From Manis javanica (taxonomy: Eukaryota; Chordata; Mammalia; Pholidota; Manidae), in the NCBI RefSeq assembly GCF_040802235.1, contig NC_133169.1, forward strand, positions 41,919,034-41,983,033: DNA of 64,000 nt. Direction: 5' to 3'. Shown here piece after piece: positions 1-64,000 of the stretch. Both the position numbers and the translations under genes were made by a program. Each line of letters starts with the position of its first letter. Position 1 is the first letter of the stretch. Under the pieces are notes generated by a model, which saw only the letters and a list, made by a program, of their open reading frames with translations, ran no database searches and was not told where the DNA came from.

Positions 1-1
1 T

Positions 2-1663
2 GCAGCCGTTTTTCCCCGCTTTTTCACCACCAACTCTAGTATGAACTTGCCCTACCTAGTTAAAGACACCCTAGTAGCTCCCCTGGGAGAAAACCGATCC
101 TTCGTAACTAATGGGTCATTATGCTTCACCACTCAGAATCTAGCTGGCTGTATCTCCCTGAAACGGAGGAAATACGGATGGTTCAGTGACATAATTCTAG
201 AGGCCAGTAGCCTCCCCGTTATGTCAGCTAAATTTGAAGGGCCTAATAAGGAAGGGAGCCCGTCCTATAAGAACATGACTATCCACCAGATGGTTCTCTG
301 GATCAATGGCACATTTGTACACTCTCCCAGGAACAATTCCACTGACAGGCCTCGTCAACCCAAATATGCCTCCCATTGTGTGGGCGACTATGAGGGAGAG
401 CTGTGGCCCTGGACTGACTGTCAGTCAACTGTAGTAACGTGGGCAACTGAGAGGCAGGAGTTTACCATCTCCCCAGATATGGAGGGACGGCCAGCCAATG
501 AGGCTTGGTGGCCAGTAAAGGTGCTCGAAGGCGAGTTTCGTCAGCAGCTGAGCATGAACCCCTTCCATAAATGGATGCTGTGTGGAGTCAATGGCTCGTG
601 TACCGACCTCTCCCCCTTTTCCACCCTCCAGGGTGGGGGAATCGGTGTAAAAAATATCACCTTTTGGTGCGAGAATAACCACATGTGCGCACACTGGAAC
701 ATGATCATGACCCATAACAACGAGAACTACACGTGTTCAGCAAAATCAGGTCCAGAGTCACCTAATTCCCTTTTTCCACCTTCTCCAGTATGCGTATACC
801 CCCCATTTCTGTTTATCTTATCCAATAGTAGCTTTGACTCCTGCTCCAATGAAACCTGCTTTCTGTCTCAGTGTTGGGATGCGCGTAACTTTACCAATGC
901 TTTGGTAGTCCGCATCCCCCGTTGGGTCCCTGTTCCCGTAGACGCCCCTAACACCATGACTCTGTTTCGAGAAAGGCGCGATTTCGGTGTTACAGCCGCC
1001 ATAGTGCTCCTGATCTCCGCGACCGCGGTCGCAGCCACCGCCGCTGGTATAGCTTTAGACACCTCCATCAAATCGGCTACAGAGCTCAATAACCTTGCAG
1101 CCTCAGTAGCTTCTGCCCTGGACCAACAGTCCACACTTGATGGCAAACTGAAAGGAGGAATAATGATCCTCAATCAACGCATAGATCTCGTGGAGGAACA
1201 AATGGAGGTGCTCTGGCAAATGGCCCAATTGGGATGTGAGCGGAAATATCGTGCCCTCTGCATCACTAGCATTCAATATAAAAATTTTACTCGGGCAGCT
1301 AATCTGTCACGAGACCTGTCCCAGTATCTTTCAGGAAACTGGTCCCAAGACTTCGATGGGACACTAGAAGAGCTGCGGCGAGAAATTATCCACATCAACT
1401 CCACCCGTCTAGATATCTCCGTAGCGGAAGGACTCTCTTCCTGGTTCCTCAGAGCTCTCTCCCATGTCAAGGAGTGGGCGGGCATGGCTGGGATGGGCGT
1501 GTTCCTGCTTGGAGGTCTCATGCTCTTACTCTGGTTGTTATGCAGACTCCGCAACCAACATAAGCAGGACAAGGTGATCCTTGCTCAAGCCCTAATGGCG
1601 ATAGACGTTGGCGCCTCTCCCCAAGTGTGGCTCAACATGCTTAAGAAGGAAGCTCGGCTTTAG
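2..1663 (+). CDS. Endogenous retroviral envelope glycoprotein, class II, 5'-truncated by window edge
   Basis: Retroviral Env: a surface subunit for receptor binding and a transmembrane subunit for membrane fusion. The frame is open from base 2; the first ATG at 41 is probably internal because no stop precedes it. Counting from that ATG (540 residues), the surface part carries many N-glycosylation sequons (for example NGT, NNS, NGS, NIT, NYT, NSS, NET, NFT). A basic furin-type site RERR lies at residues 310-313, followed by an Ala/Val/Thr-rich fusion peptide (about 314-340), a heptad-like helix, a C399-X7-C407 loop, a membrane span at about 482-504 and a cytoplasmic tail of about 35 residues ending in a stop at 1661-1663. 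There is no internal stop or frameshift in 1.66 kb. Capture as a host gene is possible but cannot be judged from one copy. Confidence 0.85.
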   Translation, partial: AAVFPRFFTTNSSMNLPYLVKDTLVAPLGENRSFVTNGSLCFTTQNLAGCISLKRRKYGWFSDIILEASSLPVMSAKFEGPNKEGSPSYKNMTIHQMVLWINGTFVHSPRNNSTDRPRQPKYASHCVGDYEGELWPWTDCQSTVVTWATERQEFTISPDMEGRPANEAWWPVKVLEGEFRQQLSMNPFHKWMLCGVNGSCTDLSPFSTLQGGGIGVKNITFWCENNHMCAHWNMIMTHNNENYTCSAKSGPESPNSLFPPSPVCVYPPFLFILSNSSFDSCSNETCFLSQCWDARNFTNALVVRIPRWVPVPVDAPNTMTLFRERRDFGVTAAIVLLISATAVAATAAGIALDTSIKSATELNNLAASVASALDQQSTLDGKLKGGIMILNQRIDLVEEQMEVLWQMAQLGCERKYRALCITSIQYKNFTRAANLSRDLSQYLSGNWSQDFDGTLEELRREIIHINSTRLDISVAEGLSSWFLRALSHVKEWAGMAGMGVFLLGGLMLLLWLLCRLRNQHKQDKVILAQALMAIDVGASPQVWLNMLKKEARL

Positions 1664-2009
1664 CTTGAGGTAGCTCTTGCACCCTGAGCCCATGTGGCAC
1701 TGCACCAGGCCCGAGTACCTCAATGCTTAATCACAGCTTTCTTTAAGAAGCTCATGGTGCAAGAGGGTTGAGAAAAAGGGTCCAAACCCTTTGTACCAAG
1801 CGGTCCCAACGCCAGCCAGAGGATGCGAGGCAAAGCACTGCAAGAGGTCTTGGACCCCTCTGAGAGGCATGCCTGACTGCATAGGGGTAGATGCCCAGAA
1901 CCCCTCTCCAAAAAGGGGGCATCAGGAAGTATGATGGAGGTCAGGCCTCTGTCTCCGCCTCTGCTGGCAAGTTCCGCCTTGAGCTTCTGTTAGACAAAAA
2001 AGGGGGAGA
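1664..2009 (+). other. Proviral region between env and 3' LTR, with polypurine tract
   Basis: This non-coding stretch separates the env stop from the LTR. Its last bases (about 1996-2009) are an A-run followed by G-run typical of the polypurine tract that primes plus-strand DNA synthesis, directly abutting the LTR TG. I see no reading frame here of recognisable origin. Confidence 0.6.
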
Positions 2010-2343
2010 TGTTGGCAGCCGCGCTCAGAAAATAGCGCCCAATGCAGGGCAGCCGGAAGGCCCCGAACTTCCTAATGACAAATCATCCCACACCACTAAA
2101 CTACATGCTAATTGCGCCTTGGCATAAGGACCAATGAGACCCACCAAATGGTTATGCTAATAAGGCATATGGAGCCACACCAACCAGGTCAGAGCATGAG
2201 AACTATATAAGCAAGCCTCTCCTTCCCCTCTGGGTCCTGCCCAACTCATTTGTTTCACAAAGAGCTGAAGAATAAAGCTTTCTGCAGAAGAATCCTGCTG
2301 TTGTTGCATGCTGTTCTTGCCGGCGAGGACAGGGCACGCGACA
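2010..2343 (+). repeat. 3' LTR of the class II provirus
   Basis: The LTR begins TGTTGGCAGCC and ends GCGACA, 334 bp. U3 carries a CCAAT box near 2131 and a TATA box (tatataa, 2204-2210). R carries AATAAA at 2271-2276, followed by a GT-rich stretch (TGCTGTTGTTGC) as expected downstream of a polyadenylation site. The start and end sequences resemble the IAP/IAPE type of class II LTRs. The next six bases (2344-2349) would be one copy of the target-site duplication, but the partner is outside the window. Confidence 0.75.
2204..2210 (+). promoter_or_regulatory. TATA box of the class II LTR
   Basis: tatataa lies 61 bp upstream of the AATAAA in a short R region, the usual spacing for a retroviral LTR promoter. 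Activity is not testable from sequence. Confidence 0.5.
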
Positions 2344-4190
2344 TTCCTTCATCTACTATTCACTACATGAATACAGTTCCAATGCTGACCATTATCTCCC
2401 ATGAATCTACTGTTGTTGTTTTAATGTTGAAAAGCTTCTACATCATCCTCTGTCCTGCTAATCATGTTCTCCACCTAGGAGTTATGTAGGATAGAAACAA
2501 TTTCCCTAGGAGGGAAATATCTGAGTTTTCAAATATACTGCCCAATTATGTGCAAGAATGCTTCAATTATTTTACAATCTCACTAGCTATGTAAACAAAA
2601 AGAGCATTTTATTTCATCACATTCTCAAAATCATCTGATATACCACTTGATTTTTTTTTAAACTTTCGTAAAGCTATTTTGTAAGAAATGGTTTCTCACT
2701 CTTACATTAATATCATTTCCTTTACTGATTCGGGTAGTCATCTCATGTATTTATTGGCCATTCAGATTTCAACTTCAATGAATTGCATTGAGTCATTAAT
2801 CTATCTCTTGTGAAAGTTAAAAGGTAAGAATATAATTTCAAAAATTTCATGCAGACCTTCCAGTTTTTACAGCACCAGATCTTTGGTTGGAGTCTCTTCC
2901 TACACTGTTTTCTACCTCCATCTAATACTATTTACCAAATTTCTGTGCTTGAAATTCTCTGAAATCAATAATTGAATTAATTTGCATTGTTTTATCATCT
3001 TTTACCTCTCTGTTTTGTTTTCTAAAATATACAATGTATTCTAAGCCTTTAAATAATATAGCTGTATTTTGTATTTTTATCAGTTTCCCATAAGATTCAT
3101 GCCCATATCCCTTTGCCCATGTTGATTTAATAACTGACTTAATTGCATATCATCCCTAACAAAGCAAGAGCTGAGATTCATGATACTAAGAGATTTTCCT
3201 CTTTACTACCTCTCACCTCATGTTAGCTTAAGTGGTGTTGTTTGGAGCTTTAGACACTAATATTTCTCCAAAAATTATTTTCAAATGCACTTAAATTTAT
3301 GATAGCACTCTAATGTCACCTTGAAAAGTTTATCATAAACATAAGTCTAAGTTAACATAATAAAATAGAGAAGGAAACTTTTGAAAATAATTCATTTATG
3401 TATCTTAAACCCACTATAATTTTACATACTGTTTAATAAGACATAGATGAATTTAAAGATATTAGCAAGGCTTGGAATAGTGTGTACCAAACAATGAAAT
3501 ATGGATGGAAGATGGAATTTGGACTTGGTGATAAATATATGGTTAGATGTATCTCCTAATTAACATTTACATCATTAACCAATAGAAGGAAGAAAAATAC
3601 ATAATATTAATTTTTATAAATGTAGGAAGGGATAGTAAAATACTTGTTCTAAACATTTTTGCATTTTACATTTCCTAACATGTTGTGTAAAATTAAAGGA
3701 ATGCAAGCATTTTAAAAGATTACCTCATTTACAAAATACACTTTTTTCCAAAGGGTCCTTTTTATTCATCCTTCACTCACCAGATGCCCATCCCTAAGTC
3801 TTTAACAATGTCCATAATTTTCTTGCTTCTTTTTTTGATGTTTGTGCCATCTCCTTTTCCTAAAGCATTTCCATTTTGTTCAGCTGCTGTTTTCTCACAC
3901 TATCATTTTCTCTGAACTTTATTTTTTTCTTTCATGTTTTGCATTAGGTACATTTTGTCTAAATTCTTGATGTGCACCAGTTGGCATTAATATTTGCCTT
4001 TCAGTCTTCTAGTTTTTGCATTAGATGGTACAATATCTCCTCATAACATTACATTTTAAATATTTAAGTATTTTGCTTAATATTTCATTTTTAAATATAT
4101 AACTTAATGATTTTCATAGTATGTTGTTTCCAAAGAGGATTAAAATCCGTTTTAAACTTCTCCCTTTAAAACTTGCCAGGGTTTATGATT
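2344..4190. other. AT-rich gene-free sequence
   Basis: No open frame, RNA gene or repeat family I recognise with confidence. Base composition is uniformly AT-rich with short homopolymer runs. Confidence 0.5.
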
Positions 4191-4199
4191 GAATCATTA

Positions 4200-4615
4200 A
4201 AGTATACTCTGATTCCCAAGATTTGGTGATAAAAGGTGATGTAGCTTCTGCTTCTGTCAGCAGTTCCTCGGAGGTTTTAGCAGTCATGTACACAGCCTGC
4301 ATCTTCTTGGGTCACCATGTTTTAAGAATTTCTGGGCCACAGGGAGAAACCAAGATTAGGTGCTTCAGTCAAGAGCTTCAGTTTAGAGCCAGGCTGACAG
4401 CCCACACCAATTGCCAAGTATCTGAGTGAAGGCACTTCTAGGTGACCCCAGCTCCTATCCATTGAATCCCTCCCACACTGAGCAGAGACTGACCCCATCC
4501 CCCTATGCCCCATCTGATTTCCTTAATGACAAAAAATGTCCACTGTATAATGTAAATGATCTTTTATTTGTTACACAGCAATATTAACCATCATAGACTG
4601 ATACAAGTAGGGTGA
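4200..4615 (+). repeat. MLT1/MaLR-like LTR fragment (old)
   Basis: The segment at about 4370-4450 (gccaggctgacagccc, then a gtgag-type motif) and the terminal part (tttgttacacagcaatatt...gatacaag, about 4567-4612) match the layout of mammalian MaLR MLT1 LTRs: a middle block with caccaa-ttgcca and a 3' end with the ttacacagcaata motif. It is diverged and gapped, so it is ancient. Confidence 0.5.
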
Positions 4616-4639
4616 TAAAAATAAACATATAAATACATG

Positions 4640-5390
4640 CACTGGTAGAAGTTTGAAGGACTTGGTGGTAACTGTTAAAGGAAGCCTGCAGGGCCTCAGA
4701 AGCATGTCAGTGGAGACTACAGGTGTTCAAAGAGACTGTCAATGAGGGCTTAAAGAAAGTGTTATTAAAGCTGAAGGAGGGGGGACATATCTTACATAAT
4801 GGCATACGATGTCAATACTTTGCTGCCCATGTAAAGGAAATATAGGAAATACATGTAATAATCGTGATGGTGCAACAATTCTTCCAGGCAAAATATTGCC
4901 ACTTGGTATATTCTTATTGTCTATTACAAAACAAGAAAAGAGAAGTGAGCTAAAGTATAAACTGTTCAATTTAAAGAGCCAAGTCTTGCTGGGTTAAGAA
5001 ACAAAATTGTCATTTCCAGCCTCTCCAGATGCAAGTGACTCTTAAAGTTACGAAAAGGCACCAGGTCAAATACCATATCCAGTGTGGAATGTAAGATGCC
5101 TAATTCAGACCACCTGAAACCTAAAAGAGATATCTCATAAGACACGTGGAACATAGGCAAAAGGCTTCTAAAATCTTAAGGCCATGACACAGATTCTGTG
5201 TGGTACACAGTGAGGCTCCCTACCCTGCGGGCTTTGTCACATGTAGACTCAAAGGTTTCTAGGTACCTAAAGGTAGGCTTGGAGAGATTGATGCATCTGG
5301 TTTTCTATAACGGGGTAAAAAAACTACACAATTTACAGAAAACCCACGAAGTTTCAAAAATGATTTTTCTAGCCAGCATGAACTAAAGGA
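4640..5390. other. Gene-free sequence, unassigned
   Basis: Moderately AT-rich. Short overlapping frames exist on both strands but none has a recognisable domain. Parts may belong to the adjoining old LTR elements. Confidence 0.35.
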
Positions 5391-6010
5391 GTGACAAGTA
5401 ATGGCCTTACCTTTCCCAAAGACATTTTTGCCCTTCGACCTCAGCTCTTAGAACATAAGCTGCAAGCCTTTGAGTGTCCTCCCAATACATGTCTTTGGTT
5501 TTCTGAGGTCTCTGGGTCACTTACGATAGTCTATGCCAACAGTGTGATTTGGGGTGGGAATTCTGGGACTATGCAATATCTAACCTCAGGAAGAGCTGGA
5601 GACAACTTGCAGTCACATATGCACTTGGTCTCAACGGTGCTGCTGATCCCATTAGCACTCCAGTCATCAAAGCTCAGAGAAGCTTTCATGGCTGTTGGTA
5701 CTCTGATCCTGTTAGCAGCACGTCGCTGCTGTGTGTGTGACTCTGCTAGGACAGCTGGAAGCTCCTGTCTCCTCTCTGCGGACCCTGCCCTATCCACGCT
5801 TGCCACGGCTGACAGTAGCCTGCATCCCTTTTGATGTTGTAAAATGTAACTATGGATTAGTGGTTTTCCTGAATTCTGTGAACATTTCCATCCATTGACT
5901 GAAACTGAGCATGGTTCTGGGGACTCTGAATCTTGTAGTTGGTGTCAGAAGGGAAGCTGGTCTTGAGGACTCCCTATAAGGAGTGGGCTTTATACAGTGA
6001 AAAGCTGCTT
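5391..6010 (+). repeat. Probable ERVL-class LTR/leader remnant
   Basis: The stretch from about 5740 (gctggaagctcctgtctcctc...agcctgcatccc) through 5860-5880 (gttttcctgaattctgtgaa) to the ggtgtcagaagggaagctggtcttg block near 5942-5965 resembles the 3' part of an ERVL/MLT2-type LTR and adjoining leader. It is diverged; the exact family cannot be fixed by eye. Confidence 0.35.
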
Positions 6011-6059
6011 TCGGACTACTAGACTGCTGCAGAAATCAGGCGAAGAAGTCTGTTCTGTT

Positions 6060-6420
6060 GCAAAATCAGCTTCCTTACTCAAAGGGAAGCAGCACTGCGG
6101 GGGGAACTCCTAGAGCCGAGAGTGAGACCATGAGCTCAGGTGTCCTGCCAATGGGTTTCAGCCCCGGGTAAGTTTGCTGTGGATTCAACGGGACCAAGGA
6201 AAATGACAGCAAACGTTGTGCGGGGTGCAAGGGTTTGTTTCCCCGGAGTGTTCTCCGGGCGGCGGTAGGCTGAGCACTGGCCCCCCGCCTCCGCCTGGAG
6301 CACTGCGCAGAACTCTCTATAGCGCAGTAATAGCTCATTGCCTGCAGGCGTGGAGGCCGTAGCCTAGCAATAGGCCACTTACCTCATCAGGTTGTTTAAG
6401 CTCAGAGAGGCTCCTGGGCA
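6060..6420. other. Isolated GC-rich, CpG-containing segment
   Basis: About 6080-6350 is far richer in G+C and CpG than its surroundings and contains a short inverted repeat around 6240-6260 (ccccggag / ctccgggcg). No exon, tRNA or known LTR is recognised. It could be an unrecognised LTR or a small CpG island. Confidence 0.35.
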
Positions 6421-7200
6421 TAGGAACCCGACTTCCCCACATGAGGAGAAGTATTTGCAGCCACCACACTGAGCCCAGACTGAGGCCCGTGTGCCTGACT
6501 AGACTTCAGAATCGCCATGACCAATGCCTAGTTTGTAGCATTTTTTTTTCACCATTTAGAGCAAGTGTGCTTTACTGGTGTGATCAGTGCCTCTCACCAT
6601 TGCATAGGGTGAGTGACAGGACAGGTAACTTTCTCTTTAGTTCACACGTTATCAGAGTTTTTAAAAAATGATATTCAGATCAGACAACAAGTAGCTTCAC
6701 CTGAGATGCATCATTTTTCCCCAGATCTTGTTTATAGAACGAGATGATAAGGACTGATGAGTCTGGTATCATACCAGATTGAATTTTGTGCTTCAAAATT
6801 TTGGGGGGCCAGGCCTTTGAAGGCAGCACGAACACATTTTGCTTTGGGGCAGGGTGCATTCACGGTGTGAACTGTGGCAGATTATTTTCTAAAAATCGCT
6901 GCCAGCTATATCTTCCATTCACAAATTTCCTAGAAACGTACTACTTCCCGTTCAAGAAGTAAAATACATATTCCGCGGTGCTTGCATGTGGCAGGTCTCT
7001 GTTACTGCCTCAAGCAACACAGTGTGAGCAGAAAAGATGCTCTATGGTGTGTGAGGCCTATTACCTGGGCATGTCCACTTTGTTCATTTAGTAATACTTT
7101 ATCTTAGACATTTCAACCACTCAATAAACAGTCTCGTTTTCTGAAGCTTTCATGATGAGAAGAATTAGTCACCTACAGTAACATTGTGGAAGAAAAGATA
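6420..7200. other. Gene-free sequence
   Basis: No gene or repeat recognised; mildly AT-rich with a few short open frames that have no domain signature. Confidence 0.35.
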
Positions 7201-7204
7201 TGGT

Positions 7205-7310
7205 TGATAGAGATAGAGATGATAGAGATAGAGATAGAGATAGAGAGATAGAAGTAGAGGTAGAGGTATAGGAAGAGGTAGAGATAGAGATAGAGACAGA
7301 GGTAGACATG
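7205..7310. repeat. (GAGATA)n / GATA-type microsatellite
   Basis: Imperfect tandem array of gatagagata and gtagag units, about 105 bp, clearly different in composition from its flanks. Confidence 0.9.
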
Positions 7311-7394
7311 AGAGACATGACGGAGATTCCCAGGCATCCTCTCACTGAGTCAGACCCCTGTGCTTCCAGTTCAGTCACTCTGGCTACACAAGCT

Positions 7395-7525
7395 CCTTTG
7401 AGCTAGGTCCTCTGTGCAAGCATTCCTGCATTCCTGACTCATAGAAAGTCTGAGATAATAAAATATTGTTTGAAGCCAACAAGTTTGAGGAAATTGTTGC
7501 ACAGCATTAAGCAACTGGAAAAGGA
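7395..7525 (+). repeat. MLT1/MaLR-like LTR tail (old)
   Basis: The order ctgactcatagaaa, tgagataataaa, ttgaagcc-aacaagttt, attgttgcacagca-ttaagcaact is the diverged 3' end typical of MaLR LTRs (R region with AATAAA, then the gcagcaata-type end). Only the terminal portion is recognisable. Confidence 0.5.
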
Positions 7526-7639
7526 GCATTTTCTCTTGGACATTTCATCCATGGATGATTCACATACAATTTTCTATTTTGCTTATTTTCTAATATTTAC
7601 CTTGATTTTATCAGCATCTATTGAATTAGTATTTATTTT

Positions 7640-8165
7640 TTATTGAAGTACAGTTGATATACAATATTATATTGGCTTCAAATATAAAACAGTGATTTGA
7701 CAGTTACACACATTATTAAATCCTTACCCCTACTAGTGTAGTTACTGTCTATTAACATAGGAAGATGTTACGGAAACACTGACTATATTCTCTACGCTGT
7801 ACTTTCATCCCCATGACTAATTCATATTGGGACTGAGATTTTCTGCCTCTTTATCCCCTTCACCTATTTTACCCACCCACCCCAACCCACCCCCACCATG
7901 GAAACTACCAGGCACTTTTCAGTGTCTCTTGAGTTCTGAGTCTACTGCTGATTTGCTCATTTTATTTATTTGTTTTTCTTTAGATTCCACATATAAGTGC
8001 AACCATATGGCATTTGTGTTTCTCTGCATGGCTATTTTCTAGTCCCATCCATGTTGTTGCAAATGGTAGGATTTGTTTTCTTTTTATGCCTAATATTTCA
8101 CTATGTATATGTAACACATCTTTATTCATTCATCTATTGATAGACACAAAACAAGTTTTAACAAA
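7640..8165 (-). repeat. L1 fragment (old mammalian L1MA-type), 3' UTR and ORF2 tail, antisense
   Basis: The plus strand reads tattgaagtacagttgatatacaatattat, then ...gattccacatataagtgcaaccatatggcattt, then cccatccatgttgttgcaaatgg, the reverse complement of an L1 3' UTR and ORF2 C-terminal region (the Met-Asp-Gly block). It is a 5'-truncated insertion in minus orientation. A 56-bp C-rich stretch at about 7855-7910 is the reverse complement of the L1 G-rich 3' UTR tract. Confidence 0.75.
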
Positions 8166-8539
8166 TTTAAGAAGACTGGAATCACATAAGGTATGTTTTT
8201 CAAAAATAATGCTGTGAAATTAGAAATCAGTGGTAGTAAGAAGATCAAAAGATACTCAAATCGTTGGCAATGAAACAACATACTCTTTTATAACCAACAG
8301 TGCAAAAAATAGAAATTAACTCTGAAATCAGAAAACATCCTGAGGTAAGTGGAAATGGATCACAGTAAACCCAAGCTCCTATGATGCAGTAACAGTGATT
8401 ATAGTGTGAGGGTTCAGAATATTTAAAGTGGTCAGAGTGTTCACAGTGGTCTCATGGTTGAGAGGCATTCAGAATCTGACATTTCCACTTTTCAGCCAGG
8501 GAGACGTACACTATCCCTGGGACTTACTGGCATTACTGT

Positions 8540-8690
8540 TCTCCTTTTGTTGCAAGCTTGGGGAGACAGCCCCTTCACCCACCCACCCCACCACCAACAG
8601 TAAATATGGCCATGTGACTTATTCAGCCAATAAAATGTGAGCAGAAATGACTGGTAGAGACAAAAACTCTTCGCACGGCTGAGAGCTGAC
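8540..8690 (+). repeat. Ancient interspersed repeat, 5' part
   Basis: The block around 8610-8660 (gccatgtgacttattcagccaataaaatgtgagcagaaatgac) is a widespread mammalian repeat pattern. The family is not assigned. Its likely continuation lies at 9190-9310, separated by about 500 bp of other sequence. Confidence 0.35.
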
Positions 8691-9189
8691 TATGGAATTC
8701 ATCTTCTCACATTTCCCAAACTCAAAATGATTTCATGTCATTTTGAAACAGAAGAAACTCCATCATAACTCTTCTTGTTTGTAGGTGTACATTGAATGAA
8801 TGCTTTATCATTTGTATGGTGATCCTTCTTGATGTAAAAATGTATGTTTGAATTTTTTTTCAAATATGTATTTTGCATTTTTACTGTTAACCCCTGTTTT
8901 CAAAATGTCCTTGGATTTCTTTGTAGTATTTTCTGTTTGTCTGCTTTTGAGTTCAAGAGTCCTTTTTCCACTGTGAATGCAGAAATCTTCTGGAAATGTA
9001 GGCAGAGGCTACCTTTGAATACATGTATGTTTTTAAAAGATCTCATAAAACTGATATTTTCAGGCCCACAGTCAAGAAGTCACTTAGCTTCTGATTGCAC
9101 AGTACTCCTACTTTTTCTACTTGCATTTTTCAGTAAAGACCTATGAATCATATTTCAGTGTGAGTCAGACCTTATTTCCAATCCTCAGT

Positions 9190-9310
9190 CAAGTGCATCC
9201 ATCACAGAGAACCCCCCTGCTAACCCACATTTGGCAGATATTGTGAGCTAGAAATAAAACTTGGTTGTATTATGCTGCTAAGACTTTGGGGTCACCAGTC
9301 ATGCAGTAAA
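9190..9310 (+). repeat. Ancient interspersed repeat, 3' part
   Basis: gtgagctagaaataaaacttggttgtattatgctgctaagactttggggtcacc is the typical end of the same kind of old repeat as at 8540-8690 (gagc-agaaataaa, then taagccactgagattttgggg-like). The two halves may have been split by a later insertion at about 8700-9180. Confidence 0.35.
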
Positions 9311-10160
9311 GCCTACAAAATGATGACTGATACTATGACAATAAGAACAAATCTTTCAGATAACATTGTCAGAAAGCAAATTAATGGTATTTTTAATCCC
9401 CAGTGGCTTTAATGTATGTGAAGAGAAGCATATGATAATAAGGGAGAAGATAAAATTTGTACATTCTTGAATAAATGTAGCAAATAATATTTGAAGCATC
9501 AGTAAATAAATGTACTCCAAGCCATATGAACATATTTTAACCAACATTTGTACTGATGACATGTATAATGCATCTGTTCTTTTTTTTCTATGTAAGAGAA
9601 GCTGTGTAAAATGTTTATCTTCTCAAAAGGATTCCATACTCCTGCCAAACCCATTTCTCTTTTCATAATACAGAGCACATTTCATTCATATTTTTATGGT
9701 ATTCAAAAGAATATATGTTTTTCATATTTATTTTTAAGTGAATAAGTGACTGGTATTTTTTATTTCTTCTTTATAGTAATATCAAACGTGACCTGTCAAA
9801 ATTAATTAACATTGTTTTAATTCCAGGTTTGTGAATATTTAAAGATTGTATAAATGTAGAACAGAAGTTTAACATGAAATATTTCTCAGGAAAACCTTTT
9901 GGCTCTTTAAGACTGACATTTTAGGGAGGCCCTTTAGCTCGTCAAAGCAGGAGCGGGATCTCTTACTTACACCTGATCTTTACTCAGTGGCATATTCAAA
10001 TAATCCACAACCTTCAAAAAGGAAAGATTTTGATCAATGATACAATTTAAGGATATTTATTCAATTTACATCAGCTATATCTACAGAATCCTAAGCAGTT
10101 ACCTTTCTTTACTGCTGAAAACATAAAGTTCTTTTGGTAATTTAGGTTACTCTCAATATT
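9311..10160. other. Gene-free AT-rich sequence flanking the OR14-like pseudogene
   Basis: No gene or well-defined repeat recognised. Confidence 0.35.
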
Positions 10161-10162
10161 TC

Positions 10163-11090
10163 CTATATGTTTACTGAATAAGACATTCTTTTCATGATTT
10201 TCTTGATGGCACATTTTATTTGTTCATTTCTGAGACTGTAGATAATAGGGTTGAAGAGTGGGGGTATTATGGAATAGAAAACAGAGAAGACCATGTTCTG
10301 GATGGTGGCAGAGATGGCTGATGGCCTCAGATACACATAAAAGCCTGAGCTGAGGAAGACAGACACCACGAAGATGTGGGGGACACAGGTGGAGAAGGCC
10401 TTTGTTCTGTCTGCTCCATTTGGAATCTTGAGCACAGTGGAAAATATGTGAACATAAGACTTGATGATGTAGATGAAGCAGCCACCACCGATCCCCAGAC
10501 CAGAAGCCACGACCATCATCTCATTGCTTGAGGTGTCCAAGCAGGAAAGCCTCAGCAGGGAGGGGATGTCACTGAAGAACTAGTGGACCATGTTGGACTG
10601 ACAGAAGGACAGCTGGAACATGTTACCTGTGTGCACACCTGCATAGGCGAGACAGCTGAGGATGGAGGCTAGGTTCATCTGGACACAGACCTGAGGGCTC
10701 ATGATCACAGGGTAGTGGAGGGGCTGGCAGACGGCCACTTAGTGGTCACGGGCCATGATGGTGAGGAGCAGAAGCTCCACATACACAAAGAAAACCACCA
10801 GGAAGACCTGAGCTACACATCCAGCCTTTGAAATGGTCCTGCTGCCAAGCAAGGCGTTGATGCATGAGTTAGGCACCGTTACAGATGTGTAGCATGCGTC
10901 CAGGATGGACAGATTTCTGAGGAAGAAGTACATGGGAGTGTGAAGGCTCCTGTCAAGGGTGGTGATAGTAACAATGAGAATGTTGCCCATTCACGTCACC
11001 AAATACATCAGAGAGAAGGAGATGGAGTGCAAAGCCCTTAGTTCCTATACATCAGAAAACCATGAGGAGAAATGCCAGCATTGTCATGGA
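10163..11090 (-). pseudogene. Olfactory receptor pseudogene, family 14-like (class II OR)
   Basis: Reading the minus strand, the seven-helix OR framework is present. It has LHTPMYFFLRNLS after TM2, a RDH-stop-VAVCQPLHYP block where DRYxAICQPLHY is expected (stop at about 10738-10740), and a second nonsense codon in NMVH-stop-FFSD near 10579-10581. It continues with the IFSTVLKIP...RTKAFSTCxPH TM6 block and the TM7 motif NPIIYSLRNEQIK, then a normal stop at 10163. Another stop lies in TM1 just before MGNILIV, and the N-terminus is shifted. The IFSTVLKIP and FSTCVPH variants favour family 14. At least three stops make it a pseudogene. OR14 genes lie in the human 1q44 cluster. Confidence 0.8.
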
Positions 11091-13570
11091 ATTTGGTATC
11101 AGTGGGTCACACAGCTTGCACCTGGGAAGTAAGGAGAGATGTGCTGAACCCAGGAAGAGTCAAGTCATGTGGCGATGCCCTCAGCTGTTTCAGTCCTGAC
11201 CTCTATGTATTTCAGTCTATAACGATGTCCCTAGTATGTTTGAAGGAAAACTATGACCCTTCATCAGTCTGGATGACATTCTTATTCTTGCGGTAGTAGT
11301 GGAGTGGCAATCAGCCTAATTGCTCAGAAACAACAGACATATAAAAGTTCAATATACATCTCTATATGTTTCTATTGGAGAATGCAATTTTCTCATAGTC
11401 AAATAGAAATAAATATAGGCATAGATTACATAAACATAGATTTTAAAATAATTTTGGGAGATCATGTTGTTAAATATAAGATAATTAAAATAGAACATTG
11501 TGGTTGTGTTTCAGTCTTACATTTTTATGTTCGGGTTCAGACAATATGGGGAAAATTAACCTTTTCTTCTAGAGCATGCTTTTTATGCATAATGATGTCC
11601 CTATAACACTAAATATTAATATCATTGGGACTTTACTTACTTCAAATGGATCATGTTACCTGATATATTTACCCACATCAAATCTACTCCTCATTTTTCT
11701 GTTAAACTTTTATACATCTCATTATTTTTCTAGTCGTTCATCTCTCCTTTCGAAGACAGAAGGAGTGAACCAGATGTTCTTGTTTCCTTAGAGACTCCTG
11801 AAACTCACCCCTAATATTCCCTCATTATCACCTTCAGTCGTGGTACTTTTCAAAACTTCTTTGATTCTACTGGCTGAAAAACAAACTGAAACAATGAAAT
11901 AATGGCATAATACCTTCTAATACTAATTTAGCTTTCTCCTTCTAAATTACTAATTTTGCTTTTTCTCACTGTGATCTTCATCTTTTTCAACACGTTTTCT
12001 GAAATATCTGTCTTTGTTTTTGCATCCTTTAACAAGTCAAGTGTTCGCTGTTGCCAAAAATTCTTTAGGGCTTGTATCTTCTGTCCTTGGTCTGTTCGGT
12101 TTATTCGTCAGTGGACGTATCAGCCGACACCCGTCTGGACGTGGCCGCACCACCTGTGTTCTCCTGGATCTCAGCGATCACTCTTCCACAGCTCTTTCTT
12201 CTAAGTTCCTCCAAATAACCATGTCCAGAGTTGAATTTATTGTACTCTCACTTTGTGTGAAAGTAAAGGTCTTTTAAGTTCTCTTCAAAAATCTTACAAT
12301 CCAGACCCATTCACACTGACCCATTCCCTCAGACATCATTTTGCTAATATCACCTATCATGAACTTATCAAACATCTGTCTGTGAGGGTCTTCAGAGATG
12401 TGGGCCACAGTCATGACCTCTTTTTTATCCCATCGATTTTATGATGCTTAGAGCATTTCAGAGTGGAAATAAATTGAGCAGATGCTTTGAGCTACCTGTT
12501 CTGTTAATGCTTTTAAATTCTCCAAGGTTTGAATTTGATGAAAATTTATGCCGTTCAAATGTCAGGTAAAGCTACATAAACATATTTGATATTAAGTATA
12601 GATATTTTTTAATGGGGAATAAGCTATCACATTACTAAAGTATTGTTACCACTAATTCTTTATGTACACATGGCTTCCAGGACAGAGGAGAAAATACCCT
12701 CATCAACAAGATATTGCCTCTACATGTTTAACAGTTGAACTAAAATATCTATGTTCTGGATATTTTCAAGGTTCTTTGGATAGAGGGAAAAGTAGTTTGT
12801 AGTTATGGTTTTGATTTCCAGCTATCTGGATCAAAAGACTCATTTTTATCATGAGTGAAATGGGCATTTCAAACTATAGACTCAATCTCTGTATTTTATC
12901 AAACTGGGAGCAGTGCACTACCTCTCATATAAACTGGCCCGGATCAGATGAGACTACATGTAACACATTTAGAAAAAGGCTGAGAGTATCATAAATGCTC
13001 CGTAAATATCCCATTTTCAAAAATAATGCTAATATTTCTGTGTTCCATTATTTTAAAGTCCAATATTACTAGCATGTATGTGTATGTAGTCAGATACTTT
13101 CTAAATAAAATTTGTATATCGAGTCTAAATCTCTCAGAGGCAGTACTGTAACACCTTCTCATAGAGAGCAAAAATCCTGCGCATTTAACCGCTGATATTT
13201 CCGAGCTGTCTCCCCTGTGGTTCTCATGGACGTGATACATTCAAGTGGCACTGGGAGTGGGCTGATTCAGTATCTCTATAGTTTTCCAAGTAATGTCCTC
13301 ATACTTTGGTGATGATGAAGTAATTATAATTTCCTGTACAGAAGTTTCATATATGATTACATTAGTCATGTAAAGCATGAATCCAAATAGTTTCCAGCAG
13401 CATAAATTCTCCCATGGAAGAGCCACCAAGACCTTGTCTGCACAGCAAGCAGGCATGAAATCTAGTAAGTATCACCAGGAAAGCAAGGTTAGAACTGTCC
13501 TTCACCCAAGATGTAGTCACTTCACCTGTCAAAACAGGATAACTGCGTGAACTATTATACTCAATTTTAA
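11091..13570. other. Gene-free AT-rich sequence
   Basis: No gene recognised. A slightly GC-richer patch with several CpGs at about 12050-12200 stands out, but I could not match it to an exon or repeat. Confidence 0.35.
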
Positions 13571-13574
13571 TAAT

Positions 13575-13880
13575 GTATGTTCATTCATAGATTTATTCTT
13601 TGAGTCATTGGTTCAACAAATGTAGGCCTAAGACCAGAAGTTTTGTGAGTAATAAAGGCAACTAAACAAATCCCTAGCCTCACAAAATCTGTATTCTGTT
13701 AGAAGAGATTTCTGTTAGAAGAGAAGTGAATAGTTAATATTTGAGGAGAAATCAAATATTTCAGGTAGTTTTATGTAGTTTGATGAAAATGCAAAGGGGT
13801 GATAGATATGTAAGAAAGACTGTGTGACTAGGGAGGGGAGCTGGGATTGGTCAGGTAAATTAACTTGCCTGGAAACCAGC
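13575..13880. repeat. L2-like ancient LINE fragment
   Basis: ttcattcatagatttattc...ttggttcaacaaatg...aacaaatccctagcctcacaaaatctgtattctg follows the layout of old L2 3' sequence (ttcaacaaatatttattgag, then aatccctgccctca-ggagcttacattct). Diverged; strand not decided. Confidence 0.4.
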
Positions 13881-14685
13881 AAACAGTTATGGAAATAGAA
13901 ACACATTTTTACTTTTCCTGACTGGAGTAATGTTTCCCTTTGTCTTGTGTAAAAAGAAGCCCTGTGTATATCTGTGGAACTGATTTAATAAAATTAATAT
14001 ATGATTTTCCAGACCAAATAATGATTTGTATTTTATCTAACCTGATTCATCCCACATGTTGGTTTGAGTCAGACACTGAATTATGAGTTTAAATTCTAAT
14101 CACACAAAATAACTAGAAGTATTTTTGATGTAATCCTGAGAAAGTACTAAGTTTAATAAGATGACTAATTTTAAGTTAGAATTTCAGTAAAATGTTTTCC
14201 CATTGTTAGTTAGTTCTGAGTTGGTTTATCTGAAAATATTTGTGTATAATTTCTTGGAGAATTACAAAGGATATACCCTTTGATGTATCAATTAGCACAT
14301 CTTACAGTGTTGACATTCTCAAAGTGTCTCTGTTTTATCTTGAATATATTCTAATAAAGCCACAATTCATTTCACTGAAATGCCACAGTCATTTTCATTC
14401 TACTGCTAAGGGAACTGCAACACTTGGGGAACTAAATGTTCTCTATCACTGGTTTAGGAGTTGAAAAGTTACTACAGGTGTAGGTCCCACTGAAAAGACT
14501 AGAAGTGAATTGTTTATATATACATATGGGTACATGTAGTTCATGATTAGTGTAGAATGCTATTCATATTTTATTAGAATTATGCTATAATTCGCAGATA
14601 TATAAATATTGTGTTTCTATTTTAAAGAGATTATAATTTTATTCCATACCAATCACTCCTTGATGCCTTATTCAAATAATCTAAT
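13881..14685. other. Gene-free AT-rich sequence
   Basis: Nothing recognised beyond low-complexity AT-rich stretches. Confidence 0.35.
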
Positions 14686-14689
14686 TTTT

Positions 14690-14882
14690 TAGATTACATG
14701 CATAATGTGGGGGACAGGGCACAGGGAGGGCTGTACAACACAGAGAAGACAAGTAGTGATTCTACAACATCTTACTATGCTGATGGACAGTGACTGTAAT
14801 GGGGTATGTTGGGGGGATTTGGTGATGGGAGATCTAGTAACCATATTGTTCCTCATGTAATTATCAATTAATGATACTGAAA

Positions 14883-14926
<44 letters not shown>

Positions 14927-14930
14927 AAAT
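14690..14930 (+). repeat. L1 3' UTR fragment ending in an (AAAT)n tail
   Basis: Matches, with few changes, the 3' UTR of the two plus-strand L1 copies in this window: gcataatgtggggg, acaacacagagaagacaagtagtg, acagtgactgtaatggggt, cctcatgtaattat. It ends in an AAAT microsatellite (14880-14930). It is a severely 5'-truncated insertion of the same L1 lineage, apparently landed in an older L1 tail. Confidence 0.8.
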
Positions 14931-15110
14931 ACATCACAGGAGTGAAAAGTAAAGCATGGGTAATTACCAAATATTGAGTAACTGTATGGTGACAGGTAGT
15001 AACTGCACTTACTATGGTGAGCATTTGGTGATGTTTATAAATGTCAAGTCACTGTGCTGTATATTGATACTATTATAATATTACATCAATACTTCAATAA
15101 AAAAAGAATA
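14931..15110 (+). repeat. Old L1 (L1MA/MB-type) 3' end
   Basis: gagtaactgtatggtgacaggtagtaactg, ttactatggtgagcatttggtgatgtttataaatg, actgtgctgtatattgatact and ttacatcaatacttcaataaaa are the standard 3' UTR end of older mammalian L1s. Confidence 0.7.
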
Positions 15111-15950
15111 TATTCCACTAGTCTTTGGTTAAGATACTAAACTTACCATATTACTCTTTGTGATTATGATATCAACTTCCCCTTATCTGGTAAAATATCG
15201 AATTTAGAGCTAAACATGTGGCTATGATATTCACATATCTCATAAATGGCTGCACATTATGCCCATTTTGTTTCTCTGACAATTTTCCTAGACCTAGCAA
15301 AGAGATGAGATTCAGGCCAAAGAAGAAGCTTGGAACAAGTAGATTAGGTTAGACCCAATCTCTGTTGTAGGAGAGATAAAAAACTGAAATATCTGCATTG
15401 CCCTTGTTAATTCACCAACTTAGAAAAGAAATAAGAATTGTGCATTAACAAAAATAGTAAATCATGTGTTTATTTTTAGAATGTTCTCACCACATAATTC
15501 CAGAAGCAATATTGAAATAATCATATTGGGTTTCAAAATCTTTTTAGTGTTTTAGAAATCTAAACACAAGTTAGGTTATGATTATTATTTTACTGAAACT
15601 GATTATGTCAACAAATGTTCAGTGATCCATTTTAATTGTTACCTGAAGGAGTTAATTTGGATTCCTCACTGTGAAATGAGACCTTAGAATCTGTGCAATC
15701 AAAACTTAGTCAAATATATGATCTCATGAATCTATGTCCAAAGCTGCCCAACTGTGTGGGTTTGCACATATATTTCATTCTTCCAGATTTACTTTACAAC
15801 AGTTCTTTGTAGGAATATTCTTATTTTTATAAGTAGAATATCACAAATTCCAGCTCTGTAAGGAAGCCAGCCCAAGGTTTCAATTGTTCTTACTTGTGCC
15901 AATTACCGGGACCCAATTTTTAAAGTGAACTATGCTAAGATCCTGTGTCA
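15111..15950. other. Gene-free AT-rich sequence
   Basis: No gene or repeat recognised. Confidence 0.35.
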
Positions 15951-15954
15951 CAAA

Positions 15955-16400
15955 TTCCGTGCCTGTTGACAAATTACCATAAAGTTAGTGCCTTAAGCCA
16001 ACACCCATTTTTTATGTCACAGCCATGTAGGTCAGAAGTCCAGGTACACATGATTTGATTCCTTAAGTTCTCACAGGCCAAAGTCAAATTATCAGCTGGA
16101 CTGACTTTTATCTGGACTTTGAGGCAGAGCCCAATTCCAAGATCATTCAGGTCGTTTACAGAATTTTGGTCCTCATGGCTGTAGGACTGCGGTCACTGTT
16201 TCTTTACTAGCTATGATCCAGGGCTTGCTCTCCAGTCCCAGAACCTGCTTTTTGCACACAGTCCCCTCCATTTGCAAGGCCAGCAATTGTATGCCAAATC
16301 TCTCTCATCATTAAAATCCACCTTCCTTCCACTCTTATTATCGCACAGAGAGACTTTTTTCTCTACAGTGCTCATTGGATTATATTAGAGAGAAACATGG
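15955..16400. repeat. Ancient interspersed repeat (common mammalian type, family not assigned)
   Basis: The run ttgacaaattaccataaagttagtgccttaagccaacaccc...gtaggtcagaagtcc...ccttccactctta matches the layout of a very common mammalian repeat (acaaattaccacaaacttagtggcttaaaacaacac, then ggaggtcagaagtcc). I cannot name the subfamily by eye. Confidence 0.45.
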
Positions 16401-16714
16401 AATATCCCAATATTAAATCAACTGATTTTTTTAACCTCAACTATATTCACAAAATGCTTTTTGACCATGTAATTTAACAATTCCAGGAGTAACATCCATA
16501 ATATTCATAGTTCCTGGAATTTGGTTCAGAAATCTTAGGCAATTTAGAATTATGCTACTTACAACCTTTAAAAATGAATTATAATTTATCTGTACTTTCT
16601 AATTTCTCTTTCTTTATTAAAATTTTCTTGAAATCAGAAATAAAACAGGGATAATATTTATTTTACCCTGTTAAAAGAACATATAATGTATCATAACCTT
16701 GCATTCAGCAAATA

Positions 16715-16716
<2 letters not shown>

Positions 16717-16748
<32 letters not shown>

Positions 16749-16778
16749 ATGGATATATATATATATATATCCATATCA
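16717..16778. repeat. (AT)n microsatellite with perfect 34-bp palindrome
   Basis: An (AT)n run at 16717-16745 is followed by a perfect palindrome at 16745-16778 (tgatatgg, an AT core, then ccatatca). Confidence 0.9.
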
Positions 16779-16781
16779 GTA

Positions 16782-17509
16782 GGTGATTACACAGGGAGTG
16801 AGGGCATATCTGGACCAGAGAGATAGCGTGGGCTCCTTTTTGGCAGCTGGGTCACAAAAGACATGGCTGAGCAGAAGTGGATGACTGCTTGAAGAAATAA
16901 AGGGGTGTCTCCCAGTTTATTTCTCCCTTTTACTGATTTCAGTTTCAAAGGTATTTTGCTCCAGACTGGGAAGCAGTATTCACCCCCTGGAGTTACAAGG
17001 CTAAAATAAAATTAAATTTGCCTTCCTCACTTTGGTTTCATGTCTCACTCTGTTTGACTTCCCTCCATCTTCAAACTGACTTTCTCCCTGTAAGATAAAT
17101 TCTAGCCAGAATAAGCAGGCAAAGAGAGGCAACAAAGGGCTAGGTAATTTATTTAAATACCCCGGGTGAGGTTCTATGGCCTTCTTGCCAGAGGCCATAG
17201 AAGTCACACCAGCTTAGGGAGGTGGGGTGCTTATAAGGGATTAGGAGGGGGAGGACTGGGCAAACTATCTTAGGGGGGGTGTTGAGAGGTATGATTGGCT
17301 AAAGGTGACATAATAGACAACTAGAAAGTTTTTCTTCCAAGAGGGAGGAGGCTGACATCCGGGTCCCTGTTGGCACATCAGGATGGAATTGAGGGAGAGC
17401 TGTCCCTTTTCCATATACAGCATGGACTTTGGGGTCTGGTCTGTTCTCCCCCTATGGCATCTCTCAGTTCTGTTTGCATGTCCTTGTTTTTCCTTTCTCC
17501 AACCTAACA
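16782..17509 (-). repeat. Antisense ERV LTR (solo LTR-like), unclassified
   Basis: On the minus strand it starts TGTTAGGTTGGAG at 17509 and runs about 730 bp towards 16782, with a polyadenylation signal AATAAA (plus-strand tttatt, 16916-16921) in its last third. The R/U5-like end is homologous (roughly 70% by eye) to 48190-48400, which marks it as a dispersed family. It directly abuts the 34-bp remnant of the ERV-F-like 5' LTR at 17512. No internal retroviral sequence follows on its 3' side. Confidence 0.5.
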
Positions 17510-17511
17510 TT

Positions 17512-17545
17512 TGAATTGCTGCTGTGTGTTACTCCTTTCCTTTCA
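17512..17545 (+). repeat. Remnant of 5' LTR (end of U5)
   Basis: Identical except for one base (t/c) to 25748-25781 at the end of the 3' LTR. Upstream similarity stops abruptly at 17512, where the antisense LTR begins. Confidence 0.85.
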
Positions 17546-17546
17546 T

Positions 17547-17564
17547 TGGTGCCGAAACCCGGGA
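17547..17564 (+). promoter_or_regulatory. Primer binding site, tRNA-Phe type
   Basis: tggtgccgaaacccggga is complementary to the 3' end of tRNA-Phe (CCA plus acceptor and T-arm bases). It lies one base after the CA end of U5, the normal position. Confidence 0.8.
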
Positions 17565-18210
17565 GATGGGACACCCCAACTGGGCCCCATTTTCCCCCCA
17601 ACACCAGCAGCAGCTTGCCCTCATCCTCTTTTTCCGGTGCTGGCTCATCACACTCACCACTCCTCTCTGGCCTTTAGGAAAGTTTTCCCCCATAGTGGGC
17701 CACTCTTCCCCGAGCTATCGCAGTGCCATTGACTGTGATCATCTGGCAAGGCCCTGATGCTCGGGTATGAGGAGGGAACTCTCGCCACCTCAGGCCTTCA
17801 CGGCTGAAGCAGACCCTCAGGCCCCTCCTCCAACAGCCATAAATCCCCGCCTCAGGCCTTCACGGCTGTGGCGGACCCTCAGGCCCTCCTCCAACAGCCA
17901 TAAACGAGGTGACTCCTTTGTGGGATGAGAATGCTCCCTTTTTCCCCCCCTCCTCCTTCCGTTCTGTCCGCCAAAATCCGTTCTGTCCGCTGAAAATTCC
18001 TAGTACTAGGTACCTCGTGACTCCGGCACTCTGCCTTCTTAGAGAAGTTTGGGTGACGACCCACACTTCCTAAGAAATTTCGACTCATATACGAGGTTCC
18101 GCAGACCACCAAGGATCATTGGGGATGCCCTTTGTCTCCTTGCGGTCTGCTTCCAGTCCGAGGATCTCCGTTCGTCTTCCCCTGTTTGTCTCCTTCTCTG
18201 TCCTTTAGCC
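17565..18210 (+). other. Proviral leader with tandem duplications
   Basis: Untranslated leader between PBS and gag. It holds a tandem duplication of about 57 bp (17788-17844 and 17850-17904, repeating cctcaggccttcacggctg...acagccataaa) and a smaller 19-bp tandem duplication (17959-17977 and 17978-17996). The packaging signal would be expected here, but I cannot locate it. Confidence 0.6.
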
Positions 18211-19961
18211 ATGGGAGCCTCCTCATCTGTCCCTGAAAGTTCACCTCTTGAATGCCTGCTCAAGCATCTGGGTACCCTCTCCCTGACACCTGATATAAAA
18301 CCAAAACTTCTCCTTAAATACTGCTCCCAAGATTGGCCCACATATCCCCTAGACAATAACAACCAATGGCCTGCAGGGAGAACTCTTGATCCTAACATCA
18401 CTCGCGATCTTTTTAACTACTGCCAGTGCCTTAAAAAATGGAAGGAGATTCCCTATATCGAAGCTTTTTGCCTCCTAGCTCAAAATCCCAGCCTCTGCAC
18501 CACCTGTTCCCCACCCCAAGTTCTCCTAGCCTACAAGCCATCTCCCTCCCCTCCCCACACTCCCAGTCCCTCTTTGATTACCTTTGACCCAGCCAACGAG
18601 CCTCCACCATACAAGCTTCCCCCTTCAGCCCCTCCCCCTCCTACAACCCCTCCGTCCTCCACCGGTTGCCACTGCCTCCACCCCCACAGAAGCCTCCTGT
18701 CCTCTCGCTCCCCTCTCCTCTCCTACAACAGCCCTTCCCCCTTCCTCTACCACCGCCGGCGCCGCTGCCTCCTCCCCCCACCACCATCTCCTACCCCACC
18801 TTACCCCCTCCACCTCCATCCCCCTCACCTTACCCCCTCCCGCAGATCAAGCCTGAGCCTTTCAGCCCCCCTCTAACTAAGTCCAAAGAACCTCCTCTGT
18901 CTTTGCCCCTTCAGACTCTGTCCCGAGGACCTCCCAAAATTATCAGTTCTTTGCCTCCATCACCTGTTTCCCCCCCACAGACTGAGCCAGAACCCTTCAG
19001 TCCCCCTCAGACTCAGTCCCGAGGGCCTCCCAAAATTATCGCCCCCGTCCAGGAGGTATCGGAATCCAAAGGCATCGTGCGCATTCACGTCCCTTTCTCC
19101 TTAGGAGATTTAGCCCAACTAGAGAAACGCCTAGGTTCCTTTTCCACTGATCCCATGACATACATCAGGGAGTTTCAATGGACCCCCCAGTCTTACAGCC
19201 TCACACATCATGACATTTTCATGCTCCTGGCCAATACTCTCCTCCCTGAAGAGCGTAGACACGTTTGGGACTTTGCCCAAATGCACACTACCGAAACCCA
19301 CAAGACTGACCCCACCTATCCCCCTGGCCCCACTACTGTCCCCGAACAAGACCCACACTGGGATTATAACACCACCATGAGTCTCTGCTCTCAAGATATT
19401 TTTGCCTCCTGCTTAATAGCAGGTCTGAAAAAGGCAGCTCATAAAGTAGTCAATTTTCAAAAGCTCCAAGACATAATTCAAAAGAGAGACGAAACCCCCT
19501 CCAAGTTCTTAGACAGAGTCACTCAAGCCCTATTACAGTATACCAGCCTGGACCCAGAAATGCCTGATAGAAGACATGTCCTTATGACATACTTCCTAGC
19601 TCAAAGCTACCCCAACATTAAAGCTAAACTCAAAAAGTTAGAACAGGTCCCCGCTACTCCACAGACTGAGATCCTAACAGTGGCCTTTAAAGTCTTCCAT
19701 AACCGGGAGGAGGAGAAAGAACGCCATAAACAAAAGGCTGATCAGGGCAATTTCCAAATGTTAGCCCAGCTGATAAAACCACAGCCTGGGTGCCCCTCTA
19801 CAAACAAGCCTCCCCCAGGAGCTTGTTTCAGGTGTGGAAAAGAGGGACATTGGTCAAGTGTGTGCCCCTCCCCCAGATCTCCTACCACCCCATGCCCAGA
19901 TGCCACAAAAAGGGCCACTGGGGGTCTGATTGTCCAACCACCCGAAGGGGAGGCTGGATGA
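18211..19961 (+). pseudogene. ERV-F-like gag, frameshifted
   Basis: Gag forms the virion core. The ATG at 18211 gives MGASSS, a Gly2 myristoylation context at the matrix N-terminus. The matrix frame stays open to 18876. The rest (proline-rich linker, capsid, nucleocapsid) is in another frame, open from about 18666 to 19961, so at least one frameshift lies in the proline-rich overlap. The capsid has recognisable gammaretroviral features, including a major-homology-like block (around FLDRVTQAL...). The nucleocapsid keeps one intact CCHC knuckle CFRCGKEGHWSSVC (about 19827-19868). A second, RCHKKGHWGSDC (about 19898-19933), is in a third frame because of an indel. The proline-rich part contains a duplicated EPFSPP...SRGPPKII segment. 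Confidence 0.85.
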
Positions 19962-20011
19962 ACAACCCCCATCCTAAGCCCACCATAGTGGGGCTGGCAG
20001 AAGAAGATTGA

Positions 20012-20215
20012 CGGGGCCCAGGGGCTTCTTGCCTGACCATTTCCATCACCAAACAGGAGCCCAGAGTTACTTTAATAGTAGATGGTCACCCCATCTCCTT
20101 CCTCCTAGATACAGGAGCCACCTTCTCAGTCTTGCGAGAATACCAGGGCCCTAAAATTGCCTGCCATTACTCCTATAGTCGGGGTAGGAGGTAAACAGAT
20201 TTTCCCATTAAACCC
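20012..20215 (+). pseudogene. ERV-F-like protease (pro) fragment
   Basis: Aspartic protease of the Gag-Pol polyprotein. The active-site LLDTGA motif is read at about 20102-20119 (DTGA at 20108-20119), followed by TFSVL. The frame is the same as that of the second nucleocapsid knuckle, separated from it only by a TGA at 20009-20011, and it ends at a TAA near 20195. The flap and C-terminal part are not recognisable, so the gene is broken. Confidence 0.7.
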
Positions 20216-20399
20216 CCCCCCTTTTATGCACAATCCAAGACAATCTCATACTTTTCTCCCGCTCCTTCCTGGTTATGCCCCAGTGTCCCATCCCTTTACT
20301 GGGACAGGACATACATTCTCTCCTCCGTTTCCATAACTATATCCACTCCCACAGCCCCTAGTACTCCCTTTCTGATGGCCCTCATAGCCGACGACCCCT

Positions 20400-22380
20400 T
20401 GTACCCAATGAAAGCTCCAGTTCCGCCCTCATACACCCTGTAAATCCCAAAGTTTGGGACATTACAAGCCCCTCCATGGCTCTATGTCCTCCTGCCTCTA
20501 TCAAATTACGTGACCCTTCTCAGTATATCTGTCAGGCCCAATACCCCCTAACCACTTCAGCCCTCATAGGCCTCCAACCCATCATCCAAGATCTCTTAAA
20601 CAAAAATTACCTCAGACCCACTCACTCCCCATTTAGTACCCCCATATTAGCTGTTAAGAAAACCAACGGATCTTTCCACCTTGTCCAAGACCTTCGCCTC
20701 ATCAACATGGCCGTTGTCCCTATACATCCCTTAGTTCCAAATCCATACACCCTTTTATCGCAGATGCCTGCCTTGGCATCCCACTTCTCAGTCCTAGATC
20801 TCAAGGATGCATTTTTTTCTATCCCTCTGGACCCCTCCTCCCAAGATTTTTTCACCTTCACCTGGACGGACCCATACACAAGACATTCTGAACAACTCAC
20901 TTAGACAGTTGTGCCACAAGTCTTCCGAGATAGTCCCCATATTTTTGGACAGGTCCTAGCTCAGAACCTCAAATACTTTCATCATGATCACCCCGAGTCC
21001 ACCTTATTATAATACATAGATGATCTTCTACTCTGCAGACCCTTGTGGGAACAGTATCAACTTGACACTGCCTCCCTACTTAACCTTCTAGCTTCCAGAA
21101 GTTAGTGGGTATCCCCCATCAAAGCTCAAATCTCTTCCCCTTCTGTCACTTACCTCGCATTCCTTCTGTCTCAGCAAAGAAAGTCCATTACCTTAGACAG
21201 AAAATGGCTCCCCTCTGACCTGCCCATTACCAAAACCAAGACAGAAATCCTTTCCTTTCTAGGCCTGGCTGGGTATTTTAGAGCGTGGATCCCTAACTTC
21301 TCCCTGTTGGCAAGACCCCTATATGACCTCAGCAAGGGACCCCTGAAGAACCATTATTATCCTCACCTCAACACTCCTTCATTAAGCTCCTTCGAGCCCT
21401 TGTGGAAGCCCCAGGTCTCCATCTTCCTGATTTGTTGAAGCCCTTCTCATTATACATTCATGAGAGGTCCAGTCAAGCTCTAGGAGTCCTAGGGCAATAT
21501 TATGACCCATCCTTTGCCCCAGTAGCTTATCTCTCCAAGCAATTAGACCCCACAGTTCGGGGATGGGCCCCCTGCCTATGGGCATTTGCTGCTGGGCAGC
21601 TCTTGCAGAAATAAGCTCATAAACTAACATTCGGGTGCCCCTTACCATTCTGTCCCCACATCACCAAAAAGATCTCTTAACCTACTAAAGTTTACAGACT
21701 CTCCTTCCCTCCAGACTCCTGACCTTACTGTCCTCTTTCCTCCAAAATTCAGACATTTCTTTCCTCCCCTGCCAGCCTCTGAATCCGGCCACTCTCCTTC
21801 CTCTACCCTACTCTCCTCATGCTCCCTCCAATAATTGCCTGGAAGCCCTTCACAATTTCCTTCTGTGCCACTCCACGATCTCCGAAAGAGCCCTCTCACA
21901 CTCTGACCTCATCTGGTTTACTGATGGGTCCTTCTTTAAACATGAGGGCACCCGCTACGCAGGATATGCAGTAGTCTCCCTCAAAGATGTCATTGAGGCA
22001 TGAGCTCTACCCCCCGGTACAACCAATCAACAGGCCAAACTCATTGCAGCCACCAGAGCTTGCACTCTGGCCCAGGACACATCTCTCACACTGTACACTG
22101 ACTCCAAATACTTATTCCACATTCTCTTGTCTCACGTGGCAGTATGGAAAGAATGAGGCCTCCTCACCACAAAAGGAAATTCCATAACTAATTCAGCCTT
22201 AATTGTTAAACTTCTAGAGGCTTCGCAACTCCCATACCAACTAGGCATAGTCTAATGCAAATCACATCAAAAGGATGACTCCCCCATTGCAAGAAGTAAC
22301 AACAAAGCCAACAGAGTAGCCCAGTCAGTTGCCCTATCAGAAGACACACCAGACAACAATCTGTCTGCCCTTGTGGTTTT
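20400..22380 (+). pseudogene. ERV-F-like reverse transcriptase and RNase H, with stops
   Basis: RNA-dependent DNA polymerase plus RNase H. The RT fingers (about 20476-20901) contain LLNKNYLRPTHSPFSTPI and VLDLKDAFFSIPL, which carries the first catalytic Asp. A TAG follows at 20902-20904. The catalytic YIDDLL box is at 21013-21030 and is directly preceded by an in-frame TAA (21010-21012). Another stop occurs near 21103. The thumb/connection motif FLGLAGYFRAWIP (about 21259-21297) is clear. The RNase H TDGS motif is near 21917-21930, with further stops after it. The frame shifts several times, so no functional enzyme can be made from this copy. Confidence 0.85.
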
Positions 22381-23250
22381 AGCCTTATCACAAGACACCC
22401 TCTGTTCCCAGTACAAAGAGTCTCTCTTCTGCTTCTTACATGATCTGTTCCATCCCAGCCCCCAATCCTTGATCCATTTCATACAATCCTTTTTTTCTCT
22501 CTCTCCTGAAGACAAAACCCTCCTTAACCAAATCACCCGCAGGTGCAACATCTGCCAATGCACTAACCCTAATACCCACTCAAGGCCCGACCCTTCCAGG
22601 CTCATCAAGCAAGGAGCAATGTCCCTGCCGCAGATTGGCAAATAGACTTCACTAACATGCCCACTGTACGGCGTACCAGATACCTACTCATGTTAGTAGA
22701 TACATTTTCAGGATGGATTGAAGCTTTCCCCACCACTAACAAATGAGCATCCACGGTTGCCTCCATCCTCCTCACCCAGATCTTTCCTAGGTTCGGGATG
22801 CCCACTTCCCTCCAATCAGATAACGGCCCTGAGTTCACTGCCCAAATTATCCAGAACCTCTCCAAGTCACTCTCACTCCCCTGGCATTTACATTGTCCTT
22901 ATCGACCACAGGCTTCGGGAAAAGTAGAAAGAACCAATAGAACTCTAAAGGACATTCTGACCAAACTATCCCTAGAACTACACCTTGACTGGGTTCGCTT
23001 ACTTCCCTTAGCTCAACTCTGCATTCGGGCCCTCCAAAAGAAACCTTCCTTCTTGTTGCCCTTTGAGATCATGTACGGCTGCCCAATTCTACATCCAGGG
23101 CTGCCTTCTCACGAAGGACCAATTCCTCCCAATATGGCCCTTCGCTACTCTCTCTCCTCCACATTGAATTGTGGAAATATCAGGATTGGCTCCTTCCTGA
23201 TCCATCCGCCTCCCAAAATCCTCCTGTCTTACAGCCCAGACAACTAGTGT
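22380..23250 (+). pseudogene. ERV-F-like integrase, with stops
   Basis: Inserts viral DNA into the host genome. The zinc-binding end is seen as CNICQC (about 22543-22560). The DDE core has an Asp block at about 22634-22655, SDNGPEF (about 22816-22836) and SGKVERTN (about 22915-22938), which supply the three acidic residues. Stops or frameshifts lie near 22642 and 22744; the segment from 22798 to 23247 is open and includes the catalytic Glu. The C-terminal domain is degraded. Confidence 0.85.
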
Positions 23251-23559
23251 TTTATAAGTCTCCAGAGAATTGGCCTCTCTTACCCCAAAATGGGAAGGTC
23301 CACATCCAGTTATTCTCTGCACCCCCTCGGCCACCAAGCTCTTACTGCCTGATAACTCTGTCACCCCTTGGATTCATATCTCCAGGTTGAAAACAAATAC
23401 CCAGGACCCACCTTCTCTGGACATCCAAGACCCATCAGTCACAATCCAGAGTCCTTCGGATACAGCCCAAGATGCTGTCTACTCTACCACGCCTCATCCC
23501 TCTGGTCCCTTGAAACTCCGCATCTCCCATTCACCCCCTTTGCCATCCATACCTGAATC

Positions 23560-25125
23560 ATGACTTTTTCCTCCTTTACTAGTCTCTCGCTTTTTTTCCT
23601 CATTCCTATTGTCTTCCCCACCACCCCAGCCTCCTTTGTATGGCGATTCAAAGTCAGACAGACTTACACACAGCATCAAACAAAAGTTACTGCCCTCATT
23701 GCCACATCAGACTGCCCTCTGAAAGGTTGCTCTGAGCCTTTATACCTCCACTTTCCTCCCTCCACCAAAGTGTCACTAGCAGTTACCTTTATTCTCCCTA
23801 CCTCTGCTTCCTCTATGACCAAAGACAAGCCTATTGCAGGCGATGGCAAGACACCTATGGGGGATGTCCCTACTGGTCTTGCGCCATTCACTACATGGGT
23901 AACTCTCGGTACCCACAGTATTACTCCTCCAACCATTTCATGAAATATCCCAACAGCTCATTCTCCTTATCAATCCCAGATCCCTGGGACTCTCGATGGG
24001 CCACCAGAGTCACAGCCTCAGTTTACTATGGGGGATCCTTGACCCCCGATGGTACCCTTCATATCTCTCGAGAGTATGTTCCCTCTCACTCCGAGATCTC
24101 TCAAGTTGCATCAGATATCGGACATTCCAAAAAAATCATTATCTAAACCCTTCATGGCACCTCTTCATCTTCTTATTCCTCCTACTCTTGGTTACAGCTT
24201 ATTCAAGACACCACCATCTTTCTCAACCACACCCTCAACACTACCAGTTGTTTCTTGTGCGCATCACCACAGCACTCACTGCTGGCCGCCGTGCCCTATA
24301 AAATTTCCAACTACTCCTTCCATGCAGAAGGACAACTCCTCTGCCCCCTGGCAGACATACCCCTATGAGAACCAGAATACGCAGATAATCTCACCATCCA
24401 CCACTGTGTAGGCCCAACTCCACCCCCTTCCAGCGCACTTCACTGCCTCTCTATCTACACCCCTACATCCAACTCTAAAACTTTCATGCAACCGGGACAC
24501 TTCTTTTGGTGTAATGGCAGTCTTTTCAACTCACTGCCTCCCAATTCTGATATACCGTGCATTCCCATCACCCTAATCCCACAGCTTACACTTTACAGCA
24601 TGGCAGAATTTCTTGAGCTCCAACCTCCCTTGCCCTCACGCACAAAAATGGTTGCTTTCCTTCCCATCATGGTCCGTATCTCTTTGACCACCTCAACCAT
24701 TGGGGCAGGGTTTTTGGGAGGAGCCTTGGGTCACTCTCTATGGGCAATTAGAGATCTCAACACCAAACTTGAGGGAGCCCTGACATCCACTGCCGATTCC
24801 CTAGTTTCTCTCCAAAGACAGGTCACTAGCTAAGGTCACCCTTCAAAACCAGCAGGCCTTAGATCTGCTTACAGCCAAAAGGGCGGCACCTGCATCTTCC
24901 TTTGAGAGGAGTACTGCTATTACATCAATGAATCCAGCATTGTAGAAACTGACATTACCAAACTCACCGACCTTGCCTCCAGCCTCCACTCTGCTTCCAA
25001 CCCATTCTCTTCAATACTAACAAACCCCCTCCTTACCTGGCTCTGGCCCATTGCAGGCCCCATAATAATCATTCTTCTCGCCTGTCTCTTCTTACCCTGT
25101 ATAATAAAGTTCATCAAATCCCAAG
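23560..25125 (+). pseudogene. ERV-F-like env, multiply broken
   Basis: Envelope glycoprotein. The ATG at 23560 opens a hydrophobic signal peptide (SLSLFFLIPIVF), followed by a surface-subunit frame to 23943. The remainder is spread over several frames. The transmembrane subunit is recognisable from its fusion-peptide-like region (about 24690-24740, Gly/Ala/Leu-rich), the LQNQQALDLL immunosuppressive-type segment (about 24843-24872), a disulfide block with a stop inside and one Cys of the CX6CC replaced by Tyr, and a Leu/Ile-rich membrane span at about 25036-25110. This places it with gammaretroviral Envs and apart from the class II Env at the start of the window. Confidence 0.75.
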
Positions 25126-25532
25126 TTGGAAAAATCTCTAATCAAACTTTCAACCAGCTTTTACTCAGGAACTATCAGCTTCTGGCTACAGAAGATCCCT
25201 CACCCTCATGTAACCTCCTCACCACATGCTGAGATGGACCCCTCTCTCCGCTGGAAACTGTTCCTGGAAACAATAGCCACAGACCCCTGGCTTCTGGCAC
25301 CCGTATCCTCTTGGCACCATTGGAATCAACAAGTACTTGACCTATTGTTACACGGAACCTTCTTTGATTTCCAACCTGAATAAGTCCACATCTACTTATC
25401 CTTACTGTGGGGAGTCCTATTAACCTTTTCCTCCCAGTCATCAAGCCCTCACTCCCTTCTCTGCTCCCATTCAGAAGGAAGCAGTCAGAGAGAAAGCAAC
25501 ATCCACAACCCCATAGAGGAGAAAGGGGGGGA
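25126..25532 (+). other. ERV-F-like env tail and polypurine tract
   Basis: The degraded cytoplasmic-tail region and 3' non-coding sequence end in a purine tract (agaaaggggggga, about 25519-25532) just before the LTR TG. Confidence 0.65.
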
Positions 25533-25781
25533 TGAAGGGCCCCCACCAGTAAGATGGTGAACTTCTGGCTTCTCTTCCAGGTTCTCGGTTCCCGAGGGCG
25601 CCACCTGAAGACCAATCACCTCTCTCCCCCCTCCCACTCCCAGCACCTAGCCAATAGCCACCAGCCCCGTAGAAGTAACACCACAATCACCCCATGCCCC
25701 TTCCTATATAACCCAGCACCTTTCCCTAATAAAGCGGATTTCTCTGGTGAATTGCTGCTGTGTGTCACTCCTTTCCTTTCA
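25533..25781 (+). repeat. 3' LTR of the ERV-F-like provirus
   Basis: Starts TGAAGGGCCCCC and ends CCTTTCCTTTCA (249 bp). It has two CCAAT elements (ccaatcacc near 25612 and gccaatagcc near 25650), a TATA box (tatataa near 25705) and an AATAAA near 25727. It is a compact class I LTR. Confidence 0.8.
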
Positions 25782-25789
25782 CTCCCCAA

Positions 25790-26450
25790 CAGAACAGTCG
25801 TACAGTGGTTAGAGAAATGTAAAATTTTGTAGCCACTGTGAAAAAAAGGTCAGCAGTTCCACAAAAAGTTAGTTCCAAGTGACTGAGCAATTGTCTTCCT
25901 AGTGTCATACCCAAGAGACTGCAAAACACACAAAAATGTGTATGTGAGTGTTTGTAGTAGCATTATTCATATCAGTCAAAAATTTAGAAAAACCCAAATG
26001 CTTATCGATTGTTGAATGGATAAACTAAGCATAATTTAACTTTACAATAACATATTGTTTGCTGATACTTCAACATTAGCCTTAAAAACATTATGCTAAG
26101 TGAAAAAAGCCAGTTGTAAAAGAAAATAGATTGTATGTTTCTATTTATATATAGAACTTATTAATATGTAATGTCCTAAATGGGTAAAACCATAAAGGCA
26201 AAATACAGTAATTGTAAAAGCTGTGGGAGAAAGAAACAGGGAATGACTGATAATGGGTGTGAATGTTCTCTTGGGGTGATAAAAATGTTGCAATTAGATA
26301 TGACTGAAGTTTTCAAAAGTTTGTGACTCTGTTAAAAATCATTGAACTCTGCCCCTTAAAAATTGAATTTCATTGTGTGTGTATTTCATCTCAGAACAAA
26401 AAAGCTTACTAAAAATATTTTATTTCTTCTAAAATATTGTTTTGATAAAA
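25790..26450 (+). repeat. Old L1 (L1M) fragment: ORF2 C-terminus and 3' UTR
   Basis: Reads cacaaaaatgtgtatgtgagtg, gtagcattattcatatcag, cccaaatgcttatcgattgttgaatggataaac, attatgctaagtgaaaaaagccag, cttggggtgataaaaatgtt and gtgtgtatttcatctcag. This is the order of an ancient L1 ORF2 end and 3' UTR. Confidence 0.75.
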
Positions 26451-27213
26451 AGATATACAACATATTATAAACTGTGGTGCATGTCATTAAAACATGAAGT
26501 TTAGTTTAAGTTTTAAAAATGCATTTCTATGGTAATATTATATTACATAGTGAAAATTGGACTTAAAGTGTAGGGTAAAGGATTAAAGATAGCAGCATGA
26601 AAGGAGAGGCAGAGGCGTCCTCCTAAAACTGAATACAATTAGAAAATTTAATTTTTGCAACTAATCCTGAGAGAGCAACAGGAAAGAGGATGGTGTCAGA
26701 CTGCACACACATGGAGAAAAGAGCAGACCTCACCGAACGAGGTAACATACCAGAGCTGTGGTTCCGTGGGACCTGAGCCCCTCCCCCACCCTAGCTCACT
26801 GGTGGGAGGAAGAGAAATGGAGCAGGGAGGGAGTGGAAGGCTTGAGACTGCTGAATACCTACCTCCAGAGATCTGCAATGGGAGCACAAACCTACATTTC
26901 ATGGTGCTTTCATGAGACTCACAAGACTACTGGGCTGGAAAGTAAATACAGGCAGAGTTCTTGGGGAGACTGGGATTCTGGCTGCTTGTGGAAAGCAGGG
27001 ATCCATATCTGGGTGCTCTGGGACAAAAACATACCTGTGTGACTGGTCCACTGGCTCAGACAGTGGAGACAGGCATATCAGCCAGGAGATGGGGAACAGC
27101 TCTTTCCTCCCCCCAGGCACAAGAACCAAGCCCCTGCAACCCCCAACATTGCTTCAGGGGCTGAGCAGCTCCAGAATAGAGCTTCTGGACAATAGAAGGT
27201 ACCATATAAAAAC

Positions 27214-28088
27214 ATGACATGCCAAAGGAACCTTCTCCATAATAAAATTATTAATACAACTCCCAAGAAAGAATTAAATGATATGGATCTCGTGACTCTT
27301 CCTGAAAGGGAGTTCAAAATAAAAATCATCAACATTCTAATGGAGGTATGGAAAGACATCCAAGAACTCAGGAATGAATTCAAGTCAGAGATCCAATTGT
27401 TGAAGGGCATGATGGAGGGTATTAAAAGCAGGTTGGATATGGTGGAGGAGACAATAAATGAAATAGAAATGAGAGAAGAGAAATACAAAAGAGCTGAGGC
27501 ACAGAGAGAAAAAAGGATCTCTAAGAATGAAAGAATATTGAGAGAACTGTGTGACCAATACAAGCACAACAATATTCACATTATAGGGATACCATAAGAA
27601 GAAGAGAGAGAGAAAGGGATAGAAAGTGTCATTGAGGAGGTAGTTACTGAATACTTCCCCAATCTGGGGAAGGAGTTAGTCTCTCAGGCCATGGAGATCC
27701 ACAGATCTCCCAACACAAGAGACCCAAGGAAGACAACACCAAGACATATAGTAATGAAAATGAGAAAGTCAAGGATGAGGACAGAATGTTAAAAGCAGCC
27801 AGAGGCAGAAATAAGATCACAGACAAAGGAAAGTCCATCAGGCTAACATCAGACTTCTCAACAGAAACCTTACAGCCCAGAAGGGAGTGGCATGATGTAT
27901 TTAATGCCATGAAGCAGAAGGTCCTGGAACCAAGATTACTTTATCCAGCAAGATTATCATTTAAATTTGAAGAAGGGATTAAACAATTTCCAGATAAGCA
28001 AAAGCTGAGAGTTTACCTCCCACAAACCATCTCTGCAGTCTATTTTGGAGGGATTGCTATAGATGAAAGTGTTCCTAGGGTTGGATAG
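27214..28088 (+). pseudogene. L1 ORF1 (RNA-binding protein), copy 1, frameshifted
   Basis: ORF1p coats L1 RNA and acts as a nucleic acid chaperone. Residues 1-128 (27214-27597) contain the coiled-coil segment (heptad-like, rich in Glu/Lys/Ile) and end at a TAA after IIGIP in the RRM start. After a frameshift, 27786-28088 supplies the C-terminal domain (LKAARGRN, then PRREWHDVFNAMK and LYPARLSF). The break lies in the RRM, so no intact trimer can form. Confidence 0.85.
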
Positions 28089-28346
28089 CTGTCACCAGAG
28101 GTAGAAAAACCATGGTAGAGAGGGTGGAGCAGCTGATTACAAGGCAAATGCAAAGTTAAATTGACTATCCCCAAAGTGAATCAAGGGATAGACAAAAAAG
28201 TACAGAATTTGATAACTAATATATAAAGAATGAAGGAGGAAGAAAAAGGAGGAGAAATAGAAAATAACCTTTAGATTGTGTTTGCAACAGCATACTAAGT
28301 GAGTTAAGTTAGTCTCTTAGATAGTAAGGAAAGTAACCTTGATCCT

Positions 28347-31300
28347 TTGGTAACCATGAATCGAAAGCCTGAAACGGCAATAAGTACATACCTATTGATA
28401 ACCACCCTAAATGTAAATGGACTGAATGCACCAACCAAAAGACATAGATTCATGGAATGGATAAGAAAACAAGACCCATATACATGCTGCTTACAAGAGA
28501 CTCACCTCAAACCCAAAGACATGCACAGACTAAATGTCAAGGGTTGGAAAAATATATTTCATGCAAACAATAGGGAGAAAAAAGGAGGTGTTGCAGTACT
28601 AGTATCAGACAAAATAGACTTAAAAACAAAGAAAGTAGCAAGAAATAAAGAAGGACATTACATAATGATAAAGGGCTCAGTCCATCAAGAGGATATAACC
28701 ATTATAAATATATATGCAACCAAAACAGGAGCAAGAGCATATGTGAAACAAATACTAACAGAACTAAAGAAGGAAATAGACTGCAATGCATTCATTTTAG
28801 GAGACTTCAACACACCATTCACTCCAAAGGACAAATCCACCAGACAGAAAATAAGTAAGGACACAGAGGCACTGAACAACACACTAGAACAGATGGACCT
28901 AGTAGACATCTATAGAACTCTACATCCAAAAGCAACAGGATACACATTCTTCTCAAGTGCACATGGAACATTCTCCAGAATAGACCACATACTAGGCCAT
29001 AAAAAGAGCCTCAGTAAATTCCAAAAGATTGAAATCCTACCAACCAACTTTTCAGACCACAAAGGTATAAAACTGGAAATAAATTGTACAAAGTAAGTAA
29101 AAAGGCTCACAAACACATGGAGGGTTCACAACAAGCTTCTCAATCATCAATGGATCAATGACCAAATTAAAATGGAGATCCAGCAATATATGGAAATAAA
29201 TGACAACAACAACACAAAGCCCCAACTTCTTTGTGATGCAGTGAAAGTAGTCTTATAAGAGGAAAGCATATAGCTATCCAGGCATATTTAAAGAAGGAAG
29301 AACAAACCCAAATGAATAGTCTAACGTCACAATTATCAAAACTGGAAAAAGAAGAACAAATGAGGTCTATAGTCAGCAGAAGGAGGGACATAATAAAGAT
29401 CAGAGAAGAAACAAACAAAACTGAGAAGAACAAAACAATAGAAAAAAATCAATGAAACCAAGATATGGTTCTTTGAGAAAATAACAGAATATATAAGCCT
29501 CTACAAGACTTATGAAGAGAAAAAGGGAATCAACACACATCAACAGAATCAGAAATGAGAAAGGATATATCACTATGGACCCAACAGAAATACAAAGAAT
29601 TATTAGAGACTACTATGAAAATCTATATGCTAAGAAGCTGGAAAACCTAGAAGAAATGGACAACTTCCTAGAAAAATACAACCTCCCAAGACTGACCCAG
29701 AAAGAAACAGAAAATCTAAAGAGACCAATTACTACCAATAAATTGAAGCAGTAATCAAAAAACTACCAAAGAACAAAACCCCCAGGCAAGATGGACTCAC
29801 CTCGGAATTTTATCAGACATACAGGGAAGACATAATACCCATTCTCCTAAAAGTTTTCAAAAAAATAGAAGAGGAGGGGATACTTCCAAACTCATTCTAT
29901 GAAGCCAACATCACCCTAATACCAAAACCAGGCAAAGACCCCATCAAAAAAGAAAACTACAGACCAATATCCCTGATGAAAGTAGATGCAAAAATACTCA
30001 ATAAAATATTTGGAAACCAAATTCAAAAATATATCAAAAGGATCATACACCACGACCAAGTGGTATTCATCCCAGGGATGCAAGGATGGTACAACATTCG
30101 AAAATGCATCATCATCCACCACATCAACAAAAAGAAAGACAAACACTGCATGATAATCTCCATAGATGCTGAAAAAGCATTTGACAACATTCAGCATCCA
30201 TTCATAATAAAAACTCTCAGCAAAATGGGTATAGAGGGCAAGTACCTCAACATAATAAAGGCCATATATGGTAAACCCACAGCCAACATCATACTGAACA
30301 GCGAGAAGTTGAAAGCTTTTCCTCTGAGATCAGGAACAAGACAGGGATGCCCACTCTCCCCACTGTTATTTAACATAGTACTGGAGGTTCTAGCCACTGC
30401 AAATAGACAAAACAAAGAAATAAAATGAATCCACATTGGTAAAGAAGAAGTTAAACTGTCACTATTTGCAGATGACATGATATTGTACATAAAAAACCAT
30501 AAAGACTCCTCTCCGAAACTACTAGAACTGATATCAGAATAGAGCAAAGTTGCAGGATACAAAATTAACACACAGAAATCTGTGGCTTTCCTATACACTA
30601 ACAATGAGCAAACAGAAAGAGAAATCAGGAAAACAATTCCATTCACAGTTGCATCAAAAAGAATAAAATATCTAGGAACAAACCTAACCAAAGGAGTGAA
30701 AGACCTATACCCTGAAAACTACATGACACTCTAAAGAGAAATTAAAGAGGACACTAAGAAATGGAAACTCATCCCATGCTCCTGGCTAGGAAGAATTAAT
30801 ATCATCAAAATGGCCGTCATGCCCAAAGCAATATACAGATTTGATGCAATCCTTATCAAATTACCAACAACATTCTTCAACGAACTTGAACAAATAGTTC
30901 AAAAATTCATAGGGCAACACTAAAGACACTGAAAAGCCAAAGCAAGCCTGCGAAAGAAGAACAAAGTGGGGGGGATCTCACTCCCCAACTTCAAGCTCTA
31001 CTATAAAGCCATAGTAATCAAGACAATTTGGTACTGGCACAAGAACAAAGTCACAGACCAGTGGAACAGATTAGAGACTCCAGGCATTAAACCAAACATA
31101 TATGGTCAAATAATATTCGATAAAGGAGCCATGGACATGCAATGGGGAAATGACAGCCTCTTCAACAGATGGTGCTGGAAAAACTGGGCAGCTACATGTG
31201 AGAGAATGAAATTGGACCATTTTCTAACCCCATACACAAAAGTAAATTCAAAATGGATCAAAGACCTGAACGTAAATCATGAAACCATAAAACTCTTAGT

Positions 31301-32145
31301 AAAAAACATAGGCAAAAATCTCTTGGACATAAACATTAGTGACTTCTTCATGGACATATCTCCCCAGGCAAGAAAAACAAAAGCAAAAATGAACAAGTGG
31401 GACTATATAAAACTGTAAAGCTTCTGTACATCAAAGTACACCATCAATAGAACAAAAAGGTACCCTACAGTATGGGAGAATATATTCATAAATGACAGAT
31501 CTGATAAAGGCTCGACGTCCAAAATATATAAAGACCTCATGCACCTCAACAAACAAAAAGGAAGTAATCCAATTAAAAAATGGGCAGAGTAACTGAACAG
31601 TTCTCCAAAAAAGAAATTCATATGGCCAACAGACACATGAAAAGATGCTCCACATCACTAGTTATCAGAGAAATGCAAATTAAAATCACAATGAGATATT
31701 ACCTCACACCAGTAAAGATGGCTACCATCAAAAAGACAAACAGCAACAAATGTTGGCAAGGTTGTGGAGAAAGGGGAACCCTCCTACACTGCTGGTGGGA
31801 ATGTAAATTTGTTCAACCATTGTGGAAAGCAATATGGAAGTTCCTCATAATGCTCCAAATAGACTTACCATTTGACCCAGGAATTCCACTCCTAGGAATT
31901 TACCCTAAGAATGCCGCACATCGTTTGAAAAAGACAGATGCACCCCTATGTTTATGGCAGCACTATTTACAATAGCCAAGAAATGGAAGCAACCTAAGTG
32001 TCCATCAATAGATGAGTGGATAATGAAGATGTGGTACATATACACAATGGAATATTATTCAGCCATAAGAAGAAAACAAATCCTACAATTTGGATGGAGT
32101 ATTTGCAACAACATGGATGGAGCTAGAGGGTATTATGCTCAGTGA
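28347..32145 (+). pseudogene. L1 ORF2 (endonuclease-reverse transcriptase), copy 1, broken
   Basis: ORF2p nicks target DNA and reverse transcribes L1 RNA. The endonuclease (28347-29096) keeps the catalytic blocks TLNVNGL, QETHLK, LGDFNTP, RIDHILG and SDHKGIKLE. The RT is split: 29976-30428 carries the fingers, and FADDMILY is present near 30466-30490 after a stop. The C-terminal cysteine segment [18 protein letters not shown] is at about 31751-31805. The ATG used by copy 2 (39681) is ACG here, so the original ORF2 start is lost. There are multiple stops and frameshifts between the blocks. Confidence 0.9.
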
Positions 32146-32575
32146 AATAAGCCAAGTGGAGAAAGACAAATACCAAATGATTTCACTCATCTGTGTAGTA
32201 TAAGAACAAAGGAAAAACTGAAGAAACAAAGCAGTAGCAGAGTCACAGACCCCAAGAATGGACTAACAGTTACCAAAGGGAAAGAGTCTGGGGAGAATGG
32301 GAGGTTAGCGAGGGGTAAGGGTGGGAAAGAAGAAAGGGGTATTATGGTTAGCATGTATAATGTGGGGGGGGACTTGTGGAGGGCTGTGCAATACAGAGAA
32401 GACAAGTATTGATTTTCCAACATCTTACTATGCCGATGAACAGTGACTGTAATGGTGTTTGTGGGTGGGGGGGACTTGGGGTAAGGGAGAGCCTAGTAAA
32501 CATAATGTTCTTCATGTAATTGTATATTAATGATAAAATTTTTTAAAAAGTAAAAATAAATAAAATAAAATAAAA

Positions 32576-33540
32576 ATAATGTATAGTTAATCTCCATGAA
32601 GCAGGCAAAGATTGCTTTCAATTCTCAAGGATATAAATGATTCAGATATGCAAATGCCATAAATTAACAACAGTTTGTTACACAAAAGCGTGGGTACTCC
32701 ATGAAACATTAAAGCGGTCATTTTGGACATTTAGAGACTATGTATCCTCTTTAAGAAAACTTTTTTCAATATTGTAGGACAATCTTCAAGATGTTTTTTT
32801 TTAGAGATGAATAAGAAAAATAGTGATTAGAAAATCCCAGAAATGATAATATTCTAACATCTTTGAAATGAGTCTAGTTATTAATATAAGGATAAGTGAG
32901 GCTCAAAATCCATCCTGATAAAGGTGAAGGTTGTGCAGCCTAATCATAGATATTTTGTCTTGTTTCATCAAAATATCCATTCTTAATTTTAAGGTAAAAA
33001 TATATAGATGTAGAGGTTTCTAATAGCTGTTTTATATAGACATAAGATTTGATTGAATGAACTGCTGACACTAACTTAATGCTTGGAATTAAGGGAGTTA
33101 GAGTCAGGAATAAACAGTCAGTAACTGGGTTTAAGGAGAGATAAAACTGAAGATAAATGCTGACAAGTAATTAATTTTAAACAAACAAGAAGCTTACCAA
33201 TAACTGTCAATCAACCCCATCACTTTTTCTTGTATAAAGCAAACATCATAGGACTTACACCTGAGTTTAAAGGCAGGGATCCTGAACTAAATTGCTTGTG
33301 GCTCATAACCAATAACATAAATAAAATTCATGAGTGAAGCAGCCTATGTTAATATCCAAATACAGCCCACCTTACTTGTGATGTTTATACAACAGTATAA
33401 TAAAGAAAGCTATTTTAAATTGAAAAATGTGGGAAAAAAGACAAACTGGAGGAAGAGAATGTAAAAGGTAATTGCAGCTTCCTTGAAGGAGTGTTAACAA
33501 CTCTGGTCCCTCAAAGATTTTGCTGAAGCTTTATAATGAA
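32576..33540. other. Gene-free AT-rich sequence
   Basis: No gene or repeat recognised between the L1 tail and the OR pseudogene. Confidence 0.35.
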
Positions 33541-33541
33541 G

Positions 33542-34480
33542 TTATACTAATTTTCCTTTCCTTAATAGTTTCTGAAATCCCCTGGATACCTGTTTGTTGC
33601 AAAGGCTGTAGATGAGAGGGTTCAGCATGGGGGTGAGGATGGTGTAAAAGGCTGATACCATTTCATCTGGTCTGGCATATGAAGAGAGGCTGGCCTCATG
33701 TACATGAACATGGCTGCACCGCAGTAGAGTCCGACCACAGACAGGTGGGAGGAGCAGGTGGTGAAGGCTTTGCGGTGACTTTCCGCAAAGCCCATGTGGA
33801 TGACAGCTCGAAGGACTCTGGAATAGGAACCAATGATCACTGAGACTGGGATGATTAGCATCACCACAGAGCAGATGAAAAGCAGTGTTTCAAATGCAGA
33901 GGTATCTCTGCAAGATAGAGGTAAAAGAGCAGCTACATCACAGAAAAAGTGGTGTATTTCCAGAGAGCTGCAGAAGGAGAATGACAGAACGGCCACAGGC
34001 ACAATGATGCCATTAAGAGCGCCCAAGATACAGGAAGCAACAGTCATGAGGACACGGAGTTTCTGATTCATGAGGATGGTGTATCTAAAAGGGTATCATA
34101 TAGCCACATAGCGGTCGTAGGCCATGACAGCCAACAGGAAACATTTGGCTCCAAGCAGGAACACATAGAGGAATACCTGGGCTCCACAGCTAGCCAAAGA
34201 GATGGACTTCCTGCCTAACAAGTAGCTGAAGGCCTTCTTGGGGACAGTGGTGCAGGTGAGCATGAGGTCCATGAAGGACAGCTGGCTGAGGATGAAGTAT
34301 ATGGGGCTGTGGAGGTGTGTGTCCAGGTAGATGAAGAGAATCATGGTAGTGTTTCCCATGAAGGCCACTGAGAAGATGCCCAAGACCAGCAAGAAGAGGA
34401 AGATGTGGGTGGGGCTGTGATTGAAAATTCCCAGCAGAATGAAATCCAAGTTGAAGGTCTGGTCTTTACCCCATCCTGGA
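33542..34480 (-). pseudogene. Olfactory receptor pseudogene, family 2-like (OR2M/OR2T group)
   Basis: Minus-strand OR with the family 2 N-terminus (FNLDFILLGIFNHSPTHIF), a TM2 block HSPIYFILSQLSFMDLM, and the DRYVAI motif followed by a stop in place of the expected Cys (near 34099). Then comes MNQKLRVLM, the [13 protein letters not shown]6 block and a TM7 NPLIYSL block. TM7 is reached only by a one-base frame change near 33650-33660. The stop is at 33542-33544. The usual start ATG seems lost: the position before GKDQTF reads PGW. One nonsense codon plus one frameshift make it a pseudogene, but it is otherwise well preserved. Confidence 0.85.
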
Positions 34481-34559
34481 CAATTTGCATTATCTGTAAA
34501 TCCAGAGAATACACATAACTTATTTATTAATTTGATTTTCAAATGCATACCATGCCAAT

Positions 34560-37500
34560 GCCCTCATATGGGCACTGTACCTGCTGCATGCAAAAATCCT
34601 TCTCACAAAATGTCAATTACCTGCTGTCTTATTCACACTAAGTTTTATGACTTGGTCCAGTGATTTCCAGTCCTCACCCCAACTTCACCAACAAAAATTT
34701 CAGTATTTGACTTATTTTATTACAGAAAATAAAGTTTATATGTATATGAAGTCAGTATATAAGATGTATTATCACATCCTCAGGTAGAAAGTCAATAGAG
34801 AACTTAGGAGAAAATTAATTATAGATAACTGTTGCCAAATTTTATGACCATCTCTGATTACAGTAAATTTCCCAGTGAATTTATACCCTTTTGTCTAAAA
34901 TGTCTCCATCTGTGCTCTCTCCCATATCCATGGAACTCCTGTGTTCTAGAGTCTTCCTATGCTCTGCCCATATGCCTAGTGAAGGACCATATGGGATCAG
35001 TGTCAGCACGCTCATAAGGACACTTACACACCTTAACTTAATAGTGTGTATTTTAATTTTTCCATCTCAGACAAACCCTTGGAATTTTGTCTTAATTAAA
35101 CAAAATATCCATTAACACATTTTCCTAAAGAAGAAAAGGACATTCACTTCTATTTTGAGAATCACTTTGCTTCTCCCAACCTACATGAGGAAAGGAAATT
35201 TTATTTTCTCCTTCCTTTCTTTTTTTTTTTGGAAATTGATTTCATGTTTCTACAACAAAATGTAAGTTGAGTGGCCTCAGATCTAAGGGACAAAACAGAA
35301 CCCCTTGTATGCTCTTTAAAAGATTCACTGCAGTCTGCCCCTCGGGGGTGGAGTGGGCGTGCTCCACCCCAGGGAGTAGAGCCTTGCCTATAAGGAAGAC
35401 CCAGCTTGCTGCATCCCTCAGGATGCACCCAAAGGGAGCAAGGGAGGCTTTGCAAGAGGGAGCCTAAAGGTGTGAAGAATCAGATCATCAGAATCCAGCA
35501 GACCATTCCTCTATTTTGTTTTCAATAAATCAATAATTAAAGAAATATTTTCAACTTTAGAGAGAAGATGTGGAGTGATGTGAAATGACTTTCCACTGAA
35601 TACTTCTCCCGGTTCCTGAGGTTTGATGGGTCGGGTGGGTAGGTCTGAGGGCACTGACACCAGGGAGGTGATCGCAGTGCCCATGGGAGCCAAAGTCAGC
35701 GTGGATGGAGAGTACTGGCTGGAAACACCGACCATCAGCTCACCGTGAAAGCTATTCATATGATCAGTGCCCCCTCCCCTTTTAACCTGCCTCTAAAATA
35801 TCATACCTAGAGTCCCAAGTTAAATACACACCAAATAAAATTCAGTTCAGAGAAAGATCCAAATTTATGTTCTTGCCTTATATACATCACTGCCACCAAA
35901 ATTCTTCTGAACTTACAGACTCTAAATCTTGAAATAAAGTAATGTTCCTTTTCCCATTATTTTCTCATGATCTTATTTTTAATTAATTCTTCAAAAAATC
36001 TATGCTTTGGCACATGAGATCATGATTTTTTATATAAATTGTAGTGATAGCAATAATAATTAAAATTAAAAAATAATAATAGTGACTGGATATTACCTTC
36101 CATAATGAGTATCATTTTATTAAAAAAACTGTAAGCAAGTAATAGTTTTCAAATATGTTCTGAGAAAATTCATTAAATTGTCAAGAAATCCTATTATCTT
36201 TTTTTTGAAACTTCAGTTAGCAATGGAATGAATGGAGATACATCAAATTTTTCTATTTAGTATCCACAACATAGATGTGTTATCATGTGCATCAAACCAA
36301 AGAATATATACTTCCAAGGAAGAGCAGATCCCTGCGAACTGTTCTACTCAATATGCTATTTACGATGGGTAAATCATCTTGGAATCTGTGCTGCTTGATT
36401 TTCTCTAGGAAATATCCTGGTTATACACTGAACTGATATTCTCAAAGAATTTCTGTTAATTATAGTTAGTGGCAGAATGCTTCTCAAATTTAAACAATAG
36501 AAATCTATTTGCTTGTTATAGTGGCAGACAAAAATGGCATAGTTTTATGTATTTTACGGAATTAATATGTTGTGCCACTATCTCATGAGAAAATTTTCAT
36601 TCCCAGTTCTAATATTTGGGCACAGAAGAGTTCCTTAAAGAATGGCAAATGTCAAATACTGAAAACATTGAATAAGTTCTTTAGGTCACTAATTCATTTA
36701 TTTGTATGAATATTACATACTAGATACTTTCACCCATTTGAATGAATGTTGCAGAGAACCAATGTTTCCTGCAACAAAAAAATATCAAAACATTGATAAC
36801 TATTTAAATAGATAGCAGATACAGTCCTAATTCCAAGGCTGTCAGCAAAATGGATTACCAGCTTCTTTGTTCTGTTCATTTAAAAATGAGATCAATCACA
36901 ATTTCATATGAAATTGGAAAATTCTCACCTCCTAGCTAGAACATGTAGATGCCTCTTCCTTTGTGCCAATTGTTAATGGAGCATGGAGAAGATGATCCAG
37001 GGAGTTGAAAAAAGATACTTAAAAGAACAGAAGTTACTTAATGAGAGGAAAAACAACTATGTGGAAGAGTTATAGAGGTATGCAAGGTTACTAAGTGATG
37101 AAATAGAGCTTAAAATAGAAAGGGAAAGAAAAACTCTAAGTTTGAAGATATGAGGCTTATGATGATTAATAAATTGGGAATATTGATAGAAATGGGAGGA
37201 GAGGGAACAAAAGTCACAGACCTAGTGAAGTGACCTTGGTGAGCACAGACATCTGAGAGGAACCCAGCTGCACTGGTTCAGTTTTTAGACCTTGTGATGC
37301 AGACCAACCTGCCTATTTTTGTCCACACATTTCAGCACATTCACTATTTCCTGATTTTAGAATGCAATACTATGCAATTTAAATAAATAAAACTTTATTT
37401 TAATTATTCTTTTCTTTACTTTTATTGCACTGATTCTGATAATTATATTAATTGGTCTTTTTCATGAACTACTTGGAGCAAATATATTTTTTAACCCAAT

Positions 37501-37759
37501 AAATAAGTATACTGGGCTCCATTTTTGGATCAAATAAATTCCTGCAATAATTTGTAAACTGAAAATTTTCACTAGGGGGTTTCTAAGGAATCTTTAAAGT
37601 CTAAATTTTCATAAGTCTCTTTTAAAGCAATATATCAAAAGCAATATATCAAAGTCAGCTATCTAATGGTTTCTGTGAAATCATTTTGAGATGTACATCC
37701 AACCAGAAAATGTTTATTTTTATCATAAATGCTACAATAATGATTTTAAATAAACCAAA
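34560..37759. other. Gene-free sequence, mostly AT-rich
   Basis: I see no gene. A GC-richer stretch at about 35320-35470, preceded by a T-run at 35220-35232, may be a small retroposed or LTR fragment but has no recognisable family. Confidence 0.35.
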
Positions 37760-37770
37760 ATATTTGAATC
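37760..37770 (+). repeat. Candidate target-site duplication, 5' copy (11 bp)
   Basis: atatttgaatc directly abuts the first base of L1 copy 2 and recurs at 45825-45835. Confidence 0.55.
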
Positions 37771-38629
37771 GAGAGGCGAAGCCAAGATAGCGGCATGAGT
37801 AGAGCAGTGGAAATCTCCTCCCAAAACCACATATATTTATGAAAATATAATAAAGACAACTCTTCCTAGAATAGAGACCAGAGGACACAGGACAACATCC
37901 AGACCACATCAACACCTGTGAGAACCCAGCGCCTCACAAAGGGGGTAAGATAAAAGCACCGGCCTGGTGGGAAATGAGTGCCCCTCCCCCCAGCTCCCAG
38001 TGGGAGGAGAGAATTTGGAGCTGGGAGGGAGAGGGAGCACAGGACTGCTGAACACGCAGCCCCAGCCATCCGGACCAGAGCGTGGACACAGTGCATGCGT
38101 GGGGTCCTGGATACTAGGGAAACTGGGCAGTAAGGCCGGTGCCTGAGAACAAAGAAAAGCAGAGGCTTTTTTTTTTTTTTGAATTATTTATTTAATTTTG
38201 TTTTCTTTGTTTCTTTTTCTTTTTTTTTTTTTTTGGTGAGTGCTTTTTGGAAGTCTTAAAGGGACAGGGTGGGACACTTAGTCCAGAGGCAGGGAATCTG
38301 GAATCTCTGGGCACTCTAACCCCATGGCCCCTGGGCAGCAGGGAGCATGAAGGACCCTCATGGAGATAAATAGCCTCCCATCCATTACCCCTCCAAATGC
38401 AGCTCCACCATTTTGGAGTTGCAGCCCGAGGCAGGCCACACCAACAGCAACAGCGGAGATGCACTCCATAGCAGCTGGGCAGGAATCAGAAGTCCTGTCT
38501 GTGTGCAGCTGCCCAGCACAAGCCATTAAAGGTCACTGTTCTCCCAGGAGAGGAAGGCCACAAACCAACAAGAAGGAAAGTTCTTCTAGCCATCACTCGT
38601 GCCAGCTCTGCAAACTATTTCTATCACCA
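37771..38629 (+). promoter_or_regulatory. L1 copy 2 5' UTR (internal promoter region)
   Basis: Full-length-type L1 leader: starts with gaggcgaagccaagatagcgg and a GC-richer stretch, and is interrupted by T-rich tracts (38169-38180 and 38219-38235). Presence of the 5' end implies the copy was not 5'-truncated at insertion. Confidence 0.65.
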
Positions 38630-39485
38630 TGAAAAGGTGAAATTACAGGCAAACCAAGATCACAGAGACAACACCAGAGAAGGAGGCAGACCTAACCAGT
38701 CTTCCTGAAAAAGAATTCAAAATAAAAATCATAAACATGCTGACAGAGATGCAGAGAAATACACAAAAACTAAGGGATGAAGTCCGGAGGGAGATCACAG
38801 ATGCCAGGAAGGAGATTACAGAAGTGAAACAAACTCTGGAAGGATTTATAAGCAGAATGGATAAGATGCAAGAGGCCATTGATGGAATAGAAAGCCAGAG
38901 AACAGGCACGCATAGAAGCTGACATAGAGAGATATAAAAGGATCTCCAGGAAGGAAACAATATTAAGAAAACGTGTGACCAATTCAAAAGGAACAATATC
39001 TGTATTACAGGGGTACCAGAAGAAGAAGAGAGAGAAAAAGGGATAGAAAATGTCTTTGAAGAAATAATTGCTGAAAACTTCCCCAAACTGGGGGAGGAAA
39101 TAATCGAACAGACCACGGAAATACACAGAACCCCAACAGAAAGGATCCAAGGAGGACAACACCAAGACACATAATAATTAAAATGGCAAAAATCAAGGAC
39201 AAGGAAAGAGTTTTAAAGGCAGCTAGAGAGAAAAAGGTCACCTATAAAGGAAAACCCATCAGACTATCATCAGACTTCTCTAAAGAAACATTACAGGCCA
39301 GAAGAGAATGGCATGATATATTTAATGCAATGAAACAGAAGGGCCATGAACCAAGGATACTATATTCAGCACGATTATCATTTAAATATGATGGACGGAT
39401 TGAACAATTCACAGACAAGCAAATGCTGACGGAATTTGCCTCCCACAAACCACCTCTACAGGGCATCTTACAGGGACTGCTCTAG
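38630..39485 (+). pseudogene. L1 ORF1, copy 2, broken
   Basis: RNA-binding chaperone of the L1 particle. The ATG at 38630 is followed after three codons by TGA. The coiled-coil part (38737-38922) is open, rich in Arg/Glu and heptad-like. After another frameshift the C-terminal domain is open at 39183-39485, with RVLKAAREK, ARREWHDIFNAMK and LYSARLSF. Confidence 0.85.
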
Positions 39486-39680
39486 ATGGGAGCACTCCTA
39501 AAAAAAGCACAGAACAAAACACCCAACATAAGAAGAATAGAGGAGGAGGAATAAGAAGGGAGAGAAGAAAAGAATCTCCAGACAGTGTATATAATAGCAC
39601 AATAAGCCAGCTAAGAAAAGCAGTAAGATACTAAAGAGGCTAACCTTGAACCTTCGCTATCCACGAATTTAAGGCCTGCA

Positions 39681-42600
39681 ATGGCAATAAGTACATATCT
39701 TTCAATAGTCACCCTAAATGTAAATGGATTTAATGAACCAATTAGAAGACACAGAGTAATAGAATGGATAAAAAAGCAAGACCATCTATATGCTGCTTAC
39801 AAGAAACTCACCTCAAACCCAAAGACATGCACAGACTAAAAGTCAAGGGATGGAAAAACATATTTCAGGCAAACAACAGTGAGAAGAAAGCAGGGGTTGC
39901 GATACTAATATCAGACAAAATAGGATTCAAAACAAAGAAACTAACAAGAGATAAAGAAGGACACTACATAATGATAAAGGGCTCAGTCCAACAAGAGGAT
40001 ATAACCATTCTAAATATATATGCACCCAACACAGGAGCACCAGCATATGTGAAACAAATACTAACAGAACTAAAATAGGAAATAGAATGCAATGCATTCA
40101 TTTTAGGAGACTTCAACACACCACTCACCCCAAAGGATAGATCAACTGGGCAAAAAATAAGTAAGGACACAGAGGCACTGAACAACACACTAGAACAGAT
40201 GGACCTAATAGACATCTATAGAACTCTACATCCAAAAGCAACAGGATACACATTCTTCTCAAGTGGACATGGAACATTCTCCAGAATAGACCACATACTA
40301 GGTCACAAAAAGAGCCTCAGTAAATTCCAAAATATTGAAATTCTACTAAGCAACTTTTCAAACCACAAAAGTATAAAACTAGAAATAAATTATGCAAAGA
40401 AAACAGAAAGTCTCACAAAAACATGGAGGCTTAACAACATGCTCCTAAATAATCAATGGATGAATGAACAAATTAAAATAGAGATCAAGGAATATATGGA
40501 AACAAATGACAACAACACAAAGCCCCAACTTCAATAGGATGCAGCGAAAGCAGTCTTAACAGGAAAGTATATAGCGATCCAGGCATACTTGAAGAATGAA
40601 GAACAATCCCAAATAAATAGTCTAACATTACAATTATCAAAATTGGAAAAAGAAGAACAAATGGGTCCTAAAGTCAGCAGAAGGAGGGACATAATAAAGA
40701 TCAGAGAATAAATAAATAAAATTGAGAAGAATAAAACAATAGCAAAAATCAATGAAACCAAGAGCTGGTTCTTCCAGAAAATAAACAAAATAGATAAGCC
40801 TCTAGCCAGACTTATTAAGAGGAAAAGAGAATCAACACAAATCAACAGAATCAGAAATGAGAATGGAAAATCACGACAGACTCCACAGAAATACAAAGAA
40901 TTATTAAAGACTACTATGAAAACCTATATGCCAACAAGCTGGAAAACCTAGAGGAAATGGACAACTTCCTAGAAATATACAACCTTCCAAGACTGACCAA
41001 GGAAGAAACACAAAAGTTAAACAAACCAATTATGAGCAAAGTAATTGAAGCAGTAATCAAAAAACTACACAAGAACAAAACCCTCAGGCGGGACAGATTT
41101 ACCTCGGAATTTTATCAGACACACAGAGGGGACATAATACCTATTCTCCTTAAAGTTTTCCAAAAAATAGAAGAGGAGGGAATACTCCCAAACTCATTCT
41201 ATGAAGCCAACATCACCCTAATACCAAAACCAGGCAGAGACCCGACCAAAAAAGAAAATTACAGACCAATATCCCTGATGAATGCAGATGCAAAAACGCT
41301 CAATAAAATATTAGCAAAACTTATACAAAAATATATCAAAAGGATCATACACCATGACCAACTGGGATTCATCCCAGGGATGCACGGATGGTACAACATT
41401 CAAAAATCCATCAACATTATCCACCACATCAACAAAAAGAAAGACAAAAACCACATGATCATCTCCATAGATGCTGAAAAAGCATTGGACAAAATTCAAC
41501 ATCCATTCATGATAAAAACTCTCAGCAAAATGGGAATAGATGGCAAGAACCACAACATAATAAAGGCCGTATATGGTAAACCCACAGTCAAAATTATACT
41601 GAACAGCGAGAAGCTGAAAGCATTTCCTCTGAGATCTGGAACAAGACACAGATGCCCACTCTCCCCACAGTTATTTAACATAGTACTGGAGGTACTAGCC
41701 ATGGCAATCAGACAAAACAAAGAAATAAAAGGAATCCAGATTGGTAACGAAGAAGTTAAACTGTCACTATTTGCAGATAACATGATATTGTACATAAAAA
41801 ACACTAGAGACTCCACTCCAAAACTACTAGAACTGATATCGGAATATAGCAAAGATGCAGGATATAAACTTAACACACAGAAATCTGTGGCTTTCCTATA
41901 CACTAACAATAACCAAACAGAAAGTGAAATCAGGAGAACACCATTCATAATTGCATCAAAAAGAATAAAATACCTAGGAATAAACTTAACCAAAGAAGTG
42001 AAAGACCTATATGCTGAAAACTACAAGACACTCTTAAGAGAAACTACAGGGGACGCTAACAAATGGAAACTCATCCCATGCTTGTGGCTAGGAAGATTTA
42101 ATATCGTCAAAATGGCCATCATGCCCAAAGCAATATACAGATTTGATGCCATCCCTATCAAAATACTGGCAACACTTCAACAAACTGGAACAAATAATTC
42201 AAAAATTCATATGGAAACACCAAAGACCTCGAATAGCCAAAGCAATCCTGAGAAAGAAGAATAAAGTAGGGAGGATCTCACTCCCCAACTTCAAGCTCTA
42301 CTACAAAGCCATAGTAATTAAGACAATTTGGTACTGGCACAAAGAACAGAGCCACAGACCAATGGAACAGGTTAGAGATTCCAGTCATTAACCCAAACAT
42401 ATATGGTCAATTAATATTTGATAAAGGAGCCATGGACATACAATGGCAAAATGACAGTCTCTTCAACAGATTGTGCTGGCAAAACTGGACAGCTACATGT
42501 AGGAGAATGAAATTGGATAATTGTCTAACACCATATGCAAAAGTAAATTCAAAATGGATCAAAGACCTGAATGTAAGTCATGAAACCATATAACTCTCAG

Positions 42601-43496
42601 AAAAAAACATAGGCAAAAACCTCTTAGATATAAACATGTGTGACCTCTTCTTGAACATATCTCCCCAGGCAAGGAAACAACAGCAATAATGAACAAGTGA
42701 GACTATATTAAGCTGAAAAGCTTTTCTACAGCAAAAGTCACCATCAATAGAACAAAAAGGTACCCTACAGTATGGGAAAATATATTTGTAAATGATAGAT
42801 CCGATAAAGGCTTGATGTCCAAAATATAAAAAGAGCTCACCCATCTCAACAAACAAAAATCAAATAACCCAATTTAAAAAATGGGCAGAGGAACTGAACA
42901 AACAGTTCTCCAAGAAAGAAATACAGATGGCCAACAGACACATGAAAAGATGCTCCACATCACTAATTATCAGAGAAATGCAAATTAAAACCACAATGAG
43001 GTATCACCTCACACCAGGAAGTATGGCTGCCATCCAAAAGACAAACAACAACAAATGTTGGCGAGGTTGTGGAGAAAGGGTAACCCTCCTACACTGCTGG
43101 TGGGAATGTAAATTATTTCAACCATTTTGGAAATCAGTATGGAGGCTCCTCAAAATGCTCAAAATAGACTTGCCATTTGACCCAGGAATTCCACTCCTAG
43201 GAATTTACCCTAAGAATGCTGCACTGAAGTTTGAAAAAGACAGATGCACCCCTATGTTTATCGCAGCACTATTTACAATAGCCAAGAATTGGAAGCAACC
43301 TAAGTGTCCATCAGTAGATGAGTGGATAAAGAAGATGTGGTACATATACACAATGGAACATTATTCAGCCATAAGAAGAAAACAAATCCTACCATTTGCA
43401 ACAACATGGATGGAGCTAAAGGGTATTATGCTCAGTGAAATAAGCCAAGTGGAGAAAGAGAAATACCAAAAGATTTCGCTCATCTGTTTAGAATAA
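39681..43496 (+). pseudogene. L1 ORF2, copy 2, broken, catalytic Asp changed
   Basis: Endonuclease-RT. The start ATG at 39681 gives MAISTYLSIVTLNVNGF. A one-base loss near 39779 moves the endonuclease to the frame open at 39764-40078, then 40199-40537 (RIDHILG). The RT is open for 435 residues (40957-42264) with [18 protein letters not shown] and the polymerase box FADNMILY near 41773-41796: the second catalytic Asp is Asn. A frame break follows; the C-terminal segment with the Cys/His motif [18 protein letters not shown] (about 43054-43107) is open at 42927-43496. Stops, frameshifts and the FADN change make this copy inactive. Confidence 0.9.
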
Positions 43497-43833
43497 GAGC
43501 AAAGGAAAAACTGAAGGAACAAAACAGCAGCAGGATCACAGCACCCAACAATGGACTAACATGTACCAAAGGGAAAGGGACTGGGGAAGATGGGTGGGTA
43601 GGGAGAGATAAGGGGGGGAGAAGAAGAATGGGGGTGTTATGATTAGCATGCATAATGGGTGCGGGTGGGAGAAATAGGATTGCTGTACAACACAGAGAAA
43701 ACAAGTAGTGACTTTACAACATTTTGCTATGCTGATGGACAGTGACTGTAAAGGGCTTTGTGTGGGGGGGACCTGGTATAGGGTAGAGCCTAGTAAACAT
43801 AATATTCTTCATATAATTGTAGATTGATGATAG
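43497..43833 (+). repeat. L1 copy 2 3' UTR
   Basis: Contains the G-rich tract (ggggaagatgggtgggtaggg region and gggtgcgggtggg) and the conserved acagtgactgtaaaggg and ttcttcatataattgtagattgatga end shared with copies 1 and 3. Confidence 0.85.
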
Positions 43834-43852
43834 CAAAAAAAAGGAAACAAAA
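43834..43852 (+). repeat. A-rich linker at the L1/env-module junction
   Basis: An A-run with scattered g/c joins the L1 3' UTR to the module. It corresponds to the A/GAAA-rich tract at 61271-61306 (reverse strand) in copy 3. It looks like an ancestral L1 poly(A) tail now internal to the element. Confidence 0.7.
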
Positions 43853-44214
43853 GGGGGATTACTCCCTGATAGGATAAAACTAACTGTAAATCAAGCATGC
43901 TTTAAATATCCTTAATTTTGAACATTAAAGGGTGTCAGATGAGCAGCTATGGAAGTACATTTTTCTGATATATTCCTTTTTCTTAAAAAAAAAAAGCAGT
44001 TCCTTTGTGGTGATCTACAATAAGTTCTTCACAATGATATAAAGGGTATGTCAAAGTGTGGGCAAAGGGTTTGTTTTTGTTTATACAGAGGACCAAAGCC
44101 TAATTTGGCTACCGAGAAAACGAATTCAGATATGATAGGAAGAAGAACTTCCAACATCAACATTCTCTGGAAGAGTCATTCCAGAAGATGAACATCATAA
44201 CACTTCAACAAAGA

Positions 44215-44719
44215 TCCTGGCGCTGTTGCAGTTATAGCTGCATTCATCCCACCGGTTCCTGGACTTGCTATTGGAATGAAGAAGGAGATATCTAAGCTGG
44301 CCTGTGCGTACAGTAAAACAAAAAAAATTGACTGGATCTATACTGTCAGAACTAAACCAAGAATTAGCAGAAGTGCAAGTTGCAGCGCTCCAAAATCTTG
44401 CGACTATAGACTATCTACTGTTAAAAGAACATATGGGATGTGAACAGTTCTCAGGAATGTGTTGTTTTAATTTGTCTGATTTTTCTCAAACTATTCAAAT
44501 TCAGTTAGACAATATCCATCATATCATTGATAAGTTTTCACAAACGCTTTGAGTGCCTAACTGGTTTTCTTGGTTTCACTGGAGATGGCTGGTAATTGTA
44601 GGTCTGCTTTGGTTATGTAGCTGTATTCCTATTATGTTAATGTGTGTACGCAATTTAATTACTAGTTTAAAACCTATACATGCTTATGTTACTCTACAAG
44701 AAGATATATCAAAGAAATA
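44215..44719 (+). pseudogene. Gammaretrovirus-type env transmembrane-subunit fragment (copy A)
   Basis: A hydrophobic Ala/Val/Ile/Pro-rich fusion-peptide-like stretch at about 44217-44275 is followed, after a one-base frame change in the A-run at about 44322-44328, by the frame open at 44304-44552. That frame has a heptad-rich helix, the LQN...DYLL immunosuppressive-type segment and an intact CX6CC loop (CEQFSGMCC, 44439-44465). A TGA at 44550-44552 interrupts. In the same frame beyond it are a Trp-rich membrane-proximal part, a hydrophobic span (about 44589-44650) and a short tail ending at TAA 44717-44719. CX6CC defines it as gamma-type and unrelated to the class II Env at the start of the window. 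No surface subunit is present. Confidence 0.75.
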
Positions 44720-45327
44720 ATCAATCTTCCCATGTTATCTTCCATCTGCTACCTCTATAGCTTTTCTTCTTCCTTCCTAATTACAACCCTTAAGTAGAAT
44801 TCATGCCTCATAATGAAATTACCGAGTATCATAATTCTTCCAAGTGGTAAAGATATCTCAAGACAAATGCTGGGCATAAAAGCCACAGGGCATAAATCTG
44901 CAAAGAAGTAAAAAGCCAACCTTTTCAAACAATATTGCTTCTCTCTCACTTACCAACTTTACATTTCCCTGTATGGCCCCGGAAGGTGACTGGTTCGCAG
45001 AGACGGGTAAGATTCCTCAAGGGAGGAACAACCTAAGACAGGCACAGTCGCAGGGGGACCATCAGGTGAGAAATTGGGGATCAACAGAGGTGAGGCTTAG
45101 AACCGCCCCCGCCCCCGTTTTGAGAGAAATCTTCTGCATCCGTGGATGTTTTGTTGCCCTTGTCTAGCTTGGATTAATACTTAGTCTATAGGCACACACC
45201 TGATCATCTACATTTGCCCTCTTACTGCACTAAACTATGTTTTCTACCTTTATCTTGCATCTACCTACCACTTCAGCATTTTATTTAAAAAATAATAATA
45301 ATAATAACAATAATAATAAGGGAGAAA
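44720..45327 (+). other. Module 3' non-coding stretch with (AAT)n and purine tract
   Basis: Non-coding between the env fragment and LTR, ending with an AAT/AAC microsatellite (about 45290-45319) and a gggagaaa purine tract immediately before the LTR TG. Copy B has the same arrangement. Confidence 0.6.
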
Positions 45328-45642
45328 TGTGGGATTCACATATAAATCAAGTATAAAAATCAAACGAATATTCATATTTGACCTGATTGTTTATAGTTCA
45401 TAATGTGTGATCAAAACCAAAAGTTTCTGTGATGAATGCCCTTGTACTGTTCACCATGTAAGAACTTATTCACTATGTAAGAATTTGTTCACCATGTAAG
45501 AACTTGTTCATTATGCTTCAGAAGATAGTAGACTGTTGATAATTAGGCTTGGAGTTGATTAATGATTGTGCATTGAGTCCCCTATACAGAATTTTATTGT
45601 TTTTAACACCATTTGATCAATAAATATGAGAAATGCCCTCTC
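45328..45642 (+). repeat. LTR of the env module, ending at its poly(A) site (copy A)
   Basis: Starts TGTGGGATTC after the purine tract. It contains three 19-bp tandem units (45449-45467, 45468-45486, 45487-45505; gttcaccatgtaagaactt-like) and a partial fourth, and AATAAA at 45619-45624. The sequence stops 18 bases after AATAAA and continues as A8, so U5 is absent. That is the structure of a polyadenylated transcript end copied back into DNA. Confidence 0.75.
45449..45515 (+). repeat. 19-bp tandem repeat inside the module LTR
   Basis: Three full units, the first and third identical, and a partial fourth. Also present in copy B at about 59600-59665 on the minus strand. Confidence 0.8.
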
Positions 45643-45824
45643 AAAAAAAATTTACCTTTAAAAAAATGTTAATAAATAGCAAAGTCCAATGAATGATATG
45701 TATGCTGATATGTTTAACTGTGAAGTGTACTGATGTCCACTAAAAATAATAAATGGATGGACAGATGGATAAATATGCAAGAAAGTAAAATAGAGCAAAA
45801 TGTTAAGGGTTGAAAAATATATAT
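45643..45824 (+). other. Sequence between module A-run and downstream direct repeat (possible transduced flank)
   Basis: Follows the A8 of the module and ends with gaaaaatatatat before the 11-bp repeat at 45825. If that repeat is the true target-site duplication, this stretch was carried along by read-through transcription. No counterpart exists in copy B, where the T-run directly follows the module end. Confidence 0.35.
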
Positions 45825-45835
45825 ATATTTGAATC
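45825..45835 (+). repeat. Candidate target-site duplication, 3' copy (11 bp)
   Basis: atatttgaatc, identical to 37760-37770 next to the L1 5' end. Confidence 0.55.
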
Positions 45836-45839
45836 ATTA

Positions 45840-46800
45840 AGGAGAATGAGTCTCTTTTTTCTCTTCTCCTTATTTCAGCATGAAGAAGGGGCCGAGCCCA
45901 TGTCTGTGAGGAGTGGTGGCATTCCAGGACTGGTGAAAACTGCACATAGTACATTGAATTTATCAAAACAAGATCACAATTTTAATAACCTGCCTGAGCA
46001 AAGTTTATGCTTGTATAATCCTATATAGTTTTATTAAACCTTTTCTGAAATGCAACTTATCTCATTTTTTTTTCACCAAAAGCATTTAATGTCAGCATAA
46101 AAAGCAACAGGTTCTCCAGAAAGAAGAGTTTGTTTTGCTGTTTATGCTTACAGGGGTGATCATGGTGTGTGTTAACCAAATAAATTGTAGGGCATCTGTA
46201 CTATGCAAAATAATCGATCTCAGAGACACACTGCAACCTCTTCTTCTGTGTCTTCTGGAAGTCTCAGCACCAGCTGCAAGATAACCAAAGGACCCACACG
46301 TCTGGGGACCAGTCTGCGTCATGGTAGGATGAGCCCTGAGTCCTTCACCTCCGTAGAGAATCCAGTCCCCAAACTTTAATTATAGAAGAGCATGCCCTCT
46401 TTCAGAACTCTCCTGGGAATCAAAATCCACATGGACCCCACAATTCAGTCATTTGTCACTGTATGTCATACTTGTTGTAGAGTCACAAGTTATGGCTGCC
46501 AAATTTTCCTGTAAATAGTGTTATAATGAAAGTAAATAGTGTTAATAGTAATGAAAGTTAATTTTAAATATTTATGTTAATATTAATTATGTTATAGTTA
46601 TAATACAATTATATTTTAGTATTCCTGGTTTTAGAAAGAATGAAAACTAAATATATATTGCAAAGTGAAACTGAATCTTTCAACCTGCCTTCTCAAGTGT
46701 GTTAACATTTTTACCACACTTACAAAATATCGTATCTAATTAATTAGTATGAAATAAAATGTAAACAAACTCTCAGAAGCCTAAAAGTATGTAAGAATGT
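45840..46800. other. Gene-free AT-rich sequence
   Basis: Nothing recognised. Confidence 0.35.
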
Positions 46801-46809
46801 AGTCAACAA

Positions 46810-48400
46810 TTAAATGGGTCCAAAGGTTTTATGAAAGGTCCTGGCAGCCCACATTCCAGGATATGTCCTTTGCATTGACCACTTTGGGACACGCCTGTGT
46901 GATTGGCCTCAACCTGCTGGTGGTGATGCTGATACCTGGGAAGGTCCGAGGCCCTTGCCGAGGCCTATGTGGCTCCTGGCAGACCCACAGACATTCCACG
47001 CCTGGATCCCGTGCTGTGGCTGGACTGGTCCTGGTGGTTCTTATTATGATTGCAGAAAAAACTCTCAGGGAACTCTTAAGAGCAAGACATGTCACTCATA
47101 CTACCTGAGGGTACCCTGGGCATCTGGGAGCCACACCAGGAGTTTGTTGTGAGAGAGAGAGAGGGGAAACTTGGGGCTTTGTCTTTATTAGGGTTCCGGG
47201 GTGGTCTTCCTACAGATTCCCTGGGTCACTCATTGTCGACTATAGAAACACGAGAGTGGGAATTAGGAATTAAGGTTTAGCGGACTGCAGGCTGGGTCAG
47301 TACGGCTACCAGTGTCTCACGATCCCCTCAGCTGTTAGATGGCTCCTGGACCCGGCTGGGGGTTGTACCCACTTGTGCTCACCTTGCTGGGAAACCCCCT
47401 TAGGAAACGGGCCATCACTGGGTCCTCAGGAATGTCACCCAAAATCACCAGAGATTTCTCCCTTTTCACCAACAGCTGCCCACAGGAGCCAAGAGCCTTT
47501 TCAGTTGCCTTGATTCTGTGACTTTGTCCCATTTGTGCTCAGAGTTCTTTCTATTGTTGTGTTTGCTCTCTTTCCCATTTAGAGGGAAACAGAGACATTT
47601 ACTCTTAATGGGATCTGCAAGTCTGACTTAACTCCAACCTCCCACCATGAACCCACCTCTCCTGTCTACACAGCCTGCAGGAGCAACATAGACTACGGCC
47701 AGAACCTTTTCCCCAGCACAGCAGTTTCTTGTTGCTGTTGTTCTCATGGCTGCCTAATAGGCAAATGGAGATGATCTTTCCCAGCAAATGTGGTGGTCTC
47801 TCCGGGTCTAGACTTTAACTCAGGCCTCCTCCTATTGTCCCTTGATGAGGTTCTCAGGTCTCCAGGAGGCTCGCCTAGCTGGAAACATCCCAGTATGCAT
47901 GTTGTTGAGTCTAGGCTCCCAGTTGAGAGCTGCCTCCCTCCTCTTCTTCCCTCACCCTGGCACCTGTGGCCACTGCCAAAACCTTGGCCAACAGAGACCC
48001 AGCAGGTATGGAGACCAAAGTTTCCTACAGGGCCTTTGCAGAAGATGGGGACTGAGTAGATTGTGAGGCAAGACTTCTGGAGGGGTGGGCTGTATTTCCA
48101 GAATCTTTTGCCTGTCCTTATTTCATCTCCATATCAGTAGTTGTTTCCAAGATGTAGAGAGAAATAGTCCGTCTCCATATCATTGATACCTGGTAATTAC
48201 CAGGGTCCAGGGCGAGTGAAGGTGTATCTAGACCAGAGAGGTTAGGTGGGTCCCCTTCTTCTACAGCTGGGTCATGAGAGACATGGGAGAGAAGTGGATC
48301 ACCTTTTGTAAGAAATAAATGGGTTTCACTCACTTTATTTCTCCATTTGTCTGATTTCAGTTTCAAAGCTATTTTGTCCTGGGATTTTCCCCTGTAGTTA
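46810..48400 (-). repeat. Possible degraded ERV in antisense: LTR-like end, leader, candidate gag start
   Basis: At 48190-48400 the minus strand is homologous (about 70% by eye) to the R/U5-like end of the LTR at 16782-17509, including a polyadenylation signal (plus-strand tttatt 48334-48339). Downstream on the minus strand, a short frame at 47532-47335 begins Met-Gly-Gln (a myristoylation-type start used by many Gags), but no capsid motif follows. The region is richer in G+C than its flanks. The ERV reading is tentative. Confidence 0.3.
47432..47579 (+). repeat. 148-bp direct repeat, copy 1
   Basis: Base-for-base identical to 49148-49295, with flanks unrelated on both sides. Confidence 0.95.
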
Positions 48401-48442
48401 CATCAATATACTTCCATGAAAAAATAAAACATAAAGAATTGA

Positions 48443-48867
48443 GTGGTAGAAATGGTGTGGCTCTTCTCTACTAACTTCTGCACTAAGAATTTATTCACAG
48501 AATTTTTGCTTCCTGTGCCAGACACTTTGACCTTTGTTGGTTCAGAGATCTTAGTCTTCCAAAAGAGGTTGTTTCTGGTAGGAAATAGAGCAATGTTGGT
48601 ACTAAATTGGAAGATGAGACTGACACATAGCCATTTTAGACTACTTATGCCGAAGAACCAACACACAAAAAGAATGATTTATCTATGAAGGGACATGTGG
48701 TTGCTGTTAATAAGGGTGAGAAAAACTGTATGGATCCCAGGTCACCCTCAGGAGTCCCTCTTAGTATTTTTATGTCAAATAATAAAGGTCAATGGAAATG
48801 TACAGCAACTAGAAAACCAGAGTTATTCAGTCTTGGACCTTTGAAAATGATGGTTTCTGTTACTTAA
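48443..48867 (+). pseudogene. Possible retroviral dUTPase-like remnant
   Basis: dUTPase hydrolyses dUTP and is encoded by some retroviruses. The frame at 48443-48688 reads DTLTFVGSEILV, then LNWKMRL and HFRLLMPKNQHTKR, a layout like the beta-strand and motif 1-2 region of ERV dUTPases. After a frame change, further dUTPase-like blocks (a W-PG-P turn, then IIKVNG near 48776-48793) appear before stops. It is short, frameshifted and without a detectable motif 3 active-site Tyr, so it is non-functional. The assignment rests on resemblance only. Confidence 0.4.
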
Positions 48868-49147
48868 ACAAGTCAAAATATTGAGTGCTCCTGGGATTCT
48901 GGATGGGGGAAAGGAATCTACATAGTGGGTAACTGAGGAAAGAACATGCGGGTATTAACTATCATGGCCAGTTGGAGAATGGAGGACAATCATTTTGCAC
49001 ATTTTTTTTTTTTTACTTATTACTTGAAGGTTTTTATTTGATATACTCTGAACATTTTATTTTTCTTTCTTCTCCCCATTTGAAACAATTATTCTAGAGT
49101 TATTGGAGGTTAATTTTACCTCTTAGTGTTTATGTAACAGAATATCC

Positions 49148-49295
49148 ATGTCACCCAAAATCACCAGAGATTTCTCCCTTTTCACCAACAGCTGCCCACA
49201 GGAGCCAAGAGCCTTTTCAGTTGCCTTGATTCTGTGACTTTGTCCCATTTGTGCTCAGAGTTCTTTCTATTGTTGTGTTTGCTCTCTTTCCCATT
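49148..49295 (+). repeat. 148-bp direct repeat, copy 2
   Basis: Identical to 47432-47579; separated from it by 1,568 bp. Confidence 0.95.
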
Positions 49296-49299
49296 CAGC

Positions 49300-52200
49300 C
49301 CATCACTGAATTTGAAGAACATTTAATATAGCCCAGAAGCTACAAAATGACTTTTGGTATTGTGTGCCTTCTCATTCTGAGAAAGAATGAGATCTCCTTT
49401 ACCTGTTAAAAATATTGATGCATTTTTATATTTTGCATGGAGTTGTTTTGCTGTGGAAGCAGAGTGGCCAGAGCTGTGGATTGTATCAGGTATCAAAAGC
49501 ATTATCTTGCAGCTCCAAATTCATCTCTATAAATTATCCATCATCTGTGATAAATAATGGCTTTCTTTTAAACATTTTTCTCTTAAAATGAGCATGACAT
49601 TAATGTTTCTCAGTAGAGGGAGATAGACAGACACTGCAGGAGGAAGACACTTTCTGCATGTCTGGTCAAGCGGTTTTGGGGACAGACTTTCTAATAGATC
49701 CTGTCCATTCTGGAACACTGTATCTGGGCTGGTCATCACCTTTCTGCAGCCCTGTTGACATGGAAACAAAGCCCTGCAATGCACATGAGGTGGCCTCCAT
49801 CCCTGCGTGTCTTCTGCAAGAACCCCCCAGGCCATGCTGTGTGGGCCTTGCTCCTCAGGCCTTCTGCTCACCCTGGCACCTGGACTCCTGTGGGCCCAGA
49901 TGAGTGTTTGCTTCTCACTCCCTAGCCTGCACTCAGGAGGGTTTCCTACTGATTCTCAGGAACTCCTTACCAGCTGTGAACTGGGTGAACTAGCACAGTT
50001 CAGTGCTTTAAACCCTTCCTTCCCAGCGAGCTCATCAGCCTTTCCAAGTTGTCCTACTTTCCCTTGAAGAGATGCTTAGTTCACAGAGAGTGTGTTTACA
50101 TCTTAGAATGCTTTACCATATAATTAATAATTTTCATATTAAATTTATCCTTTTTAAGTCAGTATACAATTTCTGCTTCCTGATTAATCAAGACTGCTAA
50201 AGGAACTTTTTCCCTCCCATCCCTGAGGAATCATATTGCGTCCAATAATACCTTATAAGATTTTAAAGCAGAAGTGCAATCCAAGTACTTCAAAATAATG
50301 GGTATTCTAAGTGTGTGTGTGTGTGTGTGTGTGTGTAGTTGAATGTAAGAGTCTAGATTAAGAAAACAGGAATGATATGAGGTTCATACAAAAATATAGG
50401 TAAATTGTTTTTTAATTAATATACTTCTTTGTTCTGAAAAAATATCAACATGAAACTGTTGTATTATGTCATAGTTTGTTATTTTCCTTGTGAAATGAAT
50501 CAATGTGAATATTAATGACCTCATTAAATTTTAAGAAAAAGCAAACAGTACATATCCTGATAGTTAGGATTTAAGGCACACTATTTCCAGATAATATTGA
50601 AAGTCCAAAAATAAGACTAAATTTATTAGAAGTAGCAGGGCTGATAGATGGAAGAGTTTAGTGGATGTAATGATACAGTCAAATCAAGGAATAGACATTC
50701 AAGGGAAAACAGAAGTATGTAATGATTATAGATAATATCAAAAGTGTTCTGAACACAAGGGATACAGACTTCAGATTCAGAAATGGAGTCTGATAAATCT
50801 ATGCTTGTCATTTTTGGTGAACACTGAGGAAACAATATAGGGGAAGAAAGAAGAAATAAAGTGATCTTGTACCTCACAGTATTCATAAAAGTGGTAATTA
50901 TTTTCACAAATAACATCAAACTTTAAAAAATTTTTTCAGTAGTATAAGACATGTAAGAAAAAATGACATACTGAAAAAGTTGCACAATCCATTTATGACA
51001 TAGATTTTAGAAACGTATAGATGTGAGATTATTAGTGACACTAGGAATACTGAGTTCACATAAGAAGTTGAAAAAGGCCTCCTTGTAGCAGTGATACCTG
51101 TCCTGAAAGCTGGGAATTGGTCAGACTGGGGATAGAGACAGGGGCTGGCTCCTGTGTGTCATCGCCACTGCAAATATAAAGGTTTACAGATGCATATGCC
51201 TTACCTGTGATTTCAATTAATTTGGGAAGTTTATGTTGTGTATAAATTTACAGATTGATAATAATGGAAAAATAGTTTAATTTTACAGCATGTAGAAAAA
51301 AATAGATGAAAAAATCATTTGATGATTTGAATTAAAATACATTTTAGTACAAATTACAATTACATTTCAGTACAATATAATTAATGAATTGTAATCATTA
51401 ATGTAAATGAATGTATTTTAATTAATTTAAAGTTCATTATGCTAGAAACATATATAAAATTCAATTTCCTAATTCAGTCAAGTGGGATCTACATAAACCT
51501 ATCTAGGTAACTATAACCATTCCCTGCAGTTCCCTCCCACTTAGTTGTTAGGTTAATTACTAGGATGATTGACTATTTTCTCTCTTTACTTCTCTGCCCA
51601 GTATATAAACAATTGCAGTGTATGTGCTGGAATCCTGAATCTTAGTAATAGGTATTGACATTATACACATGACATTATAAATATTATAAAATGTCTTGTG
51701 TAATGTGCATATTTACTGTTAATTTCAAGGTAAGTGATATCTATTGTAGACACTTGAGTCGAAATAATATGTTCTTGAATTATTACCTTGGGTATGGAGG
51801 TCTATTTCATCTCTTAATCCACATACTTGATATGATTATCTCACAATAACTTCAAAGACTAAAAACAAAAATAGGATTTTCAATAATTCCATAAAATTTG
51901 GTCTTTTTCAGTGTAAAGAAATGCTGACAAATCAGCAAATGATATTTGTAATTTTCAGTATCCCAATAAAGCCTATGGAATTGAAATTAAATTATTTTCA
52001 TTGAAGGGAATATGCCTGAAATAGAGTTAGACAATTTGTATATTTACTATTACTTACAAGGATGTTTCTCCTAGAAAACACAGAAAAGTTTAACTATGTG
52101 CAATATACGATCAATAATTCTTAATAAAATGTTATAAGTATCAGTGCCTGATTTATGTATATTCATAAATTCCCAGTTGCCTGGTGATCTGACTAGTAAA

Positions 52201-52750
52201 ATTATTACCTTATTGAACCAGTGCATGGAGCTTAGATGGGTTATGGCAAGTTGGAAGGGGTTTGGATCTGGGAATAATTAATAAAATGTACATTTTTGTG
52301 ATGGAGAAAATTAAAGGTGTGAATTAAAAGCATGATCTAGGTTGAAGCATAATAGCACTTTCTTCTAGAAGCCTGGAAGACAAAAATGAAGACAAAGCCA
52401 TAAAAAACTGAGGACATGAAAAAAGCCCAGAGTACCAAGTCTTCTTTGAAAGTGAGTCCAAAGTGACTGAATATAATTTTAGGTTCTATCTTAATGAAAA
52501 TAAGTCTTGTTTGTTACCTGATTTTATTCCACAGCATTCCTATTTTCTAATAAACCTGTACTGTCCTTATTCAAGAAAATGCCTAATATAGTCATAACTG
52601 AATTGAATTTACCATAATAATGAATATTCGAAATAATTTTTTGTGATGTAGAAGATGCCAAAAGTACAATTGCGCAGAAATATGTTATTCTAAAAATGTT
52701 ACACAATAAATGCTATTTTTAGAACTGAATGGGGAAAAACAGCGACAAGC
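49300..52750. other. Gene-free AT-rich sequence
   Basis: No gene recognised. A GC-richer patch at about 49660-50060 has several short frames without domains. A (GT)n microsatellite lies at 50311-50336. Confidence 0.35.
50311..50336. repeat. (GT)n microsatellite
   Basis: Thirteen uninterrupted GT units. Confidence 0.95.
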
Positions 52751-52767
52751 CCAGGAGCATTAAATGC

Positions 52768-53740
52768 TTAACAGACGTCAAAGCATCGGGACCACCAGGG
52801 GGCTCCCTCTCCAGACGTGCCCCTCCCCAGCACCGTCCTGAACGCCCTGGCCACTTCCTTGTTGTGGAGGCTGTAGATGAGGAGATTCAGCATGGGGGTG
52901 AGGACGGTGTAGAAGAGAGATGCCATCTTATTCTGTGTGGGTGAGCGATCCGAAGTGGGCTGTATATATATGAACAAAGCTGTCCCATAGTACATTCCCA
53001 CCACCATGAGGTGGGAGGAGCAGGTGACGAGAGCCTTGCGGCGGCCCTCCCCAGATCCCATGCGAATGACGGCCAGGAAAACTCGAGCATAGAAAGCAAT
53101 AATGATGGCTACAGGGAAAACAATCATTAGGATGCAGCAGTAGACTAGAACTTCTTCAAATATTGATGTGTCGTACATGAGATGATTAGCAGGCAAGGGA
53201 AATCACAGAAGAAGTGGGCTATCTCCCGGATCCACACTAGAAGAAAGAAAATGTAGCTGCTGCATCAATTATACCATCTGTAGACCCCAGGATCCAGGAA
53301 GAGGCAGCCATCAGTCCACAAATTTTGGGGCTCATGAAAGTTGGGTATCTGAGAGGGTGGCAAATGGCAATAAAGCGGTCGTAAGCCATGACTGCCAATA
53401 GGAAGCATTTACAACTGAGGAGTGTGGTATAGAAGAAAATTTGTGTGGTACAACCTGCCACAGAGATGGACTTGCTGCCAGTCATGTAGTTAGAGGCCAT
53501 TTTGGGGAGGGTGGTGCAGATGAGCATGAGGTCCATGAGGGACAGCTGGCTGAGCAGGAAGTACATGGGGGTGTGGAGGTGTGTGTCCAGGTAGATGAGG
53601 AGAATCGTGGCAGTGTTTCCCACGAAGGCCACTGAGAAGATGCCCAGGACCAGCGAGAAGAGGAAGATGTGGGTGGGGCTGTAATCGAAGATGCCCAGCA
53701 GGATGCAGTTAGAGTTCAATGTCTGATTTTCCCATGCCAT
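52768..53740 (-). pseudogene. Olfactory receptor pseudogene, OR2M-like
   Basis: Minus-strand OR starting MAWENQTLNSN at 53740, with GIFDYSPTHIFLF, LHTPMYFLLSQLSLMDLM, MAYDRFIAICHPLRYP (DRF in place of DRY) and the TM4 block WILGSTDGIIDA. The frame breaks at 53237: a stop follows TFSFF, and at least two one-base changes in the extracellular loop 2 region (53180-53240) throw the frame. It is restored at 53196 as DTSIFEEVLVYCC, RKALVTCSSHLMVVGMYYG and TPMLNLLIYSLHNKEV (NPLIY has become NLLIY). The C-terminus runs on to 52768. The block sequence fits the OR2M group of the human 1q44 cluster. Confidence 0.88.
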
Positions 53741-53749
53741 AATGGGTAT

Positions 53750-54350
53750 GTTGTTTTTCTACTGCAACAAAAAGTCACACTTTCATTAATTTTGTGAACA
53801 CTTAATATTGTCGTAAAAAAGGTGATTCTATTAAAGTCAGGTTGAGAACAATACGGCACGACCAGGATTAGAAATCCCAAAGACCCAGAAGTACAGCATC
53901 AGAGAGAAGCGGGTTCTGCTGGTTCTGCCTCTCCAATAAAGCTTCAGAACTGCCCTCAGCTCCGCTTCTCAGCATCATTTTGTTTAATTGAAAAGCTAGC
54001 ATAATAATATACGTGCTTACATGATTGATAGTGTTTCTATGAAAAGGAAACTTCTCAAAAGCAATTAGACATTATTTTGAAATATCAGACATCTTTTGCA
54101 TATAAACTGATAGGAACATTCAGCCTGGATCAGCATGCGGCAGACACCACCACAGAAAATAAGCTGTGAGCCCTTGCTCGCATGACGCTGGGCACTTTTC
54201 CTAGCAGCATTAACAAACCTCTGCATCTGCCCATTATTTTACATTCTACAGTGTTTGGTTTGTAATTCACAGAAAATATTTTATGCAATAACTAGGTGAG
54301 CTGACAAATGATTCTTTAATTATATGAATATGTCTTTTATTCTGTAGCTT
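53750..54350. other. Gene-free sequence
   Basis: No gene or repeat recognised upstream of the OR2M-like pseudogene; its promoter cannot be identified by eye. Confidence 0.3.
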
Positions 54351-54354
54351 GATG

Positions 54355-54790
54355 TGATGGGTGCATTTGCACTGCCCCAAAACAATATGTTGAGGTGTTA
54401 ACCCTTAGCACCTGAGAATGTGAACTTACTTGAAAATAAAATCATAAGTGATGAAATTAGTTAGAATACAGTCATACTGGAGTAGGGCATGCCTCTAATG
54501 CAATAGGTCTGGTGTCCTTAAGAGAAGACAGCCATGTGAGAGCGAGAAACAAGGAGAAGCCCTGTGATAAAGGAGGCAGAGAGTGTAGTGATACATCTAC
54601 ATACCAAGGAATTCCAATGATTGTCAGTGATCTGCAGAACCTGGGACAGAGCATGGACCAGGACCCCCTCTCAATCACCACAGAGGCAACTACCCCAGCT
54701 GACATCTTGATTTTGGACATCTGCTCTCCACTACCGTGAGGCAACACATTTCTGCTGTTTTAAGCCAACTAAGGAGAGAATACACCCAGT
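54355..54790 (+). repeat. Ancient interspersed repeat (common mammalian type, family not assigned)
   Basis: The order is aatatgttgaggtgttaaccc, agcacctgagaatgtgaactta, gtcatactggagtagggc, aataggtctggtgtcctta, gctgacatcttgattttgga, ttctgctgttttaagcca. It is a well-known old mammalian repeat layout; I cannot name the family with certainty. Confidence 0.5.
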
Positions 54791-55982
54791 ATCTCCTGTC
54801 ATGAATTAGTATATGCAAATAAGGAAACTGACAGAACCTTGAATTCCATGCATTCAAACAATATTGGCTTCTCTCTGTGTGTTGGGCACTGGGATAGAGC
54901 AGCAATAAGAACACACAAAAGAAAACACTGGACCATCACACTGTAACTAGACGGTGACCAAAAATCCCTACTGAGCTGTGGAAAAGGTAAGCAAAAGGGG
55001 GCTTTTTGATTGCATGAGACTGTCAGATTTGAATGCAGGAGTCAGAGAAGAACTTGTCCATCTGGTGATATTTGGCTGAAGGCTTAGATGAAGCATGAAA
55101 CAAACCACATCATAGGAAACAGTGATCTATGCACAGATTCCACCAAGTAGAATATTGCAAGCAAGACATTCATACAAAAAGTTGACATGTGTAGATTTCA
55201 GGGAAGCAGTTTCTAACTTAGAATCCTGTATCTTGTACACTGTGGCATTTACATTTTAACAACAAAGGTTGTTTGGTGGAAACCTTATCCTCTGCAGCTT
55301 CCCAGAAAGACAGGAATTGTCAATAAAAATTAAAAGGATTTTCATTCCTATAATATCCTACTCAGCCTGCCCATGATAAGAAACTTAAGTCTTTAGCCCT
55401 GTGGGAAATCCATTCCCTTGCCTTTATTATACATATAAGAGGAGTGTTAATTTATGAGAGGATATTATTGCAGGCAACAAAATGATGTCATAAACAGACA
55501 AGCTGAGTAAAAAGAACAATCAGACATGGTTGTACTTTTACACATTTATTCATGCGTCCTATTTTGGTGAAGAGTCTGAAAACAACTTGAAACAAAGTAG
55601 TGAGTGATCTAGCAGTAACAAGGAAAAATAAATCTGTAGAGGAAGGTGGAAACTTGAGCTCTAGTCTCATGAGTTTGAATTTATTTTTAGAAGTTGTTGA
55701 AGTGGTCATTTATACTTTCTTTGAGTTTTACTTATGTATGTAAATTGTGAATAACGTTGTAAGAATAGGAAAAACTCAACAGTATTTTACAATTTCATGA
55801 ATGACTGTGACCTGGTAACACCAATCTAACACAGAGGGTCTCTGACGAGCATGCATGTTGTCTCAGGAGCTGAGAAGAGCAATTTCTAAGAAAATTAAAT
55901 ACTTTTTGGCAATTGACATGAAGGGAGCAAAAGGGAGGAAATATGGGGAGACACACACACCTATTTTGCTGTGGTAGGGATG

Positions 55983-56036
<54 letters not shown>

Positions 56037-57480
56037 AATATTCAGAAGTGATCACCAAGCATTCAGGTGCCTAGACCTAGTCATTGAGCTCACGTGCAGG
56101 CCCAGCCCATGTCTTGAAAGTCTGGAACTACCATCTCTGGGACCTCTTGGGGGTGGGGGGAGCTTCCTTCATATGGTAGCCCTTGCACTGCCTGAAAGGG
56201 AGGTGAGGCTTTAAGTTCAGTCAAGGAAAAGGACATTTTATTGAATTATTTATTTCAAGTGCTCATATGACTAACCTTACTTCTATAAAATAACTGACTC
56301 AAATCACGTGTGTGAAGCACTTATTTCAAACATCGTGTTGCAGACCTCCATCAATGGCTGCAGCTGCTCAGCTCACCTGGGTGATTTTGCCTTACCTCAC
56401 AGACACCACCACGACTTTCTGTAAGTCTGTCTGCACTGCGACTCCAAGCAGAAGCTCTCTGGTTGTTAGCTCATATATTTTTTTAAGGTGACAACTAGTC
56501 TATCACCTGGGGGTTATATCTGTCCCAGTCACTAAACTGATAAAAAAGTGTTTGAATAATTGTATTAGAAATAATGTGGACATTTCTGCCAGATAGCCTT
56601 TAAGCCCAGGTGAGTGATATATTAAATCAGGATTGGCAAATAAATGTAGAACCCCCATGTTCCTCTGGCTTTCTTTGTTCCATCATTAGATCAAGCAGAA
56701 CTTAACATAAATGTACACTTACTTGTATCATATTGTCTCACCTCTTCACTGCTTGAAATACTCAGTCCAACCTTGTATTGAAATTGTCTTTACTGAGTTT
56801 TCTCTGTCACAGATAATGTGACAAGAGACAGTCTTATGAAAAGTTGACAGTATTTTAATAGTGATGTGAATGGAAGATAGCACTGCATTATACAGTACTT
56901 GCTGCAGTAAGGTTTGTGTAGATATTTATTCAAAAGCATTCTATAAAGGAAAACTAATGCTGTTTCTCATGAGGAAAACAGGATTTTTACTAAATAGTAA
57001 GACATATGACCTAATTGGCTTACTTGTAAACCACCAGGAAAGTGACACCCAAGTGTCAAAAGTCAGAGTATACTAACTGAACATAAGCAATCCAAAAATG
57101 CATTCCAGAAATATCCATTGGATATTTTTATATGTATTTTACAAAAAATGGACCTATGGTGAAGCATTTCTTGAAATGCCAGCTTCTCTGGGTCTCTTTA
57201 ATGCCAGAGGGAGCAATACCTTTTGAAAAGCAGCCCTCTTGGCAAGAGGGACATAACAAGAAGCATTTTCTAAATGCTTTTGATATTTGGACATCTTGTC
57301 TTCAAATTTTTTTCAGAATACTTATGAACATCTAAAAAATACTCATATGATGTAATAAGAAAGGTAAACTCAGCTTCAGACTTTGCCATCAGTTTGCTTT
57401 CTTAGTTGCAATTTTTTGTTATTAATTTTATTCTTTTATATGCAGTACATCACTTTCCTTGAATTAAACCATGTCATGTT
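54791..57480. other. Gene-free sequence with a long (TG)n run
   Basis: No gene recognised. (TG)n at 55987-56033. Confidence 0.4.
55987..56033. repeat. (TG)n microsatellite
   Basis: About 23 uninterrupted TG units. Confidence 0.95.
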
Positions 57481-57496
57481 GGGAGGGAGAGAGTAC

Positions 57497-57501
<5 letters not shown>

Positions 57502-57532
<31 letters not shown>
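57502..57532 (-). repeat. T31 homopolymer, probable A-tail of a minus-strand retroposon
   Basis: A perfect 31-base T-run. If it is a retroposon tail, the inserted body lies at about 57533-57700, but I do not recognise it. Confidence 0.6.
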
Positions 57533-57533
<1 letters not shown>

Positions 57534-57789
57534 GTTTGTGGCAGATTTAATAAGCAAGGGACCTTTCATAGGAGGCTTATTTTGGATGGTCACAAGACTC
57601 TGCCAAATCTGCTGAAGGAGACAGAAAATAGCTTGAATCAAGAACATAATGAGCCTTATGAAGTTGAAGAACAGTATAAAAACACAATGAAATATGTCTC
57701 TTTTTAAGGTCCTTCCATGGCTTTCCATTGAATTTAGTATAAATTCTAAACCCACCACAGTCTACAGCCTTGATACTCAAATCTATTGC

Positions 57790-57935
57790 ATGGAACCACA
57801 CCAGCAGTTATCACCTGGAAGTTCTTCAAAATGCAGAATCTGAGATCTCACCCACAACCTTGAATCAGAATCTGTATCTTAAAAAAAGATTCCCAGGTAA
57901 TTTGTATGTGTATTAAAGCACAAGGGACATTGGTA
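57790..57935 (+). repeat. MER5A-like DNA transposon remnant
   Basis: The order cagcagttatcacctggaag, aaaatgcagaatctgagatctcaccc, ttgaatcagaatctg, ttcccaggtaatttgtatg and attaaag is the MER5A (hAT-Charlie MITE) layout. Confidence 0.6.
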
Positions 57936-58059
57936 TACATGATGATAACTAATAATTTAGACAATATAGTATAGTCTGGTATTTATTTTAGCTTATAAAA
58001 AGCCACCATATACTAGATTTGAGGCTTAAAATAAAAGAACAAAAGCCAGCCAGCACAAT

Positions 58060-58350
58060 TCTTCAAGAACATCCAAGTGCTTTTTCTATATCAACTTTAC
58101 CTTCTCATCCCAATCTCTCCCCTTGTTTGCTTGCTCCCAGCCAAACGGATCTTCTCTCCAAGCTGTATAGCCTCTACACATGCTGTAGGAATTCTGCCTG
58201 GAATGCTAATGCTTTCCTTTACACAACAGACTTATTCTCTGCCTGATTGTTCAGAAGTCACCTTCTCAGAGCTACCCTTCCTGATCACTCTCCCCAAAGT
58301 CTCCAATTCTCCCATTGTCCCCTCTTCCTTTCTTTCATAGGCTTTGGCAC
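58060..58350 (-). repeat. L2 LINE fragment, antisense
   Basis: Plus strand reads gaattctgcctggaatgct, cagaagtcaccttctcagagc, acccttcctgatcac, tttggcacaaag: the reverse complement of L2 3' sequence. Confidence 0.55.
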
Positions 58351-58354
58351 AAAG

Positions 58355-58560
58355 TGTAAGTAATTTGTTTTAAGCTTTTTATATTGAAATAATTTGACTC
58401 CTAAGAAGTTGTAAAAACTGTACAGAAAAAAAATGATACAGAATGGAGAATTCCCTGTACTTCTTACCCAGCTTTCCCTTTTGACAACATATTAACATTA
58501 TTAAAACAGGAAATTGACATTGAAACAGTAACCCGTTTTTGTTTGCTTATTTCTTCTCTC
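58355..58560 (-). repeat. Old L1M fragment, antisense
   Basis: ttatattgaaataatttgactc...gtacagaa...gagaattccctgtacttcttacccagctttccc is the reverse complement of an old L1 3' region. Confidence 0.5.
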
Positions 58561-58679
58561 TGATCAACATATTAAAAATTAAACCCAATCATTCTCTACT
58601 ACATTCCCTTGTTTGATTTCCTTCTTTGTACCCAACTACTCACTAAGATTATCTGATTTGTTTAGTTGGATGTTGTCTG

Positions 58680-58820
58680 TTCTCAATCGTAGGATGTAAG
58701 TTCCCTGAAAGTAAGCAATTTGTTCAGCATTAGACACCAGCCAGCATCTATAGCAGTGATAGGATTGTTTTTTTTTAAAAGTAACTGCTTAATAAATATT
58801 GATTCAGTAAATGAATGGAT
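58680..58820. repeat. L2/MIR-like fragment
   Basis: aggatgtaagttccctgaaagtaagcaatttgttcagcattagacacc...gcttaataaatattgattcagtaaatgaatgg follows the common L2-end layout. Confidence 0.45.
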
Positions 58821-58884
58821 ATAGGTAGAGATCCAATTCCAGACATCATGGTTGATTTAACAGTTGAGGAACATGTTACGACAA

Positions 58885-59130
58885 TTAGTTGCATGCAGTT
58901 AGTAGAAAAATATGTTCTGGAAATCTAATGCTCAGCATAGTGATTATAGTCAACAATACTGTATTATATACTTCCAGATTTCTCAGAGACTTGATCTTAA
59001 ATATTCTCACTACAAAAAGGAAATGATAATTATATGATGCGAGAGGTGTTAATTAAAGCTACAGTAATAATCATATTGTAATTTATAAGTGCATCATATC
59101 AAAAACTTGTTTACCTCAAACTTACAGAAT
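58885..59130 (+). repeat. Old L1 3' UTR fragment
   Basis: gttctggaaatctaatgctcagcatagtgattatagtcaacaatactgtattatatac and the following block are a standard old L1 3' UTR. Confidence 0.65.
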
Positions 59131-59444
59131 GACGATACCAAAAAAATTAACTGTTGACTTCAGTAGTTCTGATGATTGCATTTTGTTGCTGTCTTATGTT
59201 AGGTGGTACGGAGGGAATATATAACCTCAGTTTCCTTGTCTACAAGAAGATACTCAGGAAATAGAGTAATTTGGACTTTGAAAGCTCCTTTCACAAGTTG
59301 ATAGCATTATCCCTTGTTGGCTTATTTGATTACATTTGTGCAAAAGGTCTTTAGAATGATAATATATACCACACTTCTGTAAGATAATTTTTCCAAGCAG
59401 ATAGTTTTCAGTCAGCTTCTTTTCAATGGGACACAGGTAGCTAC
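59131..59444. other. Unique flank of composite copy 3
   Basis: No repeat recognised. It should contain one target-site duplication copy next to 59445; the partner is beyond the window. Confidence 0.35.
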
Positions 59445-59468
59445 TTTTTTTTTTTTTTTTTTTTTTTT

Positions 59469-59790
59469 AGAGGGCATCTCTCATATTTATTGATCAAATG
59501 GTTGTTAACAACAATAAAATTCAGTATAGGGGGGTCAATGCTCAATGTACAATCATTAATCCATCTCAAGCCTAATTCTCGTCAGTCTCCAATCTTCTGA
59601 AGCATAACGAACAAGTTCTTACATGGTGAACGAATTCTTACAGAGTGAATAAATTCTTACATGGTGAACAGTACAAGGGCATTCATCACAGAAACTTTCG
59701 GTTTTGATCATGCAATATGACCTATAAACCATCAGGTCAAATATGAATATTCATTTGATTTTTGTACTTGATTTATATGTTGATCCCACA
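59469..59790 (-). repeat. LTR of the env module, copy B
   Basis: On the minus strand starts TGTGGGATCA at 59790 and ends at the poly(A) site next to the 24-base A-tail. It includes the same 19-bp tandem units as copy A. Confidence 0.75.
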
Positions 59791-60427
59791 TTTCTCCTAT
59801 TATTATTATTATATTTATTTTTAATAAAATGCTGAAGTGGTAGGTAGATGCAAGATAAAGGTAGAAAACATAGTTTAGTGCTGTAAGAAGGCAAATGTAG
59901 ATGATCAGATGATCAGGTGTGTGCCTATGGACTAAGTATTAATCCAGGCTAGACAAGGGCAGCAAGACATCCACGGATGCAGAAGATTTCTCTCAAAGCA
60001 GGGGGGGTGAGGTTCTGAGCCTCACCTCTGTTGATCCCCAAATTCTCACCTGATGGCCCCCCTGCGACTGTGCCTGTCTTAGGTTGTTCCTCCCTTGAGG
60101 AATCTTACCCGTCTCTGGCTAACCAGTCATCTTCCGGGGCCATACAGGGAAATGTAAAGTTGGTAAGTGAGAGAGAAGCCATATTGTTTGCAAAGGTTAG
60201 CTTTTTACTTCTTTGCAGATTTATGCCCTGTGGCTTCTATGCCCAGCATTTGTCTCGAGGTATCTTTACCACCTGGAGGAATTATGATACTCGGTAAATT
60301 CGATATGAGGCACGAATTCTATTTAAGGTTTGTAATTAGGAAGGAAGAAGAAAAGCTATAGATGTAGCATATGAAGGAAACTTGGGAGGATTGATTATTT
60401 CTTTGACATATCTTCTTGTAGAGTACC

Positions 60428-60890
60428 TTAAGTATGTATAGGTTTTAAACTACTAACTAATTTGCACACACATATTAACATAATAGGAATACGGTGACAT
60501 AAACAAAGCAAATCTATAATTACCAGCCATCTCCAGTGAAGCCAAGAAAACCATTTAGGCACCCTAGGCATTTGTGAAAATTTATCTATAATATGATGGA
60601 TATTTTCCAACTGTACTTGAACCATCAGACAAATTAAAGCAGCCCATTTCTGGGATCTGTTCACATCCCATATGTTCTTTTAACCATAGATAGTCTATAG
60701 TCATGAGATTTTGGGGTGCTACAACTTGCACCCCTCCCAACTCCTGGTTGAGTTCCAACAGTACAGATCCAGTCAAATTCGTTGTCTCACTGTATGCACA
60801 TGCCAGCCTAGACATCTCCCTCCTCCTTCTTATGGCAAGTCCAGGAGACGGTGGGCTGGATGCAGCCACAACCGCAGCATCGTCAGGATC
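60428..60890 (-). pseudogene. Gammaretrovirus-type env transmembrane-subunit fragment (copy B)
   Basis: Minus-strand frame 60869-60582 carries a Pro/Gly/Leu fusion-peptide-like start (SSPPSPGLAI), TGSVLLELNQELGGVQVVAPQN (first 20 residues suffice to identify it), LKEHMGCEQ and FNLSD. The disulfide motif reads CEQIPEMGC, so one of the paired Cys of CX6CC is Gly. After a frame change the membrane-proximal WFSWLHWRWL and the hydrophobic span lie at about 60565-60470. Unlike copy A, no stop separates these near the QTL/MPRV position, but other breaks exist. Confidence 0.7.
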
Positions 60891-61270
60891 CCTGGGGAGG
60901 CTTTTTGATGAACATCCCCCGGCACGAGTCCTCCAGAGAGTGCTGATGCCGGAAGCTCCTCCTCATATCGTATCTTATTTCATTTTCTGGGTATCCAAGC
61001 TAGGCCTTGATCTTCTGCATAGAAACAAACAGACCCTTTGCCCACACTTTGACATGCCCTCTATACCACTGTGCAGAACTCATTGGAGGTCAGCACACAG
61101 TAACTGCTTTTTTTTTTTTTTTTTTAATTAAGAGAAAGGAATATTATCAGAAAAGAGTACCTCCATAGCTGATCATCTGACACCCTTTAAGTGATCAACA
61201 TTAAGGATATTTAAAGCATGCGTTGATCTTTGATTTACCAATAGTTTTATCCTGTTAACGAGTAATCCCC

Positions 61271-61306
61271 TTTTCTTTCTTTCTTTCTTTCTTTTTTTTT
61301 TTTTTT
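61271..61306 (-). repeat. A/GAAA-rich linker at the L1/env-module junction, copy 3
   Basis: The plus strand reads ttttctttctttctttctttc then T-run, the reverse complement of an A-run followed by (GAAA)n. It occupies the same place as 43834-43852 in copy 2. Confidence 0.8.
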
Positions 61307-61648
61307 AAATTTTTAATCTACCCTTACATGAAGAATACTATGTTTACTATGCTCTCCCCTATATCAGGTCCCCCCTAACAACCCCATTACGGTTACTGTC
61401 CATCAGCTTAGCAAAATGTGGTAGAATCACTACTTGTCCTCTCTGTGTTGTGCAGCCCACCCTCCCCTTTCTACCTCCCGCAAATGCATGCTAATCTTAA
61501 TACCCCCCTTCTTCTTCCCCCCCCTTATCCCTCCCTGCCCACCCATCCTCCCCAGTTCCTTTCCCTTTGGTACCTGTTAGTCCATTTTTGGGTTCTGTAA
61601 TTCTGCTGCTGTTTTGTTCCTTCAGTTTTTCCTTTGTTCCTATACTCC
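61307..61648 (-). repeat. L1 copy 3 3' UTR
   Basis: Reverse complement of the L1 3' UTR: C-rich tracts at about 61450-61570 (G-rich on the L1 strand) and the ggttactgtccatcagc block equivalent to gctgatggacagtaacc. Confidence 0.85.
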
Positions 61649-64000
61649 TCAGATGAGTGAAATCATTTGGTATTTCTCTTTCTCCGCTTGGCTTATTTCA
61701 CTGAGCATAATACTCTCCAGCTCCATCCATGTTGCTGCAAATGGTTGGATTTTTCCACTTCTTATGGCTGAGTAGTATTCCATTGTGTATATGTACCACA
61801 TCTTCTTTATCCATTCATCTACAGATGGACATTTAGGTTGCTTCCAATTCTTGGCTATTGTAAATAGTGCTGCGATAAACATAGGAGTGCATCTGTCTTT
61901 CTCAAACTTGATTGCTGTGTTCTTAGGGTAAATTCCTAGGAGTGGAATTCCTGGGTCAAATGGTAGGTCTGTTTTGAGCATTTTGATGCACCTCCATACT
62001 GCTTTCCACAATGGTTGAACTAATTTACATTCCCACCAGCAGTGTAGGAGGGTTCCCCTTTCTCCACAGCCTCGCCAACATTTGTTGTTGTTTGTCTTTT
62101 GGATGGCAGCTATCCTTACTGGTGTGAGGTGATACCTCATTGTAGTTTTAATTTGCATTTCTCTGATAATTAGCGATGTGGAGCATCTTTTCATGTGTCT
62201 CTTGGCCATCTGTATTTCTTTTTTGGAGAACTGTCTGTTCAGTTCCTCTGCCCATTTTTTAATTGGGTTATTTGTTTTTTGTTTGTTGAGGCGTGTGAGC
62301 TCTTTATATATTCTGGACGTCAAGCCTTTATCAGATCTGTCATTTTCAAATATATTCTCCCATACTGTAGGGTTCCTTTTTGTTCTATTGATGGTGTCTT
62401 TCGCTGTACAGAAGCTTTTCAGCTTAATGTAGTCCCACTTGCTCATTTTTGCTGTTGTTTTCCTTGCCCGGGGAGATATGTTCAAGAAGAGATCACTCAT
62501 GTTTATGTCTAAGAGGTTTTTGCCTATGTTTTTTTCCAAGAGTTTAATGGTTTCGTGAGTTACATTCAGGTCTTTCATCCATTTTGAGTTTACCTTTGTA
62601 TATGGGGTTAGAATATGGTCCAGTTTCATTCTCCTACATGTAGCTGTCCAGTTTTGCCAGCACCATCTGTTGAAGAGACTGTCATTTTGCCATTGTATGT
62701 CCATGGCTCCTTTATCAAATATTAATTGACCATATATGTTTGGGTTAATTTCTGGGGTCTCTAATCTGTTCCACTGGTCTGTGGCTCTGTTCTTGTGCCA
62801 GTACCAAATTGTCTTGATTACTATGGCTTTGTAGTAGAGCTTGAAGTTGGGGAGTGAGATCCCCCCTACTTTATTCTTCTTTTTCAGGATTGCTTTGGCT
62901 ATTTGGGGTCTTTGGTGTTTCCATATGAATTTTTGAATTATTTGTTCCAATTCATTGAAGAATGTTGCTGGTAATTTGAGAGGGATTGCATCAAATTTGT
63001 ATATTGCTTTCGGCAGGATGGCCATTTTGACGATATTAATTCTTCCTAGCCATGAGCATGGGATGAGTTTCCATTTATTAGTGTCCCCTTTAATTTCTCT
63101 TAAGAGTGACTTGTAGTTTTCAGAGTATAAGTCTTTCACTTCCTTGGTTAGGTTTATTCCTAGGTATTTTATTCTTTTTGATGCAATGGTGAATGGAATT
63201 GTTTTCCTGATTTCTCTTTCTATTGATTCGTTGTTAGTGTATAGGAAAGCTACAGATTTCTGTGTGTTGATTTTGTATCCTGCAACTTTGCTGTATTCCG
63301 ATATCAGTTCTAGTAGTTTTGGAGTGGAGTCTTTAGGGTTTTTTATGTACAGTATCATATCATCTGCAAATAGTGACAGTTTAACTTCTTCTTTACCAAT
63401 CTGGATTCCTTGTATTTCTTTGTTTTGTCTGATTGCCGTGGCTAGGACCTCCAGTACTATGTTGAATAACAGTGGGGAGAGTGGGCATCCCTGTCTGGTT
63501 CCCGATCTCAGTGGAAATGCTTTCAGCTTCTCGCTGTTCAGTATAATGCTGGCTGTGGGTTTATCATATATGGCCTTTATTATGTTGAGGTACTTGCCCT
63601 CTATTCCCATTTTGCTGAGAGTTTTTATCATGAATGGATGTTGAATTTTGTCAAATGCTTTTTCAGCATCTATGGAGATGATCATGTGGTTTTTGTCTTT
63701 CTTTTTGTTGATGTGGTGGATGATGTTGATGGATTTTCGAATGTTGTACCATCCTTGCATCCCTGGGATGAACCCCACTTGGTCATGGTGTATGATCCTT
63801 TTGATATACTGTTGAATTCTGTTTGCTAATATTTTGTTGAGTATTTTTGCATCTACATTCATCAGGGATATTGGTCTGTAATTTTCTTTTTTGGTGGGGT
63901 CTTTTCCTGGTTTTGGTATTAGGGTGATGTTGGCTTCATAGAATGAGTTTGGGAGTATTCCCTCTTCTTCTATTTTGTGGAACACTTTAAGGAGAATGGG
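61649..64000 (-). CDS. L1 ORF2 (reverse transcriptase and C-terminal part), copy 3, open but cut by window edge
   Basis: An uninterrupted minus-strand frame of over 780 codons runs from the window edge to the stop at 61649-61651. It begins within the pre-RT region ([14 protein letters not shown]) and includes [33 protein letters not shown], the intact catalytic box FADDMILY, the thumb region and the cysteine-rich C-terminal motif [18 protein letters not shown]. The endonuclease and ORF1 lie outside. The intact frame contrasts with broken copies 1 and 2 and suggests a young insertion that may encode functional ORF2p, if the rest is open. Confidence 0.9.

Follow-up and report, generated by a model that had tools for sequence, protein, structure and literature searches.

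Two LINE-1 copies of Manis javanica share a retrovirus-derived 3' tail that was probably acquired by 3' transduction

Introduction

SINE-R derives from env and LTR sequences. SVA elements, in the account given in PMC7353768, join a hexamer region, an Alu-like region and a VNTR to an ERV-derived 3' part with a poly(A) end, and these non-autonomous elements are moved by the L1 machinery. LINE-1 (L1) elements can also carry sequence from beyond their own 3' ends to new loci, and a human family with 14 members is among the cases of 3' transduction described in PMC6425141. In mouse, a chimeric L1 (cL1) is known in which a partial L1 ORF2 is joined to a MaLR LTR (PMC6500023). The cL1 of that paper is a single engineered insert, and the part of the paper that deals with it describes no amplified lineage.

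Here we analyze a stretch of 64,000 nucleotides of Manis javanica DNA (hereafter the window), in which two L1 copies end in the same ERV-derived module. As in the human families, an L1 and the flank presumably transduced with it are common to several loci. Unlike the flanks described for those families (PMC6425141), the piece is a retroviral 3' end that includes a CTE-like hairpin as well as the poly(A) signal of an LTR; the 8-16% that separates the two copies suggests that this lineage is older. Both units also have what characterizes SVA at its 3' side, an ERV-derived part that ends at the LTR poly(A) site and is followed by an A-tail. Whereas SVA is non-autonomous (PMC7353768), the ERV tail is here attached to an L1 with ORF1 and ORF2 domains. 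While 3' transduction itself is known, a variant of it with a SINE-R-like tail may be new. In a literature search of titles and the beginnings of abstracts, no L1 lineage with an ERV tail appeared among the matches listed; most subscription papers and bioRxiv were outside the scope of the search.

Results

As the original prediction for this DNA had claimed, two L1 copies in the window run through an A-rich linker into one 1.8-kb module, and both joins are present (Table 1). The first unit (copy 1) is on the plus strand. The second (copy 2), which had been placed at 59445-64000, does carry the module, and the prediction is to be corrected in that this unit lies on the minus strand; its L1 is cut by the edge of the window and has its 5' end beyond it. 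With the module of copy 1 (43854-45646) as the query and a threshold of E <= 1e-3, the window yielded one further match, the module of copy 2 (61270-59464, minus strand), and no stand-alone module. The two modules lie ~14 kb apart in inverted orientation and are 84.9% identical over 1831 columns, gaps included.

The boundaries of the module are the same in the two units. Following the A-rich linker, both modules start with GATTACTC, with five G and then ATTACTC in copy 1 (43853-43864) and four G and then ATTACTC in copy 2 (61270-61260). At the 3' side, both modules end in a run of A located 17-18 nt past AATAAA (at 45619 in copy 1 and 59491 in copy 2), and the common start base and common LTR poly(A) end that had been proposed were thus borne out. 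Each unit consists of an L1 3' end, an A-rich tract, non-L1 sequence and a second poly(A), and the sequence carried past the L1 is identical in kind at two loci with differing 3' flanks. The best similarity between these flanks was 18 bp (E 0.12), which is at the level of chance. The linker of copy 1 is probably the remnant of a first L1 A-tail. Target-site duplications, which had been proposed as a check on whole units, were sought at copy 1, where the best candidates were 9-10 bp long with 1 mismatch in AT-rich DNA and none was readable.

Table 1. Positions of the two chimeric units, their parts and the comparison L1 in the window
Feature	Position	Strand	Basis or remark
L1 of copy 1	37771-43831	+	starts near 37771
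L1 body of copy 1 (5' region plus ORF1 and ORF2, both decayed)	37771-43490	+	Pfam domains; 87.5% identity to L3 over 39501-43832
L1 3' UTR of copy 1	43491-43831	+	aligns with L3, copy 2 and the fragment at 14692
A-rich linker of copy 1, 21 bases	43832-43852	+	no AATAAA
ERV-derived module of copy 1, 1.79 kb	43853-45642	+	matches copy 2 alone elsewhere in the window (61270-59464, minus strand)
Possible integrase C-terminal remnant (tentative)	44043-44132	+	Pfam IN_DBD_C, E 0.12, 12.1 bits
env TM remnant in a broken frame, with fusion-peptide-like region, CX6CC and membrane span	44201-44720	+	
Long RNA hairpin with internal loops, CTE-like candidate	44964-45072	+	between env stop and PPT; predicted
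Polypurine tract (PPT)	45318-45327	+	read directly
U3-R of 3' LTR, no U5 seen	45328-45642	+	91.1% identity to copy 2
LTR polyadenylation signal AATAAA	45619-45624	+	sole AATAAA in 43491-45660
A-tail of copy 1, 8 A	45643-45650	+	read directly
L1 of copy 2 (ORF2 part and 3' UTR)	61307-64000	-	90.5% identity to copy 1 over 64000-61287, including linker
A-rich linker of copy 2	61271-61306	-	sequence and comparison with copy 1
ERV-derived module of copy 2	59469-61270	-	window-wide similarity search
CTE-like hairpin of copy 2 (predicted)	60036-60154	-	z -3.95; none of 200 shuffled sequences reached this stability
A-tail of copy 2, 24 A	59445-59468	-	read directly
L3 (matching part), ordinary tail, no module	28194-32535	+	comparison L1

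The L1 of copy 1 has Pfam matches, in decayed frames, to the L1 ORF1 domains (39075-39482), to the endonuclease (40079-40534) and to RVT_1 (40861-42261), while the piece at 42816-43493 had no Pfam match. A third L1 (L3) had been reported to end normally at 26.6-32.6 kb; it indeed has an ordinary A-rich tail and no module, and the same is true of an L1 3' fragment at 14692-14894. The module is found on two of the four recognized 3' ends of this L1 type in the window. In a fifth and older L1 fragment (8147-7927), the similarity ends where the 3' UTR starts.

The module had been described as an env/LTR tail, and it does contain TM and LTR sequences. That description was incomplete, as the module begins upstream of env with a tentative integrase end, also carries a CTE-like hairpin and apparently lacks SU. 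The integrase-like trace is a match of 30 residues to IN_DBD_C that falls below the 21-bit cutoff. Four other pieces in the same Pfam search, including the counterpart in copy 2, had no match, and a PDB search with the integrase-like piece of copy 2 returned unrelated chance matches only. We tentatively take the upstream part of the module to be a probable pol end. A piece of the TM remnant (44280-44549) matches the ASLV TM chains 4jpr (E 8.4e-13) and 5h9c (E 8.9e-13) in the PDB, and six pieces of the module searched against Pfam matched no retroviral family. The CX6CC motif is intact in copy 1 and spoiled in copy 2, in which the second Cys is replaced by Gly. An ASLV-like TM with CX6CC points to an alpha/beta-like (class II) ERV as the source of the module; by description only, this source resembles ERV-Alpha and ERV-Beta-Mpen of pangolins, which are likewise class II alpha/beta-like ERVs of a mammal (PMC12584738). 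Since fewer than 100 bases part the integrase-like trace from the TM trace in both copies, env SU is apparently absent from both if the assignment of the pol end is correct.

The TM stop at 44720 is followed by ~600 bases without env before the PPT is reached. U3 includes a 19-bp tandem repeat (45448-45510). There is a single U3-R in each unit, and an A-tail then takes the place of U5, as at the 3' end of an RNA. Paired complete LTRs are not present, and the LTR piece matches only copies 1 and 2 within the window. Across the window Rfam gave nothing at gathering scores, with two chance-level matches in the module, and a reverse-frame ORF spanning the junction had no homologue. Ten short repeat heads (nine SINE queries and MIR) had no match in the window either; this comparison is insensitive, as MIR should be present in any mammal.

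An AATAAA is located at the L1 end in neither of the two chimeras and in both of the two ordinary L1 tails, where it sits in simple A-rich repeats. In copy 2, a further AATAAA occurs close to the PPT (at 59819), and there is an ATTAAA close to the linker (at 61317). Because the linkers lack the AATAAA that ordinary L1 tails possess, formation of the 3' end of the chimeras probably depends on the LTR AATAAA.

The hairpin predicted between the env stop and the PPT had z-scores of -2.73 (44963-45080) and -1.51 (44960-45110) in copy 1, and of -3.98 for a longer stretch of copy 2 (60005-60157). The core by itself is close to chance, with z -1.02 for 87 nt of copy 1 and z -0.69 for 88 nt of copy 2, for which the MFE fold is a different one. 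The motif AAGACA, which is that of the MLV gamma-CTE that recruits NXF1 (PMC7551171), is unpaired in the predicted fold of both copies and lies in an internal loop in copy 1. An internal-loop hairpin between env and the PPT is also how the MPMV-type CTE is described (PMC7551171, PMC11379458); the likeness is one of description and predicted fold, and a role of the module hairpin in RNA export is putative. We also considered the hairpin alone as the most conserved part of the module and found no support for this: conservation of the 150 sites at 44937-45086 was unusual for the module as a whole (P 0.0025) and unexceptional within the post-env and LTR part (P 0.27).

Codon positions in ORF2 were counted only over two stretches in which a frame of copy 1 is open. 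Of 555 sites for each codon position, copies 1 and 2 differ there at 37 first, 33 second and 63 third positions, which gives 11.4% at third positions versus 6.3% at first and second positions (P 5e-4). The decay of an inserted copy is not biased by codon position. Changes unique to copy 2 are distributed unevenly over the three positions (17, 10 and 33; P 8e-4), and those unique to copy 1 (18, 20 and 21; P 0.78) or to L3 (21, 24 and 27; P 0.46) are not. The bias on the copy 2 branch implies that after the two lines split, ORF2 kept working through further rounds in at least the copy 2 line. The modules differ at 213 of 1763 ungapped sites, and this 12.1% is close to the divergence at third positions, as expected if the module travelled with the L1. 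These features fit a unit that was copied over several rounds.

In both ORF2 (7.9% versus 9.5 and 9.3% to L3) and the 3' UTR (15.7% versus 18.4 and 20.8% to L3), copies 1 and 2 are closer to each other than to L3, and the excess of L3-unique changes has P 0.005 and 0.04 in the two regions if rates are equal. In three of nine blocks of 300 bp (from 41140, 41740 and 43240) they are not the nearest pair. These nearest-pair distances give modest support to a single L1 lineage comprising copies 1 and 2. The post-env and LTR part of the module differs at 66 of 908 sites, which is below the ORF2 third positions (63/555, P 0.01) and below the L1 3' UTR (55/337 differ, P 5e-6), and this hints at constraint on that part.

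Outside the window, the TM piece has 38 related proteins that are 67-90% identical and come from contigs of 502-3481 bases; the 38 may include alleles or other species, and they may lie apart from any L1. The second Cys of CX6CC is Gly in 16 of these relatives, Cys in 14, another residue in 7 and a gap in 1. Spoiling of the TM seems not to have stopped such copies from multiplying, which is easier to reconcile with a passenger of another element than with an infecting virus. In a tree of copies 1 and 2 with 35 of the 38 relatives (three shorter than 60 aa were dropped), 4 of 34 inner branches are well supported and 18 are open. No relative of the TM piece was found among viral contigs, and the junction and LTR patterns had 0 matches there. 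The junction pattern had two matches among genome contigs, one of which (L001) looks like chance bacterial DNA.

A frame of 95 residues at 44880-45164 had two protein matches, one of them P0040. Residues 1-67 of P0040 are L1 ORF2 (79% identical to L3, and 72% to copy 2 over residues 1-74), and residues 68-103 are module sequence (94% identical to copy 2 and 86% to copy 1). On its single contig of 571 bases, the two parts of P0040 are arranged and oriented as in the chimeric units, with ~2 kb absent. The window copies have, by eye, at most ~1 base in common at the P0040 join, and P0040 could be an assembly chimera or error. Together, the 38 TM relatives and P0040 suggest a multicopy chimeric family. 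Extrapolated naively with a Poisson model, two units in 64 kb correspond to 8,300-280,000 copies per 2.2-2.5 Gb genome; we attach little importance to this range, since the presence of two units was the reason for selecting the finding.

Discussion

How did two L1 copies come to end in the same retroviral sequence? We favor, with a probability of about three in four, a chimeric L1-ERV element that arose through 3' transduction and was then amplified from a chimeric source. An active L1 would have landed, in the sense direction, in the 3' portion of a defective alpha/beta-like ERV, perhaps at the integrase end of pol and in an ERV that had already lost env SU. Transcription would then have passed the end of the L1 and halted at the AATAAA of the ERV 3' LTR, yielding an RNA of the form L1-A(n)-(IN end, TM, CTE-like hairpin, PPT, U3, R)-A(n). 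Such an RNA may have been retrotransposed by its own ORF1p and ORF2p, presumably in cis, and the resulting chimera may have become the source of further copies in a presumed multicopy family. That the chimera has been copied as one unit, as originally proposed, is supported in part: two loci with one junction and different 3' flanks speak for it, as do P0040 and the agreement between silent ORF2 divergence and module divergence, with the ORF2 codon signal confined to the copy 2 branch.

Template switching has been named as a source of L1 chimeras (PMC6500023) and could produce the same structure, a course of events that we consider improbable here. In this scenario an ERV-derived, non-autonomous RNA that was mobilized by L1 in the manner of SINE-R, and had its 5' end fixed at GGGGATTACTC, would have served as the template, from whose 5' end reverse transcriptase jumped onto L1 A-tails, independently and more than once. 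The join does sit at an L1 A-tail, the 3' UTR distance between copies 1 and 2 is not far under the distances to L3, and the blocks in which the two copies are not the nearest pair would be explained. However, two independent jumps are required, the window contains no stand-alone module, and the direct joining of ORF2 to module sequence in P0040 is what a deletion inside an existing chimera would be expected to leave.

A local inverted or segmental duplication, by which one chimera gave rise to both units, would agree with the proximity and inverted orientation of the modules and had been named beforehand as an outcome that would speak against a mobile chimera; it is highly unlikely, as a segmental duplication is contradicted by the unrelated 3' flanks, the 8-16% divergence comes with a codon-position bias, and P0040 and the 38 TM relatives point to more copies. 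Equally unlikely is that each L1 tail acquired a neighboring ERV fragment, or an old and decayed provirus, through a separate integration of the retroviral sequence: ERVs and L1s do often occur side by side, and one pangolin gamma ERV described in PMC12584738 has an L1 between env and the 3' LTR, but the same start base, the single U3-R and the A-tail of both units are unlike retroviral integration, neither paired LTRs nor short retroviral target-site duplications were seen at copies 1 and 2, and an A-tail in the place of U5 speaks against integration of the module by a retroviral route.

Beyond amplification of an L1-ERV chimera by 3' transduction, it is conceivable, if rather doubtful, that an autonomous L1 lineage permanently swapped its own 3' end for a retroviral RNA-processing cassette, made up of a CTE-like export hairpin and the LTR poly(A) signal, that selection has kept and that aided its spread to very many copies. 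In keeping with this idea, the post-env and LTR part changes less than the ORF2 third positions and the L1 3' UTR.

If the chimeric lineage is real, an autonomous retrotransposon would have taken over the 3'-end formation of a retrovirus, and perhaps its RNA export, in founding a lineage. It would represent a step towards composite elements, for which the known example is otherwise the non-autonomous SVA. L1 activity would then account for some ERV 3' fragments and for some solo LTRs that look truncated, and LTR counts and the dating of ERVs in this host would be affected.

The divergence between the two modules is uneven, reaching 25% at 44140-44389 and 5-6% at 44890-45389, and recombination between copies could be a cause. 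In the upstream part of the module there is also a patch of A/G differences. Over 44091-44300, sites with A in copy 1 and G in copy 2 outnumber the reverse 23 to 2 (P 2e-5), and over 44301-44720 the counts are 17 to 10 (P 0.25). The A is followed by G at 18 of the 40 such sites in 44091-44720, versus 22 of 166 for other A (P 3e-5), and a preceding G is scarcer (3/40 versus 38/166; P 0.03). Both ADAR and APOBEC3G have preferences for neighboring bases. From ~44260 on, where relatives give the polarity, the residue of copy 1 is the commoner one (for example K in 22, R in 1 and not covered in 15), so the change was probably from A to G in the copy 2 line, as RNA editing by ADAR produces. APOBEC3G acting in the opposite direction would also fit the 3' G preference.

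Variation among copies of the module

Between the modules of copy 1 and copy 2, the two L1-ERV chimeras, one segment has clustered A-to-G differences, with A in copy 1 and G in copy 2 at 23 positions and the reverse at 2. RNA editing in the copy 2 line is probably the source of this cluster. The U3 of each copy carries a 19-bp tandem repeat of about three units.

Two protein relatives of the module come from contigs outside the window. The frame of P0039 (726-bp contig) seems to depart from the copy 1 and copy 2 sequence upstream of the polypurine tract, and thus this further module copy may be interrupted or rearranged ahead of the tract. P0023, a relative of the env transmembrane remnant, resembles copy 2 at its start and copy 1 afterwards, and is possibly a recombinant or an assembly mosaic.

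Other features of the window

A decayed ERV distinct from the module has a Gag_p30 match over the cutoff and RVT_1 and integrase core matches marginally under it, with a strong C-over-G skew along its whole length. All three olfactory receptor pieces searched matched Pfam 7tm_4, and loci 2 and 3 are 71% alike. The direct duplicates (151 bp, 99% identity, 1.7 kb apart) have sharp ends and dissimilar flanks.

Coordinates of features in the window
Feature	Positions	Strand
Decayed ERV	18043-25600	+
Olfactory receptor gene or pseudogene 1	10166-10579	-
Olfactory receptor gene or pseudogene 2	33622-34563	-
Olfactory receptor gene or pseudogene 3	52768-53758	-
A-to-G segment, copy 1	44091-44300	+
A-to-G segment, copy 2	60803-61012	-
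U3 repeat, copy 1	45448-45510	+
U3 repeat, copy 2	59609-59670	-
Direct duplication	47432-47582, 49148-49298
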